Positions 1-45,076 of a stretch of DNA of 45,076 nt are shown here, one piece after another (the stretch's first letter is position 1; every line of letters begins with the position of its first letter). Both the position numbers and the translations under genes were made by a program. Origin of the DNA: Candidatus Zhuqueibacterota bacterium (GTDB taxonomy: Bacteria > Zhuqueibacterota > Zhuqueibacteria > Oceanimicrobiales > Oceanimicrobiaceae). Below the pieces are notes generated by a model. It was not told the DNA's origin. It saw only the letters and a program-made list of their open reading frames with translations, and made no database searches. Location: the NCBI GenBank assembly GCA_029262005.1, contig JAJDAG010000107.1:1-45076 (forward strand), read 5' to 3'.

Positions 1-424
1 CCAGTGGCAAAGTTATACTAAAAAATGTGCGTAATTTTCCGGCGCGCAACATTTTTGCCGCTTCTTCCAGGCGCGGATCAACCCCTTCAATGGCCACTCG
101 TACCGTTCGCACCAGCAAGGGCATACTAACCACCGCAGCGGCCAAAACAGCAGCCAGCCAGGTGAAAGCAAGCGGCAGTCCCCACAGCTCAAATGTTCGC
201 CCGACAGCGGTGTTTGGACCAAGCATTAAAAGAAGAAAATAACCGGTTACCACAGGTGGCAGCACGAGCGGAACATTCACAAAACCGTCCAAAAGTGACT
301 TGCCCCAAAAATTGCGTCGTGCAAGCAGCCAGCCGAGGAAAGTACCGATCGGTAAAAGCAGTAGCGTTGCCAGAAGCGCTACTTTAAGCGAAAGCAAAAG
401 AATCTGAATTTCAGCGCTGCTCAC
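1..424 (-). CDS. modB: Molybdate ABC transporter permease ModB (partial, 3' end outside window)
   Basis: Inner-membrane permease of the molybdate importer. I translated the minus strand from a GTG at 424, which overlaps the end of modA by 14 bases, typical of translational coupling. No in-frame ATG was needed, and the frame stays open to the window edge (141 codons). Seen: a hydrophobic first helix (LLLSLKVALLATLLLLPIG), then FLGWLLARR, then PLVLPPVVTGYFLLLMLG, and the cytoplasmic loop with the EAA-type motif RVAIEGVDPRLEEAAKMLRAG that contacts the ATPase ModC. The order modA-modB is the usual one. A modC gene should follow beyond base 1. The protein is incomplete here, normally about 225 residues. 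Confidence 0.88.
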   Translation of the reverse strand, partial: MSSAEIQILLLSLKVALLATLLLLPIGTFLGWLLARRNFWGKSLLDGFVNVPLVLPPVVTGYFLLLMLGPNTAVGRTFELWGLPLAFTWLAAVLAAAVVSMPLLVRTVRVAIEGVDPRLEEAAKMLRAGKLRTFFSITLPL

Positions 425-1211
425 TTTTTTCTTCGGTTGTAAGGATCGAAAAACCGTTTATGGTAAATATTGGGCGAGCGGTAGATGACTGCAAAAAGGT
501 GAAAAAATCGTTCGTGAGTGGGTGGTGAGAACCCTTCATGATAGCCACCGGATAACGAATCGCCGGTTGAATCGAGTCGGGTAAAAACAGGGCAATTCGG
601 ACCCGCCGGCTGATGGCCGCATCACTGGCATAAACGAGGCCGCAATCAACATCACCGCGCTCAACATAAACCAGTGTGGCGCGAGCATTTAGTGTGGGAA
701 TGCATTTACCGCGAACTTGCTGCCATAAACCGGCCGTTTTCAACGCTTGTCTGGCATAAACGCCGGCAGGTACATGCGTCCAGTCGGCCACTGCAATTCG
801 CCTGATTTTGGGATCTATCAAATCCATCACAGTCTTGAGTTCTGCCGACGATGCAGCGGGAACAACCAGCACCAGTCTATTGGTCAGCAACAATTGTTGT
901 GACGCTTGCTGCAACAAATCTTTCTGCTGAAGATAATTCATCCAGTCGGTATTAGCAGAAATGTAAATGTCTGCCCGGGCACCGTGTTCGAGTTGTCGAG
1001 CCAGCAGCGAAGAAGCTGCAAAATTCAACCGGACTTTGGTGCCCGGATGTTCTGCTTCAAATGCGGCAGCGATTTTAGAAACGGCGGTTGTCAGGCTGGC
1101 AGCGGCATAGACTTGCAGGCTTTCAGTGTTGTCGGCAACTGTACATGCGCAAAGCAGAGATAGCGCTGCAAAAAAAAAGCAATGTTTGAAGTTTGAAATT
1201 TGCAGATTCAA
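411..1211 (-). CDS. modA: Molybdate-binding lipoprotein ModA
   Basis: Substrate-binding component of the molybdate ABC importer, catching the oxyanion outside the membrane and handing it to ModB. The 266-residue product starts at a TTG; no better ATG exists nearby. It has a short N-terminal hydrophobic stretch ending in a cysteine-rich lipobox-like LLCAC, so it is probably a lipoprotein. The mature part shows the family layout: LQVYAAASLTTAVSKIAAAFE at the start, LNFAASSLLARQLEHGARADIYISAN, then VERGDVDCGLVYASDAA, which lines one face of the binding cleft. modB follows with a 14-base overlap, which supports molybdate rather than another anion. Start codon choice is less certain than identity. 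Confidence 0.9.
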   Translation of the reverse strand: MNLQISNFKHCFFFAALSLLCACTVADNTESLQVYAAASLTTAVSKIAAAFEAEHPGTKVRLNFAASSLLARQLEHGARADIYISANTDWMNYLQQKDLLQQASQQLLLTNRLVLVVPAASSAELKTVMDLIDPKIRRIAVADWTHVPAGVYARQALKTAGLWQQVRGKCIPTLNARATLVYVERGDVDCGLVYASDAAISRRVRIALFLPDSIQPAIRYPVAIMKGSHHPLTNDFFTFLQSSTARPIFTINGFSILTTEEKSEQR

Positions 1212-1249
1212 GGCAAAAACGCCGTCAATTCACCAAATAAAGCGAATAT

Positions 1250-2662
1250 TTATTCTGAGAAAAAATCGATCACCCTTAAAATTCCTGCCTGGCAAACCGG
1301 ATCAAACGGCGTTAAACTCAACGAAAACATCCGGCAATCTATGGCCGGCCGATACAGGCCTTCAGAGCTGTAACCCGCTCCCTCAAAAGCACCCACCTTG
1401 TCAGAAAATTCACCCGCCTGCATTTGTTTCTCTTGCTCAGCCCGCATCTTCAGCCATTTTTCGTAATAGCCCTCGGCGCTGCGATCCCACGTGCTCCGGA
1501 TCGCTTCCAAACTATCATGATGCGCTTTGGACCATGGCGTTGGCAGAGGCGTGCCTTCCTGCAAAAATGATTTCCATTTCAAGTTATCCGGGTCTGTCAA
1601 GGCAGTCACATTCGGTGCTGTCGGCTCCACTCCGGAAGGATAAAAGTCCGTGTATGAAGTGGAACTCGTGTAGTACTCATCTCCAAGGGCCGCAAAAGAA
1701 TGGCCAAATTCATGCGTAAACATATACTCCACATGCCAATCGAGCTCTGAATTTTTTACGCCGGTCATGCCCGTCGCGTACAACCCGTAAATACCACCAC
1801 CGCCATAGCGTGTACCGTTATATAAAATGTAAATAAAATCGTAAGGCGCTGCCGCGGCAATATCGCGAATCTGACGATTTTCATAGGTCAAAACGTAGCG
1901 CGGTGAATCAAATGAATTGTACGAACACCCAAGTGCCGTATTTTTCCAAATTTCCTTGCGTGGCTCATCAATGCCCGAGTCCTGGGAAACAACCTCAATA
2001 GCGCGAATGTTCAACTTTTTCGCATTCGCTTTAAAAGGCGCCGTATTCAGAATCACGTTCTTCCAGCGCTCGGCATCTTTACGAAATTTCCCCATTTCAG
2101 CCTTGGTATAACCATCTCCCAAGATAAGAAAATCGACTTTTTTGTTTGGTGGCCCATTTTCCAGCAGAGTGTTAACCTTGAACATCTGACCCCTTTTTTC
2201 GCGATTGACAAAACGCGAAGCCGGATCAATTACGGTTGAAAAAATATCCTGAAAATGCATCCACTTATCGCGTTTGGCAATCACGACCTGAACCGGTTGC
2301 TTTGGAAACGGCAGCAAAACCGACTCGTGAAAACTGCGGACAATCTCATCCAGAGCTTCCTGAGTCGTTTCCCATTCACCATAAATGCTGGCAAACCCGC
2401 GCGAATAAATCAATTGATTCGTCGTCACATCAAACACCTTTACCATGAACTTGCCGAGATTGAGCTTGTCAATCAACTTCGTGCGCGTTCCGGCCCAAAC
2501 GCCTTGCTCATATACCTGGTCCAGGCCGATGAACTCTTTCGTTGCCGTGCCCGTATGAAAATAGTCCACACGCAGTGTTTTGTTTTCGAAAAACGTATCA
2601 AATTCACCAGCATAACCAGCCGAAAAACCGCACAGAATGGACAAGAATAATATCTTTTTCAT
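1250..2662 (-). CDS. Secreted M64-family (IgA peptidase-like) zinc metallopeptidase
   Basis: Predicted extracytoplasmic zinc protease. The start is the ATG at 2662 (MKKILFLSILCGFSAGYAG, a clear signal peptide), preceded by the purine-rich GAGGGAA; an upstream in-frame TTG at 2683 would swallow that ribosome site. About 470 residues. Around residue 317 lies HEFGH followed by a Gly-Asp-Glu, the zinc-binding arrangement of peptidase family M64, with the typical upstream VDFLILGDGYTKAEMGKF segment and a YDFIYILYNGTRYGGGG stretch before it. The C-terminal RPAIDCRMFSL segment is also family-like. It is transcribed alone, toward modA, with 38 bases between them. The substrate is unknown; family members cut immunoglobulin A in some gut bacteria, but nothing here indicates that role. 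Confidence 0.85.
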   Translation of the reverse strand: MKKILFLSILCGFSAGYAGEFDTFFENKTLRVDYFHTGTATKEFIGLDQVYEQGVWAGTRTKLIDKLNLGKFMVKVFDVTTNQLIYSRGFASIYGEWETTQEALDEIVRSFHESVLLPFPKQPVQVVIAKRDKWMHFQDIFSTVIDPASRFVNREKRGQMFKVNTLLENGPPNKKVDFLILGDGYTKAEMGKFRKDAERWKNVILNTAPFKANAKKLNIRAIEVVSQDSGIDEPRKEIWKNTALGCSYNSFDSPRYVLTYENRQIRDIAAAAPYDFIYILYNGTRYGGGGIYGLYATGMTGVKNSELDWHVEYMFTHEFGHSFAALGDEYYTSSTSYTDFYPSGVEPTAPNVTALTDPDNLKWKSFLQEGTPLPTPWSKAHHDSLEAIRSTWDRSAEGYYEKWLKMRAEQEKQMQAGEFSDKVGAFEGAGYSSEGLYRPAIDCRMFSLSLTPFDPVCQAGILRVIDFFSE

Positions 2663-3286
2663 TTTTTCCCTCAGAATTTTCAAGAAAAGGTTGCTGCAAA
2701 TATAATGAACCCGTTAGAAAAATACAACACAAGTAAGAATAGAATTGGGATAATCTGCCAACTCCGGAGTGTATAAAAATCGATTGCCGCCACGCGCACC
2801 TGATTCACGCTGCAATAGCCCCGAGCGTCTTTCTGCCAACCGGGTTGAGCATTCGCAAAATATTTTCTTTTAAAACCCACCCCAGTTCTTTATATTGAAC
2901 GTGAATTATGCATTCGTAAATTCAACGCAGAGTTCGCCGAGAGCGCTGAATTCCGCAGAGAAAAATCTAAACATTTATTATTATAAAAGTTAGGCATTTA
3001 TGTGAAAGCCTTACAATAGACATCTCGCCTTTCTCCGAATCCTTTTGCGGCCGCAACGCTTAAAACTCATTTTTCAAGTTAACAAAGGGTTAACATTTTA
3101 TGTAATCTTATGGTTAGGCTGTGTTTTGCAAAATTGTACAAATAATTCAGGTTGAATACTCCGGGAATAATTCTGGCGAAAATTGTTAAAAAAATGAGGC
3201 TGCTGACATAGTGTTGTCACCCCCTCTCACTACATTAACTGAATAATTCACAAACGACCGTCCGAGACGCAGAAAAATACAAAAAC
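2663..3286. other. AT-rich intergenic region between divergent M64 peptidase and uvrA
   Basis: About 620 bases with no convincing gene. It must hold the promoters of both divergent genes. I see AT-rich stretches (for example around 3070-3120 and 3180-3200) but no clean promoter boxes, and no LexA-like palindrome that I could identify upstream of uvrA. A 66-codon open frame on the minus strand (2680-2880) has no ribosome site and reads as chance. A variant of the dispersed AACCTGAATAATTCA motif lies near 3145. Confidence 0.5.
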
Positions 3287-6130
3287 ATGTCAAACAAGAT
3301 CATTATTAAAGGTGCCCGCGAGCATAACCTGAAAAATATTGACATCGAACTACCCCGTGAAAAACTGGTGGTGATAACCGGCCTTTCAGGTTCCGGAAAA
3401 TCATCGCTGGCCTTCGACACAATTTATGCAGAAGGGCAAAGGCGCTACGTCGAAAGCCTCTCCGCGTATGCCCGACAATTCCTGGGGTTAATGGAAAAAC
3501 CGGATGTTGATTATATTGAAGGGCTTTCGCCGGCTATCTCAATTGAGCAACGCAAGGCCAGCCAGAATCCCCGTTCGACCGTTGGCACGGTTACGGAAAT
3601 TTATGATTATTTGCGCCTGTTGTTTGCGCGGATCGGCAAACCATACTGCTATAATTGCGGCAAAGCCATCCAGCGACAAACCGTGCAACAGATGGTCGAC
3701 CACATTCTCGAATTACCTCATCGAACAAAAATTCAGATACTCTCCCCAGTGGTTCGCGGTAGAAAAGGTGAGTACAAAGATGTTTTTGATGAAGCCCGGC
3801 GGGACGGTTTTGTGCGTGTGCGCGTTGACGGCGAAACGCTTGATCTTTCAAGCGAAATCAAGCTGAACAAAAACAAAAAGCATAACATAGAGCTCATCGT
3901 AGACCGACTGGTTGTAGATCCCAAAATAGACACACGCCTGGCCGATTCTCTGCAAACAGCGCTGCAAAACGCTTCTGGCATCGTTCTGATCGATGTGCTT
4001 GCAAACGCTGAAACGGAAGCCAGTGAAGTCCTATTCAGCGAGCATTTTGCCTGTGTGGCGTGCGGTATTTCTTACGAAGAATTGGCGCCCAGAATGTTCT
4101 CATTCAACAGTCCTTACGGCGCATGTTCAACCTGCAACGGACTCGGCACCAAAATGGAAGTTGATCCGGAATTAATCGTGCCGGAGCCGTCGCTGTCACC
4201 AAATGCCGGTGCCATCGTTACCTGGAAGGAAAGCCGGGAAGGGTGGTATTTCACCCAACTTCAGGCAGTGGCACGGCACTATAAAATAGATTTGAATGCC
4301 CCCTGGGAGACCCTGGACGCAAAACACCGTGAAATCGTTCTTTACGGTTCAAACAATGAAGAAATTCATTTTACTTATCAAAAAGAAAATAGAAAGGTTA
4401 ACTACGAATTCACCAGCTCCTACGAGGGTGTCATTCCAAACCTGGAGCGGCGATACAAGCAAACCGAGTCCAATTATATCCGCACCTGGGTTGAAGGATT
4501 CATGAATGTGAAACCGTGCCCGGAGTGCAGCGGTGCGCGGCTGCGGAAAGAAGCGTTGGCGGTTCGTGTCAGCAAAAAAAATGTTCAGGAAGTAACCGGC
4601 ATGTCCATCAAAAAAGCGTTCGCCTTTTTCAATGGACTTAGCCTGACCAGGCGTGAGCAGGAAATTGCCAATCAAGTACTCAAAGAAATTCGGGAGCGGC
4701 TTGGTTTCCTTGTCAATGTTGGACTGGATTATCTATCGCTAGACCGCAAAGCAGGAACCCTGTCCGGCGGCGAGGCGCAACGCATCCGGCTGGCAACACA
4801 GGTAGGTTCCCAGCTCGTGGGCGTGCTTTATATTTTGGATGAGCCCTCCATTGGCCTGCATCAGCGCGACAACCGTCGCCTGCTCGACACATTGATTCGA
4901 TTGCGCGATCTTGGCAACACTGTGGTTGTCGTGGAACATGATCTGGAAACCATAGAATCGGCTGATTTTGTTGTTGATCTGGGTCCGGGCGCTGGTGCGC
5001 ATGGTGGCCAGATTGTGGCTGCGGGGACGCCAGCGCAAATAGCAAAGAGCAAGAAATCGCTGACCGGCCAATATCTTTCCGGAAAAAGACATATTGATAT
5101 TCCGCAAAACCGCCGGCAAGGCAATGGCAAGTATCTTCACTTGAAAGGCGCCGCCGGAAACAATCTGCGTCACGTCAATCTCAAAATTCCCCTCGGGCTA
5201 TTTAGCTGCATCACCGGGGTATCCGGTTCCGGCAAAAGTACTTTGATAAATGAAACCCTTTACCGCATTCTCGGTCGCCATTTTTATCACAGCAAGAAAT
5301 CACCACTGGCGCATAAATCCATAATCGGCCTGGAGCACATCGATAAAGTGATCGATATCGACCAATCGCCCATCGGTCGGACACCCCGGTCGAATCCGGC
5401 AACTTACACCGGTTTATTTACTCACATTCGTGACCTTTTCTCGCAACTGCCGGAAGCAAAAATTCGCGGCTACAAACCGGGCCGATTCAGCTTCAACGTC
5501 AAGGGCGGCCGCTGTGAGGCCTGCAAAGGTGACGGGTTGATTAAAATAGAAATGCATTTCCTGCCGGATGTGTATGTTCATTGTGAAGTTTGCAAAGGAC
5601 AACGCTACAATCGTGAAACCCTGGAAATCAAGTACAAAGGCCTTTCTATTTCCGAAGTGCTGGAAATGACCGTATCCGAAGCACTTGATTTTTTTGAACA
5701 TATTCCCAGTCTCAATCGCAAATTGCAAACGCTTTACGATGTGGGACTCAGTTACATTCACCTGGGCCAGCAAGCCACCAAACTGTCGGGTGGCGAAGCA
5801 CAGCGCGTTAAACTTTCCACCGAACTGTCAAAAGTGAGCACCAATCAAACGGTTTACATTCTCGACGAACCGACAACCGGACTGCATTTCGAAGACATAA
5901 AAATGCTGCTAAGCGTGCTCAACCGTCTGGTGGAAAAAGGCAACACCATCATTGTAATCGAGCACAATCTCGATGTCATAAAAACGGCCGATCACATTAT
6001 AGACCTCGGCCCGGAAGGTGGGGATGGTGGCGGCAAGATTATCGCAATCGGCACGCCGGAAGAAGTGCAACATGTAAAAGGCTCATACACTGCGGAGTAT
6101 TTGAAAAAAGAATTGAGTAAGTTCTGCTAA
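3287..6130 (+). CDS. uvrA: Excinuclease ABC subunit UvrA
   Basis: Damage-recognition ATPase of nucleotide excision repair, which loads UvrB on lesions. The 947-residue length is standard. Two ABC ATPase halves are visible: Walker [10 protein letters not shown] at residues 32-40 and GVSGSGKST in the second half, each paired with an LSGGEAQR signature and an ILDEP Walker B. Zinc modules are present: CVACG...CSTC in the first half and CEACKG...CEVCKG in the second, plus the CYNCG pair in the UvrB-binding region. The C-terminal [20 protein letters not shown] is canonical. It stands alone on the plus strand with no uvrB nearby. No strong Shine-Dalgarno is visible before the ATG. Confidence 0.98.
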
Positions 6131-6206
6131 CGCCACTGGTGATTATTTTGGAAGGCACCACAAAACCTTGCTTAAAAAATTCTCATATCTTCCTGCCTTC
6201 AACAAT

Positions 6207-6866
6207 TCATATCGTCCCGCTGCACGAACCTGAGTACAAACTCACGCTGCCAAACAAAGTTGTGATTTTTATATTCGTGCGTACATTAACAAAACCGGAC
6301 TGCTGCATATACTGTGAAAGTTTGCCCTGAACGCTGTCTGTGGTTGTGGCAAAGCCATCGAGCAATTGTACCGGAAGAAATGCGCAGCGCAGCAGCCTGT
6401 TTTGCGGCAAGCCAAAATCGACGATATGCAACTCGCCGTCAGGCTTGAGTATTCGGGCAATCTCATCGAGCGTTTTTTGCTTGTTGGCAGGCGTTAAGTG
6501 ATGAAAAAGCAGACTTGAAACCACCCGGTCAAAGGAGGCGTCGGCGAAATTTGTTTCGTGCGCGAAACTCTGGCTCAGCCCGATTCTCAAACCGGCAGAC
6601 GCCGCTTTCCTTCCGGCGAGTTTGAGTACTTTGCTATCAGCATCAAGGCCGAAAACCTGGGCCTCACAACACATTTGTTTCAGAAGAATGGCAAGCGTTG
6701 CCGTACCACAACCGAGGTCTAAAACGCGATGCCCCGGCTTGAGGTTGGCTTGCTGCGCCAACTGCTCTTTGAAACGCTTCTCCCGTAAAACCCACCGCAT
6801 CAATGGGTCATAGCAGAAAGTCAACCCATTGTGCCGCAGTGCCGGCGTATAGTTTTGTCTTGGCAT
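6207..6866 (-). CDS. Class I SAM-dependent methyltransferase
   Basis: Small-molecule or quinone-type methyltransferase of the UbiE/Methyltransf_11 kind. I chose the ATG at 6866 over a TTG three codons upstream. SAM-binding motif I is VLDLGCGTATLAILL. It is followed by an acidic FGLDAD motif II, SFDRVVSSLLFHHL (motif post-II) and ARILKPDGELHIVDFG, all in family order. About 219 residues, soluble, no signal peptide. It lies 18 bases downstream of the YqaA-type gene on the same strand, so the two are probably cotranscribed. The substrate cannot be told from sequence; the gene order gives no clear pathway. Confidence 0.85.
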   Translation of the reverse strand: MPRQNYTPALRHNGLTFCYDPLMRWVLREKRFKEQLAQQANLKPGHRVLDLGCGTATLAILLKQMCCEAQVFGLDADSKVLKLAGRKAASAGLRIGLSQSFAHETNFADASFDRVVSSLLFHHLTPANKQKTLDEIARILKPDGELHIVDFGLPQNRLLRCAFLPVQLLDGFATTTDSVQGKLSQYMQQSGFVNVRTNIKITTLFGSVSLYSGSCSGTI

Positions 6867-6883
6867 TTGCTTCAAGTCGGGGT

Positions 6884-7300
6884 TTATGCAGCGAGGGAAA
6901 ACAGTCCGGCAACAAACAAGTACCGCAAGAGGCGCAAGGGAAAAGTTACGGCAACAAAAATCGGAATATTAACCTTGAGCGCCCCTGCCAAAATGGTAAT
7001 CGGATCACCGACGATCGGCAGCCACGACAGGAGTAACGACCAAAGTCCCCATTTTTGTGACAGGCGGTAGGCCCTGGCAACACTCTTTTTTTGCAAATGT
7101 TTGTGGAGGAATTTTTCCTCGCCCTTCCAGCCCAACCAATAATTGAAAGCAACCCCGGCGCAATTTCCCACGGTGGCGAAAAACAGAGCAAACAGCATGT
7201 TCGAATCAAGCGCCAGCGTCGAGGCCAGAGCAGCCTCGGAACTGACAGGCACGATGGTCGCAGCCAGAAAACTGAAAGTCATAAGTGAAAAGTAGAGCAT
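6884..7300 (-). CDS. YqaA/DedA-family small membrane protein
   Basis: Integral membrane protein of the SNARE-associated/DedA superfamily, YqaA branch. The start at 7300 (MLYFSLMTFSFLAATIVPVSSEA) matches the usual N-terminus of this branch; a longer in-frame start at 7360 adds 20 less plausible residues. Seen: an early helix ending in P.SSEAAL, a TVGNCAGVAFNYWLG segment with the glycine/asparagine pattern of the re-entrant loop, then the soluble stretch KHLQKKSVARAYRLSQKWG, WLPIVGDPITILAGALKV and a last helix. Family members act in membrane homeostasis or lipid scrambling; the exact role is unproved. It heads a likely two-gene transcript with the methyltransferase. Confidence 0.8.
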   Translation of the reverse strand: MLYFSLMTFSFLAATIVPVSSEAALASTLALDSNMLFALFFATVGNCAGVAFNYWLGWKGEEKFLHKHLQKKSVARAYRLSQKWGLWSLLLSWLPIVGDPITILAGALKVNIPIFVAVTFPLRLLRYLFVAGLFSLAA

Positions 7301-7481
7301 ATCTTTGTCAAACCTAATACTGTAAAACGCACTGCAAAAAAGAGCAGGAGGAATCCACATTTCATGTAAAATCAGCGCTTTGCATTTTCAAGAAAAATTG
7401 CTAATCTGAGCCGACAATCTCGCCAAAGTTTTTAAATATTCAAAGAACTTATTTGGCAAAATAACGTGGGAACAAAAAAAC

Positions 7482-8468
7482 ATGCCCGGGAAACCGCTAT
7501 TTACAATTTTGCTTTTGGCCGCACTAACATACGGCGTTTATGCCTGGATCAGTTCGCTGCCCAAAACTTCCATTCTGGCAGATCCAAATGTGCCTGTCAC
7601 AGCAGAAATGGGTGAAACATTGTTCTGGGGAAAAGCCACCTGCCATGTTTGTCACCGCATCGGTGAACGGGGATATGCGCTCCGCGGTCCAAACCTGGGC
7701 TCCTGCGAAATTGGCCCCGTCATTTCAGACAGAGCCAAACTGCGGGCGAAACAAACTGGGCTTTCCGCTGCCACCGCGTATTTGGTGCAGAGTATCGCCG
7801 AGCCCGGGCACTTCATTGTCCCTGGCTTTAGCAATGAAATGCCGAAAGTTTATCAGGCGCCCGTGCTGTTGTATCCCTCGGAAATCAAGGCAATAATCAG
7901 GTATTTGCAAAGTCTAAACGGTGACAGCGTTTTCACGGAAATAGAACTACCGCCAGAGCTATTGGCCTCGTATGCTGAACAACAAAACGCCAGCGTATTT
8001 TCAGTGTCAGGAAATGCGGACGCCGGGAAAAAATTATTTTTTGATTTGCATCGGGAAGCAGCCTGCTCAAGTTGTCACGTTGTTGCAGATTCAAAAGCTG
8101 AGCAATCTAAATTATCAGCAGGCCCGAATTTGCATGCCATCGCAGACATTCGCACACCACAATATTTGTATCAGAAGATTGTCAATCCGGATTCAAACAG
8201 GATTAGTGGCTATCAGCAGGTGTTGATCAAAACGAAAAATAATCGCTTTCAAATCGGCACAATCAATTACGAAGATGATGAGACGATCACGCTATTGCAA
8301 AATAACAAGGAGGAAATTCAGATAAAAAAGCAGGACATTGCTGCAAGTATTCCCCAGAACACCTCCTCCATGCCGGGCAATTACGCGGCGTTGTTGTCGC
8401 AGCAGCAAATACACGATCTTGTCGCCTTTTTGCTGACGCTGAAAAGCAGGATAAACCGCCGCCTTTAA
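7482..8468 (+). CDS. Membrane-anchored diheme cytochrome c
   Basis: Electron-transfer protein of the periplasmic side. An uncleaved N-terminal helix or signal (residues 6-25, FTILLLAALTYGVYAWI) precedes two class I cytochrome domains. Heme sites: CHVCH at 54-58 and CSSCH at 195-199. The first domain has a Met-bearing EMPKVYQ segment; the second follows the layout G.KLFFD....CSSCH...GPNLHAIAD...YLYQKIVNPD..I..YQ seen in Planctomycetes/Verrucomicrobia-style heme-binding domains, and carries an inserted beta region (about 235-285) before the last helix. 328 residues. It is monocistronic and ends in a clear terminator hairpin. The redox partner is unknown. Confidence 0.88.
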   Translation: MPGKPLFTILLLAALTYGVYAWISSLPKTSILADPNVPVTAEMGETLFWGKATCHVCHRIGERGYALRGPNLGSCEIGPVISDRAKLRAKQTGLSAATAYLVQSIAEPGHFIVPGFSNEMPKVYQAPVLLYPSEIKAIIRYLQSLNGDSVFTEIELPPELLASYAEQQNASVFSVSGNADAGKKLFFDLHREAACSSCHVVADSKAEQSKLSAGPNLHAIADIRTPQYLYQKIVNPDSNRISGYQQVLIKTKNNRFQIGTINYEDDETITLLQNNKEEIQIKKQDIAASIPQNTSSMPGNYAALLSQQQIHDLVAFLLTLKSRINRRL

Positions 8469-8475
8469 AACAAAA

Positions 8476-8507
8476 AACCCTCGGCGGCGGCTGTCCGGAC
8501 GAGGGTT
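8476..8507. terminator. Rho-independent-type terminator hairpin between convergent genes
   Basis: AACCCTCG (8476-8483) pairs with CGAGGGTT (8500-8507) around a GC-rich loop, preceded by an A-run. It lies 8 bases after the cytochrome stop and before the convergent TPR gene, so it could serve both strands. Confidence 0.75.
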
Positions 8508-8564
8508 CAAATTGTGTTCACTCTGCTTATCGTGATGCGGAAATACGAATCCGCGGCTTGCAAA

Positions 8565-9584
8565 TCATGTGGTGAAATCACTCCGACGATGGCTGCGAAC
8601 AAAAATTGCCACTGCAAAAATAATTGCCAAACAGGAAGCGCCCAGAACTTTCACGATGACGCCGCCTTTTGGCTCCCCTCTTAAGGCGCCCGCCCGCATT
8701 ATTTCTCTGCCACCCTCAAGGAGCACCGGCGGTGCGATCTCGCTTCTTTCAGCATCCGGTACCGGCGAGAGACTTTGAGATACTTCAGAACCCTCCTGAG
8801 TTACCGACTCGATGACGCCATCCGTCTCGTCACTCTCAAATTCAAATAAACCAGCCGTACCATCTTCAACCGGCTCGACCGCCTGGTTTATCCCCAGTAG
8901 ATTTTCAATCCGACTGAGATTGGTGCCTGCCTTAACATAATTCTGATCGATTTCCAGAGCTGCCTGGAAACTCTCCCTCGCCCTGGCAAGTTCACCAATT
9001 CCCTCGTAAGCCATGCCAAGGTTATTGTGGAAATAAACGATGTTTCCGTTCTGCTCAACGGCCATTTCCAGAGAGGAAACGGCTTCGTTATATTTACCTT
9101 CGAGAAGATAGATAAGGCCGAGATTGTTGTAAGCGTACGGATTTTCATCCCGCAGATCAATGGACTTTTCATAGGCGGCAATGGCGCTTTCGTCCTCCTG
9201 AAGACACTGCTGCACACGACCCTGAACAAAAAAGGCAAAAGCATTCGTCGAGTCAATCGCCAGCACCTCTTCGATGAGAACATTGGCAGTGTCCGGATTG
9301 TTCGTGCCCAGGCAAGCTCGGGTTAAATGGATTTTAGCGCCGATGTTATTCGGCGAAACAGCCAGTGCATTTTTGAAACTTACAACAGCATCCTCATGAT
9401 TACCGCTTTTGAGTTGTTCCAGACCTTCTGAAAAAAGCCCTGAGAAAGAAAACACTTTCTGCAAACTCTGGGGATCTTGCACCCCAAATGCATGACTAAC
9501 CAGATAAGCAGACAGAACAGCAGCACTGAATCTGACCATAAAAACTCCGGCAAAAGTCTTAAAACGATTTCTTGAAGCACGCAT
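8565..9584 (-). CDS. TPR-repeat protein with signal sequence and C-terminal membrane anchor
   Basis: Predicted envelope protein of 339 residues. The ATG at 9584 has a perfect GGAGG six bases upstream. Seen: a positively charged N-terminus and hydrophobic segment (about 15-33), then five or so tetratricopeptide repeats from about residue 45 to 235 (for example AYNNLGLIYLLEGKYNEAVSSL and FHNNLGMAYEGIGELARARESF), an acidic low-complexity linker (about 240-295), and a last helix VLGASCLAIIFAVAIFV followed by RSHRRS. The topology suggests repeats outside the inner membrane and a short cytoplasmic basic tail. It is likely a scaffold for a protein complex; no enzyme motif is visible. Its upstream region carries a sigma-54-like promoter and three palindromes, so expression is probably activator-dependent. 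Confidence 0.8.
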   Translation of the reverse strand: MRASRNRFKTFAGVFMVRFSAAVLSAYLVSHAFGVQDPQSLQKVFSFSGLFSEGLEQLKSGNHEDAVVSFKNALAVSPNNIGAKIHLTRACLGTNNPDTANVLIEEVLAIDSTNAFAFFVQGRVQQCLQEDESAIAAYEKSIDLRDENPYAYNNLGLIYLLEGKYNEAVSSLEMAVEQNGNIVYFHNNLGMAYEGIGELARARESFQAALEIDQNYVKAGTNLSRIENLLGINQAVEPVEDGTAGLFEFESDETDGVIESVTQEGSEVSQSLSPVPDAERSEIAPPVLLEGGREIMRAGALRGEPKGGVIVKVLGASCLAIIFAVAIFVRSHRRSDFTT

Positions 9585-9638
9585 GATACACCTCCATGGT
9601 TCGGTTGAAAAATGTTTGGTTAACTTGGGTCGGTGTTA

Positions 9639-9654
9639 TTCAAAGCATGTGCCA
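9639..9654 (-). promoter_or_regulatory. Sigma-54 (RpoN)-type promoter of the TPR gene
   Basis: Reading the minus strand: TGGCAC, five bases, then TTGAA. The -24 element is perfect and the spacing to the -12 element is the required one. The -12 box reads TTGA where TTGC is usual, the one deviation. Predicted transcription start is near 9629, giving a leader of about 45 bases to the ATG at 9584. Confidence 0.55.
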
Positions 9655-9753
9655 CATTTTAAAATCGTTTTCCAGAAAGGCTTAATTCCTAAATAAACAA
9701 CAAATTAAGAAACTCTGCTTTTTTGTGCCGGACAAAGCCGCATTTAGTCTTAC

Positions 9754-9835
9754 GTGTTCGACAAGACACATGAAAAAAGATTTGGGGGTGTTTAGCATGT
9801 GTTCTAAATAACACAATGCGTGTTTGACGGGACAC
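9754..9835 (-). promoter_or_regulatory. Three GTGT-N8-ACAC palindromes, probable enhancer-binding sites
   Basis: Exact half-sites GTGT and ACAC separated by eight bases occur at 9754-9769, 9799-9814 and 9820-9835. The middle one extends to a perfect TGTGTT/AACACA. Their centres are 45 and 21 bases apart, and lie roughly 130, 180 and 200 bases upstream of the predicted sigma-54 start. This fits upstream activating sequences of an NtrC-type activator. The N8 spacing differs from the TGT-N10-ACA of NifA. No activator gene is in the window. Confidence 0.55.
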
Positions 9836-9915
9836 AGGGAGGCAGCGTGTGGTGCAAGAAAACAATTCGTCAGTTATAAAAGATGCTCTCCGGTAGAAAA
9901 CACAAACGCAGTTTC

Positions 9916-9942
9916 AACCTGAATAATTCATGAATTGTTCAG
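9916..9942. repeat. Near-perfect palindrome carrying a dispersed 15-mer
   Basis: The 24 bases 9919-9942 form a near-perfect palindrome centred on ATTCATGAAT, with one mismatched pair. Its left part, AACCTGAATAATTCA (9916-9930), recurs exactly on the minus strand at 19318-19332, and a one-base variant lies near 3145. It sits just past the 3' end of the helicase gene, so it may be a short repeat or a weak terminator. Confidence 0.45.
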
Positions 9943-9966
9943 TTCAGTAGATGGCTTTGGGAGTAT

Positions 9967-12276
9967 TCAGGCACCCGGTTTCTGCGTCGCGATGACCAAA
10001 GCGATTGCGCTTTCTTTGCCCTTCTCACCAATTTCTAAAACCGGGCCAACGCAAGAAGGGCAGCCACCGTCACATTCACATTTTTGAATCAGGCTTAATG
10101 CCGCCTGTTTTAATTCATCATGCAAATGAAACAATTTCTGACTGAAGCCTACGCCACCGGCGTGATTGTCGTAAATGAAGATGGTCGGTTTTTGTGTGTT
10201 TGGGGCGCGCACCATCGGCACAGCCCGAACATCCCGCGGGTCGCACATCAGGAAAACCGTGGCCACGGTTCCCAATGCATTGGCCAGCGCTTTTAGGCCG
10301 TCACCTAAATTCGCTTGTGAAATCTGCAGTCGCTCAGCAATATCCGGGTGAAACTCCCACCAGTAGGAAGTCGTGTGCATCTCTAACTCCGGCAGTTCAA
10401 CTTTGCCAAATCCGATATTTTCGTGCGATTCAAATTTGAGCTTCTTGTATTTTGTCGTTTGCCAGTTGGCGTTGACCTCACCAAAAGCTTTCAGCCCTTC
10501 GGCAAGAGCAGCTTCCTCTGCCACATCCAGCACGCGCAGACTGGTATCGGTGTGCGCGTCCGTGTAGTAGTCAACTTTCACCTGATGTACGTAGGCTTTT
10601 TGCCGGTCCCAGTCCAGTTTGTCTACGTGGAACTGCTTGCCTTCGTGAATATAAATGGCATCATCATGCAGCATGATCGGTGCATCCAGCAAATTCACTT
10701 CGCCAATAACACGTTCCTGCACGGTTGTGTCGATGATGACGACATTGTCGGGTGTGGCACTGCGCAAACTTACCGCCTCGGCAGGATAGTGATCCGTCAT
10801 CCAGTGGAATTTGCCGGGCTGATTCGTTTGCGGATTCCCTGGCACAAAGTGCAGCACGCGATTTTCAGCCAGATACTCAAGAACCTGACGCGTGGTTTCG
10901 ACGCCAAACTTTTCATCTTCAATAAAAGGCAGTTCAAAGGCGGCACACTTAATATGGTCCAGAAAAATCACCAGATTGTTTGGATCGATAACACCGGATT
11001 CGGGCGATTTAGCAAAAAAATAATCCGGATTATTTACAACATATTGATCCATGGGCGCACTGGAAGCCACTATCACCGCAACCGATGTATCGGCTCGCCT
11101 TCCAGCGCGACCGGACTGCTGCCAGGCACTGGCAATGGTGCCGGGATAGCCGGCCATCACTGCTGCCTGCAATTGGCCGATATCGATACCCAGCTCCAAT
11201 GCGTTGGTGCTGACCACGCCAAGAATTTCACCGCTGCGAAGTCCGCGCTCGATGGCGCGTCGCTCTGTTGGCAAATAACCGCCGCGGTAGCCGCGAATCA
11301 GATTAGCCGATTTTTTGGCTTTGCGCATGTACTGCTTTAAATACGTAACAAGAATCTCAACCCGCAGTCGCGACCGGGCAAAAATGATGGTCTGCACGTT
11401 GTTCAACAAAAACTTTCTGGCGATGCCGCGGGCTGCTTTAATATACGAACGTCGAATACCCAATTCGCGATTGACCACGGGGGGATTGTAGAGAATAAAG
11501 TGCTTCGCACCTTGCGGCGCACCGTTGTTATCGACCAGCTCAACCGGCCTGTCAACAATGAGATCGGCCAACTCTTTTGGATTGGCGATGGTAGCTGAAC
11601 AACAAATATAGAGCGGCTCCGAACCATAAAATGCACAGATGCGCTGCAAGCGCCGCAACAGATTGGCCAGGTGGCTACCGTAAACGCCGCGGTAGCTATG
11701 CAGTTCATCAATAACGATGTAGTGCAAATTTTCAAACAGTTTCACCCACTTTGTGTGATGCGGCAAAATGCCCTGATGCAACATATCCGGATTGGTGACC
11801 ACAATATGTCCGGAGCTGCGAATGGCCTTACGCGCAGATGCTGGTGTGTCCCCATCAAACGTGAAGGTCTTGATGTCGAAATCAACCGCTTCTTCCATCA
11901 CGGAAACCAACCCATGCAGCTCCGTAACCTGGTCTTGTGACAGTGCTTTTGTGGGGAACAAATACAGCGCCCGGGCCTCAGGGTTTTTGAGTACCGTGTT
12001 GAGTACCGGCACATTGTAGCAGAGGGTTTTGCCACTGGCAGTGGGCGTGACGATCACCACATCTTTATTATCGAGGATACGGGAAATGGCCTCGGCCTGA
12101 TGGCAATAAGGCCGCCTGATACCACGTTGCTCCAGCGCCTTTCTCAGTGACGGATTCATGCTCGCAGGAAAATCTGCAAAGCGTGCTTCCTGTGGACGCA
12201 ACATGCGCCAGGCAGTCACGTTGGCCATAAACCGCGGATCATTTTTGAGCTGCTCGAGTATTTGTGGAAGATTCAT
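9967..12276 (-). CDS. mrfA: MrfA/YprA-type superfamily 2 helicase with DUF1998 zinc module
   Basis: ATP-dependent DNA helicase of the DEAD/DEAH superfamily 2. In Bacillus this family (MrfA, 749 residues) repairs mitomycin C lesions independently of UvrABC. Seen in 769 residues: Walker A TPTASGKT at 77-84, motif II IDELH, motif III CSATI, a second RecA lobe with TNALELGIDIGQLQAAVMAGYPGTIASAWQQSGRAGRR, and the C-terminal four-cysteine cluster CECDGGCPSCVG of DUF1998, preceded by FIYDNHAGGVGFSQKL. The cysteines bind zinc in the characterised protein. The nuclease partner gene mrfB (yprB) is not adjacent. The gene is monocistronic. Assignment to MrfA rather than another DUF1998 helicase rests on length and motif order. 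Confidence 0.88.
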   Translation of the reverse strand: MNLPQILEQLKNDPRFMANVTAWRMLRPQEARFADFPASMNPSLRKALEQRGIRRPYCHQAEAISRILDNKDVVIVTPTASGKTLCYNVPVLNTVLKNPEARALYLFPTKALSQDQVTELHGLVSVMEEAVDFDIKTFTFDGDTPASARKAIRSSGHIVVTNPDMLHQGILPHHTKWVKLFENLHYIVIDELHSYRGVYGSHLANLLRRLQRICAFYGSEPLYICCSATIANPKELADLIVDRPVELVDNNGAPQGAKHFILYNPPVVNRELGIRRSYIKAARGIARKFLLNNVQTIIFARSRLRVEILVTYLKQYMRKAKKSANLIRGYRGGYLPTERRAIERGLRSGEILGVVSTNALELGIDIGQLQAAVMAGYPGTIASAWQQSGRAGRRADTSVAVIVASSAPMDQYVVNNPDYFFAKSPESGVIDPNNLVIFLDHIKCAAFELPFIEDEKFGVETTRQVLEYLAENRVLHFVPGNPQTNQPGKFHWMTDHYPAEAVSLRSATPDNVVIIDTTVQERVIGEVNLLDAPIMLHDDAIYIHEGKQFHVDKLDWDRQKAYVHQVKVDYYTDAHTDTSLRVLDVAEEAALAEGLKAFGEVNANWQTTKYKKLKFESHENIGFGKVELPELEMHTTSYWWEFHPDIAERLQISQANLGDGLKALANALGTVATVFLMCDPRDVRAVPMVRAPNTQKPTIFIYDNHAGGVGFSQKLFHLHDELKQAALSLIQKCECDGGCPSCVGPVLEIGEKGKESAIALVIATQKPGA

Positions 12277-12667
12277 TTACCAGGCTTCTTTTTTGAGTTT
12301 TAAAGACTAAGGAATGTCAAAAGCAAATATAGGAAACTTGTTTTGAAATTGCAACGAACTGTGGTGGCTGGATTCTAAGCCGGGGTGAATAATCGGGATA
12401 AGGGATTCCCTGGCGGGCTGAACACCGAGGCTTAAATCCTCAACGTGCATAAGCGCTCCCATTATTGGGGGAATTTTTATCTTTTACCCGATGTTACAAT
12501 GGCAATAACCGAGATTTATTTTTCCGAATCTCACAGGAACCACATCTAAGACAAACTCAAAATCTTAAAATACTTTTAATTAACCAGTTTCTCTGTGGGA
12601 GAAAGGAGGTGAGAAACGCAGGACTTGTTGTTGGAAAATCCAGATAAAATTAACCAGGAGCTAAAAA
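12277..12667. other. Intergenic region upstream of the cytochrome/cupredoxin module
   Basis: About 390 bases between divergent genes. Contains the promoters of the helicase and the methionine-rich cytochrome. A strong ribosome-site-like AAAGGAGGTGAGAAACG at 12603 is followed by only a 12-codon GTG frame, so it may be a leader peptide or an mRNA-stability element; the cytochrome itself uses CCAGGAG directly before its ATG. No RNA gene recognised. Confidence 0.4.
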
Positions 12668-13303
12668 ATGAGAAGAGCAAATTATTTACTGTTGGTTGTC
12701 TTTACAGGTGTTTTAATGCTTTCCGGTCTTGGGGCGCAGGAAATGAAAAAACACGAAGCCAAACCCCTGACAGCAGAACAAAAAATGATGATGAAAAATA
12801 TGGCCATGAAAAATATGGACAAGTACATGGTTAACATGGATGCAATGATGAAGAAACTTCCCATGGCCCTAAAAGGAAGCCAGGAAGCCACCATGAAACG
12901 CGGCGAAGAGTTATTTAACAATGCCAAAGCTCTGGGTACGAACGGACAAGCCTGTGCAAGCTGCCACCCTGGCGGCGGTACGACCGGCGGTGAGGTAGAA
13001 ACTCCCATGGCGAGCGAAGTCACCGGCAAACCATATAAACTCCCGGTTCCCACACTTGTTGGTGCAGCCGCAACTTTTCCTAAATTCAAAGTTCCAAATG
13101 ACCAGGTCATTACTTTAACTGATATGGCCAACAATTGTATTATGATGTTCATGGCAGCGCAACCAATGGACCCGAAAAGTTCAGAAGCCCGCGCCCTGAC
13201 TGCCTATGTTTCCTCATTGAGCAATGATGATAAAGTGTCTGTAGGCGCTATGCCGGCAATGATGAAAAAAATGATGGACAACAAAATGAGCAAAAAGAAA
13301 TAA
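12668..13303 (+). CDS. Methionine-rich monoheme cytochrome c
   Basis: Secreted c-type cytochrome of 211 residues. Signal peptide at residues 1-23 (YLLLVVFTGVLMLSGLGAQ), ribosome site CCAGGAG. One heme site, CASCH at 96-100, within a GEELFNNAKALGTNGQACASCHPGGG context. Strikingly, I count 27 methionines, concentrated in an N-terminal helix (residues 40-66, such as KMMMKNMAMKNM) and a C-terminal tail (AMMKKMMDNKM). Met/Lys-rich clusters of this kind bind Cu(I) in copper-handling proteins; that role here is inference. A perfect terminator follows, but two further redox genes lie just downstream on the same strand. Distantly like SoxX/photosynthetic-type class I cytochromes, not assignable to a named family. 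Confidence 0.85.
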   Translation: MRRANYLLLVVFTGVLMLSGLGAQEMKKHEAKPLTAEQKMMMKNMAMKNMDKYMVNMDAMMKKLPMALKGSQEATMKRGEELFNNAKALGTNGQACASCHPGGGTTGGEVETPMASEVTGKPYKLPVPTLVGAAATFPKFKVPNDQVITLTDMANNCIMMFMAAQPMDPKSSEARALTAYVSSLSNDDKVSVGAMPAMMKKMMDNKMSKKK

Positions 13304-13327
13304 GACGCTTTGACGACTTTCATAATT

Positions 13328-13373
13328 AACGCGGTGAATTCTTTTTTGGAGTAATTCACCGCGTTCTTTTTCT
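13328..13373 (+). terminator. Rho-independent terminator after the Met-rich cytochrome
   Basis: AACGCGGTGAATT (13328-13340) pairs perfectly, 13 base pairs, with AATTCACCGCGTT (13353-13365), followed by the T-rich CTTTTTCTT. It separates the first cytochrome from the next two genes, or attenuates read-through into them. Confidence 0.88.
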
Positions 13374-13412
13374 TAACTGACTTGGATAATAAAACTATCT
13401 GAAAGTGAAAAA

Positions 13413-14426
13413 ATGAAACGCTTTCTTTCTTTACTAACGCTTCTTCTATTCATGACAAATTGGGCCTACTCGCAAAATAACAATACCGGCGACCCATGGC
13501 GCGGAACGCCACAGGAAGCATTCTTGAATAGTGAGATCGTTGCGACCTATCAATGTACAAGCTGCCACACGGTCACAGAGCGCGGCGGCACAGTCGGTCC
13601 TATCTTAAATCAGATCGGCAATCGACGTGATGACGTGTGGCTAAAGCGCTGGCTGGCGGACCCGCAACAGGTACGGCCCGGCACAAAAATGCCGAATTTT
13701 GACTTCAATCCGCAGCAGTTGGAAACCGTGGTCGGATATTTAAGGTCGATGAAAAAGGACTTGCAGACTGAAGAAATTTTAGCTAAGAATATCGACTTAG
13801 CCCAAAAAGGCGAACTGCTTTTTAAGGAGTATGACTGCAGCGCCTGTCATCGCATGGGCTCGGAGGGCCGATTTGTAGGACCCGATTTAACCTGGATCGG
13901 TTCAAGAAAAACCGAGGCCTGGGAACAGGTTTGGCTCAAGGATCCGCCAGGATTTAAGCCGGATACTTTTATGCCGAATTTCCATATTCCTGAAAAGGGA
14001 ATTGCGGCATTGACCGCGTATTTACACACTCAACAGGGTCAGGCAAACAGCGAATCGCAGCAATGGGAGTTTAGAACCAACTTTTTCCTGGGGAATACCG
14101 ACCACAAGAGAGGTGAGTTAGTCTTCAAACGTTTTGCCTGTTGGTCCTGTCACGGTGAAGCAGGCGGCGGTGGTGTAAAAAACCCGAATATGGCGCCGGA
14201 TGAATTGATGCCTGCACTCAAAAAAACCGCCCAGAATTATAAAAAAAACGAACTCCTGGCCAGACTTAAAAACAAAACCCTACCAAAGTCACTTGATCCC
14301 CGGCAACCGAAACCACCATTTTTCTGCCCGGATTATGGCAATCATCTGGACGAATCGGAATTCAATGACCTTTACGCCTATTTAGAATCTTTCGCACCCA
14401 AGAAAAGTAAATGGCGGTTTAAATAA
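13413..14426 (+). CDS. Periplasmic triheme cytochrome c
   Basis: 337-residue secreted multiheme protein. Signal peptide 1-20 (FLSLLTLLLFMTNWAYS). Three class I cytochrome domains in tandem: CTSCH at 48-52, CSACH at 142-146 and CWSCH at 243-247. The first two are near-duplicates: each is followed by GP.L..IG.R....W...WL.DP....P.T.MPNF and an L..YL helix, with a methionine in KMPNF (93) and FMPNF (187) as probable axial ligand. The third is divergent, with a long insert and a tail FNDLYAYLESFAPKK. It is likely cotranscribed with the cupredoxin gene 18 bases downstream. The arrangement resembles wire-like donors to a terminal oxidase or extracellular acceptor; the partner is unknown. Confidence 0.9.
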   Translation: MKRFLSLLTLLLFMTNWAYSQNNNTGDPWRGTPQEAFLNSEIVATYQCTSCHTVTERGGTVGPILNQIGNRRDDVWLKRWLADPQQVRPGTKMPNFDFNPQQLETVVGYLRSMKKDLQTEEILAKNIDLAQKGELLFKEYDCSACHRMGSEGRFVGPDLTWIGSRKTEAWEQVWLKDPPGFKPDTFMPNFHIPEKGIAALTAYLHTQQGQANSESQQWEFRTNFFLGNTDHKRGELVFKRFACWSCHGEAGGGGVKNPNMAPDELMPALKKTAQNYKKNELLARLKNKTLPKSLDPRQPKPPFFCPDYGNHLDESEFNDLYAYLESFAPKKSKWRFK

Positions 14427-14444
14427 AAGAAAAAGGAGCGGATT

Positions 14445-15215
14445 GTGTATAGAAAAGTCTTAACCCCTAATTTTGTAAGCGTGTTGGTGTTTTTAGTCAT
14501 AGTTCTGGTTGTCGCCAATGTTAGCATAACCGGCGCAAAGATTTATGAGCCGAATAATAAAACCGAAGCAATTGTCAGTGGCGGTACAATTACCGGGTCT
14601 GTGCGCTTTCCAGAGGAATACCCGGACCGGCAAAAATTAACCATTACCAAGGATCAGGCGGTTTGCGGGGCATTCCAATACTCGGAACTATTTGTCGTCT
14701 CCGAAGAAAATCACGGCCTGAAAAATGTTGTGGTTTCATTGTTAGGCGCCAAAGGAAAGAAACCTGAGGCAGGGATGGCTACGCTTAATCAAAAGAAGTG
14801 TCAATATGTTCCGCATGTACAGGCCGTTCCGGTAGGCACTACGCTTGAAATTCTCAATAATGACGGGTTGCTGCATAATGTGCACGGCTATCTTGAGAGC
14901 CTCGATCCGCAAAGTACCGTTTTTAACAAGGCCCAACCCAAATTCCTCAAAAAGATCAAACAAACGCTGGATAAACCGGGCACATATTATTTCAAGTGTG
15001 ATGTGCACTCGCACATGAGCGCCTATATCGCGGTCATGGCGCATCCGTTTTACGATGTGACCGACGCAGACGGCCGGTTTACAATTACCAATGTCCGGCC
15101 AGGCAGCTACACAGTGCAGGCGTGGCATGAAGAATTGGGAACATTAGAAAAAACCGTGACAGTAACCTCCGGCAAGACCGCTGAAATTACTTTTGATATT
15201 TTGCCGGGCGAGTAA
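14445..15215 (+). CDS. Membrane-anchored cupredoxin with carboxypeptidase-regulatory-like domain
   Basis: 256 residues from a GTG start with an ideal AAAGGAG seven bases upstream. N-terminal membrane helix (about 10-30) anchors a periplasmic part. Residues about 48-200 look like a plastocyanin-type copper domain: His144/His147 in LLHNVH, then GTYYFKCDVHSHM with Cys185 and His188/190 and nearby Met191/198, which matches the order His...Cys-X2-His...Met of a type 1 copper site. An extra Cys74 and Cys119 may form a disulfide. A beta-sandwich follows (DADGRFTITNVRPGSYTVQAWHE, 207-250), the peptidase-regulatory-like fold. Immediately follows the triheme cytochrome (18 bases), implying joint electron transfer. 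Copper binding is inferred from residues only. Confidence 0.83.
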   Translation: MYRKVLTPNFVSVLVFLVIVLVVANVSITGAKIYEPNNKTEAIVSGGTITGSVRFPEEYPDRQKLTITKDQAVCGAFQYSELFVVSEENHGLKNVVVSLLGAKGKKPEAGMATLNQKKCQYVPHVQAVPVGTTLEILNNDGLLHNVHGYLESLDPQSTVFNKAQPKFLKKIKQTLDKPGTYYFKCDVHSHMSAYIAVMAHPFYDVTDADGRFTITNVRPGSYTVQAWHEELGTLEKTVTVTSGKTAEITFDILPGE

Positions 15216-15387
15216 TCCCAAAGCTTCCCCCGGTTCCGTGGCGTGCGCCTTGGCCTCGCCCTGGCGCGCAGCTTCACTCTACTCAGCCAACTGCATTGCA
15301 AACAACCGTGCTTCCTGCCACAAAACCGCAAAGTCTTGATTGAAAATGTAAATGAGTGCTGCACGGGGGGGGCGTGGGATAAATTTT

Positions 15388-15516
15388 GCCCAACGGTATG
15401 CATATGAAAAGGTGGCGATTGCGTGGCAATTCACAATCAAGTTACACAAAATTTAAAGCGGGCTACAATTCTTGAATTTACAACTATTCCGCCTATTTGT
15501 TATATACATTTTGGGC
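15388..15516 (-). repeat. attC-like palindromic site A (after the GIY-YIG gene)
   Basis: About 129 bases. Begins GCCCAAC, which matches the integron R-box consensus RYYYAAC, and ends TTTGGGC, one base from its complement. Inner arms GCATATGAAAAGGTGGCGA and TCCGCCTATTTG...TATATAC pair imperfectly. It is clearly homologous to site B at 16427-16557 (shared AACGGT, TATATGAAAAG, GGCGATT, CGCCTATTT, TTATATACATT). It lies directly 3' of a minus-strand gene, as an attC would. Confidence 0.55.
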
Positions 15517-15521
15517 GGTCT

Positions 15522-16394
15522 TTAATTGTTTTCTCCTGATTCATAATCTTGTAATGTTTTGCCCGATTTCATTTTCCATTCAGTCAGTCCATTTGCACTA
15601 CGACCCATTATTATCATTGCTGCCGAAGAGGAACTACTAAATAAATAATCACGTTTTAGTATCATTTTATCTCGTTCCTTAACAATCACTCCCTCAGCAA
15701 TCAATGTATCTCGAAGTTTTTGCATTGTCCTTGGGTAAGAATTTGTCACAGGGTCAGCTACTTGTGAATTTTCAAAAACTACAAATCCCTCTGAAGTTGT
15801 CTTACCAATCCCATTTGCACCTCGTACCGCAGAAATGTAAAATAAATCTTCCTCTTTACCAATTTGCTCTATTGTATCAACTTGTCTAATTTGCTCAAAA
15901 GCATTGTATCCAAGCGTACTTATCAAAGTTAAGATATTTGAAAGAAATTCCTCCATTTCAGCCTTGTCAGACTCCGAAATGCTTGACTGTGTCGGTTTTT
16001 GAGTATTAATCAGTTCAAATCTATTTGCTGTTGTAGCAATCTCATGAAGTCTGTTTTCTAAATATTTAATATGAGCCTTATTTAAATTGTCATCTTTGCT
16101 TATAAATACAATTGCTTCGTTCCAAAAATCCTTTTCTTTTACATGCTGCGTCAGTCTTTTAAAAATATCTTCCGCTTCTCCGATGTACAACTGTCCTTTT
16201 TCCGATAAATCAGTACTTTTGTTCAAAAGCATGTACACACCTGTTGTCTGTAATTCAGGTCTGTCCGAGCATATCTTAATCGAGTTACGAGGAATTTTGT
16301 AAGCTTTACCTGTCCAATTTGATAATTCACAAGTTAGTCTTCCGTTTGTATCTCCATCAATCAAGAATAATTTTATCGTCTTTCCAAATTTCAT
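15522..16394 (-). CDS. GIY-YIG endonuclease-domain protein with C-terminal DUF4357-like domain
   Basis: 290-residue AT-rich gene. The GIY-YIG nuclease core starts at residues 52-54 (GVYMLLN) with YIG at 70-72, the catalytic arginine context DIFKRLTQH near residue 80 and the metal-ligand glutamate in KYLENRLHE near 113. The final part, about residues 200-280 (GKTTSEGFVVFENSQVADPV...LFSSSSSAAMIIMGRSANGLTEWK), is the DUF4357 pattern usually found fused to such nucleases. This architecture is common in mobile and defence-associated genes; a DNA or RNA substrate is not known. Codon use is far more AT-rich than the flanking cytochrome genes and it is bracketed by attC-like sites A and B, suggesting it arrived as a cassette. 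Confidence 0.82.
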   Translation of the reverse strand: MKFGKTIKLFLIDGDTNGRLTCELSNWTGKAYKIPRNSIKICSDRPELQTTGVYMLLNKSTDLSEKGQLYIGEAEDIFKRLTQHVKEKDFWNEAIVFISKDDNLNKAHIKYLENRLHEIATTANRFELINTQKPTQSSISESDKAEMEEFLSNILTLISTLGYNAFEQIRQVDTIEQIGKEEDLFYISAVRGANGIGKTTSEGFVVFENSQVADPVTNSYPRTMQKLRDTLIAEGVIVKERDKMILKRDYLFSSSSSAAMIIMGRSANGLTEWKMKSGKTLQDYESGENN

Positions 16395-16426
16395 ATCATT
16401 TTCGTAGTAGTGTCTGTTTTAATGCC

Positions 16427-16557
16427 GCACAACGGTTAGTATATGAAAAGTAGGCGATTTAGAAGCACAAAACTTTAAGTTAAGTACAAATTTTGATACG
16501 AGCCAAAAGCCTTGATTTTACTTATATTTCGCCTATTTTTTATATACATTGTTACCC
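16427..16557 (-). repeat. attC-like palindromic site B (after the DUF4287 gene)
   Basis: About 131 bases from GCACAAC to GTTACCC. Arms GTATATGAAAAGTAGGCGA and TCGCCTATTTTTTATATAC pair along 19 positions, with the two non-Watson-Crick positions being G-T wobbles on the plus strand. The outermost bases beyond AAC/GTT do not pair within the site: they pair across the neighbouring genes instead (16551-16560 with 17733-17742, 10 of 10). It is homologous to site A. Confidence 0.6.
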
Positions 16558-16564
16558 ACAGTTT

Positions 16565-17107
16565 TTATTCCGCATTTTGATAGGATTCCATTAGCCATTT
16601 TTTTAGCTCGCTATCAATTTCGCTTATATTCGATAATTTAACTCTGTGCGTACACATTGTCCCAAAAGGTCCTGAATTTTCAAGTCTATCTGTTGTCGGT
16701 TTGTCCTTAAATTTTAGCCCTAAATCAATTCGGGTTTTAGTTGCAGGTTTTATTAATGCAAATTGTTTTTTTCTGATTATGCTTACGCTTGTCTTTTTTG
16801 GTGTGATTGTTACATCTTTGCCAAATTCTTTGACCACAGTTAACAGACTTTCGTAAATCGGAAATAAATTTTCCTTTCCTTCGTATTGATTTTGAACAAG
16901 GTCTGTTGGCGATTCGTTTTCTTCCTTTGACAATGCCACAATTGTATTAGCAAATCCGTGAGTTACGTTGTGTTCTTTTTTTAGAAAATTCACAGCTTCT
17001 GAATGCTTGGAATAAGAATTTGTTTTAAGCACCTTTTTCCATTCGCTCAAGGATTTGCCCGTTTTTTCGGGCATATTGTCAATCATTGTTTGAAGAGCTT
17101 TGTCCAT
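16565..17107 (-). CDS. DUF4287/DUF5655 domain protein
   Basis: 180-residue cytoplasmic protein. The N-terminal half (MDKALQTMIDNMPEKTGKSLSEWKKVL...HSEAVNFLKKEHNVTHGFANTIV) is the DUF4287 helical module; the C-terminal half (LFPIYESLLTVVKEFGKDVTITPKKTSVSIIRKKQFALIKPATKTRIDLGLKFK) is DUF5655, a small domain proposed to bind nucleic acid. No enzymatic residues are recognised. It starts one base after the stop of the upstream SRPBCC gene, so the two are co-translated from one transcript. The pair forms one unit bracketed by complementary ends (GTTACCCACA on the left, TGTGGGTAAC on the right), as for an integron cassette carrying two genes. Confidence 0.8.
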   Translation of the reverse strand: MDKALQTMIDNMPEKTGKSLSEWKKVLKTNSYSKHSEAVNFLKKEHNVTHGFANTIVALSKEENESPTDLVQNQYEGKENLFPIYESLLTVVKEFGKDVTITPKKTSVSIIRKKQFALIKPATKTRIDLGLKFKDKPTTDRLENSGPFGTMCTHRVKLSNISEIDSELKKWLMESYQNAE

Positions 17108-17108
17108 A

Positions 17109-17696
17109 TTATTCTTTTTTTGTTTTTGTATCTGTTTCCAAGTACAAAATTAAGTTCATTAATAACTTTTCGTTAGCAGGTATGAAAAACTCCATTAGTG
17201 AAAGATATTTTGAGTTGTTTTTGTATCCAATACCATAAGATTTTACGCTAGTTATTCCTTTTTCCGTTTCTTCAAAGTAAATGACATTGTAAAAGTCCTT
17301 TGCTTCTTTTTTCATAAATTCCGGAAAATTGTCTGTTATCTCTGCTTGAAGCGTAATCAATTTTTTGGGAACATAATTTATAATATGTGTTACGATTGTT
17401 GTGCTGTCTCCAATTTTTCCTGCTTTGTTGTAATTGGTTTTTATAAATCCGCCAACTTTTAAATCAATTTCTGCGAGAGGAACTGCCCAACTTTCCCAAC
17501 CTTTTTTTGTGGTGTAAGCATTCCAAACAGAATCAATTGGCGAATTGACCGTAAACCCTTGGATTAATACTAATTCTGGAGTTTTGGTTGAGTCAATTGT
17601 TGATATAACTCTTTTTTGCTCTATTCTTTTTTTTTCTTGTCCGAATGACAGTGAAGTCAAAAAGACCGAAAAAAGTATGATTAGTATTTTTTTCAT
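17109..17696 (-). CDS. Secreted SRPBCC (AHSA1/START-like) domain protein
   Basis: 195 residues. Signal peptide MKKILIILFSVFLTSLSFGQ, so exported. The remainder is an SRPBCC ligand-binding fold: FTVNSPIDSVWNAYTTKKGWESWAVPLAEIDLKVGGFIKTNY, the characteristic AHSA1 start with a tryptophan in WESW, then ...GKIGDSTTIVTHIINYVPKKLITLQAEI and a final long helix EFFIPANEKLLMNLILYLE. The fold binds hydrophobic small molecules; the ligand is unknown. AT-rich. First gene of the two-gene cassette-like unit with the DUF4287 protein. Signal-peptide-bearing SRPBCC proteins of this type are frequent in Bacteroidota, consistent with acquisition from that group (inference). Confidence 0.78.
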   Translation of the reverse strand: MKKILIILFSVFLTSLSFGQEKKRIEQKRVISTIDSTKTPELVLIQGFTVNSPIDSVWNAYTTKKGWESWAVPLAEIDLKVGGFIKTNYNKAGKIGDSTTIVTHIINYVPKKLITLQAEITDNFPEFMKKEAKDFYNVIYFEETEKGITSVKSYGIGYKNNSKYLSLMEFFIPANEKLLMNLILYLETDTKTKKE

Positions 17697-17732
17697 ATCA
17701 GTTAAATTATTTGCTCTTTCGTTTCATCAAAT

Positions 17733-17797
17733 TGTGGGTAACTATTATATAAACCCATTGTTCTTATCACCCCATATTGGCGGGATAAACACAATTG
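17733..17797 (-). repeat. attC-like site C with a small hairpin core
   Basis: Starts with TGTGGGTAAC (17733-17742), the complement of the left end of the DUF4287/SRPBCC unit. The 42-base core 17756-17797 matches 21466-21507 at 34 of 42 positions, including the last 16 bases (GGGATAAACACAATTG), and folds around CCCCA/TTGGCGGG with CATTGTT pairing to AACACAATTG. The right boundary is unclear. Confidence 0.5.
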
Positions 17798-17901
17798 CGT
17801 TTATCTCTATTATACACGTATACACGTTTTTATCCGTGCCATACCCGCTGATTCCAGGCAGAGCACAAAATCCAACCTTACAACAAAATCTCAGCGAAAG
17901 A

Positions 17902-17936
17902 AAAACAGGGGCGCGGGAAATAGCCGCCCCTGTTTT
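17902..17936 (-). terminator. Rho-independent terminator of the 17945-18601 gene
   Basis: AAAACAGGGGCG (17902-17913) pairs with CGCCCCTGTTTT (17925-17936), a perfect 12-base-pair stem flanked by A- and T-runs. It begins 9 bases past the stop of the minus-strand gene. Confidence 0.88.
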
Positions 17937-17944
17937 CGAGATGA

Positions 17945-18601
17945 TTACGACGGGTCCACCAGACCCAGTCGTTCCAGATATTGCGGGTGCGACTTCAGGG
18001 CGATGCGGAGCACGCCGCGGAAATCACTCATCCAATCGTCCAGCTCAGCCAGTTCCTGGTCGCGGTCGTAGGTGGCGCGCTGTGACTCGCTGCTTTCTTT
18101 TAGTTGCGCCTGGTGTTTCTGCTGCATGGTTTCCACCAGCGCCTTGCCCGCGGTCAATCTGTCGGGCGTGATGTTGAAACGGGCCAGTCTGCTCAGGATT
18201 TCCGGAGAGTCAAGCGCCGCGCTGTAGAAGTTGAGCATCTGCATGTAGGCTTTGTCGTACGAATCTTCCCGGGTGCCGCCGAGATCGAGCTGGCTCAGCA
18301 AATTGCGGTCCCGTTTGAGGGTGATGCGGGCCAAACCCACCAGCTCAATATATTCTTCATAGGCTTGGCCGCGGGCTGCCCTCTGCTCGTCGGTGGCGCC
18401 AACTTTCTCGCCTTCCTCTTTGTCCTGCAGCAGATTCAGGTTAAAGGTGCTGTCGTAAAGCACCCTGCCCTGCTGCACGGTCGGCTCATCATAGCCGTAG
18501 TTGGCCAACAGCGGTTTGACAACCTCGTCGGTTTGGGCCACGTCAAGGTAGAGCTTGTACTTTGACAGGCGTTCGTTAATGGAAAGCAGAGTTATGTGCA
18601 T
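17945..18601 (-). CDS. Conserved-looking alpha-helical protein of unknown function
   Basis: I do not recognise this family. The start is the ATG at 18601, five bases after a perfect GGAGG; an overlapping upstream ATG at 18613 contains that ribosome site and is unlikely. 218 residues, no signal peptide, predicted almost entirely helical and acidic (LLANYGYDEPTVQQGRVLYD; ATDEQRAARGQAYEEY; ETMQQKHQAQLKESSESQRATYDRDQELAELDDWMSDFRGVLRIAL), with a coiled-coil-like stretch near 160-190. Composition is GC-richer than the AT-rich cassette genes around it, and it has its own strong terminator, so it looks like a resident gene rather than an acquired cassette. A 17-copy 21-bp tandem repeat lies about 115 bases upstream of its start. 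Confidence 0.75.
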   Translation of the reverse strand: MHITLLSINERLSKYKLYLDVAQTDEVVKPLLANYGYDEPTVQQGRVLYDSTFNLNLLQDKEEGEKVGATDEQRAARGQAYEEYIELVGLARITLKRDRNLLSQLDLGGTREDSYDKAYMQMLNFYSAALDSPEILSRLARFNITPDRLTAGKALVETMQQKHQAQLKESSESQRATYDRDQELAELDDWMSDFRGVLRIALKSHPQYLERLGLVDPS

Positions 18602-18716
18602 GGTAACCTCCATGTGGTTTGGTTAAAAAAAAAGGAACTGTTTACGGGTAACACCCGGCAAATCCCCATTTTGCCGTTCTTGGCTGACACTTTACTATTC
18701 TGTATTCCGGCTGCGG

Positions 18717-19073
18717 GTTTATCATTTTTAAGTGAAGGTATATCATTTTTAAGTGGCGGTTTATCATTTCTACATGAAGGTTTATCATTTCTACATGACG
18801 GTTTATCATTTCTACATGACGGTTTATCATTTCTACGTGACGGTTTATCATTTCTACGTGAAGGTTTATCATTTCTACGTGAAGGTTTATCATTTCTACA
18901 TGACGGTTTATCATTTCTACGTGAAGGTTTATCATTTCTACATGACGGTTTACCATTTTTGGCAGACGGGATATCATTTCTATGTGACGGTTTACCATTT
19001 TTGGCAGACGCGTATTGATTTTTCGCTGCGCTTCACTCATTTTTAAGTACCGCTGACTCATTTTTGATGGCGC
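18717..19073. repeat. Seventeen-copy 21-bp tandem repeat (minisatellite)
   Basis: Seventeen consecutive 21-base units, eleven well conserved and six diverged at the ends. Plus-strand core GTTTATCATTTCTAC followed by two variable positions (A/G and C/A). Because 21 is a multiple of three, frames stay open: plus reads heptads GLSFLHD or GLSFLRE, another plus frame reads VYHFYMT, and minus reads MINRHVE or MINLHVE. The minus frame (ATG 19061 to stop 18642, 139 codons) absorbs the A/G variation silently at the His codon. No frame has a good ribosome site. It lies upstream of the 17945-18601 gene. No spacers, so it is not CRISPR. Confidence 0.9.
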
Positions 19074-19330
19074 TCAGCCCCAATATTGGTTTCAGGAAGA
19101 CGAATGCAATCTACTGAACTCTGTTTTTTGGGGCAATAACAATTTTGCTCAGTGGTTGCGGGAGTACAGGGCACTTAAGTTGTTAACTCAAAGTACTTTC
19201 TAAAATTCACAATTTAAGGTCAAACGTCATGCGCCTGATTGTCACTCAGGAGGCGTCTTGTTAGCTTGGTAAACTGCTGTAAATTATAAAGATTCCTCCA
19301 GAATGACAAAAGTGCTGTGAATTATTCAGG

Positions 19331-19635
19331 TTAAGCAACTTTTCTATCCAGGGGTTTGATACGTGCGTACTCTTTTTTTCGAGTTTGTAATATATCCCAC
19401 ATATCAACGTTGTTTTGGAGACCAACCCAAAAGTCTGGTGTCGTATTAAAAAACGTAGCTAACCGAAAGGCTGTATCGGGAGTAATAGAACGTTTACCAA
19501 AAATAAGCTCATTAATACGAACGCGTGTTACACCAATCGCATTTGCAGTTGTTGTTGAGTCATTTTGAGTGGTTCAAGAAACTCATATCTAATGATTTCT
19601 CCGGGATGTGTTGGTCTTCTATTTTTTGGCAACAT
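19331..19635 (-). pseudogene. higA: Frameshifted HigA-type antitoxin (XRE family), orphan
   Basis: Translating from the ATG at 19635 gives MLPKNRRPTHPGEIIRYEFLEPLKMTQQQL, then a stop soon after. Shifting frame at 19547/19546 (one missing base) continues as ANAIGVTRVRINELIFGKRSITPDTAFRLATFFNTTPDFWVGLQ, ending at 19331. Together this is a complete HigA/VapI-type helix-turn-helix antitoxin of about 100 residues. No HigB toxin gene is found on either side (upstream only about 80 bases to the next gene). It is either a decayed toxin-antitoxin remnant or a real gene with a one-base assembly error. The region of the DNA-binding helix is intact in the second frame. Confidence 0.8.
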
Positions 19636-19677
19636 GTTTTTTCCCTTTACAATTAATGATATTGTACAAGTTCAAAT

Positions 19678-19707
19678 GCTGGGTTCAAAAATACGAACCC
19701 AGCCTAC
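19678..19707. repeat. Short hairpin repeat (REP-like), copy 1
   Basis: GCTGGGTTC pairs with GAACCCAGC around a short A-rich loop, then CCTAC. The 27 bases 19681-19707 match 21788-21814 with one mismatch. This copy lies 7 bases past the stop of the 335-residue membrane protein gene, so it could also act as a terminator or processing hairpin. Confidence 0.65.
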
Positions 19708-19714
19708 ATGACTA

Positions 19715-20722
19715 TTAGCTCAACAAGGAACAGGTGATAAGTAACTCACCATCTTTCTTCCATTGAATCCATCCAATATTCACCGTTTTATACTTATCAT
19801 CAACAAGTCGTACCATCATCCAATCATCTTTTATCTGCAAAGGTTTCATAAATTGAAATTTGCTATTTACTTCACCGGCTTGATGAGAAGGTTTATTACG
19901 GATGGTTTGTTCTCTTCCATTCACAAACTCAACCGAGTTTATGCCTAATAAAAAATCAGGCCAATAGAGGATGTCTCCGGTAACGCGGCTCACATAAGTA
20001 ATTCTTTGACTGTGAGTGTTGGCAATTACTTTAACAAAATCCCCACTAATGGATAGAATCCTGAAGTATAAAAATCCATAATCCAATTTCAGATGATCCG
20101 GAAGTAACCAGGGCGGAGCGTAGGTAATAACAAAACTCCCGCGCTCCAATCTTTTAAATATGATACTATCTGTGGGAACATGTTCCAAAACAGATTTTTC
20201 AAAATTGGGATTTCCATATAAATATAACACCGGGTTATTAGAAAAATCCGGTTTGAAAAAGCCTAATCCCATCGGGGTCTTGCGATCGCGGGTAATAGTA
20301 TTTTCAGCACCTGAGGGAGGTTTCGGCAATAAAGCGGCTGCCGGCGCTGTTGTCTTTTTTGGAGATTCTTTGACGGGATCCTCTTTTCGTTCCAGGCTCA
20401 TAAAGCGACCGATTCCAACCGCAATCGTCACTACAATTACCAGGATGTAATTTGTTTTTACGATCACTTCGCGTTTTAGATAAGATGCCATAAAAACTGA
20501 GGCAACAAAGGCGACAATAGCAAATATGGCGCCGACCTCAAAAACGTCGGCCACTCCGCCGAGACCCTGGCCTTTTCCCACGCCGGTCTTACTGGCATAA
20601 AGGACGCCTGCCACAAAGCTGAACAGAGTTGTCAAAAAATACAGTAGTAAACTTACTGGTCTAAATAATTTCCAATGGTCGCTGATCTGACCTAATTTTT
20701 CTGAGATGTTTATTTTATTCAT
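19715..20722 (-). CDS. Membrane protein of unknown function with large soluble C-terminal region
   Basis: 335 residues, family not recognised. Three probable membrane helices occur in the first third: VSLLLYFLTTLFSFVAGVLYA, VGAIFAIVAFVASVFMASYL and YILVIVVTIAVGIGRF. A Pro/Ala/Lys-rich linker follows (about 115-140). The remaining 190 residues are beta-rich and soluble (for example SIIFKRLERGSFVITYAPPWLLPDHLKLDYGFLYFRILSISGDFVKVI; the final WMMVRLVDDKYKTVNIGWIQWKKDGELLITCSLL resembles an SH3-like strand pattern). No catalytic motif is seen. It sits between a hairpin repeat and attC-like site D; its right end GCCGCTAAC has no clear complement on the left, so it cannot be shown to be a cassette. 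Confidence 0.7.
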   Translation of the reverse strand: MNKINISEKLGQISDHWKLFRPVSLLLYFLTTLFSFVAGVLYASKTGVGKGQGLGGVADVFEVGAIFAIVAFVASVFMASYLKREVIVKTNYILVIVVTIAVGIGRFMSLERKEDPVKESPKKTTAPAAALLPKPPSGAENTITRDRKTPMGLGFFKPDFSNNPVLYLYGNPNFEKSVLEHVPTDSIIFKRLERGSFVITYAPPWLLPDHLKLDYGFLYFRILSISGDFVKVIANTHSQRITYVSRVTGDILYWPDFLLGINSVEFVNGREQTIRNKPSHQAGEVNSKFQFMKPLQIKDDWMMVRLVDDKYKTVNIGWIQWKKDGELLITCSLLS

Positions 20723-20766
20723 AGGCTAAATTTACTATTTCTGCTTGTGTTCATTTTATAGCTTGC

Positions 20767-20898
20767 CGCTAACGTTTATGTATAAGAATAGTGCGGTTTT
20801 GTGTGCGAGGATTTTCCGAAAGGAAATCAGACGTAATAAAATTGCAACGACCTTTGGTTTAGCCAAAAAACAGCAATTATTTTTATACGGTGTTGTAG
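20767..20898 (-). repeat. attC-like palindromic site D (after the GNAT gene)
   Basis: About 132 bases from CGCTAAC to GTTGTAG. Arms GTATAAGAATAGTGC and GCAATTATTTTTATAC pair imperfectly. The terminal GTTGTAG (20892-20898) is the exact complement of CTACAAC at 21446-21452 on the far side of the GNAT gene, 7 of 7, whereas it pairs poorly with this site's own left end. Confidence 0.55.
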
Positions 20899-20912
20899 TG
20901 CGTTTTTATTTT

Positions 20913-21425
20913 TCACCATGGCAATCCATTTAATTCAATTTTAGCGGGATTCAATTTTTCATTTTTCGTCAAGAGCATAATATTCGCACCCCATAATTTT
21001 TGTCCGCTTGATTGTTCAAAATAAACTGGACATTTTACCTTGTACCAATTTAGTTTCTCATAAAAAGGTATTAAATTATCAGCACAGAGCAAAACTCCAA
21101 AGGCACATTTTAGTTCATCAAAAATTAGCTTTTCGGTATTTTTCAAAGTCTTTGATGCGTATCCTTTTCCGCGAAATTCTTTAGGCGTGATAACATTATT
21201 TATTCCGCCAATTTTATATATTTTGCCATCTACTGTAATCTCTCTTTCGATAATATTGTAGAAAGTAGCAATTAGGTCATTTTTATAATAGACTATTGTC
21301 CAATCTGGCGTTGCCCATTCTGTTTCATTTACTATAGGAATATGTCCAAATTCATTATCAATAAATGAATTCAGAGCGTTTTTAGTTTTCTCTAATAATT
21401 CAGAATATTTTTTTATTTCGATCAT
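20913..21425 (-). CDS. GNAT-family N-acetyltransferase
   Basis: Acetyl-CoA-dependent acyltransferase, about 170 residues. I use the ATG at 21425 (MIEIKKYSELLEKTKNALNSF); a TTG at 21440 would add five residues but has no ribosome site. Core motif A is visible as GGINNVITPKEFRGKGYASKTLKNTEKLIFDE, with RGKGYA being the pyrophosphate-binding loop, followed by FGVLLCADNLIPFYEKLNWYKV, the motif B helix with a NLIPFYEKL typical of the fold. The acceptor is unknown; such genes in cassette arrays are often, but not always, antibiotic-modifying. It is AT-rich and bracketed by complementary GTTGTAG/CTACAAC ends at sites D and E. Confidence 0.83.
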   Translation of the reverse strand: MIEIKKYSELLEKTKNALNSFIDNEFGHIPIVNETEWATPDWTIVYYKNDLIATFYNIIEREITVDGKIYKIGGINNVITPKEFRGKGYASKTLKNTEKLIFDELKCAFGVLLCADNLIPFYEKLNWYKVKCPVYFEQSSGQKLWGANIMLLTKNEKLNPAKIELNGLPW

Positions 21426-21445
21426 TCTGTAATTTTTCAAATGAC

Positions 21446-21525
21446 CTACAACGTTAGTGTATATTCATTGTTATTACACCACCAAAATGGTGGGATAAAC
21501 ACAATTGTCTATATACCCCTGCGCA
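21446..21525 (-). repeat. attC-like site E, left end and hairpin core
   Basis: Begins CTACAACGTTAG, the complement of the far end of the GNAT unit. The core 21466-21507 is the homologue of site C (34 of 42) and folds around CACCA/TGGTG with flanking GTATAT and GTCTATATAC arms. No GTT right end is evident, so the site may be truncated or recombined. Confidence 0.45.
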
Positions 21526-21945
21526 ACCAATGCATAAGGAATTTCATTTCATTCAACAATTGTATGAGTGGTAAAATAAATCCGTTTTCATCAACTACTT
21601 TATACCGTCCCACATCTTTGTCGTTGTTACTGATTCTTAGCCCGCCTTTTAAATGGTGGGACAGAGTCCCTGATTTATTAGTACGTCTGGGATTCCCTTG
21701 TGGCGTTTTTGAGTTGTGCAAATCCCCGGCGAGCGTAGCTTGGCACGATGAGCCAAATGTTAGAACCAGCCCGGCAACCAAAATGGTGGGTTCAAAAAGA
21801 CGAACCCAGCCTACTTTTCTGTGCTGCCAAGGGTGCATCGGCACGGAACAGAGTAATTCTAAACAAAACCGTCTTTAAAACCTCGAATTCTGCAAAATTG
21901 CGCAACGCCCTTGGTCAGCACCAGCCAAAGTCAGGTTTTCCTGTT
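21526..21945. other. Non-coding mosaic with hairpin repeat copy 2
   Basis: About 420 bases between site E and the methyltransferase stop. Overlapping open frames on both strands (111 and 145 codons) lack ribosome sites and domain signals. A second copy of the short hairpin (GGGTTC/GAACCC then CCAGCCTAC) is at 21788-21814. Fragments such as AAATGGTGGG recur twice. It looks like eroded or recombined spacer DNA. Confidence 0.45.
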
Positions 21946-22725
21946 CTACACCTGATCAATTGACTCAATAAAATGCGGCGGAAGGTCTCCACTTTTCCAG
22001 CCTGCCATCGCAAAATAGTACAATTCTTCTCCTTCAATTGAAAACCTATGCCGATATCGTTCCAAAATAAAGATATCGAGATATTCGGAGAAAATGAGTT
22101 CACGGATAGTCTTCGAAAATCCTGTTTCATCACTTTTGTCCAAAAACGTTTCCTTAATATTGAATCCGACCCATCCGTTCTTATTTAGCATATTAAATGC
22201 TTCAATAAATGCCTTTGTTGGTATATCTCCAAAACCTAAAGCTGCCACACAGGTCAGACAATTGAACGCCCAAGAGGCCATTTCATCACGTTTCTCTTCA
22301 TTCAAATTACAGAAGTCATACGTATAATAAGCGTCATAGACGAAAGGCCTATCACGCACCGTGGCGTCATATGCCTCCGGTATAATGTCAACGCCAACCA
22401 ATCTCGATACGCCCTCCTTCTTTAGACATTCGCCCATCATGCCATTTCCCGCACCCAAATCAAGAACACGTAGTTCTGAAAAATTGCTGTCCTGAGACTG
22501 AGCTACTGAAGATTTCAGTATTGATGTAACCTTATTCGGAGACTGGCATTTGAGACGTTCATAGAACAATTGTTCATACAAGCCGGGCATCTTGTATATT
22601 TCACCGTAATCATGAAACCGTATCTTCCTTTTTCCTTCTGGCTCCAGCAAATAAAAAAATGTTTCATCCTGGGGCAAATCGTCTACATCTCCTCGTGGAA
22701 ACTGGATCCGATATCTTTGTACCAT
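21946..22725 (-). CDS. Class I SAM-dependent methyltransferase (small-molecule type)
   Basis: 259 residues, soluble. An N-terminal extension (residues 1-80, with IRFHDYGEIYKMPGLYEQLFYERLKC) precedes the Rossmann fold. SAM motif I is LRVLDLGAGNGMMGECLKKEG, followed by LVGVDIIPEAYDAT (motif II with the ribose-binding aspartate), YTYDFCNLN, ALGFGDIPTKAFIEAFNMLNKNGWVGFNI (motif III-like) and a C-terminal strand pair HRFSIEGEELYYFAMAGWK. The EIYKMPGLYEQLFYERLKC lead helps distinguish it from the UbiE-type enzyme at 6207. Substrate unknown. AT-rich, alone on its transcript, in the cassette-like region, with a weak AGAAGAT ribosome site. Confidence 0.82.
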   Translation of the reverse strand: MVQRYRIQFPRGDVDDLPQDETFFYLLEPEGKRKIRFHDYGEIYKMPGLYEQLFYERLKCQSPNKVTSILKSSVAQSQDSNFSELRVLDLGAGNGMMGECLKKEGVSRLVGVDIIPEAYDATVRDRPFVYDAYYTYDFCNLNEEKRDEMASWAFNCLTCVAALGFGDIPTKAFIEAFNMLNKNGWVGFNIKETFLDKSDETGFSKTIRELIFSEYLDIFILERYRHRFSIEGEELYYFAMAGWKSGDLPPHFIESIDQV

Positions 22726-22818
22726 TATCTTCTCATTCCTTTTGTATTATTAAATTAGTGGTTTCACAGCATGTTACATGCGTGAACATTATGTCAAAAG
22801 ACCAACCTATCGAACTGC

Positions 22819-22956
22819 GCATAACTTGCGCCGATTTTATTAGTACTAATTTTTATAATTCCTCAAATCTTCCGAGCATCACAAAACTAAAATTGCGCAC
22901 CGGAGAAAGGCGCCAAGTTGATGCGGTGGTTATGTAGCATATTCTGCGAGTTAGGC
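22819..22956 (-). repeat. attC-like palindromic site F with bulged bases
   Basis: GCATAACTTGCGCC (22819-22832) pairs with GGCGCCAAGTTGATGC (22909-22924), leaving one unpaired C and one unpaired G on one arm. Extrahelical bases of this sort mark integron attC hairpins. The stop codon of the neighbouring gene lies within GTTAGGC (22950-22956), a perfect match on the minus strand to RYYYAAC (GCCTAAC), as is common in cassettes. Confidence 0.5.
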
Positions 22957-23322
22957 CACAGCATAGATAAGAAAACATCCAATTAGAATAGCAAGAATCC
23001 CCATTAATCTTTGAAATGATGGTGAGATATTAATTGACCATTTAATTAAACTTTTGAATCTTTCTCTGCCAATTACGCTCAGTACCAATGCAGCAGAAAT
23101 TGTAAGCCAACCAAAAATTTGCAATACGATTGGATGTTTAGATTCAGCAGCACCTAATACCAAAGCGACACCAAAAAGAATCCTGACTATTACGCCAAAA
23201 AAATGGAGGCTGAGCGAATCTCCATATTTTGTGAATATACTAAATATATAGTCAGGTCGAACTATAAGCGCTGCGCCACCAAGCGAAATCAATGCTCCAA
23301 ATAACAAAATAATATAGATCAT
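22951..23322 (-). CDS. Small four-helix membrane protein
   Basis: 123 residues from the ATG at 23322, which has a perfect AAGGAGG eight bases upstream; a longer frame to 23379 has none. Four hydrophobic segments cover nearly the whole chain: IYIILLFGALISLGGAALIV, FFGVIVRILFGVALVLGAA, VLQIFGWLTISAALVLSVIG and RLMGILAILIGCFLIYAVA. The spacing and short polar loops (RPDYIFSIFTKYGDSLSLH, RERFKSLIKW) recall uncharacterised inner-membrane proteins of about 120-130 residues found beside cassette arrays and plasmids. No motif gives a function. The stop codon overlaps the attC-like R-box at site F. Confidence 0.75.
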   Translation of the reverse strand: MIYIILLFGALISLGGAALIVRPDYIFSIFTKYGDSLSLHFFGVIVRILFGVALVLGAAESKHPIVLQIFGWLTISAALVLSVIGRERFKSLIKWSINISPSFQRLMGILAILIGCFLIYAVA

Positions 23323-23508
23323 TTTTCGCACCTCCTTGCAACATACCACTTTTTTCACCGGCTGCCATTCAATCTGCATTCAGTGAAATGGACTGATTTT
23401 AGTAATTTGCAAATTCGTAAATTCGCGCACAATAATGGCAGCCCGTGTGCAAAAAAAGTTAGGCATGCTGCTACCGTGCCACAAAGGCCGCCACCACCAC
23501 AAATGCCC

Positions 23509-23604
23509 TTAACAAACGCCGACTAAGTACTGAGCGCGGATTTTTACCGCCCGTCGTTTTATGGGGTGGTGTCTCCCAAAAGGGCGGGGCGATAGTTTGA
23601 TTAA
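23509..23604 (-). repeat. attC-like palindromic site G (after the lipoprotein gene)
   Basis: TTAACAAACGCC (23509-23520) pairs with GGCGATAGTTTGATTAA (23588-23604), with two bulges on the right arm, about 96 bases overall. It lies 17 bases past the stop of the minus-strand lipoprotein gene. The AAC/GTT core pair is conserved. Confidence 0.42.
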
Positions 23605-23621
23605 ATGCAAGATGCGCTGTT

Positions 23622-23909
23622 TTATTTAGATACAATTACATTAGTCAATTCAGCTGAACGAAGTATTTCATGAACTTCCTGGGTAGTTCCCATATCCGCC
23701 ATTTTGTCAATAGACATACTCACTTTTGTGTTTTGACTCAGATTCATGGTTGTTAATTCTGCAGGCAAATTCTTAAGGTCAACAATTTCGTGATTCATCA
23801 TTATCGAGTTATCTGCTGCAATTGAAATTGAAACCTCTTTGTTTTGAGTAGAACAGTTGGTAAAAAATAGTGCAATGAATAGAGGTAAGAAAATCGTGAA
23901 TTTAGACAT
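23622..23909 (-). CDS. Small lipoprotein with an ExbD/TolR-like periplasmic domain
   Basis: 95 residues with AGGAGG upstream of the ATG. The N-terminus MSKFTIFLPLFIALFFTNCS is a lipoprotein signal, lipobox ending at Cys19. The mature part reads VSISIAADNSIMMNHEIVDLKNLPAEL...QNTKVSMSIDKMADMGTTQEVHEILRSAELTNVIVSK, which follows the pattern of the ExbD/TolR C-terminal domain (strand, DNS-type turn, VDLKNLP helix start, KVSMSIDK strand, then the EVHEILRSAEL helix). ExbD normally has a single N-terminal membrane helix that carries the proton-conducting Asp; here that is replaced by a lipid anchor and there is no ExbB next door. It cannot be a proton-channel subunit on its own. The domain match is by eye only. 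Confidence 0.65.
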   Translation of the reverse strand: MSKFTIFLPLFIALFFTNCSTQNKEVSISIAADNSIMMNHEIVDLKNLPAELTTMNLSQNTKVSMSIDKMADMGTTQEVHEILRSAELTNVIVSK

Positions 23910-24611
23910 GATATGCCTCCTTATTTTAAGAATTTCTTTTTTCCAAAAACATTATTATTTCATAAAACTTTTAACAAGATGTGACTAACAATTATATGAC
24001 CCGCTCAAGCGGTCATTTCAAAATGTGTACATATAGACATAAATCCGAAAAACGGCTATATATAGACAAAAAAAGTGGCTATATCTGTACATTTTTCTAT
24101 AAACATAGTTTGTCTGCTTAAGCAGCTTGGGTTGCGCCTGGTGCTGCACTGTCAATTCCAGTTTGCTTCACCAACAATTTGCTTCTCCCACCATCATGGA
24201 TGTAGCGCGATACACTCGGAGTCAGAAAAATGGGGCAGTGGAAAGTGTATGGCAGTAATATAAAACAGCACGTTTACAATGTCAAAAGAAAAAAACAAAT
24301 CTGAATTATTATCAGGCTGGAAACGCCAGGTTTGCGGTCACCCCGAACCCGTTGTTCAGGGTAAAGAATCTGCGGCGTGAACATTTATCTGAAATAAGAA
24401 CCATTTGTTGCCGTCGGGGGTATCTGTGTGCTTGCAGATTTTTCCCACTCGCTCGAAATGGCAATTCAGTGGTAGGTTGCTGCAGAAACCGGCCTTTGTG
24501 ACGGATGCAGGCGAAGTAGTTAAAGCCGGGCTTGTGTGCATACAAAACAGGTTTGGGCAGGGTTGCGCAAATACCGCCGCAGCAATAACGTAGCTGTCCG
24601 GCGCCGTCGGC
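23910..24611. other. Intergenic region with degenerate repeats and no supported gene
   Basis: About 700 bases. At 23985-24020 there is another attC-like left end (CTAACAATTATATGACCCGC, with CCGCTCAAGCGG). From 24030 to 24110 four variants of TATAGACA/GGCTATAT recur, an AT-rich cluster that could be regulatory. From about 24310 to 24560 both strands have short open frames that share no recognisable domain, possibly remnants of a decayed gene. No RNA gene recognised. Confidence 0.4.
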
Positions 24612-25469
24612 TCAAGTTAAAGTCCAGAGCATTAAGCCGCCGACCCCGATAAAAATAATTGATATGGCCACCTTCATTTTATCCGGATTCACTTTTGCCT
24701 GCACCCAGGGGCCTATTTGCCCGCCAATTAAAACACCGGGAGCGGTGAACATCGCCACCTGAACAGCCTTGTTTATGGCTTCCGCCCCCTCGTTGGCAAA
24801 ACCAATAATGTGCCCGATTGAAGCCACTAAAACCGTTACCACCACAACGAAGATAGCGGTTGCCACGGCAACCGGCGAAGGCACTTTACATTTGGCAACC
24901 AAATGATATTCCATGAGTTCTGCCAGACCCACCGAAATCATGCCGAGAAAAGTCCCGCCGATAAATGCAAATCCGGCGCCGATGTTTCTATTGCAAACCG
25001 TATAGCGGTATGCGCGGCCTTTGGAGTCAACAATTTCGCTGGCAAACTGTTTTTGCCCTTCGCTTTCGATTTCTTCGTTAAGCTTCTCTTTTTGTTCCTG
25101 CCGCCAGGAAGTAAAAATTTGTATGCCAATAAAAATGATGCCCACGGCAAAGATGGCCTTCAAAACAATGCCCGGGAAATAGGGCGCGATCAATACACCC
25201 ACGATGGCGGCCGGGATCGAGAACATCAAGACCTCCCGACCGAGCTTAAAATCAACCAGCTTTGCTTTCAGGTAGGCAACAAGGCCCGATGAAAAGCCAA
25301 ATAACTCGGTGATCAAAGCCGTGCCAATGGCAACCGTTGGTTCAAGTTTGAGCCACAAAATAAAAATTGGGGAGAAAAATACAGCCCCGCCAATGCCCGA
25401 TGACATGGCGATGGTTGCGATAACAATGGAAATCGGGAACATGTACCAGTACTCAAATGAAAGCGCCAT
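24612..25469 (-). CDS. TauE/SafE-family sulfite/anion exporter
   Basis: 285-residue polytopic inner-membrane protein, ATG with GAAAGGAGAAAG upstream. Seven to eight hydrophobic helices are visible. The N-terminal half has ISIVIATIAMSSGIGGAVFFSPIFILWLKLEP..AIGTALITELFGFSSGL, the TauE signature with glycine-rich helix starts, and the C-terminal half repeats it as GFAFIGGTFLGMISVGLAELMEYHLV...PVAVATAIFVVVVTVLVASIG and FTAPGVLIGGQIGPWV. A charged cytoplasmic loop (about 120-150, RQEQKEKLNEEIESEGQKQ) separates them. The family exports sulfite, sulfoacetate or similar organosulfonates; substrate here is undetermined. It is alone on its transcript, downstream of the lipase. Confidence 0.9.
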   Translation of the reverse strand: MALSFEYWYMFPISIVIATIAMSSGIGGAVFFSPIFILWLKLEPTVAIGTALITELFGFSSGLVAYLKAKLVDFKLGREVLMFSIPAAIVGVLIAPYFPGIVLKAIFAVGIIFIGIQIFTSWRQEQKEKLNEEIESEGQKQFASEIVDSKGRAYRYTVCNRNIGAGFAFIGGTFLGMISVGLAELMEYHLVAKCKVPSPVAVATAIFVVVVTVLVASIGHIIGFANEGAEAINKAVQVAMFTAPGVLIGGQIGPWVQAKVNPDKMKVAISIIFIGVGGLMLWTLT

Positions 25470-25569
25470 AAATCTTTCTCCTTTCCATACCGTTTAATAT
25501 TCGCCGGACAGCACTTGTTGCCGTTCGTATTTGAAACCGTGATGAATGTTTCCTTCTTTCAGAGTCAAC

Positions 25570-27012
25570 TCACTGCGGGTCTTCCAGCAAAAAATATAAC
25601 ATATTGTCTGTGAAGGCCGGATCTTTGGTCATCTCCATATGCTCCGTGAATACGAATAAGACCTGTGACCAATCGATGGGGGATTTGAGTTTTGCTGACC
25701 ATGTTCCCGCTAGCCGCTCATCCATCAGGGCGCTGCTGCGCAAGACCGTGCCATCCCCGAGGCCTTTTTCAATGATTTCAATTTTGCCGTTTGTCAGCGC
25801 CACCGCCACCCTGGAGGATGTCGGCAGGGCGTCCCCGGCGACCAGGAAAAGCGCCAGGTTCTGCGGTGGGGCTACCGGCGCGTCAAGCGCTTTGAAAAAT
25901 TGTTTGGCCCGGTTTAAACATTTACGCTGATGGTCAAAGGCGATTCTTTGCCTTTCGGCCGGATCGGCTTCATTAGGCAGTAATTGTGCAATCACCTTCG
26001 CCTGTGCCGGCGAGGCCAGTCCCCAGCCCATTTTTTGCCAAAATTGTGGATCGAGAAAATTGTCTATTCTTTGCGTCGTATCGGCAGCATTGACGACCGG
26101 GCCGTGTCGTCCGCGGGGAAGGAGTTGATACAACGACGGCAATGTGCCGAGCAAGGCCGGTTCGTATTTTGGAAATATGAAACCGAATTTTCTGCCTTGA
26201 ACGAGTTGGACTAATGCATCAACCGAGCCGGCATTGGGCGGCCCGACAAAAATTGCCCGCTCAACAAAACGGCTTCCCTCCCAGGTAACGGTTGGACTCG
26301 AGCCGTCCTCGGGAAGATCGTTTGCGCCGTAGCGAAGGTAGTAACGCGCAAGAAGTCCGCCCATCGAATGCGCAACCAGATCAAATTTCACATCCTGCCC
26401 GGCAATGCCGAAACGCTTCTCGATTTCCGCTTGCACATAAGCTCTTTTCTCCAGGATGAATTCATGCAAAAGTCTGGCGTTTTCAACATTATCCCGGCGC
26501 CAGTCATAATCGAATTGAAAGCAGGTAAAATGATCGCTGCCGTAATCAACGCTTGCATCATATTTAAGCTGGTCATCCTTGTAGCCGCCGACTCCCAAAG
26601 CGCCGAGAATATTGACATAAGCGCCGATTTCAACCGGTAGACCTAATATTTTTATTTTCAACCGATCGAGTGCGCCATTCGAAACAACGCTATCACGAAT
26701 CCCAACCAGAGGGGTATTTTCACGCATGGGAATCGCCAACAGCTGCGCGCCATCCGCTTTCTCAGGATTGGCATAGCCGCCGGTAAAAGCGCCCCAGACA
26801 AGACGTCCCGTTTCTTTATCAACCAGTTTCGAACCCAGAACCCCGGGAATCAGAATAACCGGATTCTGGGTTGCATCATGATGCCTTGCAGCGCGGGTGT
26901 AAAACGCAGTGAGGTCCGGCTTTCTCTGTTTTCCTGCACACCCAAAAAGGAAAACTGTGAATGCAGTCAGTACAGTGAGAAAGACAAACTTATAGCACTT
27001 TGTAATTGACAT
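25570..27012 (-). CDS. Lipoprotein lipase/acyltransferase of the LCAT (PLA2G15-like) fold
   Basis: 480 residues. Lipoprotein signal ending in LFGC at Cys25. Then alpha/beta-hydrolase features of the lecithin:cholesterol acyltransferase family: NPVILIPGVLGSKLVDKETGR (oxyanion-side strand, residues 51-71), FDYDWRRDN, FDLVAHSMGGLLARYYLR with nucleophile Ser217, an acidic GDGTVLRSSAL near 415 (Asp) and FTEHMEM near 460 (His). A long lid-like insert contains LLPRGRHGPVVN. It is predicted to sit at the cell envelope and hydrolyse or transfer acyl groups of lipids. No partner gene is recognised; TauE lies 100 bases downstream on the same strand and could be in the same transcript. Confidence 0.85.
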   Translation of the reverse strand: MSITKCYKFVFLTVLTAFTVFLFGCAGKQRKPDLTAFYTRAARHHDATQNPVILIPGVLGSKLVDKETGRLVWGAFTGGYANPEKADGAQLLAIPMRENTPLVGIRDSVVSNGALDRLKIKILGLPVEIGAYVNILGALGVGGYKDDQLKYDASVDYGSDHFTCFQFDYDWRRDNVENARLLHEFILEKRAYVQAEIEKRFGIAGQDVKFDLVAHSMGGLLARYYLRYGANDLPEDGSSPTVTWEGSRFVERAIFVGPPNAGSVDALVQLVQGRKFGFIFPKYEPALLGTLPSLYQLLPRGRHGPVVNAADTTQRIDNFLDPQFWQKMGWGLASPAQAKVIAQLLPNEADPAERQRIAFDHQRKCLNRAKQFFKALDAPVAPPQNLALFLVAGDALPTSSRVAVALTNGKIEIIEKGLGDGTVLRSSALMDERLAGTWSAKLKSPIDWSQVLFVFTEHMEMTKDPAFTDNMLYFLLEDPQ

Positions 27013-27272
27013 AGGTAACCCTTCAGCCCTGCAACTGCTTTCGCAGTCTCAATTTTGAGGCGTAACTGTATTGACCTGCTCAGAAGCTATTGGCTGTAGG
27101 CGATTGCTAACAAAATCAATTAGTTTGTTAATAGCCAAGAGCTGAATCGTTACTGGCAGAGAAAAATTCTCGAATCTCGAAAAGGCCAAACTGCAAAGAG
27201 TTGAGCCTGAGAACGTGTCGATCGACCATGACCGATTTCCACTTCACGCCCAACACTTTGCAGGATTGGTAA

Positions 27273-27488
27273 TTAGTCGCCGGTATTATATTTGAAAGAC
27301 AGGCTGACTTTAGCACGGTACGCCACTACTTTGCCGTTCTCAACCTTCATATCCAGTTTATTGATCTCGGCGACTCTCAGGTTCTTAAGACTTTTACCGG
27401 CGGTCTCAGCGGCATTTTTGGCCGCTTGCTCCCACGATGTATCACTTGTTCCTACTAATTCAACAACCTTGTAAACGCTGTCAGACAT
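27273..27488 (-). CDS. Dodecin (flavin-storage protein)
   Basis: 71 residues, full length for bacterial dodecins, with TAAGGAGAGCG upstream of the ATG. The sequence SDSVYKVVELVGTSDTSWEQAAKNAAETAGKSLKNLRVAEINKLDMKVENGKVVAYRAKVSLSFKY is canonical: VYKVVELVGTS (first strand), the helix with SWEQAAKNAA, and the last two strands with the aromatic-lined NLRVAEI region. Dodecins form hollow dodecamers that bind flavin dimers and protect against free flavin. It lies downstream of the ECF sigma gene on the same strand, about 130 bases apart, which suggests possible stress-linked regulation (inference). Confidence 0.95.
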   Translation of the reverse strand: MSDSVYKVVELVGTSDTSWEQAAKNAAETAGKSLKNLRVAEINKLDMKVENGKVVAYRAKVSLSFKYNTGD

Positions 27489-27619
27489 AACGCTCTCCTT
27501 AATTTATTAGAGGAATTAAGTTAAGATGATTTTTGTAAATCATCCCACGGTAATGATTTGTAATCAAACTTTCCACCGTTTTATTACTTGGATTCAAGTT
27601 TCATTTCGTATGACAGCTA

Positions 27620-28161
27620 TTATGCGGGCGGTTTTAGAAACCCTCTAAGTTTTTGTCGCGCCCGTGAAAGCCGCGACATGACCGTACCCGCTGGACACTC
27701 TAAAATCAATGCTGCCTCTTTATACGACATCCCATTCACATCTACCAAAAGGAGGACGGAACGGTACTGGGTCGGCACTTTTGATAAGGCCCGGCTGATT
27801 TCATCATCAAAAATCTGATCATACGATTCGTGACGATAACATTCACTTTCGGAAGGAAAATCATTTGCCTGAATTGTCATAGCCTTTTCAAAGTCGGCCA
27901 TCGGTAGCATTCTCTTTTTTTCCTATAAAAAGTCTTAAAATTGTTATAAAGTATTTTAAAAATCCAGGAACGGAAATTCGTGCCTGACTGGAACGAGCCG
28001 AAAAAACGATAAGCCCGCAAGTAAGTTTCTTGAACCAGGTCTTCAGCATCTGATTCATGTTTCGTCAAAGACAAGGCTGTATTGTACAGATGGTCCTTAT
28101 GAGCAAAGGCAATGGCTTCAAATTGGCTTTGGAGTGTGTGAGTTTCCTCCGAAGGATACAT
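27620..28161 (-). pseudogene. ECF-type RNA polymerase sigma factor, frameshifted at an A7 run
   Basis: Two overlapping frames together make a complete ECF (sigma-70 group 4) factor of about 180 residues. Frame 1 (28161-27877, ribosome site GAAAGGA) holds region 2: LYNTALSLTKHESDAEDLVQETYLRAYRFFGSF...NFRSWIFKILYNNFKTFYRKK. Frame 2 (to 27620) holds region 4: ISRALSKVPTQYRSVLLLVDVNGMSYKEAALILECPAGTVMSRLSRARQKLRGF. The join falls at seven T on the plus strand (27915-27921), A7 in the mRNA; one extra A would give YRKKKRMLPMADFEK and restore the whole protein. Options are a true mutation, a sequencing or assembly deletion, or transcriptional slippage at A7. No anti-sigma gene adjoins it. Confidence 0.85.
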
Positions 28162-28320
28162 TTGATAAATCCTTTCAGAAATTTATAGTGCAAATAATTA
28201 ATGAAAGAATTTAAAGGCCTTGACAGTAAAAACCTGTGAAAGATTTAACAAAATATTAATTTTTCTAACAAGTAAAGCCGGGCGGATAACGCAGAGACAT
28301 CGATCGTCGAAAAGCGCCAC

Positions 28321-29043
28321 TTACTTTGCTAATTCAGTCAAAGCCTGCATATCATGTACACAAATATGATGGCTGTGAATATCAATCCATCCGCTTTGTT
28401 TAAAACGATTTAATGTGATGCTGGCCATCTCCCTGCTGGCGCCAATCAGGTTCGCTAATTCTTGTTGTGTTAGTATCATGTCAATTCGCAGTCCGCAGGC
28501 CATTTCATGTGGATATTCATCAGAGAGACGGATAAGAAGCCGGGCCAAACGACTAGGCACGTCTTGAAACAATAGTTCAGTCAGCCGGTTTTCGATTTTT
28601 ATCAACCTTGCCCCAACGACTTTGTTAACCTCAAGGCACAGATCTGGTTTTTTTGCCAATAACGCGTTGAAATCTTTTTTATGAATATGACCCACCATAC
28701 ATTTTTCCAACGCAACAACAAGCGCATTGAAATAATGCTCTTTGGGGAAAGCGATATGGCCAAAAACTTCGCCGGGACCTAATATTTCCAAAATCGCTTC
28801 CTTGCCATCTTCCTGTACCCGGGAGAGTTTTGCTCTTCCTTTTATCACGAAATAAATGCGTTGTTGTGGCTCCGATGGCAGAACGATTGGCTCTCTCTTT
28901 TTATATTCATTCAGATGGAGAATAGATGTGACCGATTCAAGTTCATCCCTGCTGAAATTGTCAAATATGTTGAATTTTTTCAGGTACCATAAACTGCTAT
29001 CAACGTTGAAATCGGCATGGTCAGGTAAGGAGTTCATTTTCAT
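28321..29043 (-). CDS. Crp/Fnr-family transcriptional regulator
   Basis: About 240 residues from the ATG at 29043; a TTG at 29109 gives a longer, less likely form. Cyclic-nucleotide-type effector domain about residues 20-140 (IYFVIKGRAKLSRVQEDGKEAILEILGPGEVFGHIAF), dimer helix, then winged helix-turn-helix with MILTQQELANLIGASREMASITLNRFKQSGWIDI. No N-terminal cysteine cluster of FNR is present, so no [4Fe-4S] oxygen sensing is expected. Whether it binds a nucleotide is unclear: the usual Arg/Ser phosphate-binding pair is not obvious in GEVFGHIAFPKEHYFNALV. It stands alone, near the ECF sigma gene and a ferritin-like gene, both plausible targets, unproved. Confidence 0.88.
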   Translation of the reverse strand: MKMNSLPDHADFNVDSSLWYLKKFNIFDNFSRDELESVTSILHLNEYKKREPIVLPSEPQQRIYFVIKGRAKLSRVQEDGKEAILEILGPGEVFGHIAFPKEHYFNALVVALEKCMVGHIHKKDFNALLAKKPDLCLEVNKVVGARLIKIENRLTELLFQDVPSRLARLLIRLSDEYPHEMACGLRIDMILTQQELANLIGASREMASITLNRFKQSGWIDIHSHHICVHDMQALTELAK

Positions 29044-29298
29044 ATTTACTTTTAAATCTGCATCCGGGAGTATCAAAGTTAATTTTGTCGGTTCACTGTA
29101 AACTTGCAATTATTTATGCCGGCACAAGGAGACCAACAATAAACTATCTTACCCTAACATTTGTTTTGGGGATTGATTCCTTATGCTTCACAGTCATATT
29201 GAGCAATTTTTGCAGTATAGTCAACCATCAAAGTGCCCTGCCAAGTTTCTCGAAGCAAGCGTTGGGCGGGACTCTAACAAGTTTATTTCGGTCATCAT

Positions 29299-29931
29299 CT
29301 AAGCATAAAAATCAGACATGCGCCCGAGACGAAAATTGAGAAACAGAATGGGAAATTTGATCAGCAAGATCGAATAGTGAATCCACAAATCGGTGAACTT
29401 TTCCTGAAAGCCGGGTAGATGATGTTTTCTTTTTTCCAGCCAATATTGATACGGATAGCAGTGCGATGGCTCGTCTCTTTTGATAATCTTGAAGATCTTA
29501 ACCAAGGCCTGATTTTTCTTGATCAGGGGGTTGGCGAGCAGTTGGTCGACTTGTTTCATGCCACGAAATTCCGTCATCATGATCAGGCGGCAAAGTTTAT
29601 AAAACAGATGGTCGTTATTGAGGATTTCAACTTTGTCGAGATCTTCGATGGGTTTTCTAAAAATGATTTTTATAAACAGGTCAATGTAGCCGTAGGTTGC
29701 AGTCACTGTGAACGGCATTTTTCCGGCCTTCTCAAAATAGTCCCGGAACATGCGGTAATGAACACGTTCGTCGTCGGTATGTTTTTCTACGGCCGCGATG
29801 AATTCTTTTTCCTGCGGATATTTTTCGCAGATCGCCGCCAACAGGTTTTCCAGCTCCTTGTAACCGGTGTACTCGTTATAAATGTAAATGGACGCCAATA
29901 CATCGTAAAATCTTTCTAATAATTTTTTCAT
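29299..29931 (-). CDS. Ferritin-like (di-iron carboxylate) domain protein
   Basis: 210 residues, mainly helical. It has candidate di-iron motifs: Glu in YNEYTGYKELENLL (helix 1), EKHTDDERVHYRMFRDYF (helix 2, an ExxH with D..ERVH) and RDEPSHCYPYQYWLE (helix 4, DExxH). The pattern fits a ferritin/rubrerythrin-like or ribonucleotide-reductase-type four-helix bundle. The final residues LWIHYSILLIKFPILFLNFRL are hydrophobic, suggesting a membrane-associated tail, unusual for soluble ferritins. Its ATG lacks a strong ribosome site. The substrate or exact role (iron storage, oxidase, or fatty-acid/quinone modification) cannot be told. It is transcribed alone, away from the SecA-like gene. Confidence 0.65.
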   Translation of the reverse strand: MKKLLERFYDVLASIYIYNEYTGYKELENLLAAICEKYPQEKEFIAAVEKHTDDERVHYRMFRDYFEKAGKMPFTVTATYGYIDLFIKIIFRKPIEDLDKVEILNNDHLFYKLCRLIMMTEFRGMKQVDQLLANPLIKKNQALVKIFKIIKRDEPSHCYPYQYWLEKRKHHLPGFQEKFTDLWIHYSILLIKFPILFLNFRLGRMSDFYA

Positions 29932-30120
29932 ATATTTACCGATTTCCTGAGCAGGCCATGTGATACAGTCAACTAAGTTCTCAAATCACTTATTCCCGCA
30001 AAAGTACGCCTCAGCCCGTGAGAAGTCAATCAAAATTTTGGGCGTTTCTCCAAATCCTCGTCGTCACAGATCGTTCTCGAAAGTCCTTGAAATTCTCAGA
30101 AATATGCTTAACTTCCGAGT

Positions 30121-30519
30121 ATGCAAAACTCAGTGGTTACAAAATTTGTCTTTCTGGCACTCCTGACTGTTTCAACTCTGCAGTATGAAAATGAGGTGCG
30201 AGCCTCTGTCAGCTACACTTTTCAGCCTCCCGATAAAAATATCGAGCAGGTTTATGACCAGGCTGTACATAAATTTATTTTTGTAGAAACAGATTTTTCC
30301 AACCAACCTTCACGCCCTTTCAAAGCGGGTCTTTTTGCACGGTGGCCGGTTGGCAAGAACTTGTTTCCAGAACTGCTTCTTGTCTGCAACGAGAACTATT
30401 TTAACAATCACGCTATTGTTTCCCCGGCGTATTCAGCACTTATTATTCTGCACAAAAAAAATCGCCATCACGCCTCTGATGACGAGCCACACTCCTCACG
30501 CGACAATTTGACCTCATAA
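30121..30519 (+). CDS. Small secreted protein of unknown function (weak prediction)
   Basis: 132 codons, ATG at 30121. The N-terminus VVTKFVFLALLTVSTLQYENEVRAS looks like a signal peptide, and the mature part VSYTFQPPDKNIEQVYDQAVHKFIFVETDFSNQPSRPFKAGLFARW is not obviously biased. I recognise no family and see no ribosome site. Codon use is ordinary for the region. It lies 85 bases before the SecA-like gene on the same strand. A chance open frame is quite possible. Confidence 0.35.
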   Translation: MQNSVVTKFVFLALLTVSTLQYENEVRASVSYTFQPPDKNIEQVYDQAVHKFIFVETDFSNQPSRPFKAGLFARWPVGKNLFPELLLVCNENYFNNHAIVSPAYSALIILHKKNRHHASDDEPHSSRDNLTS

Positions 30520-30604
30520 AATTGTCTGCTTAAATTTCTTTTTTCAATTCTCTGTCCGCAATTTTTTCGGACTCGTTATTGATCGATTTAAAGAGGAGAA
30601 TCTC

Positions 30605-32995
30605 ATGTCCTGGGAAAAATTTGTCTCTGCAATAAAACGGCAGCATAGCCGCTGCAATGGTTCTTTGATCGAATATGATCTGACGCCTTATGTTGAAATT
30701 TTGCATGAAATCAAGACGGTACAAAAAACATTCAAAAACAAATCGGATCTTCAACTTAGGGAAATCTCTAAACAAAATATCCAACTCGTGCGCCAGTCGG
30801 GGCTTTCTGAAACACATTTGATCGAGGCGTTTGCCCTGGTCAGTGAAGGGATTTGGCGGGTACTCAAGCTCAAGGCTTTTGATGTACAGATCATGGCGGC
30901 CGTGGCGTTGCACCGGGAAAAAATTGTCGAAATGCAGACCGGCGAGGGCAAAACGCTCACCGCTGTCTTTCCGGCTTACTTGAATGCGCTGACCGGCAAC
31001 GGCGTGCACGTGCTGACTTTCAACGACTATCTCGCCTGCCGCGATGCCGGGTGGATGGGCCCGGTTTACACTTTTCTGGGGCTTTCATTTGGGTGTGTCC
31101 GGGAAGGCATGACGACTCGGGAACGTCAGAAAATGTACCGGGCGGACATCACTTATTTAACCGCAAAAGAAGCCGGTTTCGATGCGCTGCGGGACGGACT
31201 TTGCACTCAAATCTCGCAGCAGGTGGTCCAGCGTCCGCGTCATTTCGCAATCGTGGATGAAGCGGATTCGATTTTGATCGACGAAGCTCGAATTCCTCTG
31301 GTTATTGCGGCGACAGGCGACGAGCCAATTCCGGATACCTACCGCACTGCCGAACTTGTCCACAACTTAAAAAGTGGCGTTGATTTCGAATTCGATGATT
31401 ATGCGCGCGACATAGATCTGACGGAGACCGGAGTTAAAAACATCGAATCTGCGCTGCGCTGCGGCAATCTCTACGCATACGAAAACATCGAGACTCTAAC
31501 GCAAATTAACTGTGCGTTGCATGCAGAACACCTGCTCCAGCTCGATGTCGATTATATTGTCCGTGCGGGTGAGATAGAGCTGGTCGATGAATTCACCGGT
31601 CGCGTGGCAGAGAAGCGGCGCTGGCCGGATGGGCTGCAGGCAGCGCTTGAAGCAAAGGAAAAACTAACCATTCGCAAGCAGGGACACATTCTCAACTCGA
31701 TCACCTTGCAACATTTTATACAATTTTATCCCAAATTGAGCGGCATGACGGCGACCGCTGTTTCCGCTGAAGCGGAGTTTCGTAATTTTTACGATTTGGG
31801 AATTGCCGTGATTCCGCCAAACAGGCCGTGCATTCGCATCGATCATGAAGATATGATTTTTAAAACCAAGGCTGAAAAAGAGCGCGCCCTGACTGACGAA
31901 ATTGCCATGATTCATGAATCCGGGCGCCCGGTTCTGGTTGGCACCGCCAGTGTGGAGGAGTCCGCAAATTTGACAAAATCGCTGCTTGACCGCGGGTTGA
32001 AGTGCGAGGTTCTCAACGCTAAAAATGATGCGCGCGAAGCAGAAATCATCTCCAGAGCAGGCCGCCTGGGGGCCATTACCATTTCGACCAACATGGCAGG
32101 GCGCGGCACCGATATTTGCCTGGGTACTGATTCTAAAAGTGAGAGAAAAAGGATTCTGGACCTCGATGGATTGTACGTCATTGGCACCAATAAACATGAG
32201 AGCCGGAGAATCGATCAACAGCTCCGTGGCCGCTCCGGACGCCAGGGCGACCCGGGAAGCTCCCGGTTTTTTATCAGCCTGGAGGATGATCTGTTCATCA
32301 AGTACAAATTGAGCGAACTCTTGCCAAAAGCTTTTGCTGAAAACAATGCCGACGGAGAAATCGACAGCCATATTTTAAGAAATGAAATTAACCGGACTCA
32401 GCGAATTGTCGAGGGCCAAAACCTGGAAATCAAAAAAACGCTTTGTCGATATTCGTCGCTGCTTGAAAAGCAACGCATCATTGTTTTTGAAAAACGGAAC
32501 AGGGCGCTGCAAGATGAGTTGGCCGTTGATTTATTCAGGGGCCTGGCGCCGGAAAAATTCAAGCTCTATCAAGGGCAAATCGGCGCAAAGAACCTCAAAG
32601 ATCGGTGCAAAAAGATCTTTCTTGCCATCCTTGACAAAGCCTGGGCAACCTACCTGGCCGAGATAGCCGAAATCAGAGAAGGAATTCACTTGCACAGGCT
32701 GGGTGGGCAGGTTCCCTTTTTTGAATTTCAAAAGGTGGCGGTGCAACGCTTTGACAAGTTGCTCGAGACTTTGGGTGAAGACGCACTTACCATTTTTAAC
32801 AATTTTGAAGCCGAAGGGGACAAGTTGAACGCGCCTTCTGCAACCTGGACTTATTTAGTCAACGACAATCCTTTTGAAAATATGCTGGGATTTCTGCAAC
32901 CCGGAAATACAAAAATAAACATCGATCCGGTGACAGGGCTATTTATTCTGGCCATCCTATTACTTAATAAGATCGGCAAAAACAAAAAGAGCTGA
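30605..32995 (+). CDS. SecA-like preprotein translocase ATPase, non-canonical paralogue
   Basis: 796 residues with GAGGAG before the ATG. It keeps the SecA motor: Walker A MQTGEGKTLTA (residues 110-120), DEAD at 218-221 in IVDEADSILIDEARIPL, a preprotein-crosslinking-domain region (LVDEFTGRVAEKRRWPDGLQAALEAKE), LSGMTATA, STNMAGRGTDI and RIDQQLRGRSGRQGDPGSSRFFISLEDDL. Differences from housekeeping SecA: it is about 100-200 residues shorter, has no C-terminal CXCXSG...CHG zinc module, and the N-terminus has no usual motif. The C-terminus ends in a short hydrophobic segment GLFILAILLLNKIGKNKKS. It resembles an accessory SecA2-type ATPase rather than the main SecA. The function, possibly export of specific substrates, is inference. 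Confidence 0.88.
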   Translation: MSWEKFVSAIKRQHSRCNGSLIEYDLTPYVEILHEIKTVQKTFKNKSDLQLREISKQNIQLVRQSGLSETHLIEAFALVSEGIWRVLKLKAFDVQIMAAVALHREKIVEMQTGEGKTLTAVFPAYLNALTGNGVHVLTFNDYLACRDAGWMGPVYTFLGLSFGCVREGMTTRERQKMYRADITYLTAKEAGFDALRDGLCTQISQQVVQRPRHFAIVDEADSILIDEARIPLVIAATGDEPIPDTYRTAELVHNLKSGVDFEFDDYARDIDLTETGVKNIESALRCGNLYAYENIETLTQINCALHAEHLLQLDVDYIVRAGEIELVDEFTGRVAEKRRWPDGLQAALEAKEKLTIRKQGHILNSITLQHFIQFYPKLSGMTATAVSAEAEFRNFYDLGIAVIPPNRPCIRIDHEDMIFKTKAEKERALTDEIAMIHESGRPVLVGTASVEESANLTKSLLDRGLKCEVLNAKNDAREAEIISRAGRLGAITISTNMAGRGTDICLGTDSKSERKRILDLDGLYVIGTNKHESRRIDQQLRGRSGRQGDPGSSRFFISLEDDLFIKYKLSELLPKAFAENNADGEIDSHILRNEINRTQRIVEGQNLEIKKTLCRYSSLLEKQRIIVFEKRNRALQDELAVDLFRGLAPEKFKLYQGQIGAKNLKDRCKKIFLAILDKAWATYLAEIAEIREGIHLHRLGGQVPFFEFQKVAVQRFDKLLETLGEDALTIFNNFEAEGDKLNAPSATWTYLVNDNPFENMLGFLQPGNTKINIDPVTGLFILAILLLNKIGKNKKS

Positions 32996-33298
32996 GGTTG
33001 AACCGCGCCCGCCGCTGAAAATGTGCCTGCGAATGAAATGAATCTTAGCGGGGTACTGGAATCAGCACCGACGAGCTCTAGTACGAATATCGAAACCGGG
33101 ACTCATCACAAATATGTTGTAATGTTATATTCCCGGCCGATTATAGCGTAAGACTAATCTGAATTATGCATCAGCCACGGAAGCATAGAGAGCACAGAGT
33201 TTTAAAAAAACAGACAATTAATACTTGAAAAATAAGAGAACCTCTTTTGCTCTTGAAATTATTCTCTATTGAGCGCATTTTGTTCTAAGTAGAGCAGA
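32996..33298. other. Intergenic region between convergent SecA-like and hybrid kinase genes
   Basis: About 300 bases between two convergent 3' ends. I see no gene and no convincing terminator hairpin; the region is AT-rich in its second half (around 33200-33290). Confidence 0.4.
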
Positions 33299-36200
33299 CT
33301 AAGTGCTCTCTGGAGCACAATGCATCTCTGCGTTCTCGTCACCGCTGCCAAGATACCGGTGAAGGGTCTCGAGCAACTTCTGTTTTCTAATTGGCTTGGT
33401 CAGAACAGCATTGCAGCCGGCAGTGAGACATGCCTTTCTCTCCCGTTGGCCTTGATGAGCCGTCAAAGCGAGTATGGGTATTTGCGGGCCGTTCTCAAGT
33501 CCTCTGATTATTTTTGTGGCTTCATAACCATCCATAACCGGCATTTCCATGTCCATCAGAATCACAGAAAGCGCCTGCTGTCGGCAAAACCCCACCGCCT
33601 CCCGCCCATTATTCGCGGTCACGACGCGATAAGTCCCTTCTTTTCTGAGGTGACCTATCAGGAGGTTTCGATTGTCAACGGAATCGTCAACAATGAGAAC
33701 CCTTGGCCGCGGATCCACCCACTTTGCCACCATGTCAAGAAGCGCTTTCTTTTTTACGGGTTTGGTCATATAATCGTCCATGCGGTGTGCCAGACATTTT
33801 TCCCTGTAACCCGCAAGCGCATGGGCAGTCAACGCAACGATCGGAGTAGGTTCAAGCTCTTGTTCTTTTTCCCAATCGCGTATGGCTGCGGTGGCGTCAA
33901 AACCATCCATCACCGGCATTTGGATGTCCATGAAAATGAGATCGTAACGAAATTCCGTGGCAGCCCGGAGCGCCTGCTCACCATCTTCAACCACGCAAAC
34001 ACTATGGCCCTTTTTGGTCAGAATGCGGTGCGCCAGCGTTAAGTTGTCCGGGACGTCATCGACGAGCAAGATTGAGGCGGGAGCGGACAATGGCTCATTT
34101 TCTTGAGCCTGCAGCTTTGTAACGGCCTCTTCGAACTGATGTATCCGCAAGACTTCCATCAAGATGTCAAATAATCTGGATTGCTTAACAGGCTTGGTTA
34201 TCGATTTGGCTATGCGCAGGTCAGCAACCAGGCCGGGACTCAATCCGCCCCAGGAAGAAAGCATGATGAGTTTCAGGTGCTCGTATTCCGGCTCCTCCCT
34301 GATTACCGTTGCCACATCAACACCGTCCATGTCCGGCATTTGATGATCGAGAATGACAACCTCCACCGCCTGGCCATGTTCTCGCAGAAGAGAAAGCGCC
34401 TCCCTGCCGTTGCTCGCCTCCAGATATTTGAAGCCCCATGCCTTCACGGTTTTTTCCAGAATGAATCGGTTGGTGGCGTTATCGTCCACAACTAGAATGG
34501 TGGTGTCGTTGGAATCCGGATATTGGAAAGTCACGCCCGCGGCCCGACTTTCGCCTGCCGGTTGAACCAGGTTAAAGTGAAAAGTGGTGCCTTCGCCCAA
34601 TTCGCTTTCAACCCAGAGTTCGCCTCCCATCAACTCGATCAGAGACTTTGAAATACTCAACCCCAACCCTGTTCCGCCAAACTTACGCGTGGTGGAACTG
34701 TCTTCCTGGCTGAACTTGTCGAATATCTTGTCAACATTCTCCCTGGCAATGCCAATGCCTGAATCCGCGATTGAAAAGTGCAAACCGATCTCATTGCCAT
34801 CACCTTTGCGACCACCGTCATCTCTCAACCGCTCGACCTTAATCGACACCTCACCGGTCTCGGTGAACTTGAGGGCGTTGCCTGTGAGGTTGACGAGAAC
34901 CTGGTGCAGCCGTGTGGGATCACCCATTACCCAGTGATGCAACCCGGGCTCAACGTAACAGGCCAGTTCGAGCCTCTTTTCCTGTGCGCGAATACTCAGA
35001 ATTTCAGCAACCTCTTCAAGCACATCGGAATAGTTGAAGTTGATATATTCGATCTCAATCTGGCCGGCCTCGATCTTGGAAATGTCCAGGACATCGTTAA
35101 TAATGCCGAGCAATGATTCCGAGGCCGACTGTACGACTTGCAGAAAACCTTGTTGTTCGTGGTTGAGTTCGGTATCCAGGGTGAGTTCCGTCATTCCGAT
35201 GATCGCATTGAGAGGCGTACGAATCTCATGACTCATGTTGGCCAGGAACTCGCTCTTGGCATGCGTTGCCGCCTCAGCTTTTTTTTCAGCACGCTGTCGT
35301 TCCTCAATTTCTCGCTGGGCTTGCTCATACAAAAAGGCATTGTTCAGTGCAGCCGCAATGTGGGTGCTAAGCGACTCCATCGCTTCTCTATCACTGTCAT
35401 GGAAGGCATTTTGTTTGTCACTCTGAACATCAAGCACACCGATCACAGTTTGGCCGCTTTTTATCGGTACAACCAGCTCGGATTTTGTTTTCTCATTCCC
35501 AACCCGTCTGAAGTGGACCTCCTTGCTCACATCAAGGCTCATTTGGGTTTTGCCGCTGGCCGCGGCTCGTCCGATCAACCCTTCATTATACGAAATCGTG
35601 ATGTCCGCCGGGGGGATATTCTTCTCACCGCCTGCCGTGGATTTGACGCTGAGCTTATTCGTTTTCTCATCTCTGAGGATGAGCATAACCCAGTAGTACT
35701 CAAATTTGTCCCGTATAGTGATCACTATTTCAGACAGAAGCGCTTCTTTTATGAGTTCACTACTTACCGTTTGTCCCACTTTATGAATAAGAGCAGCCTG
35801 GCGGGCCCGTCTCCGTGTTTCCTCATTGGCTATCCTCAGCTCGGAGGTTCTTTCTGCCACGCGCTTTTCAAGAATTCTGTTTGACGCTCTTATCGTGCGG
35901 GTTCGGCTCTGATAAATGGCGGCAATGAACAATAACAGACTTGCCGTGACCACTACACGAAACCACCAGGTGTGCCAGAAGGGCGGCAACACTGTGACTT
36001 TGAGCGATATTCCCTCTTCATTCCAAATGCCGTCCGAGTTAGCGCCTTTCACTTTGAAAGTGTATTTTCCGGAGGGCAAGTTTGTATAGGTAGCAAATCC
36101 GCGGTTTCCAACTTTATTCCAATTCTCTTCGAAACCCTGCATAATATAAGCGTATTTGTGCTTTGCGGGTGCGGAAAAGTGTAGCGCAGCAAACTCAAAC

Positions 36201-38449
36201 GAAATCACTCGATCCTTGTAAGAAAGGATGATTTCACTCGCTTCAGTAATAGATTTGCTTAAAATAGCATTCGCTTCACCGGGTTTTGCCACAGGCACCG
36301 ATTTGTTAAATATCTGAAAATCAGTAATCACGATTGGCGGAATATAGTGGTTATCTTGAATGCTATCCGGATGGAAGATGTTAAATCCGTTGATGCTGCC
36401 AAAGAACATCTCCCCGGCTTTGTTCTTGCAGGCAGCGCCGAGATTGAACTCGTTGCTCTGTAATCCATCGGTAACATCATAGTTCCTGAAAGTTTCTGTT
36501 TGCGGATTGAACCGGCTCAATCCTCTTACTGTGCTTAGCCAGAGATTGCCATGGTCATCTTCGAGAATATCATATACCAAATCAGTAGGAAGCCCGTCGC
36601 TTTCTGTATAATGAGTGAATTTTTGCGTCACCCGATCGAATTTATTCAGCCCTCCGGCTGTGCCTATCCACAGAAAGCCGGTTTTATCTTCATAAATAAA
36701 TAAAATTTCTTGATTGTTTAAGGCTCCGGGCCTTGCGTGATCAGCATGATAACTAACAAAACTTCCGTTCTCTCTCACAAATCTATTGAGACCGTAGATC
36801 GTGCCAATCCAAAGCTCTCCTAAGTGATCTTCAGCGATGGCATAGATGTAATTATCGCTTAAACTCTTTGGCGCGGCCGAATCGTGTACAAAACGAGTGA
36901 AATTATCTTGTTCGCGCTGAAACCGGTTCAGGCCGTCATCTGTGCCAATCCACACTTGGCCGAATCTGTCTTCGTAGATATCCCTAACATAGTCGCTACT
37001 GAGACTGAGTGAATCTTGTGGATTATTCACATACCGAATGAATCTCTCTGTCTTATGATCAAATCTATTCAACCCACTTTCCGTACCCACCCACAAGGCA
37101 CCCAAACGGTCAGTAAGAACGACCCTCACTTCATTCGAACTCAAACTGAAAGGGTTATTGGGGTCATGTTTATAATGGAGGTATATATTTTTGTTCCGGT
37201 CAAGTCTGTTTAGTCCGCCTCCGTGTGTACCTATCCAATAAATGCCATCCCTCTCCTCGTAAATGGTACGAACGGTATTGCCACTCAGACTCCCGGGGTT
37301 ATTGATATCCGTTTCAGCATGAAAGAACTTCTTGGCGGCCATATCATATTGATTGAGTCCCCTTGCTGTACCCACCCATAGCACGCCGGAGCGGTCTTCA
37401 AAGATCGAATAGATGTGATTGCCATTCAAACTTCGAAGATCGAATGCACTTGATTGATGATGAGTAAATGTATCTGTTTTGCGGTCAACACTGCTCAATC
37501 CTCCTCCGTCCGTGCCGATCCACAGGGTTTCCTTGCTGTCTTCATAAATGACAGTTATGCTCTTATGGCTCAGACTGTTAGGCGTATCCGAGTCAACCAT
37601 GTAGCGCGTAAATGCGTTTTTGGCCGGGTCAAATTTGTTTAAACCATTTTTTGTGCCGAGCCAAAGCATCCCCGATTTGTCCTCAAACACACACACAACT
37701 GAATTGTCGCTCAGACTGTTCGGAGCATCAGGGGACGAAAGGTAGTGAACGAATTGCCTGCTGTCAGGGTCAAATCTGTTTAAGCCTCCATCCGTGGCAA
37801 TCCACAGGGCTCCCGAGCTATCCTCACAAAGTGCGCGTACCCGGTTGTGACTCAGGCTATTCGGCTTTGATACATCCGCAAAGAACTGAGTGAACTTTTC
37901 GGTTTTCGGATCGAAGGCGTTGAGCCCGTTTTCTGTGCCAACCCACAGAATTCCGGCCCGATCCGCCAACACGGTGTAAACGAAATTACTACTCAGGCTG
38001 TTCGGGTTCCGGGGATTGGCCAGGTAGCACACAAATTCATCTTTGTCGCGCACATATCGATTTAAGCCTCCGCCAATGGTGCCGATCCACAATCTTCCGG
38101 AACGGTCTTCATGGATGGCGCCAATGTAGTTATAACTCAAGCTTGTGGTGTCATCCTGGTTGTGTTTATACACTTTATAAGAATGACCGTCATATCTGTT
38201 CAGACCGTCTTCGGTGCCAAACCACATGAAACCACGATAATCCTGCAGGATGCTGGATACGGTTGTTTGAGAAAGTCCGTCTTCGGGGGGGAGTCGACGA
38301 AACCTGATCGCCTGTTCCCCGGCATACAAATTGAAGGACAGTATAAAAAGCATGCAGCAGCCAAGAATCAGAACTAACGGTGTTGAGGGGAGGGGTGTAC
38401 GTGACCCGGTCTCTACGGATTTGGATAGGCGGTCTGTCGATTCCATCAT
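33299..38449 (-). CDS. Hybrid two-component sensor: beta-propeller sensor, GAF, histidine kinase and three receivers
   Basis: About 1,716 residues from ATG 38449 (GAAAGG just upstream; a GTG at 38494 is the longer option). Order: signal/membrane segment [21 protein letters not shown]; about 14 Reg_prop propeller blades (repeating GLNRFD...LW.GT.GGLN pattern, residues 50-660); a Y_Y_Y domain ([37 protein letters not shown]); a membrane helix [17 protein letters not shown]; coiled coil; a GAF domain; HisKA H-box [14 protein letters not shown]; HATPase DSGIGIA...[20 protein letters not shown]; then three receivers. Receiver acceptor aspartates are intact ([32 protein letters not shown]) with TKP lysines. 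No HTH or output gene follows, so the output partner is elsewhere. Such propeller sensors detect polysaccharides in Bacteroidota; the ligand here is unknown. Confidence 0.93.
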
Positions 38450-39066
38450 CGCCTTTCGGCTAACTTCTCGGCCCTGGGATACACTTTGTATCACGCTTCG
38501 AATGGTCTCCTGCCGTGATCCGGATCGGATTTCAAACCGCGTTGATGTCCCATCCCCGTGACATTTTCGGGCACCCGCAAAAGTAAGAACGGGACAGCCA
38601 CGCTTCTCGCGACCATTCTTTGCCAGTTGTTGTTTTTTGTACTCAATAGTACGATCCTCATCGTTTGAGGCTCTCTAATCGTATAACCTCGATCGTCGTT
38701 CAGAGTCGCGGCTATTTACACCTCACAGAGCGACTGGTAATAGTGGTTTCTCGCGGTCAGATCACGACTTTGCGTGATTGTTTTAATTATCGGCAACGTC
38801 ACTGGATATTATAGGCCATAAGCGTTTAGTCGCCTTAATGTAATTAGTTTTGTGTTATTGTACTTAACCCCACTGCCCGGTTTCTTTCTTTTCTGATAGC
38901 TTTCTTCACATCTCTCATTGCAATGCAGCAACTGTACCGGGGCAGAGTCAGTGGGCCCGGGGAGCAAAGAATCTATTTCGACATAAGCGTAGGGTTTTTC
39001 CAAAGTAAACTGTAGGAGCATGGTAAGCAGTTTAACTTAATACATCTCATCAAAATGGAGGCTAAA
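38450..39066. other. Intergenic region upstream of the hybrid kinase and the secreted metallopeptidase
   Basis: About 600 bases between divergent genes. It holds both promoters and perhaps control sites. Around 38650-38770 there are several inverted-looking CGATCGTCGT and TCGCGGTC words, but I cannot define an operator. A minus-strand frame at 38809-39021 has no ribosome site and is likely chance. Confidence 0.4.
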
Positions 39067-42057
39067 ATGAAACAAAAGTTCCACCGTTCGATTATTTATT
39101 TGAGTTTTGCGCTCATTGCATCTGCGAACCTTTCTGCACAAAGCAGGAAAACGGTTGCGGACGGGTCAATTCTGTTGCCTACACAAGAGGCCAAAGCCAA
39201 ATCACTTAATCAAAAACAACAAACGCAATTATCGCAATCTGCGGCGTGGCAAGATTTTTCACAAAAGCACGGCGATTGGTCGGTGCAGTGGAACGAAGCA
39301 ACGCGCACACCACACCGGGCATTCGGGCGATCCATCCAAATTTCCGGATATTCCGCAATTACCGAAGCAAACGTGCGGGACGCAGCAGGCCGTTTTCTGT
39401 CCGAGAACAGCGCTGCGCTCGGGATTGATATCAATAAACTGAAGCTCGCAAAAGCTGTTGAGGCCAACAATCGCTGGTATGTTTCCTACATACAGGTAGA
39501 AAACGGCATCGAAGTGCTGCTCTCTGAAGTTGAATTGCGTATTTTCCGCAACGGCAGGGTGATGGCGTTTGGCTCGGATTTCTACCGCAATATAGAAGTT
39601 TCATCCAGTCCGTCCATTTCTTATGAAAGCGCCAAACAGCAAGCGGTCGCGGGGTTATCTTTCGAGCCGTCAACGGATACGGTTACGGGTCAGGGCGATC
39701 TATTTTACCTGCCGATGGAGCGTGGCAATCGAATCAATTACTATTTGGTTTATAAAGTCTATGTCAAAACGCGTCAGCCGCTGGCGAGTTTTGTCACTTT
39801 TGTGGATGCCAACACCGGCGACGTCCGTTGGCGCTACAATCGGCTGCGCAACCACGCAGACGTGGGCGGCACGGCAAAGGGTACGATTCAGGAAGTTTTG
39901 TCATCAGGTCCGTTCGTTGAAAAACCATTTAGTGACCAGGTCGTTTTTCTCGGCGGAGACAGCCTTACAACAGACGCTGACGGCAATTTTGCGTTCACGA
40001 CTACGGATTCGGTAACCGTTACTTCCGAGTTGCGCGGCCCATGGGTGAATGTTACCCGTGGAGACAGCGTGGCGCGGGCATCGTTCTTAAAACACGTTGG
40101 CCCGGACGACACGGTTACCATTCTCTGGGACAGCACCAATTCGCACGCAGCGGAACGTGACGCTTTTTTTCATGTTAATTTTATTCGCAACCATTTAAAA
40201 CAGCTTGACTCCGGGTTTATCGGCATGGATTACTCGGTGCCGGCCACGGTAAACATCAATGATGGTGCGTGCAATGCTTATTGGGACGGTAACGGTTTGG
40301 GCTTTTTTGTCGCAGGCGACTTGGGCAACGGGCAGCAATGCGCCAACCTGGCGCAGAGCCCATCGGTTGTGTATCATGAATATGGACACGGCGTCAACGA
40401 CAAACTCTATCAACAAGCCGGCAAAGAAGGGATGATAAATGGCGCAACCCATGAAGGCATGGCCGATGTGGTTGCAGCTATGATTCAAGATGAGCACCGG
40501 GTTGGCATCGATGAGTTGGGACCAGGCACGCAAATCCGCGATTTAAAAAACACCAAGCGTTACCCTGAAGACGCTGTCGGCCAAGTGCATGCGGACGGTG
40601 AAATCATCGGCGGCGCTTTCTGGGATCTGCGTGAAGCCACTTCGTTGGCAACAGCAGAACGCCTGTCACATTTTGCCAAATATGGCACACCGGACGATGA
40701 AGATACCGGCATTGCTTTTGGTGAGTGGTATCTTGAAGTCCTTATAGCGGATGATGATGACGGTGATATTGCCAACGGCACGCCAAACTCGGCGGCCATT
40801 AACACTGCGTTTGATGCCCATGGCGTCGGTGCTGCTCTTTTCCTTAGCTCAACTTTCAAACATGACGGTGTCAGTCCTCAACCGGCAGTAGCGGTTACCT
40901 ATCCAGTGGAATTTACCCTCGGAAATAGTGTTGATAACCGCCCGCCGGAAGCCACAACCATACATTATTCCATAGATAATTTCACGACCACGACAACTGT
41001 GCCGGCAGCGGCTATTGGCAATCAGCAGTACCGGGGTGAGATTCCGCAGGTGCCAAAAGGCAGTTTTGTGAACTATTACTTTTCTGCTCGTGACCCGTTT
41101 TCCGGTGAAACAATCGTTTCCCCGGCTGGTGCACCTGCTAACGACGCCTACAGATTCATCGTTGGTTTTGAGAGCAAGCTCGTGGATGCCTTTGACAGCG
41201 AAACCGGCTGGACCGTCGGCGCTCCCGGCGACAGCGCAACGACGGGCTTTTGGGAGAGAAGCGCTCCTGAACTGATCGACATCCCGGGTTTTGCTCTTTT
41301 GCAGCCTGGCGAAGATCATTCGGAAAACGGCGAACTTTGTTTTCTCACAAAGGCCACTAATGTTCCCAATGACTTTCCCCTCAGCCTCGATGGGAGAACA
41401 ACGCTTATTTCCCCGGTATTTGATTTATCCGGGGTTGAAAATCCGGTAATCAGCTATTATAGCTGGTTGGCAATAGAATTTGGTCTCTTCGAAATCGATA
41501 TCTCAAATGATGGCGGCCAAACATGGCACAGTGTTAAGTCAGGCGCACTTGATAACACCATTGTTCCTTGGGAACGCACACTGCTCAAAGTTGCCGATTA
41601 TGTTGCACCGACTGCAACAGTTCAGCTACGCTTTACTGCCGAGTCGTTTTACATTGAATTTGGCGAAGATCAAGGTTTCCAGACTATCGTTATCATCCTG
41701 TTAGACGATTTCGAGATTCTTGGGTCAGGGGGCACGATTACTTCTGTAGATGAACAACATCTGGAAGCCGGTTTGCCGAAGAAATTCGCCCTGCAACCGA
41801 ATTACCCCAACCCATTTAACCCGGAGACAACCATCCGCTATGACTTGCCGCAGGCTTCAAAAGTGGTCCTGCGGATTTACAATCTACTTGGCCAGGAAGT
41901 GCGAACGCTCCTGAATGGAAATCAGGCTGCGGGAGTCAAGTCTGTGCGTTGGGATGGTCATAACAATTCCGGCCGGCCCGTACCCAGCGGTATCTATATC
42001 TACCGGATTACTGCCGGTGATTTTACCTCAGCCCGGAAAATGGTTTTGCAGAAATAA
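39067..42057 (+). CDS. Secreted gluzincin metallopeptidase with T9SS-type C-terminal tail
   Basis: About 996 residues. The ATG at 39067 follows a ribosome site GGAGG that is part of an overlapping upstream ATG at 39055, so the second start is preferred. Signal peptide (IIYLSFALIASANLSAQS). Residues about 35-240 look like a fungalysin/thermolysin propeptide (EVELRIFRNGRVMAFGSDFYRN...YESAKQQAV). Zinc motif HEYGH at 437-441 and HEGMAD at 462-467, the latter with the likely third ligand Glu, as in thermolysin-like and M36 peptidases. Then a beta-sandwich region, and the tail NYPNPFNPETTIRYDLPQASKVVLRIYNLLGQEVRTLL...GIYIYRITAGDFTSARKMVLQK, a type IX secretion or FlgD-type sorting domain. It should be exported to the surface and processed. 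Confidence 0.92.
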   Translation: MKQKFHRSIIYLSFALIASANLSAQSRKTVADGSILLPTQEAKAKSLNQKQQTQLSQSAAWQDFSQKHGDWSVQWNEATRTPHRAFGRSIQISGYSAITEANVRDAAGRFLSENSAALGIDINKLKLAKAVEANNRWYVSYIQVENGIEVLLSEVELRIFRNGRVMAFGSDFYRNIEVSSSPSISYESAKQQAVAGLSFEPSTDTVTGQGDLFYLPMERGNRINYYLVYKVYVKTRQPLASFVTFVDANTGDVRWRYNRLRNHADVGGTAKGTIQEVLSSGPFVEKPFSDQVVFLGGDSLTTDADGNFAFTTTDSVTVTSELRGPWVNVTRGDSVARASFLKHVGPDDTVTILWDSTNSHAAERDAFFHVNFIRNHLKQLDSGFIGMDYSVPATVNINDGACNAYWDGNGLGFFVAGDLGNGQQCANLAQSPSVVYHEYGHGVNDKLYQQAGKEGMINGATHEGMADVVAAMIQDEHRVGIDELGPGTQIRDLKNTKRYPEDAVGQVHADGEIIGGAFWDLREATSLATAERLSHFAKYGTPDDEDTGIAFGEWYLEVLIADDDDGDIANGTPNSAAINTAFDAHGVGAALFLSSTFKHDGVSPQPAVAVTYPVEFTLGNSVDNRPPEATTIHYSIDNFTTTTTVPAAAIGNQQYRGEIPQVPKGSFVNYYFSARDPFSGETIVSPAGAPANDAYRFIVGFESKLVDAFDSETGWTVGAPGDSATTGFWERSAPELIDIPGFALLQPGEDHSENGELCFLTKATNVPNDFPLSLDGRTTLISPVFDLSGVENPVISYYSWLAIEFGLFEIDISNDGGQTWHSVKSGALDNTIVPWERTLLKVADYVAPTATVQLRFTAESFYIEFGEDQGFQTIVIILLDDFEILGSGGTITSVDEQHLEAGLPKKFALQPNYPNPFNPETTIRYDLPQASKVVLRIYNLLGQEVRTLLNGNQAAGVKSVRWDGHNNSGRPVPSGIYIYRITAGDFTSARKMVLQK

Positions 42058-42086
42058 GGAAATATCCCCGGTAAATAAGTGTCGTT

Positions 42087-42133
42087 TCCGGTTACTCAGC
42101 TGGTTAACCTCCTCTTGAGTATGAGTAACCGGA
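42087..42133. repeat. Inverted repeat and partial copy of the preceding gene's 3' end
   Basis: TCCGGTTACTC (42087-42097) pairs perfectly with GAGTAACCGGA (42123-42133). Just beyond it, ACCGGATTACTGCCGGGGATTTT repeats, with one change, the last-but-few bases of the metallopeptidase gene (near 42002). The arms could form a transcription terminator, but no T-run follows. Confidence 0.55.
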
Positions 42134-42282
42134 TTACTGCCGGGGATTTTCTTAATAACAAACAGGATCAGTCATCACACATTACTGTGATTCTGTAGTG
42201 ACACCGACACTGCCTGCTCTCTCCGTGATGACTGTTCCATTCTTACAAGGCACGTTGCAACTAAGCAAATAGGAAATATCAA

Positions 42283-43650
42283 ATGAGCCACCTAAGATTA
42301 CGCTATGTTTTAATTTCGATTTGCATAATCTGCACATCGAATCCTGCGCTTTTTGCCCAGGGCAGCGCCAACGTTCCGCTGCTGGCGCACGTTAACGATC
42401 ACGCATCGGCTAATTACAACGACTGCTGGGGCTATACTGCACCGGATGGCCGGGAATATGCTTTGCTGGGCGTGTTCAACGGAACAGCCATCATCGACAT
42501 TACCGATGTCAATACTGCCGCCGAAGTCGCTTTTATCCCCAGCGTGAACACCCCCTGGAAAGATATCAAAACCTTCTCGCATTACGCCTACGTTGTCACC
42601 GATGGGCAAGGTCAGGGTATGCAGATTTTGGATTTGTCCACCTTGCCAGATTCGGTCAAACTCGTTGCGACCTACACGGGCAACAATTTCACATTAAGCC
42701 ATGATATTTCTGTAGATGAGCCAAACGCGATGCTCTATGCCGCGGGTGAAAGAACAGAGCTTGTGCGGGCCATAAGCCTGGCCGATCCGCTCAAACCGGT
42801 GCAAGTTTCAACCTTTGGTATTGAATGCCACGATATGCTCGTTCGGAATAACATCGTCTACGTTGCGGAAGGGACTCAAGGCTCTGTCGGTATTTTCGAC
42901 TTGAGTAATCCTACAACCCCAAATTTATTAGCCCGTGTCTCGATTCCCGCCCCCGGTTACGTACATAACGTTTGGCCCAGCGAAGATGGCAATTACATGA
43001 TGACGACTGAGGAAACTGTAGGCAAAACCGTAAAATATTGGGACATTCGCGACCTGAACAATGTACAGCTTTTGAGCGAGTACCTGGCGCCGGATCAACT
43101 CGCGCACAATGCACACATCAAGGGCAACTTCGCTTATATTTCGCACTACAAAGATGGTTTGCGAGTCGTCGATTTGTCCGATCCTGATAGCATCGCCGAG
43201 GTCGGGTTTTATGACACCTTCCCCGGATCGGGTGATATTTTCGACGGCGCCTGGGGGGCATTTCCATTTTTTAACTCAAACAAAGTCTTGATTTCTGATA
43301 TCAGCACCGGCTTGTATGTTGTCCAATTCGATCCGGTGGTCTCGAGCGTTGCCGATCAAGTGAATGTTCCCGAACAATTTTCCCTGGGCCAGAACTACCC
43401 TAATCCGTTTAATCCGGAGACCACGATCAGCTATGACTTAAAGGCAGCGTCGCAAGTCGTATTGCAGATTTACAATCTACAAGGCCAGGAAGTGCGGACC
43501 TTAGTGAACGGCAGGCAGGCTGCCGGAGTCAAAACAGTACGATGGGATGGCAAAAACAATGCCGGTCGAGCGCTGCCCAGCGGCTTGTACATCTACAGGA
43601 TTGCTGCCGGGAACTTTAGCGCCACTCGCAAAATGGTTTTGCAGAAGTAA
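42283..43650 (+). CDS. LVIVD-repeat (choice-of-anchor B) secreted protein with T9SS-type tail
   Basis: 455 residues, ribosome site AGGAAAT. Signal peptide (LISICIICTSNPALFAQG). The main part (about 30-360) is a propeller-like choice-of-anchor B protein: NVPLLAHVNDHASANYNDCWGYTAPDGREYALLGVFNGTAIIDITD, LSHDISVDEPNAMLYAAGE, HDMLVRNNIVYVAEGTQGSVGIFDLSNPTTP, HNVWPSEDGNYMMTTEET and AHNAHIKGNFAYISHYKDGLRVVDLSDP, with LVIVD-type blade repeats. A T9SS/FlgD tail occupies the last 85 residues (NYPNPFNPETTISYDL...RKMVLQK). It is followed by the GLUG gene 6 bases after its stop, so the two may form a transcription unit. The function is unknown, probably surface binding. Confidence 0.9.
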   Translation: MSHLRLRYVLISICIICTSNPALFAQGSANVPLLAHVNDHASANYNDCWGYTAPDGREYALLGVFNGTAIIDITDVNTAAEVAFIPSVNTPWKDIKTFSHYAYVVTDGQGQGMQILDLSTLPDSVKLVATYTGNNFTLSHDISVDEPNAMLYAAGERTELVRAISLADPLKPVQVSTFGIECHDMLVRNNIVYVAEGTQGSVGIFDLSNPTTPNLLARVSIPAPGYVHNVWPSEDGNYMMTTEETVGKTVKYWDIRDLNNVQLLSEYLAPDQLAHNAHIKGNFAYISHYKDGLRVVDLSDPDSIAEVGFYDTFPGSGDIFDGAWGAFPFFNSNKVLISDISTGLYVVQFDPVVSSVADQVNVPEQFSLGQNYPNPFNPETTISYDLKAASQVVLQIYNLQGQEVRTLVNGRQAAGVKTVRWDGKNNAGRALPSGLYIYRIAAGNFSATRKMVLQK

Positions 43651-43656
43651 TATACA

Positions 43657-44930
43657 ATGAAAACACATTTCCTATTATTTACCTTATTTACCGGCGTATG
43701 CATGTTGTTTTATGCCCAGGCCTCGGCCCAAACTTTTGCCGGGGGAGACGGCACAGCGGGCAATCCCTACCAAATCGGGACAGCCGCACAACTCGCCAGC
43801 ATTCGTCATTTCATGGACAAACATTTTGTTCTAACAGCAGATATAGATCTGAATGGTTACGGTAACTGGAAACCCATTGGAAAGTGCGATGGGTCTAATT
43901 GCCTGACTTCTGGTGAATTGCCTGATGAGTCGCAAGCGTTTCAAGGCGTTTTAGATGGGAATGGGCATGTGATATCCAATCTACAGATGAATTGGCTCTA
44001 TCCACCGGTTTATTCGGCATGGTTGGTCAAGCGGGAGTGATTAAAAACCTGGGATTGGAAAATGTTAATGTTATTACTGATGGAGCAGGCATCACCGGCG
44101 GTCTTGTTGGTGAGAATATTGGATATATTAGTAGAGTTTATGTCACAGGTCGCGTCGAAAGCGGCTCCTGGATTGGAGGCCTTGCGGGCGTCAACGGCGG
44201 CGGCAGTTCAAGCGGAACAATTACTGATTGCTACACGGATGTTGAAGTCATAGCAAATCATGACGCCGGTGGTGTGACAGGCTATAATACGGCCACTCTC
44301 AAAAGAGCTTATGCACTGGGGCAAGTAAAACTGGGAGAAGATCCCACCGGCATTTACAATTTTGGGTTTTTGTCAGGTGTAAACTGGATTGAAACGGTGA
44401 ATGTCTATTACCCACAGGGCGCTCAAATATTGAACAATGATAACACACCTGTTGTTTTTACACCAACTGACTCGGCAACCGCAATCGCAGTTGATATCAG
44501 CGCTTTTACAGCGCCGCCCGCCTCAGGAGTTAAACCGGACGAACCGTTCAAAAATTTTGATTTTATCAATACCTGGCAGTTTGTCAGTGGCGGATGGCCC
44601 CTGCTAAAGCTTGATCTAATCAGTTCTGTTGCAAACCCGGCTGGCAATATAGCCTCTTTTGAGTTAGACCAGAACTACCCCAATCCCTTCAATCCAACTA
44701 CGACCATAAATTACTCCTTACGAAAATCGTTACACGTGAAATTAGAAATTTATAATGCTTTAGGTCAAAAAGTGCGAACATTGGTGAATGGCGTCCAACC
44801 TTCAGGCACTCATAAGGCTGTTTGGGATGGCAGCGATGATTTAGGCCGGTCCCTGGCCAGTGCAATCTATGTCTATCGGTTAGAGTCTGAAGACTTCGCA
44901 AAAACCCAAAAAATGTTATTGGTCAAATAA
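43657..44930 (+). pseudogene. GLUG-repeat secreted protein with T9SS-type tail, one-base frameshift
   Basis: Begins MKTHFLLFTLFTGVCMLFYAQASAQ (signal peptide) and reads FAGGDGTAGNPYQIGTAAQLASIRHFMDKHFVLTADIDLNGYGNWKPIGKCDG...GVLDGNGHVISNLQ, the classical start of a GLUG surface protein. At about 43985 one base is missing; the frame then continues DELALSTGLFGMVGQAGVIKNLGLENVNV with GLUG motifs (GGLVGENIGYISRVYVTGRVE, GGLAGVNGG, DCYTDVEV, GGVTGYNTAT). It ends in the tail NYPNPFNPTTTINYSLRKSLHVKLEIYNALGQKVRTLV...KMLLVK. Re-joined, the protein would be about 424 residues and complete. True decay or a read error cannot be separated here. GLUG proteins are adhesion-related in other bacteria. Confidence 0.85.
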
Positions 44931-44944
44931 ATGGCAACTTAGTT

Positions 44945-45076
44945 TCAAGTTCCAAGTGCGACAAAATTATCTACAAATAATTCGTTTGGCGTTTTGAATT
45001 TTATAGTTTTTCTGGGTCTATTGTTTAATCTGTCTTTAACGAATTCAGTATCAGCATCGCTGATGTCATCAAAAGG
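44945..45076 (-). mobile_element. IS30-family transposase, C-terminal fragment at window edge
   Basis: Translating the minus strand to the window end gives 43 residues and a stop at 44945: DISDADTEFVKDRLNNRPRKTIKFKTPNELFVDNF. LNNRPRKT..F.TPNE.F is the conserved C-terminus of IS30-type transposases, near the last catalytic glutamate helix. It sits 15 bases past the GLUG gene stop, facing it. The rest of the element lies beyond base 45076, so intactness and the inverted repeats cannot be judged. Confidence 0.75.

What the first reader, a model, noticed from the sequence alone, without database searches (positions are those of the whole stretch)
15388..21525. Integrase-less attC-like cassette array identified by ends that pair across genes
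Seen: at least five minus-strand units (A, B, D, F, G) are each followed directly by a 95-132 bp imperfect palindrome with AAC at the left and GTT at the right. Decisive detail: in three units the flanking bases pair across the gene and not within a palindrome. DUF4287/SRPBCC: GTTACCCACA (16551-16560) and TGTGGGTAAC (17733-17742), 10 of 10. GNAT: GTTGTAG (20892-20898) and CTACAAC (21446-21452), 7 of 7. GIY-YIG: TTTGGGCGG (15510-15518) and CCGCACAAC (16425-16433), 7 of 9. Known: integron cassettes recombine at G/TT, so the R' half of each site derives from the next cassette and matches its own R'' across the gene. That is what is observed, and a MITE or simple terminator would pair internally instead. 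Single strandedness, AT-rich small genes and bulged hairpins (site F) agree. Inference: this is a CALIN-type array in an FCB phylum with non-standard R-box sequences. No integrase gene is visible.
Basis: partly seen in the sequence, partly recalled or inferred. Interest (0 to 1): 0.78.

Follow-up and report, generated by a model that had tools for sequence, protein, structure and literature searches.

The report
Integron cassettes with a non-IntI integrase
The window holds small gene cassettes of an integron-like gene-capture system that is widespread in Bacteroidota and relatives, appears to use a different recombinase and different DNA hairpin sites from known integrons, and seems to have gone largely unrecognised.

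Summary
The cassette reading is right, but 'integrase-less' and 'standard attC' are not. Sites A, B and F belong to a hairpin family (covariance model R2, E 1e-14 to 1e-22) distinct from the classic attC sites beside IntI genes in the same phylum. The family has AAC/GTT ends, a 10-bp R box pairing across each cassette, and arm helices separated by A·C mismatches conserved in 60-63 of 63 sites. The arms covary strongly (238 double changes against 6 single). The bottom strand is predicted to fold better in 61 of 63. At least 128 of 296 sampled Bacteroidota genomes carry such sites, up to 53 in 80 kb. At 14 of 16 assessable loci, chosen by recombinase and not by site, co-oriented sites follow a tyrosine recombinase that lacks the IntI-specific domain and forms its own clade. 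One cassette is 97.8% identical in Zobellia and Algoriphagus, both ends at GTT. The host genome carries this recombinase (C73) and, separately, a true IntI (C106). Sites D and G match the element beside the C73 recombinase, so they are probably attI remnants. In the window alone, cross-gene pairing is not better than chance. Nothing was tested experimentally.

The parts
15392..15513 (-). Site A: cassette recombination site of the R2 family (outer right base triplet degenerate, TTG for GTT)
   Evidence: R2 70.1 bits, E 4.6e-14 in own genome; R1 98.9 bits. A and B were among the model's seed sequences
15522..16394 (-). Cassette gene: GIY-YIG + DUF4357 protein (290 aa), candidate anti-phage defence PDC-S14
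   Evidence: Pfam; PADLOC PDC-S14 382 bits
16431..16553 (-). Site B: best-conserved recombination site of the family in the window
   Evidence: R2 100.1 bits, E 7.6e-22; same type as >=120 stretches in public genomes
16551..16561 (-). R'' box of the DUF4287/AHSA1 cassette; in gene orientation C|TGTGGGTAAC, closing A.C mismatch at position 8
   Evidence: sequence; rule from 121 site pairs
16565..17107 (-). Cassette gene 1 of 2: DUF4287 + DUF5655 protein
   Evidence: Pfam
17109..17696 (-). Cassette gene 2 of 2: AHSA1/SRPBCC-like protein
   Evidence: Pfam
17732..17742 (-). R' box of the same cassette; in gene orientation GTTACCCACA|A
   Evidence: sequence, best AAC partner of B within 3 kb
17740..17800 (-). 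Site D: attI-like site (core 17757-17797) at the upstream end of the first mini-array; no recombinase beside it
   Evidence: 41-nt motif shared with C73:500-540 beside the recombinase, C10:21467 and C121:1981; 0 in reversed control
19715..20722 (-). Gene left of F (335 aa, no Pfam match); would be the next cassette, but its own site was not found
   Evidence: no R2 hit to its left
20771..20894 (-). Site F: recombination site of the R2 family
   Evidence: found by R1 at E 1e-4 before it was used in any model; R2 73.5 bits, E 5.9e-15 (F among the seeds)
20913..21440 (-). Cassette gene: GNAT acetyltransferase (175 aa)
   Evidence: Pfam Acetyltransf_9
21450..21510 (-). Site G: attI-like site (core 21467-21507) at the upstream end of the second mini-array
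   Evidence: 78% identical to D over 49 nt
22813..22931 (-). Possible classic (IntI-type) attC; weak, no cross-gene partner found
   Evidence: arm score 22, shuffles give 0-1 such sites per window; no partner
23340..23460 (-). Possible classic (IntI-type) attC with one-sided bulge; no cross-gene partner found
   Evidence: arm score 28, 0 such sites in 5 shuffles; no partner

Best explanation
The region holds two short gene-cassette arrays of an integron-like system (SHOWN: site family, cassette ends, clustering). Each cassette is one or two minus-strand genes plus a ~123-nt recombination site. When the cassette is a circle, its start (GTT+7) and the end of its own site (7+AAC) form one 10-bp R box. 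The site's two arms fold into a hairpin whose A.C mismatches on the top strand become G.T wobbles on the bottom strand. The bottom strand is therefore INFERRED to be the recombining form, as in integrons. Excision and insertion happen at G/TT (SHOWN by one cassette shared between two bacterial classes with both ends at GTT; the chemistry is INFERRED). The catalyst is INFERRED to be a tyrosine recombinase of a clade separate from IntI and Xer and lacking the IntI-specific domain. Its gene lies immediately upstream of the arrays in Bacteroidota, pointing toward them, with an attI-type palindrome between its stop codon and the first cassette. This genome keeps one such gene (C73). Window sites D and G are INFERRED to be attI sites whose recombinase gene is lost or sits elsewhere, so the cassettes are stranded or are served in trans from C73. 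The separate IntI integron on C106 uses classic attC sites. It may also act here, but nothing shows it.
For: Site family: 63 sites with 95.2% of cells paired against 65.4% shuffled (0/500), 13 of 14 pairs with double changes, slid structures 23-39%; A.C at the two arm mismatches in 60 and 63 of 63. R box: 121 adjacent pairs, match 0.97, 0.97, 0.93, 0.93, 0.93, 0.88, 0.62, then 0.017. Bottom strand more stable in 61 of 63 arm hairpins, mean -9.1 against -6.7 kcal/mol. Recombinase next to arrays: loci picked by recombinase, not by site; 14 of 16 with enough downstream DNA have sites, 38 sites in all, every one downstream and on the same strand (counted). Polaribacter filamentus: 53 sites in 80 kb behind the recombinase, 45 of 52 segments with a co-oriented longest ORF. 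Recombinase clades: IntI 100/100, this clade 93/97, Xer 99.9/100; spacing to the HxLRH motif 107, 65 and 73 residues. Cassette shared between Zobellia and Algoriphagus, 97.8% over 892 bp, both ends at GTT, directly behind the recombinase in Algoriphagus. Own genome: recombinase plus attI-type element on C73, same element at D, G and C121 only; 7 R2 sites genome-wide at E<=0.001, 3 of them within 5.5 kb of the window. Most site-bearing genomes lack IntI over cut-off (46 of 49).
Against: No recombination assay. Co-location does not prove catalysis. The recombinase clade's support (93/97) is lower than that of IntI or Xer. The window's own cassettes are partly degenerate (A lacks GTT; the GIY-YIG ends do not pair well; F and G pair over 7 nt only). 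Two of 16 assessable recombinase loci show no site. In one related genome (G018:C440) a site lies on the upstream side of a recombinase fragment. The alignments behind R2 were seeded from one sequence pattern, so the family may be wider or less uniform than it looks.
Confidence: 0.77

Rival explanations
1. Ordinary CALIN: the cassettes are standard integron cassettes moved by the genome's own IntI (C106), and the site family is just an AT-rich flavour of attC.
For: An intact IntI with a divergent cassette array and a classic attC lies on C106. IntI is common in the phylum: 35 of 82 genomes over cut-off. IntI1 is known to accept very diverse attC sites; in a published assay one of two sites of a Polaribacter phage recombined with IntI1 (PMC9892861), and that phage also carries R2 sites, though which site was tested is not clear to me.
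Against: The R2 model finds no site in 20 loci cut around IntI genes of the phylum. 46 of 49 site-bearing genomes have no IntI over cut-off, yet nearly all have the other recombinase. Arrays sit behind the non-IntI recombinase.
Confidence: 0.13
2. The palindromes are dispersed repeats (MITE- or REP-like) or intergenic terminators that merely sit between small genes.
For: They are palindromic and AT-rich and lie 3' of genes. The genome does contain an unrelated dispersed ~130-bp repeat with at least 40 copies, one of them inside the region at 19203-19330.
Against: R2 sites number only about 7 in this genome at E<=0.001 and cluster. In Bacteroidota they form head-to-tail arrays with one orientation, and the flanks of neighbouring sites pair across the gene. 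Homology between genomes stops at GTT. Covariation with almost no G-U intermediates argues against an RNA terminator.
Confidence: 0.04
3. D and G are degenerate attC sites rather than attI sites, so the region is one long array (A to G and beyond) instead of two mini-arrays with platform ends.
For: D and G are palindromic, begin with AAC like the other sites, and lie where the next site of an array would be. The 222-aa gene and tandem repeats between D and F could be later insertions.
Against: R2 does not match them. They share a 41-nt core with the element between the C73 recombinase and its first cassette, and neither carries the expected GTT at the other end.
Confidence: 0.25

Closest known systems
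Integron with IntI and attC/attI (sedentary chromosomal integrons, e.g. the IntI array on G049:C6 in this phylum)
   Same: Tandem co-oriented small genes, each followed by a hairpin site; junctions at G/TT; R'/R'' complementarity across the cassette; tyrosine recombinase beside the array; predicted bottom-strand preference
   Different: Recombinase is not IntI and lacks the IntI-specific domain. Sites have a 10-bp R box and conserved A.C mismatches instead of one-sided bulged bases. The recombinase gene points toward the array
Treponema 'atypical' integrons with intI transcribed toward attI (PMC3607928)
   Different: The Treponema recombinase is described as IntI; here it falls outside the IntI clade. 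Sites were not compared directly
CALIN (cluster of attC sites lacking an integrase; IntegronFinder 2.0, PMC9024848)
   Same: Clustered sites with no recombinase gene in the window
   Different: Defined by the IntegronFinder attC model, which could not be run here; site family and cognate recombinase appear different; attI-like sites are present
XerA / NCBIfam NF040815 'site-specific tyrosine recombinase/integron integrase' proteins
   Same: The recombinases score 233-240 bits against a cut-off of 220
   Different: That model is named for the archaeal Xer protein; as far as I can see it describes no cassette array or recombination site family

Membership tests
Integron (IntI type) | Integrase of the IntI family with the IntI-specific additional domain, linked to the array | tested here: not met
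   No recombinase in the window; the recombinase linked to this site family lies outside the IntI clade and lacks the domain (65 against 107 residues), 207 and 184 bits against cut-off 265. A true IntI exists elsewhere in the genome (C106)
Integron (IntI type) | Array of co-oriented gene cassettes separated by palindromic sites | tested here: met
   Window sites A, B and F plus genes, all minus strand; 53 sites in 80 kb in Polaribacter filamentus
Integron (IntI type) | Cassette junction at G/TT with R'/R'' complementarity across the cassette | tested here: met
   121 adjacent pairs; Zobellia/Algoriphagus cassette
Integron (IntI type) | attC-type hairpin: R and L boxes, unpaired spacer, strand-asymmetric features (extrahelical bases) | tested here: inconclusive
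   R box, spacer and L box present with strong covariation, but the asymmetry is by A.C mismatches, not by extrahelical bases
Integron (IntI type) | attI site next to the integrase where cassettes enter | tested here: inconclusive
   Palindrome plus GTT boundary follows the recombinase stop codon in many loci and a recently exchanged cassette sits there in Algoriphagus; insertion was not assayed
Integron (IntI type) | Recombination of the folded bottom strand | not testable with these tools
   Only predicted: bottom strand more stable in 61 of 63
CALIN | At least two attC sites by the IntegronFinder model, no integrase nearby | not testable with these tools
   The IntegronFinder model is not available; with R2, A and B lie about 1 kb apart and no integrase is in the window
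MITE / dispersed repeat | Copies at unrelated loci with target-site duplications | tested here: not met
   Few, clustered copies, ordered arrays, ends at AAC and GTT with flanks that pair across genes; target-site duplications were not searched for as such

The most novel reading that the evidence does not exclude
A second, independent integron system: superintegron-scale cassette arrays spread through Bacteroidota and related phyla, run by a tyrosine recombinase clade outside IntI that works without the IntI-specific domain and recognises hairpin sites marked by conserved A.C (bottom-strand G.T) pairs instead of extrahelical bases.
Probability: 0.68. Interest if true: 0.93.

Novelty: new variant of a known kind. 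Interest (0 to 1): 0.88.

Why it matters
Integrons are described as rare in Bacteroidota: IntegronFinder 2.0 reports one complete integron in Bacteroidetes, in Salinibacter ruber, after only integrase-only elements before (PMC9024848). Here at least 128 of 296 sampled Bacteroidota genomes carry cassette sites of another family. If the linked recombinase is the catalyst, folded-cassette recombination does not need the IntI-specific insertion that is held to be essential for integron function (stated in PMC8138268). That makes the origin of integrons directly testable. It would also reveal a very large pool of mobile genes that standard tools may miss; one cassette in this window encodes a candidate anti-phage defence protein.

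Tried and rejected
Blind cross-gene pairing in the window as proof: not significant. Rfam: no match in the window. The full-site DNA folds of single window sites were mostly no better than shuffles (B and D better, A, F and G not); only the comparative evidence is decisive. A BLASTN search of phages with site B found nothing, although the covariance model does find sites in one Polaribacter phage. Pattern for the D/G type in viral contigs: none. I tried to tell whether the experimentally tested Polaribacter phage attC sites (PMC9892861) are of this family; the text does not give coordinates, so I leave it open. The L083/L147 shared cassette ends at GTT on one side but not clearly on the other. 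Literature searches for Bacteroidota integron systems found no description, but preprints and most subscription journals are not in that library.
Full report
OBSERVATION. All quoted sequences are at the stated coordinates. Tested blind, cross-gene pairing in 15388-21525 is not unusual: one exact GTT+7 pair against 0.25 expected, and 12 GTT+4 pairs against 11.9. Only the DUF4287/AHSA1 cassette has a full 10-bp pair, and its partner at D is the best among AAC positions within 3 kb.

HOST GENOME. The window is contig C10 of a 5.77-Mb draft of 205 contigs. The genome is not free of integrases. C106:2782-3723 scores 442 bits for the integron integrase family (cut-off 265), with minus-strand genes diverging from it and a classic attC at 583-702. 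In the same phylum 35 of 82 genomes have IntI over cut-off. One of them (G049:C6) shows a full classic array whose cassette ends pair across genes over 8-11 bp, e.g. GTTAGGCGACG/CGTCGCCTAAC.

A SEPARATE SITE FAMILY. An exact pattern from sites like A and B hit at least 120 stretches in public genomes, nearly all Bacteroidota, with a few KSB1, Calditrichota and Cloacimonadota records. The 82 sites read agree from AAC to GTT while the flanks diverge outside. A model from 50 of them (R1) found site F at E 1e-4 before F was used in any model, and many diverged sites behind recombinases. On 63 diverse sites a 14-pair arm structure has 95.2% paired cells (65.4% shuffled), 238 double-change cells and only 6 one-sided ones. 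Lack of G-U intermediates fits selection on DNA rather than RNA. Two arm positions are A.C in 60 and 63 of 63. On the bottom strand these become G.T. With DNA parameters the bottom-strand arm hairpin is more stable in 61 of 63. The second model, R2 (A, B and F are among its seeds), finds nothing in 20 loci cut around IntI genes of the phylum. In the whole host genome it finds 7 sites at E<=0.001, three of them in the window.

CASSETTE ENDS. In 121 adjacent, same-strand site pairs the bases after GTT of one site match the complement of the bases before AAC of the next: 0.97, 0.97, 0.93, 0.93, 0.93, 0.88, 0.62 for positions 1-7, then 0.017 at position 8, where the listed pairs are A.C. Shuffled partners reach at most 3.09 of 8 against 6.24 observed. 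The window's DUF4287/AHSA1 cassette obeys this exactly: C|TGTGGGTAAC at B and GTTACCCACA|A at D in gene orientation.

RECOMBINASE. Only 3 of 49 site-bearing genomes have IntI over cut-off, but nearly all have proteins that match the IntI model in two pieces with the middle missing. Twenty such loci were fetched by recombinase position, without regard to sites. Four end within 0.7 kb of the stop codon. Of the other 16, 14 have sites: 38 in all, every one downstream and on the same strand (my count). A palindrome and a GTT boundary follow the stop codon in many loci. In Polaribacter filamentus 53 sites occupy 80 kb behind the recombinase, median spacing 962 nt, 45 of 52 segments with a co-oriented longest ORF. 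The recombinases form a clade (93/97) apart from IntI (100/100) and Xer (99.9/100). The distance from the GKxKDR region to HxLRH is 65 residues, against 107 in IntI and 73 in Xer, so the IntI insertion is absent. Two members tested pass the NCBIfam model NF040815, named for archaeal XerA and 'integron integrase', and fail the IntI model's cut-off. Which of IntI or Xer is the nearer relative cannot be said from an unrooted three-clade tree.

MOBILITY. A cassette is 97.8% identical over 892 bp in Zobellia uliginosa and Algoriphagus aquimarinus, members of different classes. Homology starts at (C)GTT and stops at the GTT closing the site. In Algoriphagus it lies directly behind the recombinase. 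This is the expected trace of one insertion at attI.

THE WINDOW. In this genome the recombinase of this clade is on C73 (566-1447, minus), 293 aa, and beside its stop codon stands a 41-nt element at 500-540. The same element (up to 3 mismatches) occurs at D (17757), at G (21467) and at C121:1981 and nowhere else; a reversed control gives none. I therefore read D and G as attI-type ends of two mini-arrays, D-B-A and G-F, whose recombinase gene is missing. Whether the C73 enzyme serves them in trans is unknown. Possible classic attC sites at 22813-22931 and 23340-23460 have no cross-gene partners and are left open.

PREVALENCE. R2 sites at E<=1e-6 occur in 128 of 296 Bacteroidota genomes drawn evenly by the tool (a lower bound, since few candidates per genome were scored) and in 24 of 82 genomes of the host's phylum at E<=1e-3.

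KNOWN OR NEW. It works like an integron. It is not filed as an IntI integron because the defining integrase was tested and not met. IntegronFinder 2.0 reports one complete Bacteroidetes integron (PMC9024848), and the taxon-specific attC models of PMC8352920 include none for Bacteroidetes. Treponema integrons share the recombinase orientation (PMC3607928). I found no description of this system in the searchable library, which lacks preprints and most subscription journals.

SHOWN AND INFERRED. Shown by sequence: site family, covariation, R-box rule, co-location, clade, domain absence, cassette exchange. Inferred: catalysis by this recombinase, bottom-strand use, attI role of D and G, and current activity in this host.

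Noticed in passing
window:19203-19330: A dispersed ~130-bp repeat with at least 40 copies (80-100% identical) across the host genome; one copy also lies beside the attI-like element on C121.
   Followed up: partly
window:18674-19063; L017:2174-2488: Arrays of 21-bp tandem repeats lie next to a 222-aa gene (window 17945-18613) and to a similar-looking 223-aa gene on C73 (2628-3299); both stand near attI-like elements for no obvious reason.
   Followed up: no
L272 (Polaribacter phage P12002L, NC_028924) 14503-14624, 31118-31313, 32224-32280, 32798-32924, 38036-38089, 38880-38935, 39123-39244: A lytic phage carries several sites of the same family, some beside DNA methyltransferase and Mom-like genes, so phages may carry these cassettes.
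   Followed up: partly
L069:4700-4900: A viral contig has a site of this family directly after what looks like the end of a terminase gene, followed by minus-strand DUF262/HNH-like coding sequence; the left AAC of the site is damaged. Gene names are my reading, not searched.
   Followed up: no
window:15522-16394: The GIY-YIG/DUF4357 cassette protein matches the candidate defence family PDC-S14 at 382 bits.
   Followed up: partly
L014:1-2740 (G000:C106): The genome's classic IntI integron is cut off by the contig end; its cassette region includes genes for a 292-aa and a 310-aa protein.
   Followed up: no
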